64,000 bases of DNA from Streptomyces sp. NRRL F-6676. GTDB lineage: Bacteria > Actinomycetota > Actinomycetes > Streptomycetales > Streptomycetaceae. Position numbers and translations under genes: made by a program. Of this stretch, positions 1 through 64,000 are shown in pieces. Within the stretch, counting starts at the first letter, position 1; each line of letters opens with the position of its first letter. The notes below the pieces were generated by a model. It made no database searches. It worked only from the letters and a program-made list of their open reading frames with translations, and was not told where the DNA came from. The stretch is from assembly GCF_000725625.1 (NCBI RefSeq), contig NZ_JOHS01000046.1:1-64000 (forward strand). Reading direction: 5' to 3'.

Positions 1-3000
1 AGAGTTTGCCGGGTCCGGGTGGGTTGGCGGTGGGGTCGGCGTGGGGGTCGAAGCGTTCGGTGTGGAGGGTGGCGTGGGGTGCGTGGGGGCGGAGGTGGAA
101 CCAGGCGCCCTTGGTGACCGGTTCGGTGACGCGGGGTGCGGGTTCCTGGTTCCTGTTGGTGGGTGCGGGGCGGTGGCGGCCGTCGGGCTGGGTGCTGGGG
201 GCGTCGCCGGCATGCCGGGGCGCACTCGACGTCGTGTTGGTGTGCGGGAGCGGGGGCGCGGTGGTGGCGTTGTAGTGGTCCCGGTCGGTGTAGTGGACCT
301 CGATGACCCGGTCGGCGGTGGGTGGGTCGACACGGACCACGCTGCCGGGGCCGGTGCCATCGGGGTTCGGGGACAGTACCTCCACGCTCAGGTCCAGGGT
401 GTCCGCCAATAGGGGCAGGAACATCTCGCCCATGTCGGTGCCCCACGCCGTGTTCCAGTTCCGCACCGTCGCGATCGCCTGCGCGTGCTCCGCGTCGGTG
501 AAGGGCGCGGGGCTGTCGACGTAGCCGGAGGTGAGCACCAGGCGCAGTTGGTCGTCGGACAGGTCGTTCAGCGCGGGCAGCCGTCCGGTGTCCCGCAGAT
601 GGGCGAACATGTGCGGGACGCCCGGGTCCGCCGGGCCGGTCACGCCGTCCTCTCGCAGCGCGGCCCGGTAGCGCGGAGACACGTCGTCGAGCTGGTCCGG
701 CGACCTCACCCCGTCGATGCCGTACTGCTGGAGAGCGGCGAGGAGTTGGGGCCGGTTCATCGTCGCCGTCCGCGTGGTGAACGTCCTGAGCATGCTCTGC
801 CGGGCCTGGCCCACCACGGTGTGCGGCAGCGGACGTCCACCGTTGTGTGCGTCGCGGAGCCGGTTCTCGGCGAGCGTGCGGAGGAGGTCCGACGTGATGG
901 AGAGCTGGCGCCGGCCCGGAGTGCTCGGCGAGTCGATCGTCGCCATCGCCTCCTCGATGAGCGCCGCGCGCACGTCGTCCGGCCGGCTCAGCCAGGCGTG
1001 GGTGCTCGGTGAGGCGCTGCTCAGTCCGGGCAGCCGGTCGCGGACGCGTGTGGGGTCGGTACCGATGAAGCTGTAGAGCAGGCACCGGCCGTCGCCGGGG
1101 GTCAGCACGGTGTGGCCGCGCGGCTCCCGCACCTGGAAGGGCTCCGGTGCGGGGGGAGTGGCCGCGGTGCCGTCCCCGGCGGTCGTCTCCTTGGCCTTCC
1201 CCTTGCCGTTGTCCTTGCCCTTGTCCTCGTCCTTGCCGTTGTCCTTGCCCGCGTTCTTTTCCTGGTCGGACGTGTCGTTGTTCTTGTCGGTGTCGTCCTT
1301 CTTGTTGGTGTTGTCGTCCTTGCTCTTGTCGTGGGTGTCGTCGGTGTCGCCGTCGCCCGGCGGGTCGGTCTTCGGAGGCCCGGGGGGTGTCGACTCCGGG
1401 ACGGTGATCTCGGTGCCCGTCACGGAGTGGTCACCGGTGTCCGACCCTTCCGGTGCGACGGAGCTCAGGTCGCTGTCGGAGCCGTCGTCCTGCCCGGGGG
1501 CCGGGAAGTTGCCGGTGGAGGGGTTCGCCTCGCGGGGCACCCCGGAGCCCGGCCAGCGCGGGGCGGTGGCGGCCAGCGTCGTGCGCGAGGTGGGCAGGGC
1601 CGGGGGCGCGGAGGACAGCACGAGTGCCGTCGCGGGCGACAGGTAGAGCTGCGCGACGTTCCGCCAGGAGTCGGCGTCGTCACGCCGTGTGGTCGCGGCG
1701 GTGACGTCGGAGTCGATCTGGTCGAGCTGCTGCTGTGCCCGGTCCTGGGACTCCTGCGCGTCGTCCCGGACCAGGGCCTGGTGGCCGGCCAGCCCGCGTT
1801 TGCCGTTGGCGTCCGACCGCAGGTCGTTCGCCGTGGTCCGTACGCCGGGGAGCTGCGCGCGGGCGTCGTTCAGCGCCGGCTCGTCGCGGGTGAGGACGGC
1901 CTCGGTGTCCTGGAGGTCCTTGCGGTCCTGCGTCAACTGGCCGCGTACGTCACCGAGTTCGGTGGTGAGCCGCCGTACCTCGTCGGTGGCCGCCTGGATC
2001 TGCCGCTCGAGCCCGGGATCGACGGTGGGGGTGGCGTCGGTGTCCGGCGTGGGATCGGTGTCCGACGTGGGGTCGGTGCCGGACGCGGGGTCGGTGCCGG
2101 ACGCGGCATCCCCGCTCGGCCCCTTCGCCGCCCGATTCTGGAGGTCGGTGAGGTGGTTCCGGGCCGCGTCGAGTTCGCCGCCCAGGCGGATCTCCCGCTG
2201 TTCGCCGTTGTCGATGGACGCGGTCAGGGGCGGGATCTTGGCCCGGGCCTCGGTGACGGACGTGGACAGCTCGCCGATGCGCTCCGTCAGGTCCCGCAGG
2301 TTCTGCTCGGCCACGTCGGCGGCCCGCTCGGCGTCGGTGGCGGCCTGGTCCGCCTTGTTCGCCGCGTCCTTGGCCGCGTCGAGCCTGTCGGTCGCCCGCG
2401 TCAGCGACTCCACCGCGTCCGTCCGCAGGCCGTGCAGCTCGTTGAGGTCGGCGAGCGCCTGCTCGTGGTCGGCCGTGGCCGCGTCGAACCGGTTGGCCAC
2501 GAAGTCGAAGTCCGCCCACGCCCGGTCGAGGGCGGGATCGCCCGTCGTGGTGCCGGACGGCGTCGCCCCGTCCGTGCCCGGGCTCGTGTTGGCGACGAGC
2601 GTGCCGTCGGGGTTGAACGACCAGACGCGCAGCCCCTCCGGACCCCGTGTGACCAGCTCCACCGGGTGCCCGGTCGAGCGCGCCGTGCGGGAGGCGCCGT
2701 ACAGGGAGAGGGCCAGCCGGGAGCTGTCCGGGTCGGTGCCGGTCGCCACCCAGAACTGGTAGCCGCTGTCCTTGGGGTCGACGCCCCGGGCGAGGGCGGC
2801 CGGCAGCTCCCGCAGCGGGGTCGACGCCCACTGGTCCGGGGAGGTGCCGGGCCGGTTGGCGGCCAGCAGCGCCGGCAGGTCGTACACCTGGGCGACCGGC
2901 CGGGGCGGGGTGATGCCGTGGCCGAGCGCGTCGCGCTCCTCGATGCGGAGGGTGGCGGTGCCGGTGACGTGCCGTACGCCCTCGGGGCCCGAGACCTCGA

Positions 3001-6000
3001 TGTGCACATCGGCGCGCACCTCGTAACTGTGGGCGCTGCGCCCCTCCTTGGGCACGCTGGTGCTGCCGTTCTTGAGCCAGTCCCGGCGGGTGCCGGACAC
3101 GGTGCCGCCGAAGTTGCTCGGATCGGCGGGCCGTTGCAGCACCGGCGGGGTGGCGCCGAGGAGGTTGCGGTCGGGGTCGTCGGCGCTCAGCACGAACGGC
3201 AGGGACACCCCGGTGGTGGTGTCGCCGCCGGAGAGCGTGCTGCTGTTGTCCAGGGTGATCCGCAGCCGGTCCAGGGTCACGTCACCGCTGTTGGTGACCA
3301 CCCTGGGCCGGTACAGCGACACCGTCAGGGTGGGCCGTTCGTCCGGTTCACCCTCCAGCGGGAACGCGCCCGGCATCGACGGCATCATGCCGCCGACCTG
3401 ACGCGGGTTGTCCAGCGACACGGTGCCGGCCTGGAGCATCTCGCCCAGCCGCACCGACGCGTTCTCCTCGGAGGTGGAGGCCGGCCGGGCGCGCCAGCCG
3501 CGGCCCGTGGCGGGGTTGGTCTCCTCCAGGGCCGTGTACAGCTGGTCCCAGGCGTCGAACCCGTACACCGGGGTGCTCCCGGTGGGGTGGAACAGCTCCT
3601 GCTCGCGCAGCGGGGGCGGCGCGGTGCTGTGCGTACGCCGGGGATCGGACGCGGACACCGAGGGGGCCACCGGCGGACGGGAGGAGTCGCCGGTGGCGGC
3701 GTCGGCCGCCTCGCTGCCGGTGAACCGCAGACTCACCCGGGCCGGGACCCGCGCCTGGTCGCCGAGCGCGCCACTCAGCGTGCGGCTGATCCAGCTGCGG
3801 GTCCCCGCGTCCGCGTCGTCCCACGCCAGGAAGCCGCGCTGGACGAGCGCGCCCACCACGTTGGGCGGCCAGTCCGTGACGAGGGAGGTGCGGACGGTGG
3901 CGGTGAACTCGTACTCCAGATCGTCGAAGTCGGCGGCGCTGTCGGTACGCAGCCAGAACCGGTCCTCGGCGGTGTGGTTCCGTTTGTCGATCTTGCTGGT
4001 CGCGGAGACCAGATGGAACGAGGGACCGACCCGGTCGGTGCGCTCGTCGTCGTGGGGCCGGGTGAAGCGGGCCATCGGGTTGAAGGTGTAACGGTGCTGC
4101 CGGCCGACCGTGTCCGACGTGGACACGCCCGACGCCGTCTGCGAACCCCACTGCTCCATACCGGACTTGTCGGTGGGCACCGAGGTGCCGCGGATCTTCT
4201 GCCGCTCCTCGCGGGTGGAGGTGGGCCGCGCCGAGAGGGTCACCTCGACCAGGGCCGCCCCGCCGAACCGGTGGTGCCGGAAGGCGAACCTGGTCTGTCC
4301 GTTGCCGCGCCCGATCAGCGCCCGCTTGCCGGACACGCCGGTGTGGTCGGCGAGCAGGGCGGCGACGCCGGACAGATAGGAGGCGTGGCCGGGCGTGGTG
4401 GCGCCCGGCGCGAACCGGTCCACCAGCTGCCGTACCTCGTCGTGGAACCGGTTGCGCTGCTCGACCGGCCTCGGCCCCGTGCTCAGCTCGGTGACCGAGC
4501 TGACCGAGGCCAGACCGAGGGTGCCGTCCTGGATGTACCGGCTGGGCAGCGGCGGCTCCTGCTTCTCCTCGGGCTCCTTCTCGGGGGGCAGCCCCTGGAC
4601 GCCGCCCATCCACCGCCGGTCGCGCCGCAGCTGGTTCTCGGTCATCAGGAACTGCAACCCGTCCGGCACGTCCACCGCGAGGGTCACGTCCCCGTTGGGG
4701 CCGACGCCCACGGAGTTGGCGAACACGTTGCGGTTGCCGGAGCGGACGGTGAGGAGATAGGTGACGTCCGCCGTGACCCGGTGCTGGTGTCCGGCCTGGG
4801 TGGGCACCCGGTTGGTGACCGTGGTGGACGTGAGTGTCTCGGACTTGTCCGTCTTGCGGTCGTACTGGTAGCGCCCGGACGGGCTGAACCGGGACGGCCG
4901 GCCGCGGTCGGGGCCGACGGGCTGCGCCGTGGACGGCGAGCCGTCCACGCCCGGGCTGGGGCTGGTGAAGAACTGCTCGCCGTCGCCGTCGCCGTCCTGC
5001 CCCGAAGCCGGACGCGGCAGGTTGTTCTGGGTGAAGGTGCCTCCCACGCCGAACTGGTGACTCTTGCCGAACCCCTTGAGCTGCTGCGCCGAGTCGGCGG
5101 AGGAGATGCCCGTCTCCAGGTACTGGTTCAGGCTGTGCGTCAGCCGGGGCGTGTGGGCGATCGCCCGGATCTCGACGGAGACCTGCCGGTCGGAGCCGAG
5201 CCCGGGCAGCGTCAGCCCCTCCAGCACATAGGTGCCGCCGAAGAGCTGGTGGCCGCGGGCGGTCAGCGACGCGGGGGAGAGGGAGGTGGCGCGGGACTCG
5301 GCGGCCACGGTGGTGGGGTCGGCGGCGGAGTTGCCCGTCAGCGAGGTGGTGAGGAAGGTGGCGAGCCGGTTGAAGGCCCGGGAGACCGGTCCGGGAACGG
5401 AGGGAGTGGCGGCGGGCGCCGGGGTGTTCGTGTCCGTCGAGGTGTCCGGGGTGTCCGGGGTGTGCGAGGTGTCGGACGGGCCCGACGTGTCGGACGTGGG
5501 CGGAGCCGTCGGTATGTCGCCCGTGACGATCCGGCCGAAGCCGTTCTGTAGCGCCCCGGAGCCGCGCACCACGTCGACCAGGGCGTCGTCCGGTATGCGC
5601 ACGACGTCCGGCCGGGGCGCGCCGTTCTCGTCCGTCATCCGCAGCCGGTCCAGGTCGAGCTGCGAGACCGGGCGGACGGTGAACGGCCGCTCGGCGGTGG
5701 GCTCGTTGGTGGTGTCGGTGGTGGACGCGCCCTCCGTGGCGGGGACCGCGAGGGGCAGGGTCCGCCCGTGCGGCACGGCCAGCCGGACCGTGCCCCGCAC
5801 CCCGTGGTACTCCGGATCGGGGCCCATCTCCAGATCGTCGGGGGCGTGCGGTACGGGCTCCGGGGCGCCGAACCTGATCCGCGGTTCGGCGCCGGGGCCC
5901 TCGTACAGGTCGAGCGTGAGGAGCGCCGGCACCTCGAACACGTGGGTGTCCTGGTCGCCGGTGCTGATGAAGAACTGGTCGTGGCCGACCGTGGTGGCGG

Positions 6001-9000
6001 TGGTGTTGCCGAGTGTGGTGTGGCCCGTGAACTGGTAGTCGCCGGTGCCGCTCGCGGTCCAGGTGCGTCCCGGCAGCGGGATGGAGGGGCCGCCGCCGAA
6101 CCCGCCGCCCAGCCCGTAGGTGTTGCCGAGCTGCCCGTTGCCACCGCCCGCGAACTGCGTCACGCCCTCCACCTGGATGCCGGGCAGCACCCTGGCGTGG
6201 GTGACCGGCCGCCCCGGGTCCCGGGCGGCGCCCAGGACCAGCCGCACCCGGCGCCGTCCCGTCACCGAGGGGATCTCCAGGAACAGCGAGTGGCCGCCGT
6301 CCACCATGGAGTCGGTCGCCGCCCGCAGCCCCAGCTGGGACCGCAGCTCCCGCAGCCGCCGCAGGTTGTTCAACTGCGCCTGCACCAGCGTCTCGTCGGG
6401 CAGCATGCTCCGGGGGGTACGGGACGAGGGCGGCAGCAGACCCTGGTCGCGCAGCCAGGTCTCCGCCTCGTCGAACAGCGTGTCCGCGTGGTTCACGCCG
6501 AGCGGCGCGGTCGACTGCCCGATCGACTCCAGCGAGTCCAGCTCCCGCGGCAGCCGGCGGACCTCGTCCTTGGCCTTGTCCGGCGCGTGCCCCTCCGCGT
6601 CCGCGCGGCTGAGCACCCGCAGATCGAGACCGTGCGTCCAGGTGCCCGGCGCGTAGGTCGCCGTGCTTCCGTCGGGCCGGATCAGTGTGAGCGTGTAGGT
6701 GACGTCCGTCTCGGTCAGCAGATGGCCGCGGTTGGTGCGCACCGCGTGCATCGCGGCCGCGAGCGAGCTGGTGCCGAACGCGTTCTGCGCCGCGATGCTG
6801 GCGCTGCCCTTTCCGGCGAGACTGCCGCCGACGCTGCCGGTGGCGTCCGGATGGCCCTGCCGGGTGTCATGGGTGAAGGACGGGCCGATGCTGCCGGTGA
6901 AGGCGACCCCGCTGTTGAACGCGGTCTTCTGGTCGTTCTTCACCGTGTTGACGAGGTGGCTCTCCAGGTTGATCTTGCCGTCGATGCTCTTGGCGACCCG
7001 GTTCCGCGGCGCGACGACCGCGTCCAGCCGCACCATGCCGACGGCCCGGCCGTGCGCGTCGGTGAGCACCGGTGAGTACAGCCCGCCGTCGAGCTGCATG
7101 GGCAGCGTGCCGCGCAGCACCGGCTCGGACAGGAAGTCCGCGAGCTGGGAGGAGGCCGTGGCGTCGAGGTCCGTGCGGAACTCGTGCGCGGCGCCCTCGT
7201 ACAGGCGGCGCGGGTGCAGGACGGAGTCCACGCCGAAGATCGGCAGGGTGCTGGGGTGCGCGGCCTCGGGCAGTGCCTGGGACGGGTTGTCGTGCGCGTC
7301 CACCAGATGCTGCGGGAACCAGATGGTGAGCGGGCCGTGCTGGGCCGCCGGGCCCCAGTCGTGCGCCGGGTCCACGGGCGGCGCGACCGTCGATCCGGGG
7401 TCGGGAGCGGTGTCGGCGCCGGTGTTCGGGTCGCTTCCGGTGGTGGTGGGCGGCGCCGTCGGAGGTGCCGTCGGGGGCGCGTCCACCCGCACCTGCCAGT
7501 CGCCGGTGAAGTCGTAGGCGCGCGAGGGCTCGTTGCTGCGCTGGGCGCTGGTGGTCTGCACGACGTGGGTGACGGTGGTGGAGCCGTCCGCCTGGTTGTG
7601 GGTGAGCGTCGCGCCCAGCGACAGGTCCACCGCGCGGACCGGGCCCGCGTGCTCGATCGGCAGCGAACCCGTCCACGGCACCGGAAGGGTCGAGAACGTG
7701 CCGGACTGCTGCGCCGAGACGCTCTCCCGGGTGCCCTGGCCGCGCCGCTCCACATGCTTGTCGGGGTCACTCGTGTCAAGAGTGCCCTGCCGTGCGGAGG
7801 GCCGCCTCTTGCTCAGCGCCAGCCGTACGTCGACGTCCCGGTCCCTGCCGTCGACGCGCAGGGTGATCCGGTGACCGCCCAGACTGCGCAGATACGGCAG
7901 ATGCAGCGCCATCCGCTGGGCCGACAGCACGTCCTGGAGCTGCGTCAGCACCGGGTCGCCCTCGGCCGGGTCCGGCCGGTTCAGCGCGGCGATCACCTGG
8001 CGGTGCACCGCGTCCACCACGTCCGGCGAGATCGGGTTCACGTACACCAGGCCGACCTGGCCGTCGTGACGCCGTCCGTAGCCGCCGAGGTAGGAGGGGC
8101 GCCGGCCGCCGTCCGGCTCCGGTGCGGTCGTGGTGTCGTCGGGCGATGTCACGGTGATGGTCGGTATCACCGGCGTGACGGTGTCCGCGGGCGGGTCCTG
8201 CGCAGGGGGCTGCTCGGTGTCCTCCGGCGGGGGCGGCGCCGCGGAGGTCGTGTCGACGGGGGCCGGAGGCGGGGCCGGCGTGGTGTCGGTGACCGTGTCC
8301 GTGGTGGTGTTCGGGAGCGGAGCGGGCGGGTTCCCCGTGCCCGGGGCGGGCAGGCTCGACGAGGTGGTGATCGGCTGAGGGACGTCGGCCGGCGTCGGTT
8401 CCGTCGTTCCGGTGCCGCCGCCGCGGACCCGGACCGGGAGTCCGAGGTCGTTGCGGAGGCGGTCGGCGAGACCGACTGCCGGGAGTCGGCGAGCACGGGG
8501 TGCAGTTCCAGCGGCAGGACCAGCCCGGCCGCCGAGTCCCAGGCCTGCCGCACGGTGCCGGGATCCAGGTCCGGCCGCGACTGGGCGAAGTCGTCGTAGG
8601 AGTTCTGCCACAGCCGCTGGGAGGCATGGGACGCGACGGTGTCCAGGCCCTCCGGCCATGGACCCGGCCGGTTCATCAGCACCTTCACCTGGTCCACGGG
8701 GTCCAGCCCGCTGTCGGCCAGGGACACCCGGCCGTCGCCCAGCGCGAACTGCGTGTGCAGATCGGGGCCGACGGTCACTCCCGCCGCGGTGACGTCGTCC
8801 CGGGTCACCGTGATGTCGGGGCCCAGCTGCGCCGGCAGGCCGTCGGGGAGGTCGTCGGCGGTCACCTGCGAGGCGATCCACTGCCGCTGTGTCGCGTCCC
8901 GCTGCACGACGGGGGCGGGCGCGGGGTGCGGGGAGGCGACGACCGGGGCGTACGGGTCGACGCCGAGGTCCCGCAGTCGGTCCACGGTCCCGGCCAGTTG

Positions 9001-11655
9001 CTGCCCGGCCTGCTCCGCCCGCTGATTCGCCCGGTCGAGTGCGTCGAGGTCGCGGCTGCTTCCCTCGCCGTTCTCCACCCGCGTCCGGATCCGCTCGGCG
9101 TCGTTCGCCGCGTCGGTGAACTCCCGTACGGCGTCGGCGTGCCGGTCCCGCGCGTCGGCGACGTCCGTGACGTCGGGGTCGGACGACAGCTCCGGCCCCT
9201 TGCCCTTGCCGGTCACACCCTGCGGGGTGTTGGTGTGCGTCGGCGTGCCGTGACTGGTCGTGGCGACGGGGGCGTTGATGCCGGACGTGTCGTCCGTCGC
9301 CGTGGTGCTCGGCGTGTCGTCCCTCGTGCTCGACGTGCTCGACGTGCTCGTCGTGTCGTTCGTGCTGGACGTGTCGTCCGTCGTGCTCGTCGTGCCGGTA
9401 TGGCTCGTCGTGCTCGGTGTATCGCTCGTCGTGCTGGACGTGTCGTCCGTGCTGGACGTGTCGTCCGTGCTCGACGTGGCGTCCGTGTCCGGTGCCGAGT
9501 GGTCTGACTGTCCCGGCGCGGGCGTCCGAGTGCCGGTGCCGGTGCCGGTGCCCGTGCCCGTGCTCGTGCCCGGCGTCGGGGACCCGGTGGATCCGGTGGA
9601 CCCGGTCGACCCCGTCGGCCCGGTGGACGGCGAGGTGTGTGGCAGTGGTGCGCCGGTGGTCGGCAGGGGTGCGCCGGTGGTCGGCAGTGGTGCGCCGGCG
9701 GTGTCCTCGGGGCCGGGCGAGCCCTTGGACTGGTCGGTGTCCGGACCCCCGGTGTGCGCGGCCGTCTCGTCGTCGCCGAACAGACTCTCGGTGTCCGTGT
9801 CGCTGTCGTTGTCGCCGAGGGGCCTGTCGAAGACGCTGTCGGTGTCGGTCTCGGCGTCGCTGTCGTCGAACAGGCTGTCGTTGTCGACGTCGTCGTCGAA
9901 AAGGCCGCTGTCGTCCTGGGTGCCGCCCGGCCCCTGCGAGGTCGTGGACCCGGGCCGTACCCCGCCCCCGGCCGGGACCGTCCCCCCGTGCGGGGCGCCG
10001 TTCCCGGGCTGGGAGGCGCCGTTCCCGACGTGCGGCGCGCCGTTCCCGGTGTGGTCGTCCCCGGTGAGGCCCTGGGACGCCTTGGGGCCGGCACCGTTGA
10101 CGTGCACCCCGTCCAGATGCCCGCCGTCGAGATTCACGTCGCCGAGCTTGACGTCACCGAGGTCGACGTCGTCGAGGTCGACGCCGGACGGGCCGCGACC
10201 GGTGCTCCCGTTCTCGTCGAGGTCCAGGTCGTCGAGGCCGCCGGACTGCGTCTTCGGGGAGCCGGTCCCCGGACGGTCCTGGCTGCCGCCGCCCGTGGAC
10301 GACGTGCCGCCGGGCGGCGGCGTGAGGGAGGGGCCGGGGCCGAGGTCGGGGGAGTCCTTGCCGTCGCCGGGGTTGTCGGACGAGTGGCCGGAGGAGGAGT
10401 CGTTGTCCTCCGAGCCCGGGATGTCCGTGCTGCTCGTCGTGTTGACGTTGGGCGGCTTGTTGATGTTGAACTTGCCGCCGAACGCCGCCGCGCCCTGGCC
10501 GAGATGGCGTTCGCTCACCGAGCTGAGGCCGCCGCCGAGGAACGTCATCGGCCCCTCGGTGGGGAAGTGGAAGATCGCCGCCGTCGCCTGCTCGCCGAGC
10601 GCCTCCGCGCCGCCCTCGGCGAGGAAGTGGTGGATGTCCTCGCCCAGTTCGTGCTTGAACCGGTCGATCGGGGTCGGCTTCGGCTTCGGCACCGGGGTGA
10701 AGTCGGGCGTCGGGACGGTGTTGGGTCCCGGACGCGGCTTCGGCTCCGGCGTCGGGTCGGGCTTCGGCTCGGGCGTCGGGTTCGGCTTGGGTTCCGGGCC
10801 GGGCTTCGGATTCGGGTGCGGATGGGGCTCGGGCGTCGGGTTGGGCTTCGGCTTCGGGTTGGGCGTGTGGTTGTTGAGGTTGTTGTCGAACTTGTGGTTG
10901 AACTTATTGCCGTCGCCGGTCAGGTCCTTGAACAGGTTGCTGTTCGTCAGGTTCTTGAAGTTGTTCTTCAGACCTTTGAGGATGTCGTTCAGGAACCCGT
11001 GGAACAGACCGGTGAACGCGCCGAAGACACCGTCCTGGATGATCTGGTTCCAGTCGAACCCGTCCGGCCTGCGGCCCTTGGGCGCGCCCAGCATCATTCC
11101 CAGCCGGACGGCGAAGGTCTGGAACGCCTCCTCGAACATCTCCGAGAGGCTGGGCAGCGCGTGGCTGCGCTTGAACAGCCACTGCATCACCGTGAGGATC
11201 GCCACCCGGCTGCGCGCCTTCGCCACGGCGGCCTGGCTGGAGGCGGTGCCGCCGGTGAAGATGGACAGCGCCATGATGATGGCGAGTTCCAGCAACAGCG
11301 TGATCAGCTCGGCGATGATCTGCCACTTGGCCTCCATGATGTCCATGGAGGACTGCGTGCGGGACTTCTCCAGGTCGTCGAGCTGCTTGGCGAAGTCCTG
11401 GAGGTAGTTGACGCCGCCGTCGTCGAGGAACATGTGCATCGCGCGCACATAGTTCGCCCCGACCTTCGGGGGCAGGGACCGGCCCACGCCCCCGGCGGTC
11501 GCCCCGATGACGTCCGACAGGTCCCGCATGCGCCGGGCCAGCCGCCCGTACGGTTTGCCGTTGGCGTAGGCCATGTCCTCGTCGGCCTGGAGCATCTTCT
11601 CGCCGATCAGCACGAACAGCAGATTGTTCAGCTGCGGCGAGACCTGGATGCTCAT
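1..11655 (-). CDS. Giant WXG100-like ESX-associated protein with OTU-like domain (3' end off the left edge; apparent frameshift near 8475)
   Basis: The reading frame starts at ATG 11655 and, after a one-base frame break near 8475, stays open to the window edge, giving more than 3,880 residues. The N-terminal ~250 residues are helical and WXG100-like with one hydrophobic stretch, resembling the N-terminal regions of large ESX substrates of the CpnT type. Then come a Pro/Lys repeat linker (about 10660-10880), Asp/Leu-Gly-Asp-Val and Ser/Thr/Asp repeats (about 9280-10240), a conserved block ending at the frame break, long beta-rich regions, a coiled coil (about 1700-2480), a Lys/Asp linker (about 1200-1350) and an OTU-like domain (about 230-1130). 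It lies 18 bases after the 119-residue WXG-like gene, last in the minus-strand ESX block. I infer a secreted effector or surface protein; the C-terminus is not visible. Read without the shift, the first frame continues as an Arg/Pro-rich shadow to a stop at 8167. Confidence 0.75.
230..1130 (-). other. OTU-like cysteine protease domain within the giant protein
   Basis: In the open frame the protein reads [10 protein letters not shown] (Cys codon 1082-1084), matching the Asp-Gly-x-Cys nucleophile motif of OTU (ovarian tumour) proteases. About 270 residues later it reads HYTDRDHYN (His codon 275-277), matching the C-terminal catalytic His region. Between them is a Trp-Gly...Glu segment followed by a hydrophobic strand, as seen before the OTU His. 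The Cys would be near residue 3,520. The family cleaves ubiquitin or Ub-like isopeptides in eukaryotes; in bacteria OTU-like domains occur in effectors and polymorphic toxins. Assignment is by motif only. Confidence 0.6.
8466..8486 (-). other. Apparent single-base frameshift in the giant protein
   Basis: Upstream of here the frame reads a typical protein ending [14 protein letters not shown]. Continuing in that frame gives Arg/Pro-rich nonsense. Moving one base gives [19 protein letters not shown] followed by Pro/Thr linkers and thousands of bases of sensible protein. One missing G in the CAGTCGG context near 8475 explains it. It may be a sequencing error, a true mutation or, less likely, programmed frameshifting; no slippery heptamer is evident. 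Confidence 0.75.
9280..9715 (-). repeat. Low-complexity Thr/Ser/Asp and Gly-Ala-Pro-Leu-Pro repeats in the giant protein
   Basis: The region encodes reiterated DDTSST-type units (about 9290-9480), a GTGTGT run (about 9536-9565) and three copies of a seven-residue TTGAPLP-like unit (about 9640-9700). At DNA level these are short tandem repeats of 15-21 bases. They look like a flexible linker between the N-terminal ESX-type region and the coiled-coil and later domains, and are likely sites of copy-number change or assembly error. Confidence 0.7.
10655..10885 (-). repeat. Pro/Lys/Glu repeat linker in the giant protein
   Basis: Encodes [13 protein letters not shown] alternating proline units over about 75 residues, preceded by an Asn/Lys-rich helix ([15 protein letters not shown]). 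Alternating Pro linkers of this type are extended and rigid, consistent with a spacer after the N-terminal WXG100-like module. Confidence 0.65.
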
Positions 11656-11673
11656 CGGTGGAGGACCGGGCCG

Positions 11674-12033
11674 TCAGCGCTTGCCGCCGTGCGAGCCGCC
11701 GTTGTTGGTGTTGATGCGGGAATCATTGATGGCGTCGAGCACGCCGTTCTGCGTGCCCACCACGCTCTTGGTGTTCGCGATCGTGCCGTCGCCCGCGCTC
11801 ACCAGCGCGTGCACCAGGGCCTCACCGGCCGCGATCGAGCCCTCGCGCTGCTCCTTCTCCTTGGGGATCATCTGCTTGGCGTAGCTGTCGGACTTGCCCG
11901 GCCAGCCGGCGGTGGCCGACACGTCGGCGACGAACTCGCCGAACATCTCGTTGGCCATCTGGCTGATCAGCTCGATCTGCCGGGTTCCGGCCATCAGCGC
12001 GCTGGGGTTGGCGAAGTACGCGTTCTCCGTCAT
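11674..12033 (-). CDS. Small WXG100-like ESX protein
   Basis: 119 residues with a predicted helical hairpin. A Gly-Trp-Pro-Gly turn near residue 43 stands where the W-x-G of WXG100 proteins would be, and the C-terminus is Asn/Gly/His/Lys-rich and disordered. The start ATG has a good ribosome site (GGAGGACTGAGGACG) five bases past the stop of the YbaB-like gene, so the two are probably translated together. The giant protein follows 18 bases later. I infer a helper or partner that pairs with the WXG100-like N-terminus of the giant protein, as small Esx partners do, but no partner is proven. Confidence 0.7.
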   Translation of the reverse strand: MTENAYFANPSALMAGTRQIELISQMANEMFGEFVADVSATAGWPGKSDSYAKQMIPKEKEQREGSIAAGEALVHALVSAGDGTIANTKSVVGTQNGVLDAINDSRINTNNGGSHGGKR

Positions 12034-12038
12034 CGTCC

Positions 12039-12488
12039 TCAGTCCTCCGGATCCTCGCTGATCTCGTCGCGGAGCCGGCCGGATCCGCGACGCCGGTCAC
12101 TCTTCGGGCCCTCCAGCACACCGGGCCCGAAGATCTTGTTCCAGTCCACGTCGAAGCCACTGAGCTCGGGTGCCTCGGAGTTCGGTCTGGTGAACGGTTC
12201 GAACGTCGCCATGACCTTGCGTGCCATGCGCGCCCGCGCCTCCTGAACCGCCTCCAGCACACTCGCCGCCAGCTGACCCGCGGGCATCGTACGGTACTTG
12301 TCGTTCAGAAAGGTCACCGATGTCAGATCGCCCTGTGCGGTGACGGTCACCTCGACCACGCGGTCGGCTGAGCGCACCGTGGCCTCCGCATGGGCGAGCT
12401 GGCCCTCGGCCCGGGCCACCGCGGCCTCGGTCGCCTCCAGTTCGGCCATGGCCTTGGCCAGCCGCTGTTCGATCGACTCACTGTCCAC
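12039..12488 (-). CDS. YbaB/EbfC-family (EspL-like) protein
   Basis: 149 residues from GTG 12488, chosen because an AGGGGG ribosome site lies about ten bases upstream; the frame is open further upstream (to 12569) but that part looks non-coding. The N-terminal half is a coiled coil (EQRLAKAMAELEATEAAVAR), followed by a short beta segment (VVEVTVTAQGDLTSVTFLNDKYR) and a helix with small residues, the layout of YbaB/EbfC nucleoid-associated proteins. Such proteins recur in ESX loci (EspL in mycobacteria), where they act as cytosolic helpers rather than substrates. The C-terminal ~50 residues are charged and probably disordered. It sits between the AAWKG gene and the small WXG-like gene in the same transcription direction. 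Confidence 0.75.
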   Translation of the reverse strand: MDSESIEQRLAKAMAELEATEAAVARAEGQLAHAEATVRSADRVVEVTVTAQGDLTSVTFLNDKYRTMPAGQLAASVLEAVQEARARMARKVMATFEPFTRPNSEAPELSGFDVDWNKIFGPGVLEGPKSDRRRGSGRLRDEISEDPED

Positions 12489-12586
12489 CGCGCACCATCC
12501 CCCTGTCGCCTTCTCTCTGCATCCTCGACTGCCCCGCGCGGTGACGGACGACCGTGTGCCGTCCGTCACCGCACGGAAGGGGCCCG

Positions 12587-15500
12587 TCAGCGGCCGAGGA
12601 CCGCGGGCGCACCGCCCTCGTCCGTGCCCCAGACGTCCTCGTCCTCGGTGAGCCAGGCATCCCGGGCCCGGTCGCCGCTCTCCGTGGAGCGGCCGTTCTG
12701 GCCGGCGGCCCCGGGGCCGCCCACCGGGAACGGGGCGCTGGAGGTGGTGGGCCGGGTGTACACGACGTCCTCGTCCTCGTCGACGCCCGCCGCCCTGCCT
12801 CCCCGGCCGTGCCGGGTGCCGGCGCCGGTGGGGTCGGTGAGTACGGCCCGGGTGCGTTCGCTGTTGCCGCCCTGGCCACCGCCGCCGCCCATGCCGCCCA
12901 TGCCCGGCATGCCGCCGCCCATCCCCATCGGGTTCATGGGCGTGCCGTTGCCCGCGGTGGTCTGCGCGTCCTGCGTGGTGCCGAAGCCGGCGTTGAGGGC
13001 CACGCCCTCGGAGACGTTGCCGGAACGCAGCGAGCCGCCGCCGTACGGGGTGCTGTCGTAGTCGTCGTAGTCGAGGTCGGAGCCGGAGTTCAGGCCGCCC
13101 GAGGAGTTGAGTGAACCACCGCTCGTCCCACCGCCGTTGAGCGAGGTGGGGCCGCCGTCCAGTGAGAGCGAGTCGCCGTTGCCGCCCAGGCCGCTGGTGT
13201 CCAGGGAGGAGTTGTTGTTCAGGCCGTCGGTGTTGAACGAGGAGTTGTTGTTCAGGCCGTCGGTGTTGAACGAGGACGTCGACAGACCGTCGCCGTTGAT
13301 GTCGGTGGTGGTCGAGTGCCCGCTCGGATCGGTGGTGGTGAGTTCCCCGGTGTCGGGGTTGAGCTGCTGGCTGGAGCCGTCGGGGAACTTGGTGGTGAGG
13401 GTGCCGTCGTTGTTGAGGGTGGTGGTGGAGCCGTCCGGGTTGGTGAAGCTCTCGCCCGGGTTGAGGTGGCTGGTGGTGGTGTGCCCGGTGGAGTCGGTGA
13501 CGGTGACATCACCGGTGTCCGGGTTGATGTCCTGCTTCGACCCGTCCGCGAAGTCGGTGTGGAGCGTGCCGTCGGAGTTCAGGTGCGCGCTGTTCCCGTC
13601 CGGCGTGGTGAACGACCCGGAGTCCGGCACGAGATGGGTGGTGGTCGAGTGGCCGGACGGATCGGTGGTGGTGAGTTCCCCGGTGTCGGGGTTGAGCTGT
13701 TGGCTGGAGCCGTCGGGGAACTTGGTGGTGAGGGTGCCGTCGTTGTTGAGGGTGGTGGTGGAGCCGTCCGGGTTGGTGGTGGCTGGTGGTGGTGTGGCCG
13801 CTGGGGTCGGTGACGGTGAGGTCGCCGGTGTCCGGGTTGAACGTCGAGTGCGACCCGTCCGTGAAGTCGGTGCTGAGGCTGCCGTCCCCGTTGAGCTGCG
13901 CGGTGGAGCCGTCCGGTGTGGTGAACGAACTCGCGTCCGGAGTGAGGTTCGTGGTCGTCGTGTGGCCGGACGGGTCGGTGGTGATGAGCTGCCCGGTGTC
14001 GGGGTTGAGCTGTTGGCTGGAGCCGTCGGGGAACTTGGTGGTGAGGGTGCCGTCGTTGTTGAGGGTGGTGGTGGAGCCGTCCGGGTTGGTCGACCCGTCC
14101 GCGAAGTCGGAGCTGAGGGAGCCGTCCCCATTGAGCTGCGCGCTGCCACCGTCGGGCAGGGTGAAGGAGCCGTCGGTCGGATCCAGGGTGCCCTGGGACG
14201 CGATGCTTCCGTCGGGGTTGAGCGTGGTGACCTGACCGGTGGTCGGGTCCAGGGTCTGCTGGGAGCCGTCCGGGAAGGTGGTGGTGAGGGTGCCGTCGTC
14301 GTTGAGCTTGGTGGTGGAGCCGTCCGGGTTGGTGAAGCTGTCGCCCGGGTTGAGGTGGCTGGTGGTGGTGTTCCCGTTGGGGTCGGTGACGGTGAGGTCA
14401 CCGGTGTCCGGGTTGAACGACGACGAGGAGCCGTCCGGGAAGTCGGACTTCAGGGTGCCGTCGTCATTGAGCTGAGTGGTCGACCCGGTGGGCGAGTTCA
14501 GCTTCTTGTTGCCGGTCTTGTCGTTGTCGTCACCCAGGAGCGAATTGGGGTTGACCGACTTGAACGCCAACCCGTTCAACGGATTGTTCGGATCGGTGAC
14601 GCCGTTCGGATCGTTCAACGGATTGTTGGGATCGTTGATGTCGAACGCGCCGTTCAGCCCGTTGTTGAGGTCGTCGCTGAACGTCTTGAGGTTGTTGCCG
14701 AGGCCGTTGCCGAGGCCGTTGAGGCCGTCGTTGAGACCGTCGCCGAGGTCGTTGAGGTTGGTGTTCAGGTCCTTGTTGAGGTCGTTGAAATTGTTCCCGA
14801 GGTCGTTGAAGTTGTTGCCGAGGTCGTTGAGATTCTCGTTGAGATCCTTGTTGAGGTCGTTGAAGTTGTTGCCGAGGTCGTTGAAGTTGTCGTTCAGGTC
14901 CTTGTTGAGATCAGTGAAGTTGTCCCCCAGCTTATTGACGTTGTTGCCGAGGTCGTCCAGATACTTGTTGAGCTTGTCGTTGTTCTCCTTGTTCTCGTCC
15001 TCGGCGATCTGGTTCTGTTCCTTCGTGTAGACCTCCTGGAGCGTCTCCGTGTTCTTGTTCTTGATCTCCGTCTTGATGGTGTCCAGCGCATTCGCCCAGG
15101 CATTCTTCAAATGGCTGAGTGCTGTCATGGACGCCGCCACCACCGTCTTGTCCGCGTGATCCGCCCAGGCGTCCACGGCCGCGTCGGAGATCTTCTCCCA
15201 GGTGGTCTTCTGAGTGAGGTCGCCGTACTCGGAGACCTGCTTGAACGCCGCCTCCGTCGAGTACGACGTGGTCGTGGTGGTGCCGCCCCCGTAGTTGCCG
15301 TACGTGGTCGTCTTCGACTGCACGTGATTGATGTTGTTCTCGATGACGAACTTACTGACTTTGTCCAACACCTGGACAAGGTGATAGTGGGGGTCGTGCT
15401 TGCCGTCCTTGGCCCACTCATCCCATCCCTTCTGCACATCGAGGACCGCCTGCCGCGCGGCGAACATCGCGCCGAGCAGCGCGTCGCTCACGTTCGTCTT

Positions 15501-16298
15501 CGGGTGGTAGTCGTTGAAGACGTGACCGGCCGAGTAATCACGCCCGCCCAGCTGGCTGATGTACCCGTCGTAATTCGTCTGAAGTTCCTTCAGCAGGTGG
15601 TAGAAGAGACTGGCCGCCTTCCCCTTCCACGCGGCCTGGTCCTCACCGAGTGACTTCATCCACGAGGCGATGGTGTCCGCGTGGGAGGTGAAGAAGTTCA
15701 TCACCCGGTCGAAGGACTGCCCGACGGTGACGAACGAGTTCAGGTCGACGGCGTTGGCGTCGGAGACACTGGCCCCGGCGTACTCGAAATCCTCCGTCGT
15801 GAGGTTCGCGATCAGCCTGTCGAGGGCCAGCTTGCTGCCGGAGATGTACTGCGCCATCGGCCCGGAGTCCCACTGGGTGTGCGAGTACGAACCCTCGAAC
15901 TTACCGCCGCCGCTGATCTGCTTGTCGCCCCAGAGCGTGGCACGGCCGTTCTCATCGACGCCGACACCGATCATGATGATCCGCGCCTTCTTGAAGCTCA
16001 CGCTGTTGTGCGCCCCGTCGCCGCCGGCGTCGTAGAAGGCGAGGACGTAGTCGTCACCGCCGTCGTGCCGCTGCTTGTAGAGCGCCGAGTAGTCGGCCTC
16101 GGTCACCGACCGCATGCCCTCCCCGGAGATCTCCATGCGGAACAGTTGCAGCCCCGAGAAGTCGTCGCTGCTGGCACTGCTGAGGCTCTTGAACAGGGAG
16201 GACCTGGACGGGACGGGGTAGCCGGTGAGGTTGATGACCGCTTGGGCGAAGTAGTCGCCCTCGTCGTACGTGGGGGTACCGGTCGTGCTGTCGGCCAT
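12587..16298 (-). CDS. AAWKG-family type VII-associated repeat protein (apparent frameshift near 13780)
   Basis: The start is ATG 16298 with GGAGCTCC upstream. The N-terminal ~340 residues hold a WXG-like helical module with the motif QAAWKGKAAS (near residue 225), the hallmark of the actinomycete AAWKG family found beside ESX genes. About 130 residues of heptad-like NDLGNNF/NDLNKDL repeats follow, then tandem ~40-residue units built on NPDGST, FPDGS and LNPDTGELTTTDPSGH, and a Gly/Ser/Asp/Met-rich tail to the stop at 12587. One repeat unit lacks 20 bases near 13780, shifting the frame; reading on in the first frame gives a His/Arg-rich shadow to 13509. Total about 1,235 residues if intact. 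Likely a secreted or surface ESX substrate; role unknown. Confidence 0.8.
13290..14500 (-). repeat. Tandem NPDGST/FPDGS/NPDTG protein repeats
   Basis: Direct repeats of about 120-150 bases encode TTxLNxDGTLxxxFPDGS-xLNPDTGELTxTDPSGHTTTxH units, each related to the next by near-identical DNA stretches of 40-70 bases. Two joins are irregular: an in-frame one near 14095 (FADGS joined directly to TNPDGS) and a 20-base loss near 13780 that breaks the frame. Such repeats are prone to unequal recombination and to short-read assembly collapse. Confidence 0.85.
14640..14960 (-). repeat. Asn/Asp/Leu heptad-like repeat (coiled-coil-like)
   Basis: Encodes about 100 residues of reiterated NDLGNNF, NDLNKDL and NENLNDL units with Leu/Phe every three or four positions and Asn/Asp elsewhere. 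This suggests a long, highly polar coiled coil or fibre segment between the AAWKG module and the NPDGST repeats. The DNA is visibly lower in GC (AAC/AAG-rich) than its surroundings. Confidence 0.7.
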
Positions 16299-16378
16299 GG
16301 ACGGAGCTCCGCTGCTGAGAGTGGTGGAGGAAGGGCGGTGAGCGGGGTACGCCGGAGGGGCGGGCGGGGGTGCCCGAA

Positions 16379-16828
16379 TCAGGACTCGGTCTTGTCCCCG
16401 GTGCCGGTCATGTCGTCGTCGACGGTCCCGAAGATGTCCAGCAGCTTCTCGCCGTCGATGGAGGTGAGACTGTCGCCCTGGGTCTTGAGCAGCGTGGTGA
16501 TCGTTTCCTCGAGGGCGCTGTCGATGTCCCCGAAGAGCGTCCCCTGGGAGACGAAGATGTTGTCCACGTCGGTGGCCTTCTTCGTGAGCGAGGTCAGCAG
16601 GGCGCCTCCGCCGAGCGCGTCCGAGTTGTCACCGCCGCCCATCATGCCGATCCGCAGGATGGACTTCTTCTTGATCGAGTCGTCGCCGTTGTTGGTGATC
16701 GTGTTCTTCAGTGACTTGACGCCCGCCGCGTCCTCGCGGATGTTCTTGAGGTCCGTCCTGAACCCGCCGACATCCTGGTTCTTGAAGTTCTTCAGCGCGG
16801 TCGAGTCCAGATGTGTCAGGTCTGTCAT
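16379..16828 (-). CDS. Type VII secretion-associated small protein
   Basis: 149 residues from ATG 16828, chosen for its GGAGGCACTC ribosome site; the frame is open upstream to 16978 but that stretch is Arg/Pro-rich and non-coding in character. The protein is mostly helical and charged, with Gly-Met-Met-Gly-Gly-Gly (about residues 61-66) followed by an Asp-Asn-Ser-Asp turn and an acidic C-terminus. No WXG motif is seen. It lies between the second WXG100 gene and the AAWKG gene on the same strand. I recognise no catalytic motif; placement suggests a T7SS accessory or substrate partner. Confidence 0.7.
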   Translation of the reverse strand: MTDLTHLDSTALKNFKNQDVGGFRTDLKNIREDAAGVKSLKNTITNNGDDSIKKKSILRIGMMGGGDNSDALGGGALLTSLTKKATDVDNIFVSQGTLFGDIDSALEETITTLLKTQGDSLTSIDGEKLLDIFGTVDDDMTGTGDKTES

Positions 16829-16950
16829 GAGTGCCTCCGCTGGCGGTGCTCGCCGGCCGACGGGAGCGGCGACGGCGACGGTACGGGGAGATGCCCGCAC
16901 CGCGCCGGAGGCGCGGGGGCCGGTCCGGCGCGGTGCGGAGGGATGCCGGA

Positions 16951-17274
16951 TCAGCGGCCGATGGTGACCTCGGACCACATCTGGCTGAGCGAGTTCTCGC
17001 TGTACTTGTAGCTGGAGGAGATGTCGCTCAGGAGCTGTGCGTGCGAGGTGAGCAGCGTCTCCATGTTCTGCACCGCGCCGTCCCAGGCCGCCTGCTTCTG
17101 GCGGTAGGTGTTGGCGTCGTTGCCGTACCAGGTCTTGGACAGCTCGCTGAGTTCGGCCTCAAGGTTGGACAGCGTCTGCGCGATGGCCTTGGTCTGCATG
17201 ACCATGTCGTCCGCCGCGTTCGACATGTGGTTGTAGCTGACGTAGATGTAACCGTCGCTCAGGTTGTCTGCCAC
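16951..17274 (-). CDS. esxB: WXG100-family ESX protein (EsxB-like)
   Basis: 107 residues from GTG 17274 with AAAGAGG upstream. It shows the WXG100 plan: a helix, a Trp-Tyr-Gly turn (near residue 49, W-x-G), a second helix, and a C-terminal Y-x-x-x-E signal (YKYSE, near residues 89-93) of the type that targets ESX substrates for export. It is 78 bases after the other WXG100 gene, and the two presumably form the secreted heterodimer and share a promoter. The name by analogy with the S. coelicolor pair is an inference. Confidence 0.85.
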   Translation of the reverse strand: MADNLSDGYIYVSYNHMSNAADDMVMQTKAIAQTLSNLEAELSELSKTWYGNDANTYRQKQAAWDGAVQNMETLLTSHAQLLSDISSSYKYSENSLSQMWSEVTIGR

Positions 17275-17352
17275 GGTCTGCCTCTTTCACGAGGTGTTAC
17301 GGGGTTGTGGGTCTTGGTGTGGGGTGCGCCAAGGGGCACGGCCCTGCCTGGC

Positions 17353-17691
17353 TCAGCCCGCCAGCTGGTCGAAGGCGGACTGGGAGGCGTTGTACGCCTG
17401 GTTGATCTGGTCGTTCGAGGAGCCCTGGGTCTTGTTGTGCTCCACCAGGCTCTGGTTCAGCCGGTCGATGACGTCCTCGAGGTTCTTGAGGATGACGTTG
17501 CACTGGCCGTCCCACTGGGCGAGCAGCTGGCCGTACTGGCCACCGTCGCTGCCCTGGTAGCCGCTGCCCAGGGTGGAACGGGTGCCGTCGACGTCCTGGC
17601 GGATCTTCATGATGCCGCTGAACGCGCTCTCGAGGGCCTGGATGCCGTTCCGGGTTGAACTTTCGCTTGACTGCTGGCCGTCTCCCGCCAT
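17353..17691 (-). CDS. esxA: WXG100-family ESX protein (EsxA-like)
   Basis: 112 residues from ATG 17691, chosen for the AAAGGTGGGACG ribosome site; the upstream in-frame ATG at 17730 lacks one. It has the helix-turn-helix outline of WXG100 proteins, with Tyr-Gln-Gly (near residue 47) replacing W-x-G at the turn and two conserved-looking aromatics later. It lacks an obvious C-terminal YxxxD/E signal, which fits a partner that rides with the EsxB-like protein. It is the first gene after a promoter-like sequence at 17735-17764. Confidence 0.85.
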   Translation of the reverse strand: MAGDGQQSSESSTRNGIQALESAFSGIMKIRQDVDGTRSTLGSGYQGSDGGQYGQLLAQWDGQCNVILKNLEDVIDRLNQSLVEHNKTQGSSNDQINQAYNASQSAFDQLAG

Positions 17692-17734
17692 CGTCCCACC
17701 TTTCGTAAGTCGGGTTAGTGTTCGGGGCACTGCG

Positions 17735-17764
17735 AGCCTAGGGTGAGCAAAGTTACGCTGACAA
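17735..17764 (-). promoter_or_regulatory. Promoter-like sequence upstream of esxA
   Basis: On the minus strand TTGTCA (17759-17764) and TAGGCT (17735-17740) are separated by 18 bases, close to the Streptomyces housekeeping pattern TTGACA-N18-TAGRRT. Transcription would begin about 35-40 bases before the esxA start codon. This would let the Esx pair and downstream genes be expressed apart from eccB/eccD. Confidence 0.5.
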
Positions 17765-17925
17765 CCAACTGAGGAAAATCTGGGGTTGCCGTCGAGGTGC
17801 CGTCAAGTTCTGTTGCGCGGCGGTTACTTGGCCGCAACCTTCCCATCCGCGGCGGGTCTCCGGGCGCGCTCGTGCCGGTTGCTGCAAAGCGGTCGGAGAG
17901 CGGGCACGGGCACCTCCGGAAGCGG

Positions 17926-19590
17926 TCACGAACTGCTGCCCGCGGTGCCCGAGTTGCCCGCGGAAGGCCCGGTGCCGGCGCCCTTGCCGGTGCCCGCCTC
18001 CGTGCCCTTGCCCGCTTCGGCGCCCTTGCCCGCCCCGGTGCCCTCCGCCGGGGCCTTCGCCCTGGCGTCCCCGGCAGCGACGGGTGACGTACCCGCCTTC
18101 CCGGAGCCGGCGCCGGGACCGCCCGTGCCGCACTGCGCCGCCGCTCCGCCCGCCGCGGGCCCTGCTGCCGCCGCCGGGGAGACCGCCTCCTCCGCCGCCG
18201 CCTTCGTGTCCAGCTCGGGCCCGGTCGGCAGCATCGACAGCAGCGTGGACGGCACCCGCACGGCCGACGCCTCGTTGTAACCCAGTGCCGTGAGTGCCTG
18301 GGAGTCCGGGATGCGGTACTTCACCCCGTCGTCGCTCACCAGGAACGTGGTGTCGCCCACCGACGCGCCGGCCGCCCCCAGCACCCGTACCAGCGTGCCG
18401 TGGCCCGGACGCATCACCACCCCGTTCACCGGCACGCACGCCGCCGTCAGCGCCGTGGTGTCCGGTTGCGCCACCGGGGACAGCTCCGACTCCGCGAGGC
18501 GCACCGACCGCACCCGCACCCGGCCGTCGACCGAGTCGACCTGCGCGCACGCCGCCACCCCGGAGTCCAGCTCCGCCGCGCGCGGCGGACTGTCCGGCAG
18601 CCCGGGCACCGAGGGGTCCTTCGCCGACGTGCCCGGCGCCTGATGGGCCCGCAGATCGGAGACGCCGATCGTGGTGACCGCCGGCGGCTGCCCGTCGTAG
18701 GCCCTCTTGCGGGTGGCCGGGTCACCGATCAGCAGTGCCGACTGCGTGGCCGTCACCGGGTGCAGCCCGTCCTTCTGCAACACGTACTCCTGCTTGCCGG
18801 AGCCCGCCACCACCCGGAACACCTGGCCCACCCGGGTGGGCCGCCCGTCCAGCTCCGGGCCCTGCGAGCCCTGCCCCGCGACCGCCGGGGTGGCCAGCTT
18901 CGGGCCGCTCACCAGGGCGTCCAGGAACGCCGCCGACACCGGCCGGGGCTTCACCGCCCCGTAGCCGAGGGACTCCGCCGCGCCCGAGGCGTCGTCCAGC
19001 ATCAGCCGGCTGCCCTGCCACACCAGATACGTCCGCCTGTCCGGTCCCCGCACCACCAGCGCCGAATCCTCACTCACCGGCTTCGTCTCCACCGGTGCCC
19101 CCGCCACCAGCGCCGTCGTCGTGCCCGAGCCCGCCGAGCACACCTCCCACGCCGAGTCCTCCAGGTCGCCGGTGCCCGGCACGGTGTCCGGGGCGCCGGT
19201 GATGCCCACCGGCCTGCCCACCGGGGTGCCCTCCAGCGACGCCGAACCGACCGACGTCGTCGACAGGTCGGAGCCGCCGATCAGCATCGCCGACGCGTAG
19301 TTGCGCACCGGCCGCAGCCGGCCCCCGGCGTACAGGTAGCGGGCGCCGGTGTCCTTGTTGACGATGAGGGTGTCGCCGCTGCGCCAGGTGTCGTTGCCGC
19401 CCGGCCTGAGCAGCCCGAACACCACCGCGCCGCCGCACACCAGCGCGCCGACCACCACCCCGATCAGTGCCCCGCGGGTGGTGCGCCCCAGCGGACTCTC
19501 CGGGGCGTCCGGGTCGGCCAGCAGCATGCCCGCGGTCAGCCGCCCCATCATGAACGTGTGCGCCTGCACCTGGTCGCGCTTGGACCGCAC
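17926..19590 (-). CDS. eccB: Type VII secretion protein EccB
   Basis: 554 residues from GTG 19590 with a near-perfect AGGAGG site. The N-terminus MRSKRDQVQAHTFMMGRLTAG is characteristic of EccB, followed by one transmembrane helix (about residues 39-62) and a large extracytoplasmic region with the repeated beta-rich segments of EccB (e.g. GDTLIVNKDTGARYLYAGG near residue 72). The C-terminal ~110 residues are Ala/Gly/Lys/Glu low complexity. EccB is a core part of the ESX membrane complex. The gene follows eccD by 60 bases on the same strand. Confidence 0.92.
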   Translation of the reverse strand: MRSKRDQVQAHTFMMGRLTAGMLLADPDAPESPLGRTTRGALIGVVVGALVCGGAVVFGLLRPGGNDTWRSGDTLIVNKDTGARYLYAGGRLRPVRNYASAMLIGGSDLSTTSVGSASLEGTPVGRPVGITGAPDTVPGTGDLEDSAWEVCSAGSGTTTALVAGAPVETKPVSEDSALVVRGPDRRTYLVWQGSRLMLDDASGAAESLGYGAVKPRPVSAAFLDALVSGPKLATPAVAGQGSQGPELDGRPTRVGQVFRVVAGSGKQEYVLQKDGLHPVTATQSALLIGDPATRKRAYDGQPPAVTTIGVSDLRAHQAPGTSAKDPSVPGLPDSPPRAAELDSGVAACAQVDSVDGRVRVRSVRLAESELSPVAQPDTTALTAACVPVNGVVMRPGHGTLVRVLGAAGASVGDTTFLVSDDGVKYRIPDSQALTALGYNEASAVRVPSTLLSMLPTGPELDTKAAAEEAVSPAAAAGPAAGGAAAQCGTGGPGAGSGKAGTSPVAAGDARAKAPAEGTGAGKGAEAGKGTEAGTGKGAGTGPSAGNSGTAGSSS

Positions 19591-19650
19591 GTTGCCTCCT
19601 GGCTCGTTCTGGTACGTACTCGCTTACGGGGACCGGACCGGCCGCCCGGG

Positions 19651-21054
19651 TCAGCCCGTCATGCCGCGCAGATGACCGAACACGCCGAGCAGCCACAGCG
19701 TCAGCGGCAGCAGCGCGATCGCCAGCAGCGAGTGCAGCAGCTCCGCCGCCCGCCCCCAGTACGGCACCAGCCGCCGCCCCGGCACCGTCCACAGCGCCAC
19801 CAGCAGCGCCGCCGCCACCGCCAGCAGCCCCGCCACCAGCAGCGCCCGCCGCGACCCGGACAGCTCCAGACCCCAGCCGAACGTGAGCAGCAGCAGACCC
19901 CACGCACCCGGCAGCACCAGCACCAGCCGCTGCGCGGTGTTCACCAGGCCCCGGCCGTGCAGGAGCAGCAGCAGCGACAGCACCAGCGCGCACAGCAGCG
20001 CCGGCAGATTCGGTTTGTGGGCCAGCCCCACCAGGCAGCTCGACGCCAGCACACCCGTCGCCCCGTACAGCGCCGTCATCCACTCACTGGCCAGCTCGGT
20101 ACGGACCGCCACGTCGTCGCCCCGGTAGGGCTCGATGCCCTCCTGCAACTGGCTCGCGTTGGTCGGCAGCGCCGGCATCCGCATCCCCGCGAACCGGAAC
20201 GACAGCGCCGGCACCAGACCGCCCACCAGCACCGTCAGCGCCGCCACCACACCGGCCGCCGCCGCCGGACGCACGTCGAACACCGTCATCAGCGTGCCGC
20301 CCACCGCCGCCGCCAGCGCCACCAGGGCCGACGCCAGGAACAGCGGCGTACGCACCGCCGCGGCCGCGAGGGCCAGCACCGCGCCGCCCGCCCAGGCCGC
20401 CGCCGCCCCCAACAGCCGGGCGCCCAGCACCTGGTGGGCCTGCGGCCCGCTGAGCTCACCGCCCGGCACCAGCCAGCCCGCCATCGCCAGCGCCGGGGAG
20501 GCCAGCAGGCCCAGCACCGCGCCGGTCGCCGGATCGTCCACCGCCCGGCTCGCCGAGGCCGAACCCGCGAGGAGCAGCAGCCCCGTGGCACACGCCGCCC
20601 CCACGCGCAGCGGCACCGAGACACCCCCCGGCCAGGCCAGCAGGACCAGCCCGGACAGCACCGCCAGCGCCACCAGTCCGCGCAGCAGCCGCCGCGCCGC
20701 CTCCTCGCTCCAGCCGTGCAGCCGGTCCCGGGTGACCGCCGCGATCCCGTCCACCAGATCGTCGAGCCGCACCTCCGGCAACGCCTCGGTACGCGGCCGC
20801 AGATGGAGCGCCTCACCGTCGGTCAGGTCGAGCGAGGCCAGCGTCGCCTCCTCGTCCAGCGGCCGGCCGCCGAGGCGCTGAAGTATCCAGCCGTCGTGCT
20901 CGAGGCCGTTCTCCTCGACGTCCTCGCCCGCGTAGCGCAGCACCGTGGGCAGCAGATCGGCGACCGGCACGTCGGACGGCACGGCGAGGTCGATGGTGCG
21001 GGCGGGGGCGCGCACGGTCACATGGCACAGTCCGGCCACGGAGGTGTCGGTCAT
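19651..21054 (-). CDS. eccD: Type VII secretion integral membrane protein EccD
   Basis: 467 residues from ATG 21054 (MTDTSVAGLCHVTV); the frame is open to 21216 but the upstream part reads through the intergenic region. The N-terminal ~90 residues form a ubiquitin-like YukD fold (ILQRLGGRPLDEEATLASLDLTDG region), followed by about eleven hydrophobic helices, the layout of the EccD channel subunit. It starts the minus-strand ESX block and is divergent from eccC across a 335-base spacer. Confidence 0.92.
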   Translation of the reverse strand: MTDTSVAGLCHVTVRAPARTIDLAVPSDVPVADLLPTVLRYAGEDVEENGLEHDGWILQRLGGRPLDEEATLASLDLTDGEALHLRPRTEALPEVRLDDLVDGIAAVTRDRLHGWSEEAARRLLRGLVALAVLSGLVLLAWPGGVSVPLRVGAACATGLLLLAGSASASRAVDDPATGAVLGLLASPALAMAGWLVPGGELSGPQAHQVLGARLLGAAAAWAGGAVLALAAAAVRTPLFLASALVALAAAVGGTLMTVFDVRPAAAAGVVAALTVLVGGLVPALSFRFAGMRMPALPTNASQLQEGIEPYRGDDVAVRTELASEWMTALYGATGVLASSCLVGLAHKPNLPALLCALVLSLLLLLHGRGLVNTAQRLVLVLPGAWGLLLLTFGWGLELSGSRRALLVAGLLAVAAALLVALWTVPGRRLVPYWGRAAELLHSLLAIALLPLTLWLLGVFGHLRGMTG

Positions 21055-21389
21055 ACCGGGACTCACATCTCTCAACGTCGGATACGGGAAGGCAGCAGGA
21101 CTAGGAACGGGAAGACCGGGGGAGGGATGACATGGACGTACGGAGTTGACGGGGTGCAGACTACTGACACTTCCGATCACCGTCGTCAACGGGGATGGGG
21201 GCACAATGGTGTTCACGTCGTGTTACCCCTGAGGGCACGTACTGGTGCACCGCCGTATCGTACGGTCCGGCCGACCGGCCTTCCCCGCGCGCCGCCCGGC
21301 GTGCGCTGCCGAGGTGCCGTTCCCGGGCGCGCCCGGCTGCCTTCCCGTGCCGCCGTCGCGTGCGAACGAACCGTTAAGGAGCTCCAGCG
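21055..21389. promoter_or_regulatory. Divergent intergenic region between eccD and eccC
   Basis: This 335-base spacer holds no convincing gene. On the minus strand a weak promoter candidate reads TTGACG (21184-21189), 18 bases, then AGTAGT (21160-21165), about 105 bases before eccD. On the plus strand the only clear signal is the ribosome site AAGGAG at 21376-21381, eight bases before the TTG start of eccC. Control of both ESX arms probably lies here. Confidence 0.4.
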
Positions 21390-24300
21390 TTGAGCGTGGT
21401 CCTGTTCCGTCGACCGGCCCGCCGTCGCGGGCCGGTCATGCCCAGCGGCGAGCTGACCCTGCAGGAACCGCCGACCTTGCAGGAGACCGTCCCGGACACC
21501 TCCGCGGTGTGGACGTACATGCCGATGGCCATGATGTCGGTCTCGATGATGCTGATGTTCCTGCGCACCGGAGGCCAGGGCAACGGCGTTTTCATGTACA
21601 TCGCGCTCGGCATGATGGTGCTGGCCGCCGCCGCCATGATGGTCGGTCAGGTGATGCGCAAGGCCGGCGACCGCAAGCAGCGGCTGCGCGGCGAACGCCG
21701 TGACTACCTGCGCTACCTCGCCCAGAGCCGGCGCACCGTGCAGCGCGCGGTGGTCGAGCAGCAGCTCGCCCTCGCCTGGCGCCACCCCGACCCCCAGGTG
21801 CTGCGCTCCATGGTGCGCACCACCCGGCTGTGGGAACGCCGCCCCAAGGACGAGGACTTCGGCGAGGTCCGGATAGCCGTCGGCGACCAGCAGTTCGCCA
21901 TGCGGCTCACCCCGATCTCCACCAAACCCGTCGAGGACCTCGAACCGCTCAGCGCGCACGCGCTGCGCCGCTTCATCCGCGCCTACAGCACCGTCCCCGG
22001 CCAGCCCATCGCCCTCTACCTGCGCTCCTGGTCACGCGTGCTGATGCGCGGCGACCGGGACGCCGCCCGCGCCATGCTCCGCGCCGCACTGTGCCAACTG
22101 ACGCTGTTCCACCCGCCGGAGGAGATGTGGATCGCGGTCTGCGCCGACGACGAGGTGCGCGCCGAGTGGGAATGGCTGAAATGGCTCCCCCACAACCAGC
22201 ACCCGCAGGAGACCGACGGCGCCGGCCCGCTGCGCATGATCGCCACCGCCTTCACCGACCTGGAGGACCAGCTCGGCAGCGAGTTCGCCGAGCGGCCCGC
22301 CTTCGACCCGGACGCCGCACCCGGCCGTGACGAGCCGTTCATCGTGGTCATCGTGGACGGCACGAGCGTCCCGGCCGGCCACCGCTTCGACGGCCCCGGC
22401 TACCGCAACGCCGTCGTCCTGGACCTCTCCGGCTCCCTCACCTGGCGGCCGGGACGCACCACGCTGCGCCTCGACGTCGCCCCCGACACCGTCTCCCTGG
22501 TCCGCACCGACCGCAGCCGCAAGGAGCAGACCACCGTCCTCGGCCGCCCCGACCAGGTCGGACCCCGCGCCGCCGAATCGCTCGCCCGGCTCATCTCCCC
22601 CTACCGGATGAGCCTCACCACCGACGCCGTCGAGCCGCTGCTCGCCGACATGGAGCTCACCACCCTCCTCGGCGTCGCCGACCTGCACCGCCTCGAACCC
22701 GAGACCCTGTTCCGCAAGCACACCGGCTCCGCCCGGCTGCGGGTCCCGATCGCCGTCGGCCCCGACGGACGCCCCGTCGAACTCGACATCAAGGAGTCCG
22801 CACAGGGCGGCATGGGCCCGCACGGCATGCTGATCGGCGCCACCGGCTCCGGCAAGTCCGAGCTGCTGCGCACCCTCGTCCTCGGCCTCGCCCTGACCAA
22901 CTCCTCCGAGCACCTCAACTTCATCCTCGTCGACTTCAAGGGCGGCGCCACCTTCCTCGGCCTGGACGAACTCCCGCACACCAGCGCCGTCATCACCAAC
23001 CTCGCCGACGAGGCCGCCCTCGTCGAGCGCATGCAGGACGCCCTGCACGGCGAACTGATCCGCCGCCAGGAACTGCTGCGGTCGGCCGGCAACTACACCT
23101 CCGCCCTGGAGTACGAGCGGGCCCGCGCCGCCGGCGCCGCCCTCGACCCGCTGCCCAGCCTCTTCGTCGTCGTCGACGAGTTCAGCGAACTCCTCGCCTC
23201 GCACCGCGAGTTCATGGAGCTGTTCGTGATGATCGGCCGCCTCGGCCGGTCGCTCGGCGTGCACCTGCTGCTCGCCTCGCAGCGACTGGACGAGGGCCGT
23301 ATGCACCAGCTCGAGTCGCACCTGTCGTACCGGATCGGTCTGCGCACCTTCTCCGCGATGGAGTCCCGGGGCGTCCTCGGCGTCCCCGACGCCTACGAAC
23401 TGCCCTCCCAGCCCGGCAGCGGCTACCTCAAGAGCGGCGTCGAGGCCCTCACCCGGTTCCGCGCCGCCTACGTCTCCGGCCCCTACCGCAGGCGCGGCGG
23501 CGCCGTCGCCCAGGCCCGGGTCGCCACCCAGGTGGTGCCCTGGTCCGCCGGGTACGTCGTGCCCCGCGCCCCCGCACCGGCCGCCGTCCAGCCCGAGCCG
23601 GAGGAAGAGGAGGAGAGCAGCACCCTGCTGTCGGTGGCCCTGGACCGGCTGCGCGACTCCGGGCCGCCCGCCCACCGGGTGTGGCTGCCGCCGCTCGGCG
23701 ACCCCTCCCCGCTCGACGAACTCCTCGGCGGCCTCACCGTCGACCCGGTGCGCGGCCTGACCGCGTCCCGCTGGCTGGGCACCGGCAAGCTGCGGGTCCC
23801 CGTCGGCCTCGTCGACAAGCCCTTCGACCAGCGCCGCGAGCCGCTCGTGGTGGACCTCGCCACGGCCGGCGGCCACGTCGCCGTCGCGGGCGGCTCGCAG
23901 AGCGGCAAGTCGACCGTGCTGCGCAGCCTCATCATGGCCCTCGCGCTCACCCACACCCCCCGCGAAGTCCAGTTCTACTGCCTCGACTTCGGCGGCGGCA
24001 CGCTCTCCCAGCTCACCGGGCTGCCGCACGTCGCCGGGGTCGCGGCCCGCCTCGACGCCGAGCGGATCAGCCGCACCGTCGCCGAGGTCACCGCCGTCCT
24101 GACCGAGCGCGAGAAGTTCTTCCTCGACCAGGGCATCGACTCGATGGCCACCTACCGGCGCCGCCGCGCCGCCGGGGAGTTCCCCGACGAACCGCACGGC
24201 GACATCTTCCTGGTGATCGACGGCTGGTCCGAGGTCCGGCAGAACTTCGACCAGTTCATCCCCACCTTCAACCAGATCGCCACCGGCGGCCTCAACTACG

Positions 24301-25364
24301 GCATCCACCTCGTCGTCGCCACCGCCCGCTGGCTGGAGCTCACCGCCCCGGTCCGGGACCAGGCCGACACCCGGCTCGAACTGCGGCTCGGCGACAACAT
24401 GGACTCCGTGGTGGACATCCGCAAGGCCTCCGCCGTGCCCCGCATCCCCGGCCGGGGCCTCACCGTCGACGCCAAGCTGCACTTCCTGTCCGCGCTGCCC
24501 CGCGGCGACGGCTCCAGCGACCCGGAGACGCTCAGCGAGGGCGTCGCCGACCTCGTGGAGCGGATCGCCGGCGCCTGGCAGGGGCCGCGCGCCCCGCAGG
24601 TGCGGATGCTGCCGCACCTGCTGCCCGCCGCCGACCTGCCCGAGCCGGAGCTCGGCGACGGCCTCAAGGTGCCGCTCGGCCAGGACGAGGAGACCCTCGG
24701 CACGGTCTGGCACGACTTCTCCCGCACCCCCCACCTGGTCGCCGTCGGCGACACCGAGAGCGGCAAGACCAACCTGCTGCGGGTGATCGCCGACGCGGTC
24801 GTCGCCCGCTACCAGCCCAGCGAGGCGCGCATCCTCGTCGTCGACTACCGCCGCGACCTCGTCGACGCGGTGCCCGAGGAGTACCGGCTCGGCCACGCCG
24901 TCGCCATGGACGCGCTCAAGCAGCTCGTCGGCGGCTCGGCCAAGGCGCTGCGCACCCGGCTGCCCGGCCCGGAGATCACCCCGGCCCGGATGCGGCTCGC
25001 CGACTGGTGGAGCGGGCCCCGGCTGTTCGTCCTCGTCGACGACTACGACATGGTCGGCGGCGGCACGGTCATGGACCACCCGTTCGCCCCGCTCTTCGAA
25101 CACCTCGCCCTCGGCCACGAACTGGGGCTGCACATGGTGGTCGTCCGCTCCGCGACCGGCGCGGGGCGCGGGCTGAACGACCAGTTGCTGCGGCGGCTCG
25201 ACGAGGTCAACACACCGGGCATCCTGATGTCCTGCCCGCCGTCGGAGGGCTACGTGTTCGGCAACGTCAAGCCGCGGGTGCTCCCGCCGGGGCGGGCGCT
25301 CCGTATCGTCCGACGCAAGCCGGTGCTTATTCAGACGGCCCTGGCCGCGGGGACGGCGGAGTAG
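21390..25364 (+). CDS. eccC: Type VII secretion ATPase EccC (FtsK/SpoIIIE family)
   Basis: 1,324 residues from TTG 21390, preceded by AAGGAG. Two adjacent membrane helices (about residues 47-60 and 70-92) lead to a conserved linker domain and three FtsK-type ATPase domains with Walker A motifs GATGSGKS (near residue 483), GGSQSGKS (near 833) and GDTESGKT (near 1120). Walker B-like stretches FILVDFKGG and LFVVVDEFSEL are visible in the first domain. The single-chain form with fused motor domains is usual in actinobacteria. It powers export of WXG100 substrates. Unlike the rest of the core it is on the plus strand and ends at a strong terminator. Confidence 0.95.
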   Translation: MSVVLFRRPARRRGPVMPSGELTLQEPPTLQETVPDTSAVWTYMPMAMMSVSMMLMFLRTGGQGNGVFMYIALGMMVLAAAAMMVGQVMRKAGDRKQRLRGERRDYLRYLAQSRRTVQRAVVEQQLALAWRHPDPQVLRSMVRTTRLWERRPKDEDFGEVRIAVGDQQFAMRLTPISTKPVEDLEPLSAHALRRFIRAYSTVPGQPIALYLRSWSRVLMRGDRDAARAMLRAALCQLTLFHPPEEMWIAVCADDEVRAEWEWLKWLPHNQHPQETDGAGPLRMIATAFTDLEDQLGSEFAERPAFDPDAAPGRDEPFIVVIVDGTSVPAGHRFDGPGYRNAVVLDLSGSLTWRPGRTTLRLDVAPDTVSLVRTDRSRKEQTTVLGRPDQVGPRAAESLARLISPYRMSLTTDAVEPLLADMELTTLLGVADLHRLEPETLFRKHTGSARLRVPIAVGPDGRPVELDIKESAQGGMGPHGMLIGATGSGKSELLRTLVLGLALTNSSEHLNFILVDFKGGATFLGLDELPHTSAVITNLADEAALVERMQDALHGELIRRQELLRSAGNYTSALEYERARAAGAALDPLPSLFVVVDEFSELLASHREFMELFVMIGRLGRSLGVHLLLASQRLDEGRMHQLESHLSYRIGLRTFSAMESRGVLGVPDAYELPSQPGSGYLKSGVEALTRFRAAYVSGPYRRRGGAVAQARVATQVVPWSAGYVVPRAPAPAAVQPEPEEEEESSTLLSVALDRLRDSGPPAHRVWLPPLGDPSPLDELLGGLTVDPVRGLTASRWLGTGKLRVPVGLVDKPFDQRREPLVVDLATAGGHVAVAGGSQSGKSTVLRSLIMALALTHTPREVQFYCLDFGGGTLSQLTGLPHVAGVAARLDAERISRTVAEVTAVLTEREKFFLDQGIDSMATYRRRRAAGEFPDEPHGDIFLVIDGWSEVRQNFDQFIPTFNQIATGGLNYGIHLVVATARWLELTAPVRDQADTRLELRLGDNMDSVVDIRKASAVPRIPGRGLTVDAKLHFLSALPRGDGSSDPETLSEGVADLVERIAGAWQGPRAPQVRMLPHLLPAADLPEPELGDGLKVPLGQDEETLGTVWHDFSRTPHLVAVGDTESGKTNLLRVIADAVVARYQPSEARILVVDYRRDLVDAVPEEYRLGHAVAMDALKQLVGGSAKALRTRLPGPEITPARMRLADWWSGPRLFVLVDDYDMVGGGTVMDHPFAPLFEHLALGHELGLHMVVVRSATGAGRGLNDQLLRRLDEVNTPGILMSCPPSEGYVFGNVKPRVLPPGRALRIVRRKPVLIQTALAAGTAE

Positions 25365-25383
25365 TCTCCGCCGGGTTGGCAGA

Positions 25384-25422
25384 GGGCCGGTCGCGACCTG
25401 GGAGGTCGTGGCCGGCCCTTTT
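25384..25422 (+). terminator. Rho-independent terminator after eccC
   Basis: A 16-base stem (GGGCCGGTCGCGACCT pairing with AGGTCGTGGCCGGCCC, with two imperfect pairs) and a three-base loop are followed by TTTT at 25419-25422, 20 bases past the eccC stop. Confidence 0.8.
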
Positions 25423-25468
25423 GTGACGCGCGGGAGGGGGGTGAGGTGCGGGGTGCGATGGCGGGTGC

Positions 25469-25598
25469 GGGTTGTCCGTGGCTGGTCGCGCAGTTCCCCG
25501 CGCCCCTGAAAAGCAGGGGGCACCCGGGATCCTTCAGGGGCGCGGGGCTGTGTCGATGTGCGGCTCCGCCGCGAGGCGCGACCGGCCACGGACGACCC
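25469..25598. repeat. Nested intergenic palindrome (copy 1)
   Basis: Outer arms around CCGTGGCTGGTCGCG and its near-complement (about 25470-25491 and 25571-25595) enclose inner arms around GTTCCCCGCGCCCCTGAA (25491-25510) and TTCAGGGGCGCGGGGCTG (25533-25550). The 17-mer CGATGTGCGGCTCCGCC (25554-25570) recurs in reverse complement at 51722-51738. It lies between convergent eccC and the mycosin gene and may act as a transcription barrier. Confidence 0.75.
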
Positions 25599-25616
25599 AC
25601 ACCCGACGACGAACCC

Positions 25617-26876
25617 TCAGACGTCCGTCTCCGCGCTCCCCGCGGTCTTCGCGGACGTGGGGCGCCAGCCCAGCCGGCGGCCCCGGGGGAGGATCACGCC
25701 GAGCCAGACGACGGCGATGATCACGCCGAGTCCGGCCGCCGCCGGCCACATGGCCCGGCGCAGCGGCCCGGCCGCCTTGTCCTCCGGCATCCGCACCGGC
25801 GCAGCCGCCGCGGCCTGCCCCCGCAGCCCGCCGTTCTCGGAGGTGAGGACGGACGTCACCGCCGCGTACGGGTCCAACCGCGGCACGTCCGCCGGATACG
25901 CGGACGACCGCAACAACTGGGCCGTCTCCTTCGCCGACAGCTCCGGGTGGACGGAGCGCACCAGCGCCGCCGACCCGGCCACGAAACCGGCGGCCAGCGA
26001 GGCACCGGAGCCGATGTAGTGGCCGTCCTTGGCCGGACCGATGCCGACGACGCCGTCGCCGGGCGCGGCGAGGTCCGCGCTGTCGGTGGTGTACGAGCCG
26101 GTCGGACGCTTGCCGTCGACGTCGACGTCGAGGACGGAGAGCACCCCGTCGGCCGCCGCCGGGTAGAAGTCGCGCGCGGGCAGATCCGTGGAAGAGGGCG
26201 TGGACGGCACGTTCGGCACCGCCGCGGCGACCACCAGGACGTCCTTCTTCGCGGCCAGCGCCACCGCCGAGCGCAGCGCGGCGGAGTCGCTCTCGAGCGC
26301 CGCCGACACCGTCACCACCTTGGCGCCGCCCTCGACCGCGGCCTCGATACCGGACGCGACCCGCTCGGCGGTGACCGCGCCCCGGCTGTCGGTGCCGCGC
26401 ACCGCGAGGATGCGGGCGTGCTGGGCGACGCCCGCGAACCGTACGCCGTCCCGCGTCGCGGCGGCCACCAGACCGGCGACGAACGTGCCGTGCCCGACGC
26501 AGTCCGTCCCGGCGTCGCCGACCGCCGTCACCCGCCCCTTGAGCGCGGGCGCGGAGGTGGAGACCCCGGTGTCGACGACGCCGACGGTCACCCCGTCGCC
26601 CGTCGTCACCTGCCAGGCCCGGTTCAGCTGGAGACCGGCCTGCTCCCACGGCACCGCCGTGGCCTGCCGGCTGGAACCCGCCGTGCACGGGTCGTCGGCG
26701 GACACCGTCGAGGGCAGCACCGGCAGCCGCACCGAACTGCCCCCGTCCGCCGCCGCGGGCGCGGCGGCACTGCCGCCCACGACGGCCGTCAGCAGCAGCG
26801 CGGCACCGAGGACGCGGGCCCGCCGGGGGGCGCGCGGGGTCCTGCCCGTCATGTGCGGTCCCGTTCCGTTCGTCAT
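25617..26876 (-). CDS. mycP: Mycosin-type S8 serine protease of the ESX locus
   Basis: 419 residues from ATG 26876, whose ATGA overlaps the stop of the EccA-like gene, implying coupled translation. A signal peptide (about residues 15-45 after [13 protein letters not shown]) leads to a subtilisin domain with catalytic Asp in VVDTGVS (near 100), His in GHGTFVAG (near 128) and Ser in GASLAAG (near 291). A C-terminal membrane helix (about residues 375-395) is followed by a short Arg-rich tail. This is the mycosin plan: an extracytoplasmic, membrane-anchored protease of the ESX machine. The Ser motif differs from the usual GTSFAAP but keeps the Ser-x-Ala-Ala core. Confidence 0.9.
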
Positions 26877-29800
26877 GCGCCCGCCGCCCCGCTGGAGGCG
26901 GGCGACGCGGACGCCTGGTCGACCAGGTCCTCGGGGAGGAGCAGCCGCAGGTCGTCCAGGCTGGGCGCGGCCAGCCGGCTGAGCCGGCCCGCCTGCCGGG
27001 TCATCATCCGTTCCAGCACCTGGCGGGCGGTGCGCGCGTTGCCGAACGACCGGTCCCTGGGCAGCGTGTCGAAGTGCTGCCGCAGCACCGAGCCGAGCCC
27101 GGCCCCGCACTCGTACCCCGCCTGCACCGCGTGCTGGCGGACGATGGTGACCAGCTCGTCGGAGGTGTAGTCGGCGAACTCCACCCGGCGCGAGAACCGG
27201 GAGGACAGGCCCGGGTTGGAGGAGAGGAACGCCTCCATCTCGCCGGTGTAGCCGGCCACGATGACGACCACCTGGTCGCGGTGGTCCTCCATCAGCTTCA
27301 GCAGCGTGTCCACCGCCTCCTGGCCGAAGTCCGACCCGGAGCCGCCGCGCGGGGTGAGGGTGTACGCCTCGTCGATGAACAGCACGCCGCCCAGGGCCCG
27401 TTCGAAGACCTCCCGGGTCAGCTGCGCGGTGTGGCCCACGTACCGGCCGACCAGATCGGCGCGCGAGACCTCGACGAGCTGGCCGCGCGGCAGCACGCCC
27501 AGCGAGACGAGGAGTTCGCCGTAGAGCCGGGCCACGGTCGTCTTACCGGTGCCGGGCGGGCCGGTGAACACCAGGTGGTGACTGATCCGGGGCACCGGGA
27601 GCCCGGCGGCCTCGCGCTGCCGTGCCGTCGAGACCAGGTTGACCAGGTCGGTGACGTCCCGCTTGACCGCCGACAGCCCGACCAGTGCGTCCAGCCTGCT
27701 CAGCGCGTCGTCGCCGGCGTCCACGCCGTCCGGTCCCGCGGCGGCCTCCTGCGCCGCCTCCTCGCTGATGTCCTGCGGCAGCAGCAGCGTGAGGTCCTGC
27801 TCGGAGACGTCCGACAGCGAGGCCAGCCGCACCGCCTGCCGGTCCACCATCTCCTCGAACACCTGCCGGGCGGCACGGCCGTTGCCGAAGCCGGCGTCCT
27901 TCGGCAGCCGGTCGAAGTGCACCGCGAGCGCCTTGCGGGTCTCGTCGGCGAGCACGTACTGGTGGCGCCCGCACATGCTCTCCATGATCTCCACCAGTTC
28001 GGGCACCGAGTAGTTCTCGAACTCCACGGTCCGCGAGAACCGGGAGGCCAGTCCCGGGTTGGAGGAGAGGAAGCTGCGCATCTCGTTGGAGTAGCCGGCC
28101 ACCACGACCACCACGTCGTCGCGGTGGTCCTCCATCAGCTTCAGCAGCGTGTCCACGGCCTCCCGGCCGAAGTCCGCGCCCGAGCCCCGGGAGTCGGAGG
28201 TGAGGGTGTACGCCTCGTCGATGAACAGCACGCCGCCCAGAGCCCGTTCGAAGGTCTCCGTGGTCTTGATGGCGGTACCGCCGATGACCTGCGCCACCAG
28301 ATCGGCGCGCGAGACCTCCACCAGGTGCCCGGAGCGCAGCGCCCCCAGCTCGGCCAGGATCGTGCCGTACAGCCGGGCCACGGTGGTCTTGCCGGTGCCG
28401 GGCGGGCCGGCGAAGATCAGGTGCCGGCTCATCGGCGGCGCCGACATGCCGAGCTGGGCGCGGCGCCTGGCCAGCTGGGTGAGGTTGACCAGCGTGCGGA
28501 CCTGCTCCTTGACGTTGTCCAGGCCGATCAGGCTCTCCAGCGCGGCCATCGGCCCGTCCGGGCGCCCCGGCCCGTCGGACTCCGGTACGGTGCCCGCCGG
28601 GTCGGTGCCCTCCGCCTCGCCGAAGCCCCAGGCGTCACGGGACTCGTTGCCGGTGCTGGTGAGGTTCTCCACCGCCAGCCGGCCGCCTGCCTTGGACTGC
28701 ATCAGGCCGGCGCCCCGGTTCTCCCGCACGGTGCAGTTGACCACCGAGACCGGCGCCTCGGACTCCACCCGGATGCCGTCGCGGGTGGAGCCGGCCGCCT
28801 CGCAGCCGTTGAGCGAGGCCCGGCCGCCGTCCCGGATCAGGAAACCGTGCTCGGCGGCGGCCGCCGCCCGGACCCGGGTCGCCGTCAGCTCGCCGCCGTT
28901 GTCCACCAGGACACCGCAGCCGCCCGCCGACACCAGCTCGCCGTCCCGGATCGACACCGTGCCCTCCGGGCCGATCTCCAGACCGGCCCCGGCGGGGTTG
29001 CTCACCTGGAACCCGGCCAGATAGACGTCACCGCCCGAGGCGACCTGGGCGCCCGCGCCGCCCGGCGTCTCCACCGTGCAGTCCTCCACCCGGCCGCGCC
29101 CGCCGTCGCGCACCGACACACCCGTGCCGCCGGCCCCGGTGATCCGGGCCCGCCGCACCAGGGGGTTGGCGCCGCCCTTGACGACCACGCCGGTGCCCTT
29201 GACGTCGACGATCTCCACGCGCTCCAGCTCGGCCGCCGAGTCCTCCTCCAGGAGCACGCCGTCCGCCTCGCCGTCCCGCACGGTCAGCGAGGTCAGCGTC
29301 GGCGAGGAGGCACCCGACACCCGCAGCGCCGGCACGTGGGCGCCGGTCAGCCAGCAGTCCTCGTACGTGCCGCGCGACCGGTCCGTCACCAGCAGGCCGT
29401 GGCTCTGCGTACGCGCGGTGCGGCAGCGGCGCAGCACCGGGTCGGCGCCGTGCGAGACGACGATGCCGGGACCGCTGGTGCCGTTGACCCGCAGCTCCTC
29501 CAGCTCCGTGCGGCCGGAGCTGGTCAGGTGCGCGCCGGTCGTGGTGTCGTGGATCACCGTGCGCAGCACCTTCAGCGCGCTGCGCTCCTCCAGGGCCAGC
29601 GACGGCTTGTCCGTGGAGGAGACGTCGCAGTCCTCGACCGAGCCCTGGGCGTCGCCGTTGGCCAGGATGCCGTTGCCGCGGGCGTCCCGGATCGTGCAGC
29701 CGCGCACGGTGGCCCGGCCGCGCTCGCCGATCACCACACCGCTGGTGCCGAGGTGCTCCAGCGTGCAGGACTCCAGCGAGCTCTCCGTCTGCGAGGTCAC

Positions 29801-30217
29801 CACGACACCCGCGCCGGACCGGCTCGACACCCGGCACTCGCGCATCGCCAGCGAGCCGGAGTTGCGGGCCAGCACCGTCGTCCAGGACATCCCGGACAGA
29901 TCGCAGCCCTGCATCGCGACCTGGCCCTGCGAGACGTCCACGACGGGCAGTTTCTCGTCCTGGCCCTGCACCACGAGGTCGGTGAGCATCACCGCGTCCG
30001 CCCGCAGGGAGATCACGGTGCCCTGGCGCGGCGCCAGCCGGACGCTGCCGCGCGACTGCTCGGCGACGATGGTCACCCGGGTGGTGACGACGAGGTTCTC
30101 CTCGTACGTCCCCGGGCGCACACTCAGCACCGCGCCGCCGCGCGCCCTGGCCAGGGCCTCTCCGATCGTCCGGGCGTCCCCGGTGCCCTCCGGACAGACC
30201 GTCACTACCTGGCGCAC
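26873..30217 (-). CDS. eccA: EccA-like protein: beta-helix plus two AAA+ ATPase domains
   Basis: 1,114 residues from GTG 30217, chosen for the GAGGAGG site seven bases upstream. Residues ~1-510 are a right-handed parallel beta-helix (short repeats with Gly-x-Gly-Val/Ile and Asp-Cys turns). Two CbbX/EccA-type AAA domains follow, each with [15 protein letters not shown] (near 602 and 884), LFIDEAYTL Walker B and an NPGLxSRFSR sensor segment. EccA proteins are cytosolic ATPases thought to act on ESX substrates. The two ATPase halves are near-duplicates, suggesting internal duplication. It overlaps the mycosin start by four bases. Confidence 0.88.
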
Positions 30218-30500
30218 TCCGCTGACCTCCTCGTGTCGGCACCCGTGGGTTGCGGTGGACACCATCATGCCGTCCCCGCACGCGTGTTCCTACTCCGGTC
30301 CGGGTTCCGGAACGACCGGGGCGGGTGGGGTACGCGGTGTGGCGCGTGTTTCCGTGCAACGAATTATGGGCCGTGCGCAACGCGCTTACCAGCGCGGAGA
30401 CTTTCCGACAGTCTTTGGTAACCCCCGCGACATGACGAGCGGTTGGAACATGTGCGTGAATGGAGTCGTTCACACGGACGCATGACGAACTGCGGGACGG
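30218..30500. promoter_or_regulatory. Divergent spacer between eccA-like and lectin genes
   Basis: 283 bases with no convincing gene. It is locally AT-richer around 30355-30475 than the flanks, as expected for promoters, but I could not fix a -35/-10 pair with confidence on either strand. Confidence 0.4.
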
Positions 30501-32324
30501 ATGGCGCGGATGGCAGAACGGACGAAATCGGCCGCCGGGGAGACGGCGGCGGAGACTTCGACGGACGACACCTCGGCGGCAGCCGGGAGCCCGACGGGCG
30601 CCCCGGACACCGGCGCGGGCGGCGGGCCGGCGGCCTCCGGCCCGCCGCGGGACCCGCGCACGGCGTGGCCCGCCACCGCGGCGGACGACACCGCCGACGA
30701 GGGCGCGGCCTTCGACACCCTCACCGGCGCCGGCTCACGGCCGGACGCCGCGCGGGGCGACGACGGCGGGGAGGGTGAGGCCGGTGCACCGGAGGCCGGG
30801 GACACCGACTCCGACGTCGCCCCCTCCGGTGTCCTGGGCCGCGCCGCCGACGGCGCCACCGTCACCCTGGGCCCGGCCGCGGCCCGCCAGAAGGCGACTG
30901 CGGGTGCCGAAGGCGGAAAGGGCGAGCCAGGCGAGGGTGCGCCGGGCGGCGCCGAGGCGGATGCCGAGGCACCGGTCGTCGCGGGACCGGGCGCCTTGGG
31001 CCGGCCCGCGTCCCCGGCCGCCGGCGGCACGGGCACCGGCGCTCTCGGCGCCTCGGGCCGGGGCGCGGCGGCGGTTGCCGACGGTGCCACGGCCGCCGGG
31101 GGCCGCCGGGAGGCGGGTCCGGGTGCCGGCGCGGGCGAGAAGGACGAGCCGGGCGCGGGTGCGCCGGGCGGCGCCGAGGGCGGCGTGCCGGCCACCGGTT
31201 CCGGGGCCGCCGCGGGTCGTCGGGAGGCGGGCTCGGGGCTCTTCGGCGGGCGGAAGAGGAAGCGGGAGGCCGCCGCGGCGGCCTCCGCCACGGCGCAGGG
31301 CGCCGCTGCCGCGGCCGTCGCCGCCCCGGCCACCGCGGCGGCCGCCGCCGTCGCGGCGAGCCCCGCCACGCCGGAGGCCCCGGCCGCTGCCGCGGCCGAG
31401 GGCGCCGAGGCCCGAGGGACCACCGGGGCACTGGGGCGGGGAACTCCCGACGGCCGGGGCGCCGTCGAGCCCGCCGCCGCCTCCGGACGGCCGGACGGCG
31501 GTGACGGCCGGGCCGCCGCCGCTGCCGCCCCCGAGGCCGAGGCGCGCGCCGAGGCGCTGGCCGCGAGCGCCCCCGACAACCCCGGCTCCGGCACCGCCGC
31601 CGCCGTGCCCACCGGGCGCCCGGGCCGCCCGCTGCTGGCCGGCGCCGCCGTCCTCGGCGCCGTCCTCGTCGCCGTACCCGTGCTGCTGGTCAGCCGGGAC
31701 CGGGCGCCGGAGAACCACGACAGCGTCGTCGCCGACCAGGCCGGCACCGTCCTCGGCGAGGACGACGCCGAGGGCCAGGCCGCCCCGTACGCCTCCTCCA
31801 CCGCCTCGCCCTCGGCCAGTCGGTCCCACTCCGACGCGCCGAAGGTGAAGTCGCACCCGGCGGCCCCGGCGCCCCCGGCGCCCGTGTCGAGCCCGGTCTC
31901 CTCGCCGACGAGGACGACGTCCTCGAAGACCACCAAGGTCACGACCAAGAAGAAGCAGAGCAAGCCGAAGAAGGCCGCCAAACCGAGCCTCCCGGCGTAC
32001 ATCAGCGTCTCGGCCACCCGGGTGCTCAAGGCCGGCCAGACCCTCGACGCCAAGCGGGCCCGACTGCACATGCAGAAGGACGGCAACCTCGTGGTGTACG
32101 ACGAGAACAACAAGGCCCGTTGGGCCACCATGACGTTCGGCTCGAACTACCAGGCGGTGTTCCAGGCGGACGGCAACCTCGTCGTCTACACCTCGGCCAA
32201 CCGGCCCGTCTGGGCCAGCAACACCTACGGTCACAACGGATCCGTCCTCAAGATCCAGGAGGATGGCAACGTCGTGATCTACGACAACGGCCGGGCGATC
32301 TGGGCCAGCAACACCCAGCACTGA
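30501..32324 (+). CDS. Membrane-anchored bulb-type lectin-domain protein
   Basis: 607 residues from ATG 30501 (ATG 30510 is an alternative). The first ~370 residues are Ala/Gly/Glu/Pro low complexity with no fold apparent. One transmembrane helix (about 376-397, LLAGAAVLGAVLVAVPVLLVS) precedes a Ser/Thr/Lys linker and a C-terminal B-lectin domain (about 495-607). That domain has three copies of the mannose-binding signature: QKDGNLVVY, QADGNLVVY and QEDGNVVIY. The type II topology would place the lectin outside the cell. Bulb-type lectins bind alpha-mannose. It is divergent from the eccA-like gene; a role with the ESX system is only inferred. Confidence 0.85.
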   Translation: MARMAERTKSAAGETAAETSTDDTSAAAGSPTGAPDTGAGGGPAASGPPRDPRTAWPATAADDTADEGAAFDTLTGAGSRPDAARGDDGGEGEAGAPEAGDTDSDVAPSGVLGRAADGATVTLGPAAARQKATAGAEGGKGEPGEGAPGGAEADAEAPVVAGPGALGRPASPAAGGTGTGALGASGRGAAAVADGATAAGGRREAGPGAGAGEKDEPGAGAPGGAEGGVPATGSGAAAGRREAGSGLFGGRKRKREAAAAASATAQGAAAAAVAAPATAAAAAVAASPATPEAPAAAAAEGAEARGTTGALGRGTPDGRGAVEPAAASGRPDGGDGRAAAAAAPEAEARAEALAASAPDNPGSGTAAAVPTGRPGRPLLAGAAVLGAVLVAVPVLLVSRDRAPENHDSVVADQAGTVLGEDDAEGQAAPYASSTASPSASRSHSDAPKVKSHPAAPAPPAPVSSPVSSPTRTTSSKTTKVTTKKKQSKPKKAAKPSLPAYISVSATRVLKAGQTLDAKRARLHMQKDGNLVVYDENNKARWATMTFGSNYQAVFQADGNLVVYTSANRPVWASNTYGHNGSVLKIQEDGNVVIYDNGRAIWASNTQH

Positions 32325-32465
32325 CCGCCGGACACCGGCCGTCCGTACGGACCCCCACGCCGATCGGGCGGCGGCCACCGGGAACTCACCCGGTGCCCGC
32401 CGCGACTACTGGACCGGGGGTGGCGCGAAGCCACCCGCGCACCGGACCGATCCAGGAGAGTCGCG

Positions 32466-33300
32466 ATGCGTTCTCGTACGGCGTGGGGCACGGCGGCCGC
32501 GGTGACGGGCGGCCTGCTCGTGACGGGCTGCGGCGACGGAGGCGGTGCCGGCGGGGCCCAGGGCGCCGCCGCCACCGTCTCCGGCCGGTTCCCGGTCACC
32601 GTCACCGACTGCCGGGGAGCGAGAACCACCTTCTCCCGGCCGCCCGCGAAGATCGTCACGAGCGGGGCCGCGGGGTGAAGGTGCTCAGCAGGTCGGTGAT
32701 ACCGAAGGAGAAGCTCCTCGCCTCCGGCGCCGACCTGTACATCGACACCTTCGCCGCCATGAGGACGAGCGGCATGGGCGACGCCCCACCGACGAGGAAT
32801 TCCGGGCCGCCGGCATCCAGCACCTCTACCTCAGGTCCACCGCCTGCGCGGGACAGCGCGAGCACGCGGTGACCGACCTGTCCGTCGTCGAGGCCGACAT
32901 CACCGCGCTCGGCGAGGTCACCGGCGCCCGCGCCAGGGCCGCGGAACTCGTCGACGGGATGAAACTCCTCGCCCTGCTGCGCGGCCGGGGCCGTACGACG
33001 CCGGTGTCCCTGCACGACCTCAACGCCGCGGCCCCCGTCCCCGACCGGCTGCACGTTCTGCACGAGGGCCACGTGGTCGCCTCCGGGCCACCGCGCGAGG
33101 TGCTGCGCCCAGAGCTGCCGGCGGAGGTGTTCGGCGTCCGGGCGGCCGTCGTCACGCACCCGCTGACCGGCGATCCGCTGATCGCCTTCGACCACCGGCG
33201 GCCGGTGGACGGAACGGACGGGCCGCGCAGCCGGAGCGGCGAGGAGAACGCGGCACCGGGACTCCCGCGCCCGGCCGCGACCGGGTCCGCGGGTCGGTGA
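32466..33300 (+). pseudogene. Remnant of a siderophore ABC transporter (binding protein fused to an ATPase tail)
   Basis: From ATG 32466 a lipoprotein signal with lipobox LLVTGC and the segment GRFPVTVTDCRGARTTFSRPP match the start of Fe-siderophore substrate-binding proteins, but the frame stops at 32676-32678. Pieces then continue in shifted frames (VKVLSRSVIPKEKLLASGADLY near 32670; AGIQHLYLRSTAC near 32810). The frame open to 33300 runs into the C-terminal part of a FecE-type ATPase (LHDLNAA, LHEGHVVASGPPREVL, AEVFGV). The permease and the ATPase Walker motifs are missing. This reads as deletion and frame decay of a binding-protein/permease/ATPase operon. A good ribosome site (CAGGAG) still precedes it. 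Confidence 0.8.
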
Positions 33301-33336
33301 ACCGGGCCCGGGCACCGGGTGTGAGGATGAGGCGAG

Positions 33337-34125
33337 ATGTCTGCCGGCGGGGTACTGCGCGCACTGCGGGCCGCGATGTTCGCGGCCGTGTGCGTCGTGC
33401 TCGCCGCCGCCGGTCACGTCCTGATGTCCGGCGCGCCGGTGCCCTGGTGGGCCCTGGCCGCCGCCACCGCGGCGGTCGGCGCCGTCGGCTGGGCCTTCGG
33501 GGCCAGGGAGCGCCGCCGGACCACGGTGGCCGGGCTCACCGTGGCCGTCCAGACGGCTCTGCACATCTGCTTCACGACCGCGCAGTCCGCACTCCAGCCG
33601 TCGGGGAGCGCGCCGGACGGCACCGCCTCGGTCCGGCAGTGGGCCGCCCAGCTGCTCTGCGGCGGCGAACCCGGCTCCGCGGCGGCGGCCCGGGCGTACG
33701 ACGTCGCCGTGCACGCCGGACTCGCCCAGCGGGTACCGGGCACGCATGCCGGACACGTACACGGCATGGATGCCATGCCGTCCATGCCGGGGATGCCGGG
33801 AATGCCCGGCATGGGCGCCGCCGGTTCGCACGCCATGGCGCACACGACCGGTACGGCCTCCTGGGGCATGCTCGCCGCCCACCTCCTGGCCGCCCTGCTG
33901 TGCGGACTGTGGCTCGCGCAGGGCGAGCACGCGGCCTTCGCGCTGGCCCGCGCCTGCGCCGACCGCGCCTTCGTCCCGCTGCGGCTCGTCCTCGCCGTCC
34001 TCCTGCCGCCCGAACCGCCGCCCGTACCGCGGCGGTTCCGTGAACGGGCGCACCGACCGCGGCAGCGGCTCCTCGTCCACGCCTTCACCACCCGGGGTCC
34101 ACCCGGGGCGATCGCTGTCCTCTGA
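33337..34125 (+). CDS. Met/His-rich multi-pass membrane protein
   Basis: 262 residues from ATG 33337 with GAGGATGAGG upstream. Hydrophobic helices are visible at about residues 12-30, 36-53, 64-80 and 170-195. A loop near residues 136-170 is packed with Met and His (HVHGMDAMPSMPGMPGMPGMG, AMAH), typical of copper-binding loops. The C-terminal tail is Arg/Pro-rich and probably cytosolic. I do not recognise the family. It is followed by the ECF sigma factor and copper genes, so a role in copper sensing or handling is an inference from context and composition. Confidence 0.75.
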   Translation: MSAGGVLRALRAAMFAAVCVVLAAAGHVLMSGAPVPWWALAAATAAVGAVGWAFGARERRRTTVAGLTVAVQTALHICFTTAQSALQPSGSAPDGTASVRQWAAQLLCGGEPGSAAAARAYDVAVHAGLAQRVPGTHAGHVHGMDAMPSMPGMPGMPGMGAAGSHAMAHTTGTASWGMLAAHLLAALLCGLWLAQGEHAAFALARACADRAFVPLRLVLAVLLPPEPPPVPRRFRERAHRPRQRLLVHAFTTRGPPGAIAVL

Positions 34126-34275
34126 CAGCCGGATTCCCCACGCCGTGCGCACGCGCGGCGCGGGCCGTCGTCCGCGCGTCCGCGTGGACGGGATCTCCCA
34201 CCCGTGCGGGCCGCCCCCTGGCCCCAGCGGCCCTTCGGCGCGGCCGCACGGGACCCGAGTAAGGACCCAGCAACC

Positions 34276-34887
34276 ATGAGCCCTGCCCTGCCCGCGGTGA
34301 CCGACGAGACGGTCACCGCCTGGGCGCTCGCCGCCGCCGGCGGCGACAGCGAAGCGGTCGACCGCTTCGTGCGCGCCCTCCAGCACGACGTACGCCGCTA
34401 CGTGGCCCACCTCGCCCACGACCCCCAGGCGGCCGACGACCTCACCCAGGACACGTTCCTGCGGGCCCTGACCGCGCTGCACCGCTTCGAGGGCCGCTCC
34501 TCGGCCCGGGTCTGGCTGCTCTCGATCGCCCGCCGGGCCGTCGCCGACAGCCTGCGCCGCGCCGCCGCCCGGCCCCGCAAGGCCGACACCGCCGACTGGC
34601 AGCTCGCCGCCGAACGCGCCCAGCCGCTCGGCCTGCCGGGCTTCGAGGAGGGCGTCGCCCTGATGGACCTCCTGGCCGCGCTGCCCGGCGACCGGCGCGA
34701 GGCGTTCGTCCTCACCCAGCTGCTCGGCCTGCCGTACGGGGAGGCCGCCGAGGCCAGCGGCTGTCCGGTCGGCACGGTGCGCTCCCGGGTCTCCCGGGCC
34801 CGGGGCGCGCTGACCCGGATGCTGGACGACGAGCCCGGCACCGCCGGTCCGGCGGCGCCCGCACCGGGGGCGCTCGTGATGACGTAG
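34276..34887 (+). CDS. ECF-type RNA polymerase sigma factor
   Basis: 203 residues from ATG 34276, with AAGGA about ten bases upstream; an earlier in-frame ATG at 34204 lacks a site. Region 2 (about residues 27-95) contains DLTQDTFLRALTALHRFEGRSSARVWLLSIARR, typical of ECF sigmas. Region 4 (about 130-185) has LPGDRREAFVLTQLLGLPYGEAAE and a GTVRSRVSRAR recognition helix. No anti-sigma gene with a zinc motif lies nearby; the 84-residue membrane peptide downstream is the only candidate membrane partner. The following copper genes may be its regulon. Confidence 0.9.
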   Translation: MSPALPAVTDETVTAWALAAAGGDSEAVDRFVRALQHDVRRYVAHLAHDPQAADDLTQDTFLRALTALHRFEGRSSARVWLLSIARRAVADSLRRAAARPRKADTADWQLAAERAQPLGLPGFEEGVALMDLLAALPGDRREAFVLTQLLGLPYGEAAEASGCPVGTVRSRVSRARGALTRMLDDEPGTAGPAAPAPGALVMT

Positions 34888-34989
34888 GTCACACCGGCCC
34901 CGGGGAACCCGGCCGCCCGCCGCCCCGACTCCTGTACCGGTACGGCTTCCTCCGGACGGCGCCGTACGAGGTGTTGGGAGTCGTTCTCG

Positions 34990-35244
34990 ATGGCACGGAC
35001 CCGCCGACCCGCCCCCGCGGCGGGTCCTTCCCTCCGCCGGGCGCTGCCCCCGCCGGCCCTGTGCGGATTCCTCCTGTTGCTGGTCGTGGCGTTCGCCGCG
35101 GCCTACGCGGTGGGAACCGGCGCGGGGCCGGTCGCGCCCGGCATGCACGGCACCCAGGTGACCCGGGACGGCGGCGGGGGAGACGGCGGCACGGACTCCG
35201 GCGGGATGGAGATGGGGGACATGGGAGAGGGAGGCGGTCACTGA
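34990..35244 (+). CDS. Small single-pass membrane protein with Met/His-rich tail
   Basis: 84 residues: a basic N-terminus, one hydrophobic helix (about residues 23-43) and a Gly/Asp/Met tail ending GGMEMGDMGEGGGH. Its stop overlaps the ATG of the P-type ATPase (TGATG), a strong sign of an operon. Placement and the Met/His tail suggest an extracytoplasmic copper-binding helper or anti-sigma-like sensor. I recognise no family. Confidence 0.75.
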   Translation: MARTRRPAPAAGPSLRRALPPPALCGFLLLLVVAFAAAYAVGTGAGPVAPGMHGTQVTRDGGGGDGGTDSGGMEMGDMGEGGGH

Positions 35245-37580
35245 TGGCGGCGGAACCCGTCATCGGACCGGCCGCCGCGGAGGTCGTGACCGACCTGCTC
35301 GTCGGCGGGATGACGTGCGGGGCCTGTGTGCAGCGCGTCGAGAAGAAGCTCGGGCGGCTGGACGGGGTCACCGCGGCGGTCAACCTGGCCACCGGCCGGG
35401 CCCGGGTACGGCACCCCTCCGGCGTCGGCCCGCGGGAGCTGATCGCCACCGTCGAGCGCGCCGGGTACACGGCCGCGCTCCCCGCACCGCCGGTCCGGCG
35501 GAAGCAGGCGGACGGGGAGATCGGAATGGTCGGGGGGGCCGGGGAGGACGGGGCCGGCGCCGGGGAACCGCGGCGGGAACGCGACCGGCTGGTGGTCACG
35601 GTGCTGCTCGCCCTGCCGGTCATGGCCCTCTCGATGGTCCCCGCGCTTCAGTTCCGCGACTGGCAGTGGCTGTGCTTCGTGCTCGCCGCGCCCGTCGTCG
35701 TCTGGGGCGCCCGGCCGTTCCACGTCCGGGCGGCCCGCGGGCTGCGGCACGCGGCGGCGACCATGGACACGCTCGTCTCCCTCGGCGTCCTGGCCTCCTT
35801 CGCCTGGTCCTGCTACGCCCTCTTCCTGGGTGGCGCGGGCGCCCCCGGCATGCGGATGCCGTTCAGCCTCGTACCGTCCACCACCGGTGGCGTCGTCCCG
35901 ATGTACCTCGAAGTGGCCGTCGGCGTACCGCTGTTCGTGCTCGTCGGCCGGTTCCTGGAGGCGCGTGCGCGGCGGGGGACCGGTGCGGCCCTGCGCTCGC
36001 TGGCCCGGCTCGCCGCCAAGGAGGTGTCCGTACGCGAGGACGGGCGCGAACGCCTAATTCCCATCGAGGAGTTGCGCGTCGGGCAGGTCTTCGTCGTACG
36101 GCCCGGGGAGCGGCCGGCCACCGACGGGGTCGTCGTGGAGGGCAGCTCCGCGCTCGACCTCTCCCTGGTCACCGGGGAGAGCGAACCGGTGGAGGTGGGT
36201 CCCGGCGCCCCGGTGACCGGCGGTGCCGTGAACGCCGGGGGACTGCTCCTGGTGCGGGCCACGGCCGTCGGCGCCGACACCCAACTGGCGCGGATCACCG
36301 CTCTGGTGACCGAGGCCCAGGCGGGCAAGGCACGCGCCCAGCGGCTCGCGGACAGGGTCGCCGGGGTCTTCGTCCCGGTCGTCCTCGTCCTCGCCGTCAC
36401 GGTGCTCGGGTTCTGGCTCGGTGCGGGGGCGGAGCCGCAGGCCGCGCTCACCGCCTGTGTGGCCGTGCTGGTCGTGGCGTGCCCGTGCGCCCTGGGCCTG
36501 GCGACCCCGACCGCGCTGATGGCCGCCACCGGCCGGGGCGCCCAGCTCGGTGTCCTGGTCAACGGGCCCCGGGCACTGGAGAGTCTGCGGCACCTGGACG
36601 CCGTGGTGCTCGACAAGACCGGCACGCTCACCTCCGGGCACATGAGCGTCGCCCGGGTCACCACGGTGCCGGGCGGACTCGACGAGGAGACGGCAGTACG
36701 GCTGGCGGCGGCGGTCGAGCAGGGCTCGGAACACCCGCTGGGCCGTGCGGTGGTGGCGTACGCACGGCGTACCGCGCCCGGGCGCGGACTCCCCGCCGTC
36801 GAGGACTTCGAGGCCCTGCCGGGGCGGGGCGTGCGTGGACGGGTGGAGGGCAGACGTGTCGAGGTCGGCGCGCCGGACGACGAACTGCCCGACTCTCTCG
36901 CCGGTGCGCTGACGACCACCGGGGCGGGCGGCGCCCGTACCCCGGTCGTGGTCCGCGTCGACGGCACGGTCGCGGCGCTCCTCCAGATCGGCGACGTGCT
37001 GCGGCCGGGCAGCTACCGGGCCGTGGAACGGCTGCGGCAGCTCGGGGTGCGTCCGGTTCTCGCCACCGGCGACCGCGTGGAACCGGCCCGCGCCGTCGCC
37101 GGGGAGCTGCGTATCGAGGAGGTGCACGCGCGCTGCTCGCCCGAGGGCAAGGCGGCGCTCGTACGGGAGTTGCGGGAGCAGGGGTACCGGGTCGCGGTCG
37201 TCGGCGACGGCGTCAACGACGCGGCCGCCCTGGCCGGGGCCGACCTCGGCATCGCCATGGGCACCGGCGCCGATGTGGCGATCGGCGCCGCCGACGTGAC
37301 GCTCGTCCGCGGTGACATCGAGGCCCTCGCCGACGCCGTACGGCTGGCCCGCGCCACGCTTGGCACCGTCCGCGCCAATCTGCTCTGGGCGTTCGGCTAC
37401 AACCTGGTGACCGTGCCGCCGGCCATGGTCGGCCTGCTCAACCCCATGCTCGCCGCGGCGGCCATGTCCGTCAGCTCGCTGCTCGTGGTGGGCAACAGCC
37501 TGCGGCTGCGCGCCTGGCAGCCGTCACCGGCCGGCCGGCGGCGTACGGCGTCCGCACCGCGCGCCCGGGCGGCGCTGTGA
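35244..37580 (+). CDS. copA: Copper-translocating P-type ATPase (CopA type)
   Basis: 778 residues from ATG 35244. One N-terminal heavy-metal domain has GMTCGAC (near residues 21-27). The membrane ion site is the CPC motif in VACPCALGLATP (near 412), the phosphorylation loop is DKTGTLT (near 456), and the hinge is GDGVNDAAAL (near 654). The last helices carry YN and MSVSSLLVVGNSLRL, which with CPC identify the Cu(I)-exporting 1B-1 class. It is translationally coupled to the 84-residue peptide upstream and to the copper chaperone downstream (GTGA overlap at 37577). Confidence 0.93.
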   Translation: MAAEPVIGPAAAEVVTDLLVGGMTCGACVQRVEKKLGRLDGVTAAVNLATGRARVRHPSGVGPRELIATVERAGYTAALPAPPVRRKQADGEIGMVGGAGEDGAGAGEPRRERDRLVVTVLLALPVMALSMVPALQFRDWQWLCFVLAAPVVVWGARPFHVRAARGLRHAAATMDTLVSLGVLASFAWSCYALFLGGAGAPGMRMPFSLVPSTTGGVVPMYLEVAVGVPLFVLVGRFLEARARRGTGAALRSLARLAAKEVSVREDGRERLIPIEELRVGQVFVVRPGERPATDGVVVEGSSALDLSLVTGESEPVEVGPGAPVTGGAVNAGGLLLVRATAVGADTQLARITALVTEAQAGKARAQRLADRVAGVFVPVVLVLAVTVLGFWLGAGAEPQAALTACVAVLVVACPCALGLATPTALMAATGRGAQLGVLVNGPRALESLRHLDAVVLDKTGTLTSGHMSVARVTTVPGGLDEETAVRLAAAVEQGSEHPLGRAVVAYARRTAPGRGLPAVEDFEALPGRGVRGRVEGRRVEVGAPDDELPDSLAGALTTTGAGGARTPVVVRVDGTVAALLQIGDVLRPGSYRAVERLRQLGVRPVLATGDRVEPARAVAGELRIEEVHARCSPEGKAALVRELREQGYRVAVVGDGVNDAAALAGADLGIAMGTGADVAIGAADVTLVRGDIEALADAVRLARATLGTVRANLLWAFGYNLVTVPPAMVGLLNPMLAAAAMSVSSLLVVGNSLRLRAWQPSPAGRRRTASAPRARAAL

Positions 37581-37681
37581 CGCCCGGAGCGGCCCCCGCC
37601 GCCCGCACCCGGACCGAGACCGGCACCGGCACCGGCACCGGCACCGCCGCCGCCGACGCCGACGCCGTGAAGGAAGCGCCG

Positions 37682-38197
37682 ATGACCCCGCACCCCTGGC
37701 GCCCCACCCGCCGGCGCCTGAAGGACACCGTCCTGGCCGGCCTCGCCCCCGTCTGCGCCGCCGTCCTCGCGCTCGGCGGTCTCGCCGCGTGGACCGCCTC
37801 GGGCAGGGCCGGCAGCCCCGCCCGGATCGCCGTCGCCGACGCCCGGCTCTACCTCCCCGCGCCGGACGCCGTGGAGACCGCCGCCTTCTTCCGCCTCACC
37901 AACTCGGGCGGCGCACCGGACACATTGCTCGCGGTGACGTCGTCCGCCGTCGGCCGGGAGATCACCCTGAGCCGCCATCGGATGACCGCCGGGAACGCGG
38001 CCTACCGGCAGCTCACCGGCTCGCTGCCGGTGCCCGCGGGCGGCACGGTCGACATGTCACCCCTCACCAGCGATGTGACCGTGCCCGCCTCGCCGCGCTG
38101 GCGTACCGGTGATCTCGTCCCCTTCGTACTGCGCTTCGCGCACAGCGGGCCGGTCGAGACGCTGGCGGTGGTGGTCCGTCCGGGGGCGGCCGAGTGA
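37682..38197 (+). CDS. PCu(A)C-family copper chaperone-like protein (divergent site)
   Basis: 171 residues from ATG 37682, chosen for AAGGAAG upstream; a GTG at 37577 overlapping the copA stop would give 206 residues. A membrane anchor or signal (about residues 18-42) precedes a beta-sandwich PCu(A)C domain with AAFFRLTNSGG and LPVPAGGTVDMSP. The canonical H-M-x10-M-x21-H-x-M copper site is degraded: His and Met remain in RHRM, Arg replaces the second Met, and Ser-Asp-Val replaces the His-x-Met pair. Copper binding may therefore be weak or differ. It completes the apparent copper operon. Confidence 0.8.
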   Translation: MTPHPWRPTRRRLKDTVLAGLAPVCAAVLALGGLAAWTASGRAGSPARIAVADARLYLPAPDAVETAAFFRLTNSGGAPDTLLAVTSSAVGREITLSRHRMTAGNAAYRQLTGSLPVPAGGTVDMSPLTSDVTVPASPRWRTGDLVPFVLRFAHSGPVETLAVVVRPGAAE

Positions 38198-38308
38198 GGC
38201 GGCCGGGCCCGGTACACCGATGGATGTGGCGTACCTCACTCGGTATTTCCCCTATTTGCCTTGTGCCATGGTTCAGCCCGGCGAGGGGGGTTACGCAAGA
38301 GGGACGAG

Positions 38309-38761
38309 ATGTCCCCGATTGGGAAGGGGGTGGCCGTCGTGGCCACTCACTCGCAGATCGAACAGCACCCGGACCTTCTCGCACTGCGAGCCCGCTACGC
38401 CGAGGTGTCGACCCGGCCGTCCGCGCAGGCCGCCGAGGGACTGAGCCTGCTGACCGGCCTGTACCTGGCGATCTCGCCGTGGGTGGTGGGATTCGACGGC
38501 AACCCGCTGGGCGTCAGCAACCTGGTGACCGGTATCGCCCTGGCGATCCTGGCGCTGGGCTTCGGCAGCGCCTATGAGCGGACCTTCGGCATGGGCTGGG
38601 TCGCCGCCGCGATCGGCGCCTGGGCGATCATCAGCCCCTGGGTCGTGCAGAACGCGGCGGCCACGACCGGCACGGTCGTCAGCAACGTCATCACCGGCGC
38701 TGTCGCGGTCGTGCTGGGTCTGACGACGACGGCGATGGGAGCGGCCAAGGGCCGCGCCTGA
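38309..38761 (+). CDS. SPW-repeat membrane protein
   Basis: 150 residues from ATG 38309 with AGAGGGACGAG upstream. Four hydrophobic helices are arranged as two pairs, each pair carrying the sequence ISPWVV (near residues 54 and 111), the defining SPW repeat. Function of the family is unknown; it occurs widely in actinobacterial membranes. It ends 50 bases before a perfect hairpin terminator and is convergent with the next gene. Confidence 0.88.
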   Translation: MSPIGKGVAVVATHSQIEQHPDLLALRARYAEVSTRPSAQAAEGLSLLTGLYLAISPWVVGFDGNPLGVSNLVTGIALAILALGFGSAYERTFGMGWVAAAIGAWAIISPWVVQNAAATTGTVVSNVITGAVAVVLGLTTTAMGAAKGRA

Positions 38762-38810
38762 CCCGGCCGGTCACCGGGACCGGCCCGTCGTCGCCGCCGT
38801 GAGCGGCACG

Positions 38811-38851
38811 GTGTGGGGGCCCGGGCGCACTACGCGCCCGGGCCCCCACAC
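38811..38851. terminator. Perfect 18-bp bidirectional terminator hairpin
   Basis: GTGTGGGGGCCCGGGCGC (38811-38828) and its exact reverse complement (38834-38851) flank the loop ACTAC. It sits between the convergent SPW gene and the 91-residue gene and probably ends both transcripts. Confidence 0.88.
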
Positions 38852-38857
38852 CTGTGT

Positions 38858-39133
38858 TCAGGACGCCAGGACGACCCCGAAGTGCCGTTCCAGGCTGCCG
38901 CGGATCGCGTCGCTGGACAGCGCGCGCCGCAGTTGGCCGCGTTCCGCCTCCGACGGGGGAGAGGTGACGACGTCGGCGAACTCGGCCGTGCCGGAGCGCA
39001 GTTCGGCCGCGAGCCCGGCGACGACCTGGTAGGCGTAGGGCAGCGACGCGCGGACGGCCGCCACGACGTCCGCGTCGCGGACCTCGCCCGCCTCGGCCTC
39101 GGCGAGCGGCTGCGGGGGGACGTCGGGTGACAT
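38858..39133 (-). CDS. Small hypothetical protein
   Basis: 91 residues, soluble, mostly helical, Ala/Val/Glu-rich, with no membrane segment or cysteine. It contains a DADVVAAVRASLPYAYQVVAGLAAEL helix and ends in SLERHFGVVLAS. It lies 72 bases downstream of the CooC-like ATPase on the same strand and is likely cotranscribed with it. The family is not recognised; partnership with the ATPase is an inference from adjacency. Confidence 0.6.
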   Translation of the reverse strand: MSPDVPPQPLAEAEAGEVRDADVVAAVRASLPYAYQVVAGLAAELRSGTAEFADVVTSPPSEAERGQLRRALSSDAIRGSLERHFGVVLAS

Positions 39134-39150
39134 GGGGCTGTCCTGTCTGT

Positions 39151-39192
39151 TCCGTGGCGGGATGTCGAGGAGTCCGTGGCGGGATGTCGAGG
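39151..39192. repeat. 20-bp direct repeat
   Basis: TCCGTGGCGGGATGTCGAGG occurs twice (39151-39170 and 39173-39192), two bases apart, in the spacer between the 91-residue gene and the ATPase gene. It may be a small tandem duplication near the translation start of the smaller gene. Confidence 0.75.
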
Positions 39193-39205
39193 GGCAGAGG
39201 GACGG

Positions 39206-40165
39206 TCAGCGGGAGTCCCGCAGCGCGGCCGGTCCGTGCCGGAAGGAGGGGTCGACCTGCGCCGCCAGGTCCGTACCGGTGGCCCGGTCGCCCCAGGCGG
39301 CGGCGTTGCGCAGATGGAACTCGACCGCGTGCCGCTGGAAGGTCTCCCAGTCCTTGGGGCGCGCGTCCACCGCGCGGCGCAGTGCGTCGAGAGCGCCCAG
39401 CAGGGCCGGCTCGGGGCCGTCGTGCGGGCGGCCCTGCTCCTGGGCGCGGACGTGGGCGGAGTGCGGGCAGTACGCCAGCAAGTCGTCGCCGACGTGACTC
39501 TTGAGGAAGAGCAGGTCGTCCTCGCCGGTCACCTTGTTCCCGACGACCCCGACCGGGATGCCGAACTCGGCGGCGTGCTCGCGGTACTGACGCAGTACCG
39601 CGACGCTCTTGCGGGTCGGCTCGACGACCAGGAACGTCATGTCGAACCGGGTGAACAGCCCGGAGGCGAAGGCGTCCGCGCCGGCCGTCATGTCGACGAC
39701 GACGTACTCGCCGGGACCGTCCACGAGGTGGTTGAGGTACAGCTCGACCGCGCCCAGTTTGGAGTGGTAGCACGCCACCCCGAGGTCCTCCTCGGCGAAG
39801 GCACCGGTCACCATCAGCGGCACCCCGGCCACCTCGCGGACGTGCCGGGCGTGGATCTCGTCGTCACCGAGCAGCCGCAGCAGCCGGGAGCCGCGACCCG
39901 GGGGAGTGGTCTTCAGCATGGTCTCGCGGGAGGCGATCCGCGGGTTGCTCCCGCGCAGGAAGTCCTTGATCTCGCCGGTCCGCGCACTGAGCGGCGGGGC
40001 GCCGAAGGACTCCTCCTCGGGCAGGCCGAGGGCGTGGGCCAGATGCTGGTTGATGTCACCGTCGACGGCGAGGACCGGCACGCCGGAGCGGGCCAGCCGG
40101 CCGGCGAAGAGGGCGGACAGCGTGGTCTTGCCGCTGCCGCCCTTGCCGACGAACGCGACGCGCAC
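39206..40165 (-). CDS. CooC/ParA-like ATP-binding protein
   Basis: 319 residues from GTG 40165 with GAGGGGG upstream. The N-terminus MRVAFVGKGGSGKTTLSALF is a deviant Walker A of the MinD/CooC/ArsA class, with further motifs DGDIN (near 40) and VVVDMTAGADAF (near 155). CooC-type ATPases insert metals (nickel in CO dehydrogenase) or act as chaperones; no CO dehydrogenase is nearby. A Zur-box-like palindrome lies 23 bases upstream of the start, which would suggest metal control. The true client is unknown. Confidence 0.78.
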   Translation of the reverse strand: MRVAFVGKGGSGKTTLSALFAGRLARSGVPVLAVDGDINQHLAHALGLPEEESFGAPPLSARTGEIKDFLRGSNPRIASRETMLKTTPPGRGSRLLRLLGDDEIHARHVREVAGVPLMVTGAFAEEDLGVACYHSKLGAVELYLNHLVDGPGEYVVVDMTAGADAFASGLFTRFDMTFLVVEPTRKSVAVLRQYREHAAEFGIPVGVVGNKVTGEDDLLFLKSHVGDDLLAYCPHSAHVRAQEQGRPHDGPEPALLGALDALRRAVDARPKDWETFQRHAVEFHLRNAAAWGDRATGTDLAAQVDPSFRHGPAALRDSR

Positions 40166-40187
40166 TACGAGCCCCCTCTACTGAAAC

Positions 40188-40202
40188 TGAAAACGGCTTT
40201 CA
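40188..40202 (-). promoter_or_regulatory. Zur-box-like palindrome upstream of the ATPase gene
   Basis: TGAAAACGGCTTTCA, centred about 30 bases before the GTG start, has perfect TGAAA/TTTCA arms. It closely resembles, from memory, the actinobacterial Zur operator TGAAAATGATTTTCA. An overlapping half-site TGAAA lies just beside it at 40182-40186. Zinc-dependent repression of the ATPase gene is an inference. Confidence 0.45.
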
Positions 40203-40297
40203 TGAGGCCATCGTGGTGAGGCCGCGCTCCGGCTGTCAAATCGGGGTCGCCCGACTGGCGGAAGACCCCAACTGGACGACGACGGCGGCCCGTTGCG

Positions 40298-41074
40298 TCA
40301 CCGCGCGGGACGGCCCGCCCGTTCGCGGGCCGCGGCCGCCGCGGCCTTCGCGCTGCCGCGGTACAGCGGGCCGTGACCGGGGGCGACGACCTCCGCGTCC
40401 AGCGCCTCCAGGACCGCCAGCGAGTCCAGCGCGCGGGCCCGGTCGGTGTGGAACATGCCCGGCAGCAACTGCGGCCCGCGCACCCGGGAGGTGGGGTGCG
40501 CGGTGACGAGCGCGTCGCCGCTGACGAGTATGCCGCTGTCCGGCAGCAGATAGGCGCAGTGCCCGTGGGTGTGCCCGGGGGAGTGCACCGGCACCGGGGC
40601 GCCGGGCAGGTCCAGCGGGCCGGCCGCCACCGGGAACGCGCGGGGACCGGTGACGGGGATGTGCGCGGTCCCGCCCGCGCGCAGCGCGCGCACGGCCCAC
40701 GGCACCACACCGGGCCGCCACGCCCGGGTGAACACCTGGCCCACGCTCACCTGGTGCAGGAAGTCGCGGCGGGCGTGCGGCACTTCCTCCTCGTGCAGCA
40801 GCACCGGCGTGCCGTGCGTGGCGCGCAGATGCTCGGCGGAGCCCAGGTGGTCGTTGTGCGCATGGGTGACGAGGACCGCGGCCACCGCCTCCGGGGCCAC
40901 CCCGACGGCGGCCAGCGAGGCGTACAGCCGCGCGCGGTCCCCGGGGTACCCGGTGTCGATGAGGACGGCGGTGTCCCCGTCCTTGACGATCACCCAGTTG
41001 GTGTCGCTGCCCGCGACCGCGTGGACGTGGTCGTCGATCCGGACGATGTCCTCGTCCCGCAGGGCGGATGCCAT
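40298..41074 (-). CDS. Metallo-beta-lactamase-fold hydrolase
   Basis: 258 residues from ATG 41074 with GAGAGGAACAGCC upstream. The zinc-binding signature THAHNDHLG (near residue 72) is intact, with later ligands in HSPGHTHGH (near 166) and SGDAL (near 186) and a final GHG. This fold covers glyoxalase II, lactonases and related hydrolases; the substrate cannot be told from sequence. It is divergent from the PPOX gene. Confidence 0.85.
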   Translation of the reverse strand: MASALRDEDIVRIDDHVHAVAGSDTNWVIVKDGDTAVLIDTGYPGDRARLYASLAAVGVAPEAVAAVLVTHAHNDHLGSAEHLRATHGTPVLLHEEEVPHARRDFLHQVSVGQVFTRAWRPGVVPWAVRALRAGGTAHIPVTGPRAFPVAAGPLDLPGAPVPVHSPGHTHGHCAYLLPDSGILVSGDALVTAHPTSRVRGPQLLPGMFHTDRARALDSLAVLEALDAEVVAPGHGPLYRGSAKAAAAAARERAGRPAR

Positions 41075-41230
41075 GGCTGTTCCTCTCGCCGCGGTGATGC
41101 CGTGCCGGGCCGCGGTGGCCCGGCAGGACCGTACTGCCGAGCGGCCCGCGCGGGAGCCCCGGGGCGACGGACCGCCACATGTGACACGGTGGGTACCGGA
41201 GAAGTGGATCAGAGAACAGGGAGGCACCCC

Positions 41231-41653
41231 ATGTCCAAGCCGCCGCTTCCGGACGCCGCCGTGGCCATGCTGCGCAAGGCCAACCCGGCCGTCGTCACCA
41301 CGCTGCGCTCCGACGGCCAGCCGGTCTCCACCGCGACCTGGTACCTGTGGGACGAGGGCCGGGTACTGGTCAACATGGACGAGGGCCGCAAGCGCCTCAC
41401 CCACCTGCGCAACGACCCCCGGGTCACGCTCACCGTGCTCGACGAGTCCGACTGGTACAGCCACGTCACCCTGATCGGCCGCGTCACCGAGATGCGGGAC
41501 GACGAGGGCCTGACCGACATCGACCGCCTCTCCCGGCACTACCTCGGCCAGCCGTACGCCGACCGCGACCGCGCCCGCGTCAGCGCGTACATCGAGATCG
41601 ACCGCTGGCACGGCTGGGGCGGCTTCCGCGACGCGGACCAGACGGCGACGTGA
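41231..41653 (+). CDS. PPOX-class F420-dependent oxidoreductase family protein
   Basis: 140 residues from ATG 41231 with AGGGAGG upstream. The split-barrel flavin-type fold is suggested by NPAVVTTLRSDGQPVSTATWYLWDEGRVLVNMDEGRKRLTHLRNDPRV, typical of actinobacterial F420-binding PPOX-class enzymes. Likely a small reductase using F420; substrate unknown. It precedes fxsA by 118 bases on the same strand but looks functionally separate. Confidence 0.85.
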   Translation: MSKPPLPDAAVAMLRKANPAVVTTLRSDGQPVSTATWYLWDEGRVLVNMDEGRKRLTHLRNDPRVTLTVLDESDWYSHVTLIGRVTEMRDDEGLTDIDRLSRHYLGQPYADRDRARVSAYIEIDRWHGWGGFRDADQTAT

Positions 41654-41771
41654 GTCCCAGGCGTCCCTGACGGGGCGCCAGGGGGTTGGCCGGGGAGTGT
41701 CTTGCCGGGCCGGCGGGGGGCACGTCACGATGACGTGAGCCACCCGGTGCCCTACGCCCGAGGAGACGCCT

Positions 41772-41933
41772 GTGGACAGCTACGAGCGGCAGCCCGCGGC
41801 CACGAGCGTGGTCGAGGACTTCCAAGACACCCCGCTGGACGAGGTGCCCGAGGCCGCCCTGGATGCGGCCCTGGCCAGGACGGCCCCCGGTGAGGAGGAG
41901 CCCGTGGCCGCGTTCCAGTCGTCGCTGCTCTGA
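41772..41933 (+). CDS. fxsA: FxSxx-COOH-type RiPP precursor peptide
   Basis: 53 residues from GTG 41772, with GAGGAG eight bases upstream. An acidic leader ends in a core reading VAAFQSSLL at the C-terminus. FxSxx-COOH precursors end in Phe-x-Ser-x-x; here Phe-Gln-Ser is present but three residues, not two, follow Ser. The radical SAM maturase starts eight bases after the stop. In characterised members the Phe ring is linked to the third residue (Ser) to make a three-residue cyclophane. The tail length is the unusual point. Confidence 0.88.
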   Translation: MDSYERQPAATSVVEDFQDTPLDEVPEAALDAALARTAPGEEEPVAAFQSSLL

Positions 41934-41940
41934 CCCGGCC

Positions 41941-44343
41941 GTGACCGCGGCGACGGGTTCCTTCCGCCAGTTCGTGCTCAAGGTGCACAGCCGCTGCGAC
42001 CTGCGCTGCGACCACTGCTACGTCTACCGCCACGCGGACCGCAGCTGGCGCGGGCGGCCGGTGACCATGTCGGAGGAGACGCTCCGGCTGGCCGCCGCCC
42101 GGATCGCCGAGCACGCGGCGGAGCACGGCCTGCGCCGGGTCCACGTCGTCCTGCACGGCGGCGAACCGCTGCTCGCCGGACGGGAGCGGCTGCGCGGCTT
42201 CGCCCGGACGCTGCGCTCCGCCCTGGACGGCGTCGCCGCCCTCGACCTGCGGATGCAGACCAACGGCCTGCTCCTGGACGACGCGTTCTGCGCGATGCTC
42301 GCCGAGGAGTCCATCGTCACCAGCGTCTCCCTCGACGGCGACGAGGCCGCCCACGACCGGCACCGCGTCCGCGCCGACGGCTCCGGCAGCCACGGGGACG
42401 TGGTGCGTGCCGTGCGCCGCCTCAACGCCCCCGCCCACCGCAGGGCCTTCGGCGGACTGCTCTGCACGGTCGACATCGAGAACGACCCGGTGGCCGTCTA
42501 CCGCGCCCTGGCCGCCCTTGACCCGCCCGCGATCGACTTCCTGCTGCCGCACGCCACCTGGGACCGTCCGCCACCCCGCCCGCGCGGCGCCACCGGCCCC
42601 GCCGACTCCACCGGGGCCACCGAGTATGCGGACTGGCTGATCGCCGTCCACGAGCGGTGGGCCGCCGACGGCAGACCCGTGCCCATCCGGATGTTCGAGT
42701 CGATCAGCCGGCTCGCCGACGGCGGCACCAGCCTCACCGAGGCGCTCGGGACGGACGACTCCGACCTGCTGGTGCTGGAGACCGACGGCGCCGTCGAACA
42801 GGCGGACTGGCTGAAGACCGCCTACCCGGGCGCCCCGGAGACCGGACTGCACCTGGCCACCCACCGTCTGACGGAGGCCGCCGCCCACCCGGGCATCAAG
42901 GCCCGCCGCACCGGCGTCGACGGCCTGAGCGCCGCTTGCAGGTCCTGCCGCGTGGTGTCGGTCTGCGGCGGCGGCCTGTACGGGCACCGCTTCCGCACCG
43001 CCAACGGCTTCGACAACCCCAGTGTGTACTGCGCCGGCCTCCTCAAGCTCATCGACCATGTGCGCGCCGCCGAACGGAGGCCCACCGGCATGGACCCCGC
43101 CCCGGCCGCGAAGGCCGACGCCGGCACCCCAGGGAAGCGGCACCACCTGCCCTGGCCCCGCTTCGACGCCCTGGCCGAGGGCCGGGGCACCGCCGCCGAC
43201 GTACGCGAACTGGCCGCCGCGCAGCGCAGTCTGCGCACCCAGGCGCTGGCCGCGGGACTGCGGACCGCCCGGCGGCGGCCCGACGCCTCGGCGGCCGGCT
43301 GGGAGGCCGTCAACGCGCTGCCCGCCGAGGTCCGCCGGCCGCTGCTCGCCGACCCCCATCTGCGGGGCTGGGCAATGGCCCACGCCGGTGTGCGGCGGCC
43401 GGCCGGCGGCCGCCCCGCCGAGGCCGCGCTCGCCGCCACCGCACGCGCCGGAGGACGGCTCGCCCTCCCCGTGCCGCCGCGCCACGGGCCGGACGGCACC
43501 GGCATCCACCTCCCCGGCCTCGGCCGGCTGCTGCTGCCCGACGACCCCGCGCCGGACACGCCGAGGACGGTGACCGTCGAGACGGCGGACGGCCGGATCG
43601 CCGTCGCCGGACACGTCCTCGGGCGGGACCCGCTGCCGGGCGGCATGCGCTGGCAGCCGCTGCGCCGCCTCACCGCCGACGGCCTCCAGGTCGTCCTCGA
43701 CGATCTCGAGCCCGCCCGCGACTGCTACGGCGAGGCCGGCACCGCCCACCCGCGCCTGACGCACCGTCAGTTCGAGCGGTGGCAGGAACGGTTCGCCGAT
43801 GCCTGGCGGCTGATCCGCGACGCGTATCCGGCGTACGCCCCGGGGATCGCCGCCGGCCTCACCACGCTGACCCCGCTGGTCCCCCGGCCGGAGGAGGACG
43901 TCAGCGCCACCTCGTGGGGGACCTTCGGCGCGATCGGCCTCGCGCTGCCCCGGACCGCCGACGACCTGGCGCTGCTGCTGATCCACGAGTTCCAGCACGC
44001 CGTCCTGTGGGCGCTGTACGACATGTACGACCTCCTCGACCCGGCCGACACCAGCCGCGTCCCCGTCCCCTGGCGCACCGGACCGCGGCCCCTGCCCCTG
44101 GCCCTGCAAGGCGCCTACGCCCACCTGGCCGTGGCCGACGTGTGGCGCCTGCGGGCCCGGCGTGCGCGGGCCGGGGCCGGCCCTGACACGGCCGCGGCCC
44201 GGCACGCGCGGGCCACGGCGGCCACCTGGCGGAACGGGGTGCTGGAGGTCACCGGCAGGCTGCTGGACACCGGCGCCCTCCTCCCCGAAGGACTGCGCCT
44301 GGTCCGCCGGCTGCGTGCGGCGGCGACCGCACTCGCACCGTGA
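41941..44343 (+). CDS. fxsB: Radical SAM/SPASM cyclophane-forming maturase FxsB with HExxH extension
   Basis: 800 residues from GTG 41941, directly after fxsA. The radical SAM cluster motif is C19-x3-C23-x2-C26 (CDLRCDHC). The SPASM region near C333, C336 and C342 (CRSCRVVSVC) supplies auxiliary Fe-S ligands. The C-terminal ~350 residues hold HEFQH at 682-686 and a later AYAHLAVAD, the pattern of the HExxH domains fused to FxsB and related to alpha-ketoglutarate-type peptide beta-hydroxylases. The metal-binding residues look intact here. The N-terminal part should link Phe to Ser in FxsA; the C-terminal part may hydroxylate the peptide. Confidence 0.9.
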   Translation: MTAATGSFRQFVLKVHSRCDLRCDHCYVYRHADRSWRGRPVTMSEETLRLAAARIAEHAAEHGLRRVHVVLHGGEPLLAGRERLRGFARTLRSALDGVAALDLRMQTNGLLLDDAFCAMLAEESIVTSVSLDGDEAAHDRHRVRADGSGSHGDVVRAVRRLNAPAHRRAFGGLLCTVDIENDPVAVYRALAALDPPAIDFLLPHATWDRPPPRPRGATGPADSTGATEYADWLIAVHERWAADGRPVPIRMFESISRLADGGTSLTEALGTDDSDLLVLETDGAVEQADWLKTAYPGAPETGLHLATHRLTEAAAHPGIKARRTGVDGLSAACRSCRVVSVCGGGLYGHRFRTANGFDNPSVYCAGLLKLIDHVRAAERRPTGMDPAPAAKADAGTPGKRHHLPWPRFDALAEGRGTAADVRELAAAQRSLRTQALAAGLRTARRRPDASAAGWEAVNALPAEVRRPLLADPHLRGWAMAHAGVRRPAGGRPAEAALAATARAGGRLALPVPPRHGPDGTGIHLPGLGRLLLPDDPAPDTPRTVTVETADGRIAVAGHVLGRDPLPGGMRWQPLRRLTADGLQVVLDDLEPARDCYGEAGTAHPRLTHRQFERWQERFADAWRLIRDAYPAYAPGIAAGLTTLTPLVPRPEEDVSATSWGTFGAIGLALPRTADDLALLLIHEFQHAVLWALYDMYDLLDPADTSRVPVPWRTGPRPLPLALQGAYAHLAVADVWRLRARRARAGAGPDTAAARHARATAATWRNGVLEVTGRLLDTGALLPEGLRLVRRLRAAATALAP

Positions 44344-44528
44344 TCCCGCTCCCCGCGGCACCCCCGGCCCCGGGCGCACGTGCGCCGCCCGCGCGCCCCC
44401 TCGCACAAGCGGAATGCGTCAACCCCTGGCCCCCGGCGGGGATTTCGCGCTCCAATGGTGGATTCAGGGACCGGCCGCACGGTCCGCGTCCGTGCGTGCG
44501 GCGACCACCGGGGGACGAGGGGCACGCC

Positions 44529-45188
44529 ATGACTGATCCGGCTCCCGAGCCGGCCGGGACGGCCGGCGCGCCGGACCCGTACGTCTTCTTCCTCAGCTAC
44601 GCCCGGGTGCCCTCCACGGAGGACGGGGCGAAGGCGGAGAACCCGGACGAGGACCTGGTCGCCTTCCATCGCCAACTGTGCGGCCACATCATGCAGTTGA
44701 CCGACCACGACGGGGAGCGTCCGCCGGGCTTCCTGGACCGCAGGATGGGCGTGGGCGCCGACTGGGAACGGCGGCTGAAGGAGACGCTCACCGACTGCCA
44801 GGTCTTCGTCCCCGTCTACACCAAGCGCTACTTCACCCGTGAGTGGTGCGGCCGGGAGTGGGACGCCTTCGTCCGCCGCCAGGAGGAGCACTCCCGCAGC
44901 CGCCCGTACACCGGCAACGCCATCGTCCCCGTCCTCTGGGTCGACCCCCGCCCCCTGACCCTGCCCCGCGTCGCCCGGCGCGTGCAGTACGCGCACCCCG
45001 ACCTCGGCCAGGAGTACCTCAAGTCGGGGCTGTACGGGCTGCGCGCGAAGGGCTACCACGCCAAGTACCACACGGCGGTGTGGGGCATCGCGCAGACGAT
45101 CGTCAAGGTGGCCGAGCAGACCCGGCTGGCGCCCTGCGACATCGAACTGTTCAAGGAACTCAGGAACGTCTTCGAGGAGGAACAGTAG
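44529..45188 (+). CDS. TIR-like FxSxx-system protein
   Basis: 219 residues from ATG 44529. It opens with PYVFFLSYARVP, a TIR-like first strand, and continues with DWERRLKETLTDCQVFVPVYTKRYFTREWCGREWDAFVRRQEE, matching the TIR-like fold found in FxSxx loci. The C-terminal part (IVPVLWVDP onward) ends in an acidic helix. A catalytic NADase Glu cannot be assigned with confidence. The next TIR-like gene starts one base after its stop, so the two are cotranslated. It lies 185 bases after fxsB. Confidence 0.8.
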   Translation: MTDPAPEPAGTAGAPDPYVFFLSYARVPSTEDGAKAENPDEDLVAFHRQLCGHIMQLTDHDGERPPGFLDRRMGVGADWERRLKETLTDCQVFVPVYTKRYFTREWCGREWDAFVRRQEEHSRSRPYTGNAIVPVLWVDPRPLTLPRVARRVQYAHPDLGQEYLKSGLYGLRAKGYHAKYHTAVWGIAQTIVKVAEQTRLAPCDIELFKELRNVFEEEQ

Positions 45189-45189
45189 G

Positions 45190-46419
45190 ATGCCGCTCTT
45201 CTTCCTCAGCTACTCGCACGTCCCCGTGCACCGCGCGGGCCGCGCCCCCGACTTCGACCGGCTCGTCTTCCGCTTCTTCGACGAGCTGTGCGCACGGCTC
45301 GCCGCCGCCGGCGGACCGCAGGGGGAGACCGCCGGTTTCGTCGAGCGGCCCGGGGCACCGGCCGGCCAGGCGCTGCGGGCCCTCGCCGAGTGCCGTGTCT
45401 TCGTCCCCCTCTACGCCAAGCGGTACTTCACCGACCCCAAGTGCGGCCGGCACTGGACCGCGGTCACCACCCGCCCGGCCGCGAGCCCCCCGGCCGTCGT
45501 ACCAGTGCTGTGGACGCCGTACCCGCCTGCCGCGCTGCCCCGCGCCGCCCAGTACGACCTGCCCGCGATGCCCGAGGGCGGCGGCGAGGCGGCGGAGGCG
45601 TACGCCGCCACAGGACTGCACCAGATGCTCCAGCTCGGCGAGGAACTGGGCGACGCGCGGGCCGCCGAACAGGCCGGCCGGATCACCGCCTGGCTGGCCC
45701 GGCGCATCCTGCACGCCGCCGCCACCGTCCCCGCACCGGACGCGGACGGGACCCTGCCGGACCGGGCGGTACCGTCCCGACTGGCCGACCTCGACAACGC
45801 GTTCGCCGCCCCGCTGCCCGCCCCGCCGCCGCTGCGCGTCACCGTCCTCGCGCCCACCGAGGACCGGCTCCCCATCGGCCGCGACGAGTCGCGCTACGGC
45901 CCGGCCCCGGAGGACTGGCGGCCCTACGGGCCCACGCTCGGCCCGCTCGCCGACCAGGTGCGGGCGCTGGCCCGCAACCTCGGCTTCGCCCCCGACCTGG
46001 TGGCCTTCGACAAACTCCGCGCCGAACTGCGCAGCGCGGCCGTCCCGGACGCACCCTGGGTGCTGATCGTCGACCCGTGGGCCCTGGAGGACCCCCGAAT
46101 CGCCGCCCAGGCACAGGAGTTCGACACCGCCCGGCAGCCCTGGACGGCCGTGCTCAGCGTGCTGCCCGAGGACGACCCGCAGACCAAGGAGCGGTCCGAG
46201 CGGCTCGACCGGCTGCTGCACACATGCTTCCCGCGTTTCCTGCGCGAGGGCCGCACGGGGGAGCAGAATGCGGTCCGGGGGCTGCCCGACGCGGACGTGT
46301 TCGCGCTGTGGTTCAGCGAACTCGCCGAGTCCGCCAAGATGCGGTACTTGCGATACATTCACTCGCACTTGTCCACCGGGAGCAGCGGCACCGGGGACCG
46401 CACGGAGGGCAGGCCATGA
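45190..46419 (+). CDS. fxsC: TIR-like protein FxsC
   Basis: 409 residues from ATG 45190. The N-terminal ~180 residues repeat the TIR-like plan of the preceding gene (PLFFLSYSHVPV, ECRVFVPLYAKRYFTDPKCGRHW). The C-terminal half (from about residue 217, VTVLAPTEDRLPIGRD) is the domain characteristic of FxsC in FxSxx-COOH systems. The stop overlaps the start of fxsT (ATGA). The duplicated TIR-like genes suggest ancestral duplication with the FxsC domain kept on one copy. Biochemical role unknown. Confidence 0.85.
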   Translation: MPLFFLSYSHVPVHRAGRAPDFDRLVFRFFDELCARLAAAGGPQGETAGFVERPGAPAGQALRALAECRVFVPLYAKRYFTDPKCGRHWTAVTTRPAASPPAVVPVLWTPYPPAALPRAAQYDLPAMPEGGGEAAEAYAATGLHQMLQLGEELGDARAAEQAGRITAWLARRILHAAATVPAPDADGTLPDRAVPSRLADLDNAFAAPLPAPPPLRVTVLAPTEDRLPIGRDESRYGPAPEDWRPYGPTLGPLADQVRALARNLGFAPDLVAFDKLRAELRSAAVPDAPWVLIVDPWALEDPRIAAQAQEFDTARQPWTAVLSVLPEDDPQTKERSERLDRLLHTCFPRFLREGRTGEQNAVRGLPDADVFALWFSELAESAKMRYLRYIHSHLSTGSSGTGDRTEGRP

Positions 46420-49400
46420 CCGGCGACGAGGGCAGGATCATCACGTTCTACTCGTACAAGGGCGGTACGGGACGGACGATGGCACTCGCCAACACCGCCT
46501 GGATCCTGGCCTCCGCCGGACACCGCGTGCTCGCCGTCGACTGGGATCTCGACGCCCCCGGGCTCGACCGCTTCTTCCACCCCTTCCTGGACGAGGAGAA
46601 ACTGCGCATCACGCCCGGCGTGCTCGAACTCGTCTCCCGCTTCAGCGAGTCCCTGGTCCAGGTGCGGCACACCGCCGCCGCGCACGGACCCGGCCACGAC
46701 CCGGTCGAGGCCGTCGCCGTGCCCGACGCCGCCCGGTACGGCGAGATGCTCCCCCTCGACAGTTGCGTGCTGCCGGTCTCCTGGCACTTCCCCGACGGCG
46801 GCTGGCTCGACTACCTCCCGGCCGGCACCAAGAACAAGGGCTATCTGACCGCCTTCTCGCAGTTCGACTGGAAGCCGTTCATGGACGGCCCGCTCGCCAC
46901 CCGCTTCCTGGAACGCCTCAAGCGCGAGTTCGGCGACCGGTACGACTACGTCCTCATCGACAGCCGCACGGGCCTCAACGACATCTCCGACATCTGCACC
47001 GTCAACCTGCCGCACACCCTCGTCACCTGTTTCACGCCGAGCAGCCAGAGCATCGACGGCGCGGTCGCCGTCGCCGAACGCATCGAGGAGATGCACCGCG
47101 ACCGCCGCATCCGCATCCTGCCCGTCCCCATGCGCGTGGAGAACGCCGAGGCCGACCGGCTGGAGGCGGCCCGCGGCCAGTTCCAGTACCGCTTCGACCG
47201 CATCCTGCGCCGCCACCTCGCCCCCGGCACCGAACCCGACGACTACTGGGGCAGGGTGGAGATCCCCTACCGCCCCATCTACTCCTACGAGGAGACCCTC
47301 GCCCCCTTCCGCGAGGCACCCGGCGACCCCAAGAGCCTGCTCGCCGCCTACGAGAGACTCGCCGAGGTCCTCTCCGACGGCCAGGTGCGCCGGATGGCCC
47401 GGATCGAGGAGACCCTGCGCCGAAGCACCCTGGAGCGCTACACCCGGCACCGGCCGCCCCGCGTCTCCGACGTGTACGTCAGCTTCGTGCCGCAGGACCG
47501 CAGTTGGGCGCTGTGGGCGGGGGCGGTCCTGGAGGAGGCCGGCTTCAAGGTCCACCTCGCCCAGGAGGGCACCGCCGAGGGCGGCCGGCACCGGCAGGAG
47601 ATCGAACGCGTCGTCGAGTCCGCCCCGCACACCCTCGTCGTCCTCTCCGAGGCCTATCTGCGCTCCTCCCGCTTCCGCACCACCTGGGAGGCGGTCTACG
47701 CGGCCGGCGGCCTGGCGGAGGACCGGCGTCTGGTCTCCATGAGCGTCGAACGGCTGCCGCTCGGCAGCCCGTTCACCGACCGGCTCGCCGACCTCACCCG
47801 CTGCGACACCGGGGAGGCCGCCCGCGACGCCCTGCTGGCCTGTTTCGGCCGCACCTTCGCCCCGGCGCCCCGCGAGCACTACACCGGCGGCGAACGCCGG
47901 ACGCCCCGCTACCCCGGCGCCGAACCCCCGGTCTGGTCCGTCCCGCTGCGCACCGCCTCCTTCACCGGCCGCACCGCGCTACTGGAGCAGATCCGCGAAC
48001 GGCTGTGCGACGGCGACGGCAGGGCACTGCTCCTCAAGGGCCTCGGCGGAGTCGGCAAGACGCTGCTCGCCCGCGAGTTCGCGCACCGCTACAAGAGCGA
48101 CTACGACATCGCCTGGCACATCCAGGCCGAACAGCGCAACCTCGCCGTCGAGCAGTTCGCGGCCATGGCCGGACCGCTGGGCGTGACCGAGCGGAAGAAC
48201 CCCACCGACACCGCCAAGGCCGTCCGCGAGGCCCTCGACCGCGGGGAACCGTACGGCAGCTGGCTGCTGATCCTGGACAACGCGGTCGAGGCGGGCAACC
48301 TGCCCGACTTCATGGTCACCGGCCGCAGCGGACACGTCCTGATCACCAGTCAGCGCTCCGAGGGCTGGGGCCGCTACGCCGACACCCTGGAGGTCGGCGT
48401 GTTCGAACGAGAGGAGAGCATCGCCCATCTGCGCGGCCGGCTCCCCGACTGCGGCCGGGCCGACGCCGACCAGATCGCCGAGGTGCTCGGCGACCTCCCG
48501 ATCGCGGTGGAACAGGCCGCCGCCGGCATCGAGCAGTCCAAGGTCAGCGCCCGCGCCTACATCCGCGAACTCCAGTCCCCGGCCACCGGCGCCGCCCGCA
48601 CCCGCGGCTCCGGCGACGACAAGGTCGGCGACGTCACCCGGGTCAGCGGCGCCACCTGGGAGTTCGCCCTCGGACAATTGCGCCGCAAGTTCCCGCAGGC
48701 CGTCCAACTGCTCCAGATCTGCGCCTACTTCGGCCCCGAGCCGATCTCCATGGACCTGCTGGAGGGCGCCGAGGTCTCCCGCGCGCTCGGCGACTCCCGC
48801 ACCGTCGCCCGCGCCTACCAGGAACTCAGCCGCTTCTCCCTGGTCACCGTCGACCGCAAGATCTGGGGCGTCCAGGTGCACCGGCTGGTGCAGCGCGCCA
48901 TGCGGGACAGCATGACCGAACAGGAGCGGCAGGCCGCACGGGACGTCGTCTACCGCACGCTCATCGCGGCCCGGCCCAGCAAGGACGACCCCGAGGACCC
49001 CAACACCTGGGAGAGCTACCGCGTCATCTGGTCCCACCTCGGCACCCCCTGGGCGCTGAGCGCCCCCGAGGGCGGCATCCGGGAACTCCTCGTCGACCGG
49101 GTGCGCCAGCTGCGCCGCCGGGGCGAACTGGCCCAGGCCATGGAACTCAGCGTCCGCTGCGTGACCACCTGGACGGAGAGCGGCCCGGCCGACGACCGCT
49201 GGACGCTGCACATGCGCTTCCAGATCGCCAACATCCTGCGCGCCCAGGGCCGTTACGAGGAGTCGCTGGCCCTGGACGAGGAGGTCCGCGAACGCCAGCT
49301 CGCCACCCTGCGCGACCCCGACGACCAGCATGTGCTGATGACCACCAGCAGCATCGCCGCCGACCTGCGCGGCCTCGGCCGGCTCACCGAGGCGCTCGAC

Positions 49401-50453
49401 CACGACCGCCGGACCCACCAGCGCTACCTGGAGATCTACGGCGAGGACCACCCCCGCACCCTCGGCGCCGCCAACAACCTCGCCGTCTCCCTGCGGCTGT
49501 CCGGCGAGTACTACCAGGCCCGCGCCCTGGACACCAGGACCCTGGAACTGCGCGAGGAGATCCTCCTGCACGACCACCCGCTGACCATCGAGTCCGCCGT
49601 GAACCTCGGACGCGACCTGCGGGACTGCGGCGACTACGCGGCCTCCGCCGCGCTGCTGCGGCGCGCCTACGACCGCTGCTTGCAGAACCCCCGGCTCACC
49701 CCGGGCTCACCGACCGTGCTGAACACCGCCAAGGGCCTGGCCGGGGCGCTGCGCCGGACGGGCAGGCCGGCCGAGGCGCAGGAACTCCTGGAACACGTCC
49801 TCAAGCACGGGCAGGACGGCGAGAAGGGCGCCTCCCCGGAGCGGCTGCTCGTGGAGATGAGCCTGGCGGGCGACCTGGCCGCGCAGGGCCGCAGGGACGA
49901 GGGGCTGCGGCTGATCCGCCGGGTCCTCGGCGACCTCCGGGACAGCCTCGGCGAGGACCACCCCCAGACGGTGGCGTGCTCGGCCAACTACGCGGTCATG
50001 CTGCTCGGCGACATCGGCACCGGCCCGGACCCCGCGACCGCCGGCGGCACCGGGACACCCGAGGAGGCGGCGCGGGCCCGGACACTGCTGCAACGGGCCC
50101 TCGAGGGGTTCACCGCGCTCAACGGCGAGCACCACCCCTACACCCTGGTCTGCCGGGTCGACCTCGCCGCGGCCGACGCCGCCCTCGGCGACCTGGAGGA
50201 GGCCCGCACGGGCTGCCAGGAGGCGTACGACCTGCTGCGCGAGGCCCTGGAGCCCACCCACCCCTCCACGCTCACCTGCGCCGCCGACCTGGGCCTGATC
50301 CTGGGCCTGCTCGGCCGGCCGCAGGAGGCGCGGAGCACCCTCCAGGCCGCACTCACCGCCCTGGCCAAGCGGCTGGGCGAGGACCATCCGCGGGTGCGGT
50401 CGCTGCGGGAGGAGCGGATCACCTGCCTGGAACTGGAGCCGTCGCCGATCTGA
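46416..50453 (+). CDS. fxsT: FxSxx-COOH system protein FxsT: ParA-like, TIR, NB-ARC and TPR domains
   Basis: 1,345 residues from ATG 46416. Domain order: a ParA/MinD-like ATPase with YKGGTGRTMALAN (near residues 13-25); a TIR domain (about 350-480, VSDVYVSFVPQDRSW); an NB-ARC/STAND NTPase with Walker A GLGGVGKT (near 542) and Walker B WLLILDNA (near 616); then TPR repeats (about 900-1340) with recurrent GEDHPxT spacing. This fits the FxSxx system TPR protein. The architecture resembles NLR-type sensors, in which the TPR region senses a ligand and the NTPase drives oligomerisation. It overlaps fxsC by four bases. Confidence 0.9.
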   Translation: MTGDEGRIITFYSYKGGTGRTMALANTAWILASAGHRVLAVDWDLDAPGLDRFFHPFLDEEKLRITPGVLELVSRFSESLVQVRHTAAAHGPGHDPVEAVAVPDAARYGEMLPLDSCVLPVSWHFPDGGWLDYLPAGTKNKGYLTAFSQFDWKPFMDGPLATRFLERLKREFGDRYDYVLIDSRTGLNDISDICTVNLPHTLVTCFTPSSQSIDGAVAVAERIEEMHRDRRIRILPVPMRVENAEADRLEAARGQFQYRFDRILRRHLAPGTEPDDYWGRVEIPYRPIYSYEETLAPFREAPGDPKSLLAAYERLAEVLSDGQVRRMARIEETLRRSTLERYTRHRPPRVSDVYVSFVPQDRSWALWAGAVLEEAGFKVHLAQEGTAEGGRHRQEIERVVESAPHTLVVLSEAYLRSSRFRTTWEAVYAAGGLAEDRRLVSMSVERLPLGSPFTDRLADLTRCDTGEAARDALLACFGRTFAPAPREHYTGGERRTPRYPGAEPPVWSVPLRTASFTGRTALLEQIRERLCDGDGRALLLKGLGGVGKTLLAREFAHRYKSDYDIAWHIQAEQRNLAVEQFAAMAGPLGVTERKNPTDTAKAVREALDRGEPYGSWLLILDNAVEAGNLPDFMVTGRSGHVLITSQRSEGWGRYADTLEVGVFEREESIAHLRGRLPDCGRADADQIAEVLGDLPIAVEQAAAGIEQSKVSARAYIRELQSPATGAARTRGSGDDKVGDVTRVSGATWEFALGQLRRKFPQAVQLLQICAYFGPEPISMDLLEGAEVSRALGDSRTVARAYQELSRFSLVTVDRKIWGVQVHRLVQRAMRDSMTEQERQAARDVVYRTLIAARPSKDDPEDPNTWESYRVIWSHLGTPWALSAPEGGIRELLVDRVRQLRRRGELAQAMELSVRCVTTWTESGPADDRWTLHMRFQIANILRAQGRYEESLALDEEVRERQLATLRDPDDQHVLMTTSSIAADLRGLGRLTEALDHDRRTHQRYLEIYGEDHPRTLGAANNLAVSLRLSGEYYQARALDTRTLELREEILLHDHPLTIESAVNLGRDLRDCGDYAASAALLRRAYDRCLQNPRLTPGSPTVLNTAKGLAGALRRTGRPAEAQELLEHVLKHGQDGEKGASPERLLVEMSLAGDLAAQGRRDEGLRLIRRVLGDLRDSLGEDHPQTVACSANYAVMLLGDIGTGPDPATAGGTGTPEEAARARTLLQRALEGFTALNGEHHPYTLVCRVDLAAADAALGDLEEARTGCQEAYDLLREALEPTHPSTLTCAADLGLILGLLGRPQEARSTLQAALTALAKRLGEDHPRVRSLREERITCLELEPSPI

Positions 50454-50535
50454 CCTGGGGCCTGTCGTCCGGATCGGCCCGCAGACGCTGAAACGGCACC
50501 GTCGGTCCCCCGCGACCTGATCCGAACGAGGGGCC

Positions 50536-51498
50536 CTAGCCCGCCCGGTCCCGCACCCAGGCGAAGACCTGGGGCATGGCCGGCAGCGCCGCGAAGTGCG
50601 CGACGGAGGGTTGCAGCACCGCCCGGGCGGACGGGAGATGCCGTTCGAGGTAGCGGAAGTGGGACAGCGGCGCGAAGACGTCGTGCTCGCCGTGCCAGAG
50701 CAGCACCGGCAGGGAGGGGTCGATCTCCGCCAGCTTGAACTCCCACGGTGTACGGAAGGCGACCAGGTCGTCCACCCAGCCCAGCGGTGCCCGCGGATCC
50801 ATCCGCGTGGGCTCCGCGCCGGGGGAGCGGGCGTGCCCCACCGCCGACAGATAGTTGACCAGCAGCATCCGCCGCACCCCGGCGTCGGAGACGACGACCC
50901 GGTCCACCGCGGGCAGCTCCTCGTCCAGGGAGCGCAGCAGCGAGGCCGGATCGCTCCGGATGGCCTCGGCGTTGCGCGCGAGCAGGGCGCCCAGCTCCGC
51001 CACGTCGGGCGCGCACCGGTCCAGGAGCCGATAGGTGGCGACGTTCGACGGCGACATGTCCTCGAACCAGTCCAGCTCCGCGCCGTCGGCGTCCGGCGGG
51101 GCGGTCGAGACCAGTGCGGCGACGCTCGCCACCCGCCCCCCGGGGTTGATCGCGGCCAGCGCGAGGGCGTGCGGCCCCCCGCCCGACCTGCCCACCACCG
51201 AGTAGTGCGCCAGCCGGAGCTCCCGCGCGATCGCATCGACGTCCGTGGCGGCGTCGGCGACCGTCCGTCCCGGGTCCCGGCCGGAGTCGCCGTAGCCGGG
51301 CCGGTCGTAGGCGATCAGCCGGACGCCGAGCTTGTGCAGGTCGAACGTGCGGGGCCGGGGGCCGAGCCGGCTGCCGGGGGTTCCGTGCAGCAGGAAGACG
51401 GGGTGCGCGTCCTCGTCGCCCCATGTCTGGTAGACGAGGGTCCGGGTCCGCCCCGGGCCGTCCGGCTCACGGACCGGCACCTCGACACTTCCGACCAC
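50536..51498 (-). CDS. Alpha/beta hydrolase
   Basis: 320 residues from GTG 51498, chosen for GGGAGGA upstream; the frame is open further to 51786 through repeat DNA. It has the oxyanion segment HGTPGSR (near 38), nucleophile elbow GRSGGG (Ser near 101), acidic residue in HGEHDVF (near 269) and catalytic His in SVAHFAAL (near 298). The class covers esterases, epoxide hydrolases and similar enzymes; substrate not assignable. It is convergent with fxsT. Confidence 0.85.
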   Translation of the reverse strand: MVGSVEVPVREPDGPGRTRTLVYQTWGDEDAHPVFLLHGTPGSRLGPRPRTFDLHKLGVRLIAYDRPGYGDSGRDPGRTVADAATDVDAIARELRLAHYSVVGRSGGGPHALALAAINPGGRVASVAALVSTAPPDADGAELDWFEDMSPSNVATYRLLDRCAPDVAELGALLARNAEAIRSDPASLLRSLDEELPAVDRVVVSDAGVRRMLLVNYLSAVGHARSPGAEPTRMDPRAPLGWVDDLVAFRTPWEFKLAEIDPSLPVLLWHGEHDVFAPLSHFRYLERHLPSARAVLQPSVAHFAALPAMPQVFAWVRDRAG

Positions 51499-51913
51499 CC
51501 GATGTCCTCCCGTCGCCAGCGGCGGTGTACTGGAGCGGGACCCTCCCAGGATTCTGCACGGGCGACCCCCGCGTAAGGGGCGGTTCAGCCGTTCTGACAC
51601 GGCGAACCGCGCCCACGCTAGTGCACGCCACGGTGCCCCTGTGGGCGGATCGCCCAGTGCGGAGGGGGGTGCGCATGTGTTCGGCGGGTGCGGCCGAGCG
51701 GGTGGTTGTGCGCGCCCACACGGCGGAGCCGCACATCGGCACCGCGCCGTTCCCCGAAGGGCGCGGGGAACCGCGCGGCAAGCCACGTCACACGCCGCAC
51801 CCGCCGGCGCACCTCACCCACCCGGGTTCCCGGGCGCCCGTCTCACTCCTTTGCACGGTGCAATCCCGGGTACCCGTACCGCCGTGACACCCCCAAACCC
51901 CGCGGGAGCGAAC
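51499..51913. other. 415-base intergenic region with palindromic repeat
   Basis: Divergent spacer between the hydrolase and the FAD/Fe-S gene. It contains repeat copy 2 at 51722-51778 but no convincing gene. Promoters for both genes presumably lie here; none was fixed with confidence. Confidence 0.45.
51722..51778. repeat. Intergenic palindrome (copy 2)
   Basis: The 17-mer GGCGGAGCCGCACATCG (51722-51738) is the exact reverse complement of 25554-25570. It is followed by an inverted repeat CGCGCCGTTCCCC (51743-51755) / GGGGAACCGCGCG (51765-51777) around GAAGGGCGC. It shares its core with the elements near 25.5 and 60.8 kb. Confidence 0.75.
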
Positions 51914-54900
51914 ATGGCCGATGTCCCGGTGCCCCAGCTCGAGGCCGCCCTCCGCGCCGAAGCGGACGCCGAGGTCCGCTTCGACGCCGGCAGCCGCGGC
52001 GCATACGCCACCGACGGTTCGAACTACCGTCAGGTCCCCCTCGGCGTCGTCGTCCCCCGCACCGTCGAGGCCGGCGCCCGCGTCATCGAGATCTGCGCCC
52101 GCTTCGGCGCCCCCGTCCTCTCCCGCGGCGGCGGCACCAGCCTGGCCGGCCAGTCCACCAACACCGCCGTCGTCGTCGACTGGACGAAGTACTGCCACGC
52201 CCTCGTCTCCGTCGACCCCGAGGCCCGCACCTGCGTCGTCGAACCCGGCATCGTCCTGGACGAACTCAACCGCCAACTCGCGGGTCACGAGCTCCAGTTC
52301 GGGCCGAAGCCGTCCACGCACAGCCACTGCGCGCTGGGCGGCATGATCGGCAACAACTCCTGCGGCGCCTCCGCGCAGGCGTACGGCAAGACCGTCGACA
52401 ACGTGCGCCGGCTCGAAGTCCTCACCTACGACGGCGTCCGGATGTGGGTCGGCCCCACCTCCACGGAGGAGCGCGCCGCGATCGCCGCCGCCGGGGGCCG
52501 CCGTGCCGAGATCTACGACGGCCTGGACCGCCTCGTCACCGAGTACCTCGCCGACATCCGCACCGGCTACCCGCGGATCCCACGCCGCGTCTCCGGCTAC
52601 AACCTCGACTCGCTGCTCCCCGAGAACGGCTTCGACGTGGCCCGCGCCCTCGTCGGCAGCGAGGGCACCCTCGTGACCGTGCTGCGCGCCGAACTCGACC
52701 TGGTGCCGGTGCCCAAGTACCAGTCGCTGCTCGTCCTCGGCTACGACGACATCTGCCACGCCGCCGACGACGTCACCCACCTCCTCGAACACTGCTCACC
52801 CACCCAGCTGGAGGCGCTCGACGACCGCATGGCTCAGCTGATGCGCGAGGAGCACGCCCACGAGGAGTCCCTGGACGCCCTGCCCGAGGGCGACAGCTGG
52901 CTGCTGGTGCAGTTCGCCGGCGACAGCCAGGACGACGTGGACGAACAGGCGCACGCCCTGCTGCGGGCCATCGGCCGCGACGACAAGGACCCCCGGGTCG
53001 CCTTCTCCGACGACCCGGAGCGCGAGCAGCGGATGCTCAAGGCCCGCGAGGCCGGCCTCGGCGTCACCGCCCGCCCGCCGGACGACCGGGAGACCTGGGA
53101 GGGCTGGGAGGACTCGGCCGTCCCGCCCGAACGGCTCGGCGACTATCTGCGCGACCTGAAGAAGCTGTTCGAGGAGTTCGACTACGACCACCCGTCCGTG
53201 TACGGGCACTTCGGGCAGGGCTGTGTGCACACCCGGATCCCGTTCGGGCTGAAGACCGCCGAGGGCGTCGCCGTCTTCCGGCGGTTCCTGGAGCGCGCCG
53301 CCGACCTCGTCGCCTCCTACGGCGGCTCGCTGTCCGGCGAGCACGGCGACGGCCAGTCCCGCGGCGAACTGCTCACCCGGATGTTCGGCGAGCGGCTGGT
53401 GGGCGCCTTCGGCGAACTCAAGGCGCTGTTCGACCCGGACGACCGGATGAACCCCGGCAAGGTCGTCCACCCCAACCCCGTCGACGGCCAGCTGCGCCTC
53501 GGCGCCTCCTGGACGCCGATGGTCCCCGAGACCCACTTCGGCTATCCGCAGGACGAGCACTCCTTCACCCGAGCGGTGATGCGCTGCGTCGGCATCGGCA
53601 ACTGTCGCAGCCACGAGGGCGGCGTGATGTGCCCCTCCTACCGGGCCACCAAGGAGGAGGAGCACTCCACCCGCGGCCGCTCCCGGCTGCTGTTCGAGAT
53701 GCTCGACGGGCACGCCGACTCCGCCGTCAAGGACGGCTGGCGCTCCACCGAGGTCAAGGACGCCCTCGACCTGTGCCTCGCCTGCAAGGGCTGCAAGTCG
53801 GACTGTCCCACCGGGGTCGACATGGCCACCTACAAGGCCGAGTTCCTCGCCCACCACTACGACGGCCGCCTCCGCCCGCCCGCGCACTACTCCATGGGCT
53901 GGCTGCCGCTGTGGGCCCGGCTCTCCCGGATCGCGCCCTCGCTGGTCAACACCGCGCTCCAGGCGCCCGTACTGGCCCGGGCGGGCAAATGGGTGGCCGG
54001 GGTGGCCAGGGAGCGGCAGGCGCCGGTCTTCGCCGAGCAGTCGTTCGTCCAGTGGTGGCGGGAGCAGGGGTCCGCCGACGGCGGCGTCGCCGGCGCGCCG
54101 GATCCGGCCGATCCCCGGACAGTGGTGCTGTGGCCCGACACCTTCAGCACCTACTTCCACCCGGCGATCGCGATCTCCGCCGTACGGGTCCTGCGGGACG
54201 CCGGTTTCCGAGTCGCCGTCCCGGACAAACCCGTCTGCTGCGGACTGACCTGGATCTCCACCGGCCAGCTCACCGTCGCCAAGAAGGTGCTGCGCCGCAC
54301 CCTGGACACCCTGAAGCCGTATCTGGAGGCCGGCACCCCGGTCATCGGACTGGAGCCGTCCTGCACGGCCGTCTTCCGGTCCGACGCGCCCGAGCTGATG
54401 CCCGCCGACCAGGACGTCCAGCGGCTCGCCGGGCAGGTGCGCACCTTCGCCGAGCAGCTCGTCCACCACGCCCCCGAGGGCTGGGAGCCGCCGCGGCTGT
54501 CCCGGCGGGCGACCGTGCAGACGCACTGCCACCATCACGCGATCATGAAGTTCGACGCCGACCGCGAGCTGATGCGCCGCGCCCATCTGGACGCCGACGT
54601 CCTCGACGAGGGCTGCTGCGGACTGGCCGGCAACTTCGGTTTCGAACGCGGTCACCACGAGGTCTCCATGGCCGTCGCCGAACAGGGCGTGCTGCCCGCG
54701 GTCCGCGAGGCCGCCCCCGACAGCGTGCTGCTCGCCGACGGCTTCAGCTGCCGCACCCAGATCGAACAGGGCGACACCGGGCGGCGTGCGCTGCACCTGG
54801 CGGAGGCGCTCGCGCTCGGCCTGGACGAGGCCCATCTGCCCGGCGAGCACCCCGAACGCCTGGCCGCCCGCCCGGCCGGACCCTCCCGCACGGCCCGCTG

Positions 54901-55000
54901 GGCGGCCACCGCGGCCGCCGCGGGCGCCGCCGCCGTCACCGCGACGGCCGCGGCGGCGGCGGGCCGCGGCACCGTACGCCGGCTCACGCGCCGGGGCTGA
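51914..55000 (+). CDS. FAD-binding and Fe-S cluster-binding oxidoreductase (D-lactate/glycolate dehydrogenase-like)
   Basis: 1,028 residues from ATG 51914 with GGGAG upstream. The N-terminus is a PCMH-type FAD domain (VVVPRTVEAGARVIEIC, SRGGGTSLAG, GNNSCGASAQAYG) followed by the FAD-linked oxidase C-terminal domain (LSGEHGDGQ near 478). Then come cysteine clusters for [4Fe-4S] centres (CVGIGNC near 558, CLACKGCKSDCP near 620) and two CCG-type segments (CCGLTWI near 776, CCGLAGN near 903). This is a D-2-hydroxyacid dehydrogenase fused to a GlpC-like Fe-S unit, feeding electrons from D-lactate or glycolate to the respiratory chain. An Ala-rich C-terminal hydrophobic stretch may anchor it. Confidence 0.88.
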   Translation: MADVPVPQLEAALRAEADAEVRFDAGSRGAYATDGSNYRQVPLGVVVPRTVEAGARVIEICARFGAPVLSRGGGTSLAGQSTNTAVVVDWTKYCHALVSVDPEARTCVVEPGIVLDELNRQLAGHELQFGPKPSTHSHCALGGMIGNNSCGASAQAYGKTVDNVRRLEVLTYDGVRMWVGPTSTEERAAIAAAGGRRAEIYDGLDRLVTEYLADIRTGYPRIPRRVSGYNLDSLLPENGFDVARALVGSEGTLVTVLRAELDLVPVPKYQSLLVLGYDDICHAADDVTHLLEHCSPTQLEALDDRMAQLMREEHAHEESLDALPEGDSWLLVQFAGDSQDDVDEQAHALLRAIGRDDKDPRVAFSDDPEREQRMLKAREAGLGVTARPPDDRETWEGWEDSAVPPERLGDYLRDLKKLFEEFDYDHPSVYGHFGQGCVHTRIPFGLKTAEGVAVFRRFLERAADLVASYGGSLSGEHGDGQSRGELLTRMFGERLVGAFGELKALFDPDDRMNPGKVVHPNPVDGQLRLGASWTPMVPETHFGYPQDEHSFTRAVMRCVGIGNCRSHEGGVMCPSYRATKEEEHSTRGRSRLLFEMLDGHADSAVKDGWRSTEVKDALDLCLACKGCKSDCPTGVDMATYKAEFLAHHYDGRLRPPAHYSMGWLPLWARLSRIAPSLVNTALQAPVLARAGKWVAGVARERQAPVFAEQSFVQWWREQGSADGGVAGAPDPADPRTVVLWPDTFSTYFHPAIAISAVRVLRDAGFRVAVPDKPVCCGLTWISTGQLTVAKKVLRRTLDTLKPYLEAGTPVIGLEPSCTAVFRSDAPELMPADQDVQRLAGQVRTFAEQLVHHAPEGWEPPRLSRRATVQTHCHHHAIMKFDADRELMRRAHLDADVLDEGCCGLAGNFGFERGHHEVSMAVAEQGVLPAVREAAPDSVLLADGFSCRTQIEQGDTGRRALHLAEALALGLDEAHLPGEHPERLAARPAGPSRTARWAATAAAAGAAAVTATAAAAAGRGTVRRLTRRG

Positions 55001-55140
55001 CGCACGCCGCCGCGCGGGCGGCGCACGCCCGTGCGCGCGTGACAGCCCCCGGCAGCGGGGTAGCCGGGAGCCGAGCGGCACCTCCCGGAGCCCCGTCCCC
55101 CCCCCACACACACAGCAACCCCCACGGAAAGGTCCCGAAC

Positions 55141-56967
55141 ATGGCGTCGAAGAAGGTCTCCGACTACGTCCTCGAGCGGCTGCGCGAGTGGGAGGTCGAA
55201 CACGTCTTCGCCTACCCGGGCGACGGCATCAACGGCCTCCTCGCCGCCTGGGGCCGCGCCGACAACCACCCCCAGTTCGTACAGGCCCGGCACGAGGAGA
55301 TGGCCGCCTTCGAGGCGGTCGGCTACGCCAAGTTCTCCGGCAGGGTCGGCGTCTGCGCCGCCACCTCCGGGCCCGGCGCGATCCACCTGCTCAACGGCCT
55401 GTACGACGCCAAGCTCGACCACGTGCCCGTCGTCGCGATCGTCGGCCAGACCAACCGCAGCGCGATGGGCGGCTCCTACCAGCAGGAGGTCGACCTGGTC
55501 AGCCTCTACAAGGACGTCGCCTCCGACTTCTGCGAGATGGTCACCGTCCCCGAGCAGCTGCCCAACGTGCTCGACCGCGCGATGCGCACCGCCATGGCCC
55601 GCCGCTCCGTCACCGCCGTCATCATCCCCGCCGACGTGCAGGAGCTGGACTACTCGCCGCCGGAGCACGCCTTCAAGATGGTGCCCTCCAGCCTGGGCAT
55701 GGCCCACTACGCGCCGGTGCCCGCCGAGGCCGACATCGAGCGCGCCGCCGAGGTGCTCAACGCGGGCAGCAAGGTCGCCGTCCTGGTCGGCCAGGGCGCC
55801 CGCGGGGCCCGCCAGGAGGTCATGGAGGTCGCCGAGCGGCTCGGCGCCGGCGTCGCCAAGGCGCTGCTCGGCAAGGACGTCCTCGACGACGACCTGCCCT
55901 ACGTCACCGGGTCCATCGGACTGCTCGGCACCCGGCCGTCGTACGAGCTGATGAGGGAGTGCGACACCCTCCTCGTCATCGGCTCCAGCTTCCCCTACAC
56001 CCAGTTCATGCCCGAGTTCGGGCAGGCGCGGGCCGTGCAGATCGACATCGACCCGCACATGGTCGGCCTGCGCTACCCCTTCGAGGTCAACCTCGTCGGC
56101 GACGCCCGCGAGACCCTGCGCCGGCTGCTGCCGCGTCTGGAGGCCGCCGAGGACAACGCCTGGCGCAAGAAGGTCGAGAAGGACACCGCCCGCTGGTGGG
56201 AGGTGATGCAGCGGCGCGCCGCCGTGGACGCCGAACCGATCAACCCCGAGTACGTCGCCCACGCCCTGAACGAGCTGCTGCCCGAGGACGTCATCCTGGC
56301 CGCCGACTCCGGCTCCGCCGCCAACTGGTACGCCCGCCACCTGCGGCTGCGCGGCCAGATGCGCGGCTCGCTCTCCGGCACCCTGGCCACCATGGGCCCC
56401 GGCGTCCCGTACGTCATCGGCGCCAAGTTCGCCCACGGCGGCCGGCCCGCGATCGCCCTGGTCGGGGACGGGGCCATGCAGATGAACGGCATGGCCGAGC
56501 TGATCACCGTCGCCAAGTACTGGGAGCAGTGGGAGGACCCGCGGCTGATCGTCGCCGTCCTCAACAACCAGGACCTCAACCAGGTCACCTGGGAGATGCG
56601 GGCCATGTCCGGCGCCCCGCAGTTCCTGCCCTCGCAGTCCATCCCGGACGTCGCCTACGCCGACTTCGCCCGCTCGGTGGGGCTGAACGGCACGCGGGTG
56701 GAGAAGCCCGGCGACGTCCAGGCCGCCTGGCAGGCCGCGCTCGCCTCCGACCGGCCGTTCGTGCTCGACTTCGTCACCGACCCGGCCGTCCCGCCGATCC
56801 CGCCGCACGCCTCCCTCGACCAGATCGAGGCCGCCGCCACGTCCATCCTCAAGGGCGACAGCGACCGCGCGGGCATGGTCCGGCAGGGCTTCAAGGCCAA
56901 GGTGCAGGAGATGCTGCCCGGCGGCCGCGGCCGCGCGGACCGGCCCGGCGCGGAGGACGGCAAGTGA
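55141..56967 (+). CDS. Thiamine-pyrophosphate enzyme, pyruvate oxidase/dehydrogenase-like
   Basis: 608 residues from ATG 55141 with GGAAAGG upstream. The N-terminal TPP domain has the activating Glu in ARHEEMAAFEA (near 51) and FAYPGDGINGLL. The central domain binds nucleotide or FAD. The C-terminal domain carries the TPP motif GDGAMQMNGMAEL...LNNQDLN (near 443-480). The overall shape is that of PoxB-type pyruvate oxidases rather than acetolactate synthases. It follows the lactate-dehydrogenase-like gene on the same strand, so lactate to pyruvate to acetate/CO2 is a plausible local route. Confidence 0.85.
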   Translation: MASKKVSDYVLERLREWEVEHVFAYPGDGINGLLAAWGRADNHPQFVQARHEEMAAFEAVGYAKFSGRVGVCAATSGPGAIHLLNGLYDAKLDHVPVVAIVGQTNRSAMGGSYQQEVDLVSLYKDVASDFCEMVTVPEQLPNVLDRAMRTAMARRSVTAVIIPADVQELDYSPPEHAFKMVPSSLGMAHYAPVPAEADIERAAEVLNAGSKVAVLVGQGARGARQEVMEVAERLGAGVAKALLGKDVLDDDLPYVTGSIGLLGTRPSYELMRECDTLLVIGSSFPYTQFMPEFGQARAVQIDIDPHMVGLRYPFEVNLVGDARETLRRLLPRLEAAEDNAWRKKVEKDTARWWEVMQRRAAVDAEPINPEYVAHALNELLPEDVILAADSGSAANWYARHLRLRGQMRGSLSGTLATMGPGVPYVIGAKFAHGGRPAIALVGDGAMQMNGMAELITVAKYWEQWEDPRLIVAVLNNQDLNQVTWEMRAMSGAPQFLPSQSIPDVAYADFARSVGLNGTRVEKPGDVQAAWQAALASDRPFVLDFVTDPAVPPIPPHASLDQIEAAATSILKGDSDRAGMVRQGFKAKVQEMLPGGRGRADRPGAEDGK

Positions 56968-57022
56968 CCCACCCGCACCACCACCGGACCCGCCGGACCC
57001 GCCGGACGGGAGGCCGGAGAGC

Positions 57023-58813
57023 ATGAGCACCACGGGCACCCGTCCGTCCGGTCCGGACAGCGCGGACACCCCCGGCAACCCGTTCCCGCCGCACGCCCTG
57101 CACGACTACGCGCTGCTGGCCGACGGCGAACGGGGCGCGCTGATCGGACCGGACGGCGCCATCGGCTGGCTGTGCGCCCCCAGCTGGCACGACGACGCCC
57201 TCTTCGCCAACCTCATCGGCGGCCGGGGCGTCTACGCCGTCACCCCGCGCGACACGTACGTCTTCGGCGGGTACTACGAGGAGGGCACCCTCATCTGGCG
57301 CAGCCGCTGGGTGACCGTCGACGGCATCATCGAGTGCCGCGAGGCGCTGGCCTTCCCCGGCGACCCCGACCGGCTGATCCTGCTCCGCCAACTCCGGGCC
57401 GTCGACAACCCGGCCCGGGTCACCCTCGCCCTCGACCCGCACGCCGATTACGGCCGCGCCCCCCTCGACCCGCCCCGGCAGCCCGCGCCCGGGGTGTGGG
57501 AGCTGCGCACCGGCGGCCTCCACCTGCGCTGGCAGGGGCCCGCGTCCGCCGTGCCCGGCGCGCAGGGGCTCACCGCCGACGTGGAACTGGCCGAGGGCGA
57601 GCGGCTCGACCTCGTCCTGGAGTGCTCCGGCTCCCCGCTGCCGCGCGCACTCCCGCGCGCCGAGGAGCTGTGGCGGACCACCGAGGACGCCTGGCGGCGG
57701 GTGATGCCCAAGCTGGAACACACCCTCGCGCCCCGCGACGCCCGCCGCGCCTACGCCGTCCTGCGCGGACTGACCACCCGCGACGGCGGCATGGTCGCCG
57801 CGGCCACCACCAGCCTGCCCGAGCGGGCCGAGGAGGGCCGCAACTACGACTACCGGTACGTGTGGATCCGCGACCAGAGCTTCGCCGGGCAGGCCGCGGC
57901 CGCCGCCGGGGCGCCCGAACTCCTCGACGACGCCGTCCGGTTCGTCACCGAGCGGCTGCACGACGACGGGCCGGGACTCGCCCCCGCCTACACCGTGCAC
58001 GGCGCCCCCGTGCCCGACCAGCGGGACCTCGAACTGCCGGGCTACCCCGGCGGGTTCGACCGGATCGGCAACCAGGTGCGCAAGCAATTCCAGCTCGACG
58101 GCTTCGGCGAGGCCCTGCTGCTGTTCGCCGCCGCCGCCCGGCTGCGACGCCTGGACGACACCGGCTGGAAGGCCGTCGCCCTCGCCGTCCGCGCCGTCGC
58201 CGAACGCTGGCGGGAACCCGACGCGGGCATCTGGGAACTGGAGGACCGGAAGTGGACCCACTCCCGGCTGAGCTGCGTCGCCGGACTGCGCGCCGTCGCC
58301 GACGCGGCCCCGCGCCACCCGCTGGCCGACACCTGCACCCGGCTCGCCGACACGATCCTGACGGCCACCGCCGCGGACAGCGTCCACCCCGAAGGGTATT
58401 GGCAGCGCGCCCCCGACGACCCCAAGGTCGACGCCGCGCTGCTGCTGCCCGCCGTACGGGGCGGGCTGCCGGCCGAGGACCCGCGCACCCGCGCCACCCT
58501 GGAGGCCTGCCGCCGCGATCTGACCCAGGACCACTTCGTCTACCGCTTCCGGCACGACGGCAGACCCCTGGAGCAGGCCGAGGGCGCCTTCCTGCTGTGC
58601 GGCTTCGTCATGGCCCTGGCCGAGCACCGGCAGGGCCGCCGGGCCTCGGCGTACCGCTGGTTCGAACGCAACCGGGGCGCGTGCGGGGCCTCCGGCCTGT
58701 ACGCCGAGGAGTTCGACATCGCCCAGCGCCAGCTCCGCGGCAACCTGCCCCAGGCGTTCGTCCACGCCCTGCTGCTCGAATCGGCGGCCCGCCTGACCGG
58801 GCCGCCGGGGTGA
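57023..58813 (+). CDS. Glycoside hydrolase family 15 (glucoamylase/trehalase-like) protein
   Basis: 596 residues from ATG 57023 with GGGAGGCCGGAGAGC upstream. The N-terminal beta domain begins with HDYALLADGERGALIGPDGAIGWLCAP, typical of actinobacterial GH15. The (alpha/alpha)6 barrel carries NYDYRYVWIRDQSF (near 275) and a later ELEDRKWTHSRL Glu region. The family hydrolyses alpha-glucans or trehalose. There is no signal peptide, so it is likely cytosolic. A glgE start lies 4.5 kb away, hinting at a shared alpha-glucan theme. Confidence 0.88.
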   Translation: MSTTGTRPSGPDSADTPGNPFPPHALHDYALLADGERGALIGPDGAIGWLCAPSWHDDALFANLIGGRGVYAVTPRDTYVFGGYYEEGTLIWRSRWVTVDGIIECREALAFPGDPDRLILLRQLRAVDNPARVTLALDPHADYGRAPLDPPRQPAPGVWELRTGGLHLRWQGPASAVPGAQGLTADVELAEGERLDLVLECSGSPLPRALPRAEELWRTTEDAWRRVMPKLEHTLAPRDARRAYAVLRGLTTRDGGMVAAATTSLPERAEEGRNYDYRYVWIRDQSFAGQAAAAAGAPELLDDAVRFVTERLHDDGPGLAPAYTVHGAPVPDQRDLELPGYPGGFDRIGNQVRKQFQLDGFGEALLLFAAAARLRRLDDTGWKAVALAVRAVAERWREPDAGIWELEDRKWTHSRLSCVAGLRAVADAAPRHPLADTCTRLADTILTATAADSVHPEGYWQRAPDDPKVDAALLLPAVRGGLPAEDPRTRATLEACRRDLTQDHFVYRFRHDGRPLEQAEGAFLLCGFVMALAEHRQGRRASAYRWFERNRGACGASGLYAEEFDIAQRQLRGNLPQAFVHALLLESAARLTGPPG

Positions 58814-58876
58814 GCCTTGCCGCTAGGGCAGCGGGGGGGGGAGAGCCTTGCCGAGCCCCGCTAGGGCAGCGGGGTG
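58813..58876. repeat. Duplicated segment with terminator-like hairpins between convergent genes
   Basis: AGCCTTGCC and GCTAGGGCAGCGGGG each occur twice (58813-58821/58844-58852 and 58822-58836/58860-58874). Each copy can fold: CCGCT-AGGGC-AGCGG in the first and CCCCGCT-AGGGC-AGCGGGG (58856-58874) in the second. The second copy includes the stop codon of the SDR gene, so the first is a duplicated gene end. It probably terminates both converging transcripts. Confidence 0.7.
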
Positions 58877-59739
58877 CCGCCGGTCGCGTTGACGATCTCC
58901 GCGGTGATGAACGACGCCTCCTGCGAGGCCAGGAACACATACGCGGGCGCCATCTCGGCCGGCTGGGCGGGCCGGCCGAGCGGGGCCTGCTTGCCGAACT
59001 CCCGCGTTTCCGGGAGCGTCGCCGGGATCAGCGGGGTCCACACCGGGCCCGGCGCCACCGCGTTCACCCGGATGCCCTTCTCCGCCAGCATCTGCGCCAG
59101 CCCCTGGGTGAAGGTGACGATGCCGCCCTTCGTCGTCGCGTAGTCCAGCAGATGCGGACTGGGCTTGTACGCCTGGACGGACGCGGAGTTGATGATGCTG
59201 CCGCCCGCCGGGATGTGCGGCAGCGCGAACTTCGACAGCCAGAACAGGCCGTAGAGGTTGGTCCGCACCACCCGGTCGAACTGCTCGGTGGAGATCGCCT
59301 CGATGCCGTCGGGCTGCGACATCTGATAGGCCGCGTTGTTCACCAGGACGTCGATCCGGCCGAACTCGCGCACGGCCCGGTCGACCAGCGCCCGGCAGTT
59401 CTCCTCCTCCCTGATGTCGCACGACACCGGCACCGCGCGCCGCCCGGCCTCCTCCACCAGGCGGGCCGTCTCCCGGGCGTCGTCCTTCTCCTCGTCCAGA
59501 TGGGTGAAGAGCACATCGGCGCCCTCACGGGCGAACGCCAGCGCCACGGCCCGCCCGATGCCGGAGTCACCGCCGGTGATCACCGCCTTGCGGCCCTCCA
59601 GCCGCCCGCTGCCCCGGTAGGAGTCCTCGCCGTGGTCCGGGGGCGGGTCCATCGGGCCGGTCCAGCCGGGGTGCGGCTGGTCCTGGGCGGGGAAGTCCGG
59701 GCGGGGGTGCTGCTCTCCGGGATGCTGCTGCTCGTTCAC
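58861..59739 (-). CDS. SDR-family oxidoreductase
   Basis: 292 residues from GTG 59739. After a ~45-residue Pro/His-rich N-terminus it has the NAD(P) motif TGGDSGIGRA (near 55), NNAA (near 130), the catalytic Ser (SASVQAY) and YATTKGG (Tyr-x-x-x-Lys). The long N-terminal extension and YATTKGG form are typical of the YghA/YdaD stress-associated SDR group. Substrate unknown. Confidence 0.9.
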   Translation of the reverse strand: MNEQQHPGEQHPRPDFPAQDQPHPGWTGPMDPPPDHGEDSYRGSGRLEGRKAVITGGDSGIGRAVALAFAREGADVLFTHLDEEKDDARETARLVEEAGRRAVPVSCDIREEENCRALVDRAVREFGRIDVLVNNAAYQMSQPDGIEAISTEQFDRVVRTNLYGLFWLSKFALPHIPAGGSIINSASVQAYKPSPHLLDYATTKGGIVTFTQGLAQMLAEKGIRVNAVAPGPVWTPLIPATLPETREFGKQAPLGRPAQPAEMAPAYVFLASQEASFITAEIVNATGGTPLP

Positions 59740-59844
59740 GGTGTGACGTCCTCGTCTGTTCGTCGTCCTCCGCGGTACCCGCGGACGGCGGACGAGTACC
59801 GGCGAGCGGCGGGAGTACGCCTGCGCGGGCGGCCGGGTTCCGGC

Positions 59845-60669
59845 TCACCCGGCCAGCGGCAGCCCCGCGCCCTCGGCGAGCACCGCACGGACCTCGTCGA
59901 TCACCGTGCCGTCCACCGGCAGCATCAGATGGCCCACGCCGTGCACCTGGACGTTGCGCACCCGCAGGTCGGGGTGGTCGAGCCGGCCCCGGCTGGTGGG
60001 GATCACGGCCTCGTCCAGATCGCTGTAGAAGGACACGAACCGGGTACGGCAGCCGCGGCACGGCTCGTCCAGCTCGGCCAGCAGCTCACTGCCGGGGCGC
60101 AGCTGGCGCAGGAAGGGGTGCGGGATGCCCCACAGCGCCATCGCGGTGCCGCCGTGCGGGGTGCCGAGGGTGATCGCGAGCGGGACGTGGGCGTCGCCGC
60201 CGAGCCGCTGCACGTAGTAGCGGACGACCAGACCGCCCAGGCTGTGCCCGACCAGGCACACCGGCCGGCCGCCGGTCTGCCGCCGTACCCGCTCCACCTG
60301 CTCGCCGAGCAGCCGGGCGGCCTCCGGGATGTCGGGATTGAAGGCGTTGTACGTCGCCATGAAGCAGGGCCCGGCGCCGCTGTCGCTCAGGGCCCGCCGC
60401 AGTCGGGTGAAGATCGACGAGCGGTCGGCCAGACCGTGCACGAACAGCACGGGCAGGCCGTCCTGGTCGGCGCAGTCCAGCTCCTCCAGGTGCGCGTCGC
60501 CGCCGCCCAGCCAGGAGGTGAGGCCCCTGACCCCTTGCAGGGTCAGCTCCCACGGCAGACCGGCCAGCCGCACATACGCCCATCCGGTCTCCAGCGCGGC
60601 GCCCCGCAACGCCATCAGCGAGGCGACGACGACACGGGGTTTCATCAGGTCCAGACCCGTGATGCTCAT
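59845..60669 (-). CDS. Lipase-like alpha/beta hydrolase
   Basis: 274 residues from ATG 60669, with GGAGG ten bases upstream; the frame is open further but that DNA is repeat sequence. It has the oxyanion strand VLFVHGLADRSS, the nucleophile elbow GHSLGG (Ser near 145) and the GTPHGG loop, with the last His in HGVGHLML. This matches triacylglycerol-lipase-like acylhydrolases of the LipA/PGAP1 type. No clear signal peptide, though an amphipathic N-terminus is present. Confidence 0.85.
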   Translation of the reverse strand: MSITGLDLMKPRVVVASLMALRGAALETGWAYVRLAGLPWELTLQGVRGLTSWLGGGDAHLEELDCADQDGLPVLFVHGLADRSSIFTRLRRALSDSGAGPCFMATYNAFNPDIPEAARLLGEQVERVRRQTGGRPVCLVGHSLGGLVVRYYVQRLGGDAHVPLAITLGTPHGGTAMALWGIPHPFLRQLRPGSELLAELDEPCRGCRTRFVSFYSDLDEAVIPTSRGRLDHPDLRVRNVQVHGVGHLMLPVDGTVIDEVRAVLAEGAGLPLAG

Positions 60670-60814
60670 GGGCGGTCGACCTCCGTCCGGTGCGCCGGCG
60701 TTCCCGGCGGTGCCGGGAACTGGCACCCTCGGCCGATTCCAGGGTTTCCCAGTACCCCGACGGTGCCTTGTGAACCATGGGGGCGTGCGGGTGAGTGGCC
60801 GGGTGCGGGTGGGT

Positions 60815-60935
60815 CGGTGGTTGCTCGCGCAGTTCCCCGCGCCCCTGAAAACCCGGGGGCGCCCCCTGCTTTTTAGGGGCGCGGGGAAGCTTTTTAGGGG
60901 CGCGGGGAACTGCGCGACCAGCCCCCACCGGCGGT
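60815..60935. repeat. Intergenic palindrome (copy 3) with duplicated right arm
   Basis: The left arm CGCGCAGTTCCCCGCGCCCCTGAAAA begins near 60826. The right arm occurs twice with a 21-base period: CTTTTTAGGGGCGCGGGGAA at 60869-60888 and 60890-60909, the second extending into CTGCGCGACCAGC. Same core as copies near 25.5 and 51.7 kb. Confidence 0.8.
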
Positions 60936-60960
60936 CAGCCGACAACGCACCCCCGGGGTG

Positions 60961-60979
60961 CAAGGGGCGGAGCCCCTTG
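60961..60979. terminator. Hairpin CAAGGGGC-GGA-GCCCCTTG
   Basis: Perfect 8-bp stem with a three-base loop, downstream of the BrkB-type gene on the minus strand. A hairpin of this sequence is common in Streptomyces intergenic regions and probably serves as a terminator. Confidence 0.6.
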
Positions 60980-61059
60980 AAAGGACGATGGGGGTCCCCC
61001 CTGCTCGAACGAAGTTGAGAGCTTGGGGGCGGGCAGGGGCGGCGGGGGCGAAAAACCTC

Positions 61060-61833
61060 CTACGCCCGCCGGGAGGCAACCCCCTCCCACACCATCCGCC
61101 CGAACAGCGCACCCCCGTACACCACGAACCCCACCCCCGCGAACCACGACTCCACCACCAGCACCGTCCCCACCGCCCCATAACTCACCGCATTCGTCAC
61201 CACGAGCGGCGTGAACACCAGGAACGAGAACACCCGCAACCCGCCCAGGCACACCATCGTCGTCACCGCCCCCGGCAACAGCTCCCGCCACCTCACCTGC
61301 CGCCCCAGCAGGAACCGCGGCCCCCACCAGAAGAACAACAACCCCGTCCCCGCGCTCAGCGCGATCCGGTACGACCCCTCCAGCACCGTCCGCGTCTGCA
61401 CCTGGAGATACAGGTACGCCATCAGCACCACCAGCCAGACCAGCTGCCGCCACACCCGGTGCCAGGGCCCCGCCGCCAGCCCCCAGATCCTCTCGTACCC
61501 GTTCTGCACACTCGCCGCGAACGACAGCCCGAACACGGCCAGCAGCACCGCGCCCCACGCACTCGTCGTCCCCACCACCCGGCTGGGCGGGGTGAACACC
61601 TTGCCGACCGCCGCCGCGGACCGGCCGGACAGCCCCATGCCGTCCACCAGCCACAGCGCGAAGCCCCCGTGCCCCAGCGGATCCGCCGCGGCCACCACGA
61701 TCAGCAGGGGCGCCAGCGTGACCAGCGCGAGCGTGGCGAACCCCATGGCACGGTGCAGCAGCTCCAGATCCTTCGCCCGCCCGCGCAGCTCACCGAGCCA
61801 CGACCGGCTGCGCGGTTCCCCGGACGGCTCCAT
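61060..61833 (-). CDS. YihY/BrkB-family membrane protein
   Basis: 257 residues from ATG 61833 (a GTG at 61872 is an alternative). Five to six hydrophobic helices are visible, with the FAASVQNGYERIWG segment typical of the YihY/BrkB family. These inner-membrane proteins were once called ribonuclease BN but are not nucleases; the role is unsettled. The region upstream to 62184 is Arg/Pro-rich and overlaps the next gene antiphase, so it is not coding here. Confidence 0.8.
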   Translation of the reverse strand: MEPSGEPRSRSWLGELRGRAKDLELLHRAMGFATLALVTLAPLLIVVAAADPLGHGGFALWLVDGMGLSGRSAAAVGKVFTPPSRVVGTTSAWGAVLLAVFGLSFAASVQNGYERIWGLAAGPWHRVWRQLVWLVVLMAYLYLQVQTRTVLEGSYRIALSAGTGLLFFWWGPRFLLGRQVRWRELLPGAVTTMVCLGGLRVFSFLVFTPLVVTNAVSYGAVGTVLVVESWFAGVGFVVYGGALFGRMVWEGVASRRA

Positions 61834-62002
61834 GCTCGACGGCCCCTCTTCCCCGTTCGCCCCAGTGATCACGCCGGTGAGTTCCCCCGGTCGCACGGAC
61901 GGTAACCACGGCCGGCGCCACGTCCGCCGCGCACACGCCCGGGCCGCCGGACAACTGCCCGGCGACCCGGTCGGCGACCGCGTGACCCGCGGTCGGGCTC
62001 CG

Positions 62003-62506
62003 CTAGACGCGTACCCCGGCCCCCACCTCCTGCGAGAGCGCCAGCGCCGGCACCGGAAGGGCGCGCGGCACGCCGAGCGCCGTGCTGAGCGTGGGCGTGG
62101 GGGACGGCGCCACCAGCGGAGCCCGCTCCGCGGACCGCGCACGGCGCGAGAACCAGATGATCTTTCCGCCGCCGGCGGTGGCACAGCACCCCCAGCCGTC
62201 GCTCAGCGCGGCGATCTGCGCCAGACAGCCGCTCGGCGCGTAGTGCGGCCGGATGTCCCGTTCACTGTCCTGGACGGCGGTGATCAGGTGCTGGCCGTTC
62301 CACCACATCTCGAGCGTGGTGTTCTTGTCCACCGCGTGCTGGGCGATGGTGTGCAGCAGCACGTCGGTGCAGTGGCAGACGGTCTCGGCGTGCGCCTCCA
62401 GGTTCCAGTACCGGAGATGGGCGGTCAGGATCCGGCGGACCTGGTCGATCCGTTCCGGGGTGACGTCCACCTCGAGGTGGTAGTAACAGGGTGCTGCGGT
62501 CTTCAT
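62003..62506 (-). CDS. RsbW-like ATP-binding regulatory protein
   Basis: 167 residues from ATG 62506 with GAGGAG upstream. It shows the HATPase plan of anti-sigma/serine kinases: an N-box-like helix TDVLLHTIAQHAVDKNTTLE and a later LSDGWGCCATAGGGKIIWFSRR (ATP-lid region). Streptomyces encode many such proteins. The C-terminal ~40 residues are a Pro/Ala/Leu tail. A classic N-box Asn is not obvious, so activity is uncertain. Confidence 0.75.
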   Translation of the reverse strand: MKTAAPCYYHLEVDVTPERIDQVRRILTAHLRYWNLEAHAETVCHCTDVLLHTIAQHAVDKNTTLEMWWNGQHLITAVQDSERDIRPHYAPSGCLAQIAALSDGWGCCATAGGGKIIWFSRRARSAERAPLVAPSPTPTLSTALGVPRALPVPALALSQEVGAGVRV

Positions 62507-62874
62507 CGTCGTTGGCTCCTCACCGGCGAAGCTCTCGCTCCTCCTCGCCCTTCTGGGCCGAGCCCCGATCACGAAGCGTGAGCGGACATCGCTCCTGAGT
62601 CACTCCCAGGGTGGGAGGGCTACTCCATCCGCGCAACTCGAGCGGGGGTGCCCGGGCCGGGACCGCCCGGGGTCTTGGGGGTGAACCGGGGATGGTTGAA
62701 AACCGAACAGGACGCTTCGTGATGTTGCGTGCACCATGAGTGAAAGGTGTCGAGGGCCGTGACCGGGCGACGTGTCCGCGTGCGCGGCCCTCACCCGACG
62801 CCGAATCTCCCCGGGCGCGCACCGCGCGGCCGGACCCCCGCGGCAGTCCAGAGGAAGAGGAGGTGACCGGTGCG
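62507..62874. promoter_or_regulatory. Divergent spacer between RsbW-like and DUF5133 genes
   Basis: 368 bases without a convincing gene. A weak plus-strand promoter candidate is TTGAAA (62696-62701), 18 bases, TGATGT (62720-62725). The DUF5133 start has AGGAGGTGA about ten bases upstream. Confidence 0.35.
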
Positions 62875-63234
62875 ATGCTGACGCCTGCCAGGGCCGAGGT
62901 CGCCCGCCATCTCGAGCGGTACCGGGAATGGGAACGCCGAATGCTCGTCGCCCCCGACGACCCCGAGGTGCGGGCCGGCTTCGAGGGCACGGCCCAGAAC
63001 CTCTGCACCCTCATGGGGAAGCGCTGCGCACGGGAGGCCGCCCAGGCGGCCGAACGCCTGCTGCGCGCCGATGTCGCCCCCACCCCCCGCACCGCCCCCG
63101 TACGGACGCTGCCGCCGGCCGCGGGAAAGCCCCTCCCGTCGGCCGCGGCCAAGCCGCGCGCGGCGGCCGGCCCCCGCCGCGGCACACGCGCCACCGCCCG
63201 GCACGGCGAGCCCGCCCCCGCCGGCACCCCCTAG
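62875..63234 (+). CDS. DUF5133-family protein
   Basis: 119 residues from ATG 62875 (GTG 62863 possible). The first ~62 residues (LTPARAEVARHLERYREWERRMLVAPDDPEVRAGFEGTAQNLCTLMG) match the DUF5133 domain found in Streptomyces; the rest is an Ala/Pro/Arg tail. Function unknown. Members often sit near stress or signalling genes, as here beside the RsbW-like gene. Confidence 0.8.
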   Translation: MLTPARAEVARHLERYREWERRMLVAPDDPEVRAGFEGTAQNLCTLMGKRCAREAAQAAERLLRADVAPTPRTAPVRTLPPAAGKPLPSAAAKPRAAAGPRRGTRATARHGEPAPAGTP

Positions 63235-63300
63235 CCCTGTTCCACCCACCACCCACCCACCGCGGCCGGCTCACGCACGGCGGAGGAGGAGGCGACACCG

Positions 63301-64000
63301 ATGAACCCCGACCCCGCCATCGGCCGCATTCCGGTCCTGGACGTCCGGCCGCTCGTCCAGGGCGGCCGCCGCCCCGCCAAGGCCGTCGAGGGCGAGACCT
63401 TCCGTGTCACCGCCACGGTGTTCGCGGAGGGCCACGACGCGATCGCCGCCAACGTCGTCCTGACGGACCCCGACGGCCGCCCGGGTCCCTGGACCCCGAT
63501 GCGCGAGCTCGCCCCCGGCACCGACCGCTGGGGCGCCGACGTCACCCCGACGGCGGTCGGCGACTGGACCTACCGGGTGGAGGCGTGGCGCGACCCCGTC
63601 TCCACCTGGCGGCACCACGCCGGCATCAAGATCCCGGCCGGGATCGACACCGAGCTGGTCCTGGAGGAGGGCGCCCTGCTGTACGAGCGGGCCGCCGGGG
63701 GAGTGCCGGACCCGGCCGACCGGGCCGAACTCCTCGCCGCCGCCGAGGCGTTGCGCGACGACACCCGTTCCCCGGAGTCCCGGCACGGCGCCGCGCTCAC
63801 CCCCCGGGTGCGGGCCGTCCTGGCCGCCCACCCGCTGCGCGACCTCGTCACCACCTCGCCCACGTACCGCCTCCGGGTGGAGCGGGAGCGGGCGCTGTAC
63901 GGCTCCTGGTACGAGTTCTTCCCGCGCAGCGAGAACGGGGGGCTGGACCCGTCGGCGCACGGCACGTTCCGGACGAGTCGGACGTCGGCTGTCCCTGGGC
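63301..64000 (+). CDS. glgE: Alpha-1,4-glucan:maltose-1-phosphate maltosyltransferase GlgE, N-terminal part (runs off the right edge; frame apparently damaged)
   Basis: From ATG 63301 (site GGAGGAGGAGG) the protein reads the N-terminal beta domain of GlgE: IGRIPVLDVRPLVQGGRRPAKAVEGE, then TWRHHAGIKIPAG and ERERALYGSWYEFFPRSE. GlgE extends glucan chains from maltose-1-phosphate. After GTFRT (63961-63975) the expected alpha-amylase-type segment (AA...[21 protein letters not shown]) is absent. In the next frame the bases read SDVGCPWA, like the family's DVGVPWA that follows about 40 residues later. This suggests an internal deletion with a frame change at about 63976. Confidence 0.8.
   Translation, partial: MNPDPAIGRIPVLDVRPLVQGGRRPAKAVEGETFRVTATVFAEGHDAIAANVVLTDPDGRPGPWTPMRELAPGTDRWGADVTPTAVGDWTYRVEAWRDPVSTWRHHAGIKIPAGIDTELVLEEGALLYERAAGGVPDPADRAELLAAAEALRDDTRSPESRHGAALTPRVRAVLAAHPLRDLVTTSPTYRLRVERERALYGSWYEFFPRSENGGLDPSAHGTFRTSRTSAVPG

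What the first reader, a model, noticed from the sequence alone, without database searches (positions are those of the whole stretch)
1..11655. Giant ESX-linked protein (>3,880 residues) with a WXG100-like N-terminus and an OTU-like domain
Directly seen: a single minus-strand frame, broken once, runs from 11655 to the edge with a WXG100-like start, linkers, coiled coils and an OTU-like signature, and lies last in the ESX block. Large ESX effectors are established (CpnT-type), but an OTU-bearing Streptomyces form of this size is unusual. Inference: a secreted, possibly proteolytic effector or surface fibre.
Basis: partly seen in the sequence, partly recalled or inferred. Interest (0 to 1): 0.8.

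Follow-up and report, generated by a model that had tools for sequence, protein, structure and literature searches.

The report
Giant modular secreted protein, Streptomyces-type
The window holds the front end of a very large bacterial protein, probably secreted, that in close relatives is built from one to five repeats of about 3,000 residues with two predicted protein-cutting domains at the joints between repeats, which hints at a chain that may cut itself into pieces after export.

Summary

Close relatives form a size ladder: 2,978 aa (1 core), about 6,200 (2), 12,319 (4) and 15,162 (5); the window gene looks like a form with at least 3. In this subfamily 17 of 17 core-to-core junctions carry an OTU plus a metzincin-type motif, and in 4 of 4 intact multi-core proteins the only cysteines are the OTU nucleophiles. 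A distant two-core giant (G236) follows neither rule. The ~1,850-aa core is partly modelled as very long beta-hairpins with barrel-like geometry.

Giant OTU-bearing type VII toxins of Streptomyces were described in 2012, so the class is known; the ladder, the peptidase pair at joints and the cysteine pattern were not in the passages I read. Most likely a type VII-exported effector whose peptidases act at module joints; that action is inferred, not shown.

The parts
10882..11655 (-). N-terminal WXG100-like (type VII targeting) domain of the giant protein
   Evidence: PF25547 28.3 bits vs cut-off 27; 76-81% identical to P0003, P0004, P0018, P0020 and 42-64% to six further proteins
9136..10881 (-). 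Proline-rich, acidic and Ser/Thr-rich linkers with one conserved block (10417-10665)
   Evidence: composition seen; conserved block
8464..9123 (-). Variable domain before the first core; the metzincin motif found before the first core in five intact relatives was not seen here
   Evidence: 46-74% to P0019, P0021, P0022, P0024; no HExxHxxGxxD on reading, against positions 548-976 in five relatives
8458..8482 (-). Frame break between the two reading frames
   Evidence: relative P0022 reads through here
2570..8095 (-). First core module (~1,840 aa); its first ~1,165 residues modelled as long beta-hairpins, barrel-like
1502..2533 (-). Coiled-coil-like and linker stretch
   Evidence: weak SMC/Rad50-type matches to residues 2117-2404, far below cut-off
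242..1120 (-). OTU-type cysteine peptidase domain; predicted nucleophile Cys at 1082-1084, His at 275-277
   Evidence: alignment A2, model and fold search of a relative, coordinates
1..241 (-). Post-OTU linker leading to the metallopeptidase segment; first 97 bp shared with contigs C18 and C93
11674..12033 (-). Small gene directly upstream, WXG100-like by eye, syntenic in relatives
   Evidence: no Pfam or NCBIfam hit; hit in 13 distinct of the 47 loci searched
12587..16298 (-). AAWKG-family gene (second large type VII-linked protein), in two overlapping frames
   Evidence: NF038047 317.9 bits vs cut-off 70 for the first frame; ORFs
16951..17274 (-). WXG100 protein
   Evidence: PF06013 44.5 bits; TIGR03930 50.8 vs cut-off 44.85
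17353..17730 (-). WXG100-like protein
   Evidence: PF06013 22.7 bits, below its cut-off of 27.3; 91-96% in nine distinct syntenic loci, 70-78% in L049 and L069
17926..19590 (-). EccB
   Evidence: PF05108 364 bits
19651..21216 (-). EccD
   Evidence: PF19053 287 bits
21396..25364 (+). EccC (Ca+Cb) ATPase
   Evidence: TIGR03924 and TIGR03925 above cut-off
26873..30268 (-). EccA-type double AAA ATPase with right-handed beta-helix
   Evidence: TIGR03922 492.8 vs cut-off 466.65, but TIGR02881 spore_V_K scores higher, 533.2; PF13229

Best explanation
The window carries the first module of a giant type VII (ESX)-exported protein, with at least two more modules on contigs C93 and C18. The WXG100-like N-terminus and its small upstream partner target it to the EccABCD machine beside it. 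Behind the N-terminus come large beta-rich core modules, predicted as long beta-hairpins with barrel-like geometry. At each core-core joint of this subfamily sit a coiled-coil-like stretch, an OTU cysteine peptidase and a metzincin-type metallopeptidase; a conserved C-terminal domain ends the chain. Shown by sequence or model: architecture, ESX linkage, OTU fold (relative), junction rule and size ladder within the subfamily. Inferred: that the three contigs are one gene, export, enzyme activity, and that the OTU/metallopeptidase pairs act at the joints, dicing the chain into units after export. Also inferred: module number changes by recombination in the homogenised metallopeptidase segment.
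Against: No secretion or cleavage data. If the duplicated unit is core-OTU-peptidase, the junction rule follows from duplication alone. The intact distant giant G236 has two cores with no OTU hit and no metzincin motif between them, and its 2 Cys are not in OTU hits. P0005 has one core, 3 Cys and no OTU; G091, G312 and G025 have the OTU after their only core; G053 has an OTU and no core hit. Single-core relatives of 4,900-7,000 aa (P0012, P0013, G091, G025) show that length alone does not give module number. Pfam finds no OTU in any of 20 members. The window copy is frame-broken, and so is the repeat on C18, so this gene could be decaying or mis-assembled. The order C44, C93, C18 is inferred from shared ends.
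Confidence: 0.48

Rival explanations
1. Effector reading: the OTU and metallopeptidase domains are cargo that acts on proteins of other cells (eukaryotic grazers such as amoebae, fungi, or rival bacteria), and tandem modules raise the dose. The cores are delivery devices.
For: OTU fold like deubiquitinases; Zhang et al. 2012 considered both toxin and processing roles for OTUs in actinobacterial type VII toxins; active-site residues conserved in the 20 aligned copies; OTU follows the only core in some relatives.
Against: In multi-core relatives the peptidases sit inside the chain at joints rather than at the C-terminus; the gene directly downstream is a lectin, not a known immunity type, in 5 of 5 loci looked at, though immunity genes elsewhere were not sought.
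Confidence: 0.3
2. Structural reading: the giant is a cell-surface fibre or sheath protein of Streptomyces, and the peptidases trim it during assembly. The downstream lectin helps anchor it.
For: Repeated beta-rich modules, length ladder, a lectin with one hydrophobic segment (by eye) directly downstream.
Against: Patchy presence (16 of 199 genomes of the genus) argues against a core structural role; variable domains before the first core. No search was made for fibre folds as such.
Confidence: 0.12
3. Decaying or mis-assembled gene: the copy in this genome is a pseudogene, or the frame breaks are assembly errors in a collapsed repeat, and nothing more can be said of this strain.
For: Frame breaks at 8458-8482, at C18 159982-160014 and in the AAWKG gene; the three contigs share the same 97 bp end.
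Against: Third-position GC keeps coding values on both sides of the break; the one OTU Cys is kept in the window piece and in C93; several relatives are intact.
Confidence: 0.1

Closest known systems
Giant actinobacterial type VII polymorphic toxins, e.g. SACTE_5178 (13,652 aa), Zhang et al. 2012, PMC3482391
   Same: Streptomyces, >10,000 aa, OTU and metallopeptidase domains among the peptidases named for such giants (one section and passages read)
   Different: The passages read describe mixtures of ART, caspase, lethal-factor-type and MCF1-SHE domains, not a concatemer of one core with an OTU-metzincin pair at each joint. Whether SACTE_5178 holds this core was not tested.
'Lonely Cys domain-containing' giants (NCBIfam NF012197), e.g. 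WP_331752471.1, 10,509 aa, S. chartreusis plasmid
   Same: EccD, EccB, WXG100 and AAWKG genes upstream; WXG start at 38% and one core at 36% identity
   Different: NF012197 matches that protein but not the window frames or C93; it has 14 Cys and neither motif searched for, OTU or HExxHxxGxxD/H.
OTU deubiquitinases (OTUD1, OTUD2, OTUD3, nairovirus OTUs)
   Same: Predicted fold and Cys/His motif
   Different: 8-18% identity in the listed alignments, a large helical insertion, embedded in a bacterial giant
CpnT of mycobacteria (recalled, no call)
   Same: WXG100-like N-terminus of a large ESX-linked protein
   Different: The parts behind the N-terminus (recalled, not compared here)
Outer-membrane beta-barrels (CymA, KdgM, EspP)
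   Different: 4-18% identity in the listed alignments; Foldseek finds nothing at E <= 0.001 in the PDB; hydrophobic alternation of the six longest strands is not below p 0.05

Membership tests
OTU cysteine peptidases | papain-like OTU fold | tested here: met
OTU cysteine peptidases | D-G-x-C nucleophile and later His | tested here: met
   Cys and His columns invariant in 20 rows, Asp nearly so; whether they superpose on the catalytic residues of solved OTUs was not shown
OTU cysteine peptidases | match to a Pfam OTU profile | tested here: not met
   0 of 20 members at E <= 0.1; none for the window frames
OTU cysteine peptidases | peptidase or deubiquitinase activity | not testable with these tools
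   needs a bench assay
Metzincin metallopeptidases | HExxHxxGxxH/D plus downstream Met turn | tested here: met
   HELLHYLGLPD with GLM downstream on C18; same pattern in relatives. Not inside the window itself; motif definition recalled.
Metzincin metallopeptidases | metzincin fold | tested here: inconclusive
   Segment modelled at block pLDDT 40-86; fold search dominated by the OTU part
Type VII (ESX) substrates | WXG100-like N-terminus | tested here: met
   PF25547 28.3 vs cut-off 27
Type VII (ESX) substrates | encoded with ESX core genes | tested here: met
   EccB, EccC, EccD, EccA, WXG100
Type VII (ESX) substrates | secretion dependent on the ESX ATPase | not testable with these tools
   needs mutant and proteomics
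Polymorphic toxins (Zhang et al. 2012 sense) | variable C-terminal toxin domain | tested here: inconclusive
   In the window's subfamily the C-terminal domain is conserved (C18, G068, xylophagus, 2131.1, CB01249, P0005); more distant relatives G236, G053, G025 and L064 gave no hit to it, so the end does vary in the wider family
Polymorphic toxins (Zhang et al. 2012 sense) | adjacent immunity gene | tested here: inconclusive
   The gene 38-53 bp downstream is of one lectin-type family in 5 of 5 loci looked at (C18 copy scanned); other neighbours were not tested for immunity families
NCBIfam lonely_Cys NF012197 | profile score above cut-off | tested here: not met
   No match for P0001, P0002 or C93
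Beta-barrel pore-forming proteins | barrel-like arrangement of long strands | tested here: inconclusive

The most novel reading that the evidence does not exclude
A self-dicing exported polyprotein: one gene makes a concatemer of up to five barrel- or pore-like modules, ships it through a type VII machine as one chain of up to 15,000 residues, and the OTU/metzincin pair at every joint cuts it into separate units outside. Module number works as an accordion, changed by recombination between the near-identical metallopeptidase segments.
Probability: 0.25. Interest if true: 0.9.

Novelty: new variant of a known kind. Interest (0 to 1): 0.7.

Why it matters
If true, it would show how long a chain a type VII machine can handle, give a natural series of 1, 2, 4 and 5 modules to test that, and offer a bacterial OTU whose likely substrate is not ubiquitin. 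The cysteine pattern (in the close subfamily only the nucleophiles remain) and the homogenised joints are directly testable clues. The near-identical joints would also explain why several draft Streptomyces assemblies have contig ends inside this gene.

Tried and rejected
Chance high-GC ORF: rejected by third-position GC and homologues. OTU by Pfam or by sequence against solved structures: nothing useful. Core by sequence against solved structures: only FtsZ rows at E 0.2-0.3, disregarded. Viral contigs: 63 pattern matches, none a relative. Viral fold library: 2 rows at E <= 0.001, all listed TM-scores at most 0.12, disregarded. Defence library: only weak matches in helical or coiled-coil-like stretches. 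Programmed frameshift: not favoured, because relative P0022 reads through that region and G068 is unbroken over the whole gene. Membrane-inserting strands: best-window alternation was below p 0.05 in 6 of 22 strands and in none of the six longest. Papers: 'lonely Cys domain' 0, 'AAWKG' 0, CpnT+WXG100+Streptomyces+channel 0, SACTE_5178 only PMC3482391. Of PMC3482391 I read one section and found passages; of PMC12419801 and PMC11573180 found passages only; of the rest only search listings. Protein searches scored only the 7,976 and 7,988 candidates sharing most words.

Changes made on checking: the G236 counter-example to the junction and cysteine rules was added, the immunity-gene and variable-C-terminus rows were set to inconclusive, the identity ranges corrected; odds lowered slightly for that (0.50 to 0.48, novel case 0.27 to 0.25) and the decay rival raised (0.08 to 0.10). 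Two earlier hand-ins were returned, the first for this check, the second for its form.

Rows dropped: loci L048 and L067 (Streptomyces sp. P3, many frame breaks) were left out of the segments for A2 and A3 (34 core and 19 OTU segments were kept, to which window segments were added). The junction count takes only joints with both cores in one open frame at BLAST E <= 1e-8 among the loci, G068, C93, C18 and proteins P0003-P0017; G236 and the other distant giants were not in it.

Full report
Observation. The window is bases 1-64000 of contig C44 of a 166-contig draft genome. On the minus strand, ORF 11655-8167 and ORF 8881-2 overlap in different frames. Third-position GC shows a single coding path that changes frame between about 8,600 and 8,300 and then stays open to the edge; the break lies at about 8458-8482.

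The edge is not the end of the gene. The first 97 bp of the window are identical to the last 97 bp of contig C18 and to the end of contig C93. C93 (7,955 bp) is one open frame throughout, and its first 58 bp occur again in C18, 649 bp in from the shared end. The simplest reading is a 707-bp repeat, collapsed on C18 and present at two joints: C44 - repeat - C93 - repeat - C18. This is inference; the pieces were not joined. C18 then runs, after a frame change inside the repeat, through a core and a C-terminal domain to a stop. C93 could itself be a collapse of several near-identical modules, so three cores is a minimum.

Relatives. In samples of the genus, 6 of 121 genomes matched the OTU segment at E <= 1e-10 and 16 of 199 the core at E <= 1e-5; in the class, 5 of 296, all in one of 114 genera; the own genome is included in each. 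A named scan gave 39 loci from 20 organisms, 19 titled Streptomyces and one 'Actinobacteria bacterium OK074'; 10 plasmid records also match, all Streptomyces, all under 60% identity. One single-contig genome (G068) holds a 15,168-codon open frame, 15,162 aa from the first Met, with 5 cores, 4 OTUs and 5 HExxHxxGxxD motifs. S. xylophagus NRRL B-12029 has 12,319 aa with 4 cores and 3 OTUs; Streptomyces sp. 2131.1 and CB01249, close to each other, have 6,210 and 6,189 aa with 2 cores and 1 OTU; P0005 (S. tendae) has 2,978 aa with one core and no OTU. The increments are 2,800-3,250 residues per module. The ladder is for this subfamily: single-core relatives with other domains reach 4,900-7,000 aa (P0012, P0013, G025, G091). 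A distant relative (G236) has an unbroken 19,630-codon frame with a WXG-like start (24%) and two cores at 25-31% identity.

Which modules. A tree of 19 cores gives three clades, first, middle and last, each 100/100; the window core is in the first, C93 in the middle, C18 in the last. The program warns of long branches (P0012, P0013, P0005), so the root and the single-core placements are unsure. Among the five genomes compared, the number of middle cores is 0, 0, at least 1, 2 and 3. The metallopeptidase segment is homogenised within a genome: first vs second copy 89.8% at DNA level in G068, where the neighbouring OTUs are 66.3% and the cores 67.3% (two genomes compared). That is an expected place for unequal crossing-over, and would explain why draft assemblies break there.

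Junctions. In every ORF of that set where one core is followed by another, 17 of 17 junctions, from 10 genomes, carry both an OTU and a metallopeptidase motif. If the duplicated unit includes both, this is partly automatic; what adds weight is that the Cys and His columns are kept in all 20 aligned copies. In 4 of 4 intact multi-core proteins of the subfamily the number of cysteines equals the number of OTUs (1, 1, 3, 4) and each is the nucleophile; other window genes, called by a crude script, have 1.02% Cys, which would give about 150 in 15,000 residues. Against both rules: G236 has two cores, no OTU hit and no metzincin motif between them, and 2 Cys outside any OTU hit. Single-core relatives vary: P0005 3 Cys and no OTU, P0012 2, G025 3, G312 6, and P0013 and G091 one each; G053 (OTU, no core hit) has 2.

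Neighbourhood. EccB, EccD, EccC, a WXG100 protein and a weaker WXG100-like one, an EccA-type ATPase with beta-helix, and an AAWKG-family gene lie beside the giant. The small gene ending 18 bp before the giant is hit in 13 distinct of 47 relative loci, and both WXG100 genes in 11 of those; many of the other loci begin inside the gene or have too little flank. Downstream, 5 of 5 loci looked at (C18, G068, L053, L057, L060) have, 38-53 bp after the stop, a gene of one family with a hydrophobic segment (by eye) and a ricin-type lectin end (the C18 copy matches NCBIfam lectin profiles below their cut-offs). That does not look like a cytosolic immunity protein; other neighbours were not tested for immunity families.

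Known or new. Zhang et al. 2012 (PMC3482391; one section and passages read) already reported OTU domains in type VII toxins of actinobacteria, gigantic proteins above 10,000 aa with OTU and other peptidases, and SACTE_5178 at 13,652 aa. NCBI calls related giants 'lonely Cys domain-containing'. So the kind is known. The module ladder, the peptidase pair at joints, the three core classes, the homogenised joint, the barrel-like core and the one-Cys-per-OTU pattern were not in what I read; the searches were made, in a library that lacks most subscription papers.

Verdict. Confidence: multi-module architecture in relatives about 0.95 and in this genome about 0.85, ESX export about 0.85, peptidases acting at the joints about 0.43, barrel or pore nature of the cores about 0.33.

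Noticed in passing
window 12587-16298 (-): The AAWKG-family gene also lies in two overlapping frames; its repeat-rich C-terminal part appears frame-shifted by eye.
   Followed up: partly
G000 contig C18, 159982-160014: A second frame change lies inside the presumed collapsed repeat, between the segment shared with the window and the metallopeptidase motif.
   Followed up: partly
G000 contig C1, 485204-485938: The same genome holds a distant relative of the core (25%) in a 3,149-codon frame.
   Followed up: no
L085-L088 (G236 C17 1913-60805): An unbroken 19,630-codon frame with only two cysteines, a WXG-like start and two distant cores; no OTU hit.
   Followed up: partly
L008 10909-12000 (contig C18): Gene right after the giant, conserved in 5 of 5 loci looked at: a hydrophobic segment plus ricin-type lectin.
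   Followed up: partly
window 26873-30268 (-): EccA-type protein with two AAA domains fused to a right-handed beta-helix.
   Followed up: no
window 30501-32324 (+): Protein with a mannose-binding B-lectin domain near the ESX block.
   Followed up: no
window 41863-44343 (+): FxsB-type radical SAM maturase fused to an HExxH peptide beta-hydroxylase, so a likely peptide-natural-product locus.
   Followed up: no
L079 7782-39311: A 10,509-aa 'lonely Cys' giant on a linear Streptomyces chartreusis plasmid with its own ESX genes.
   Followed up: partly
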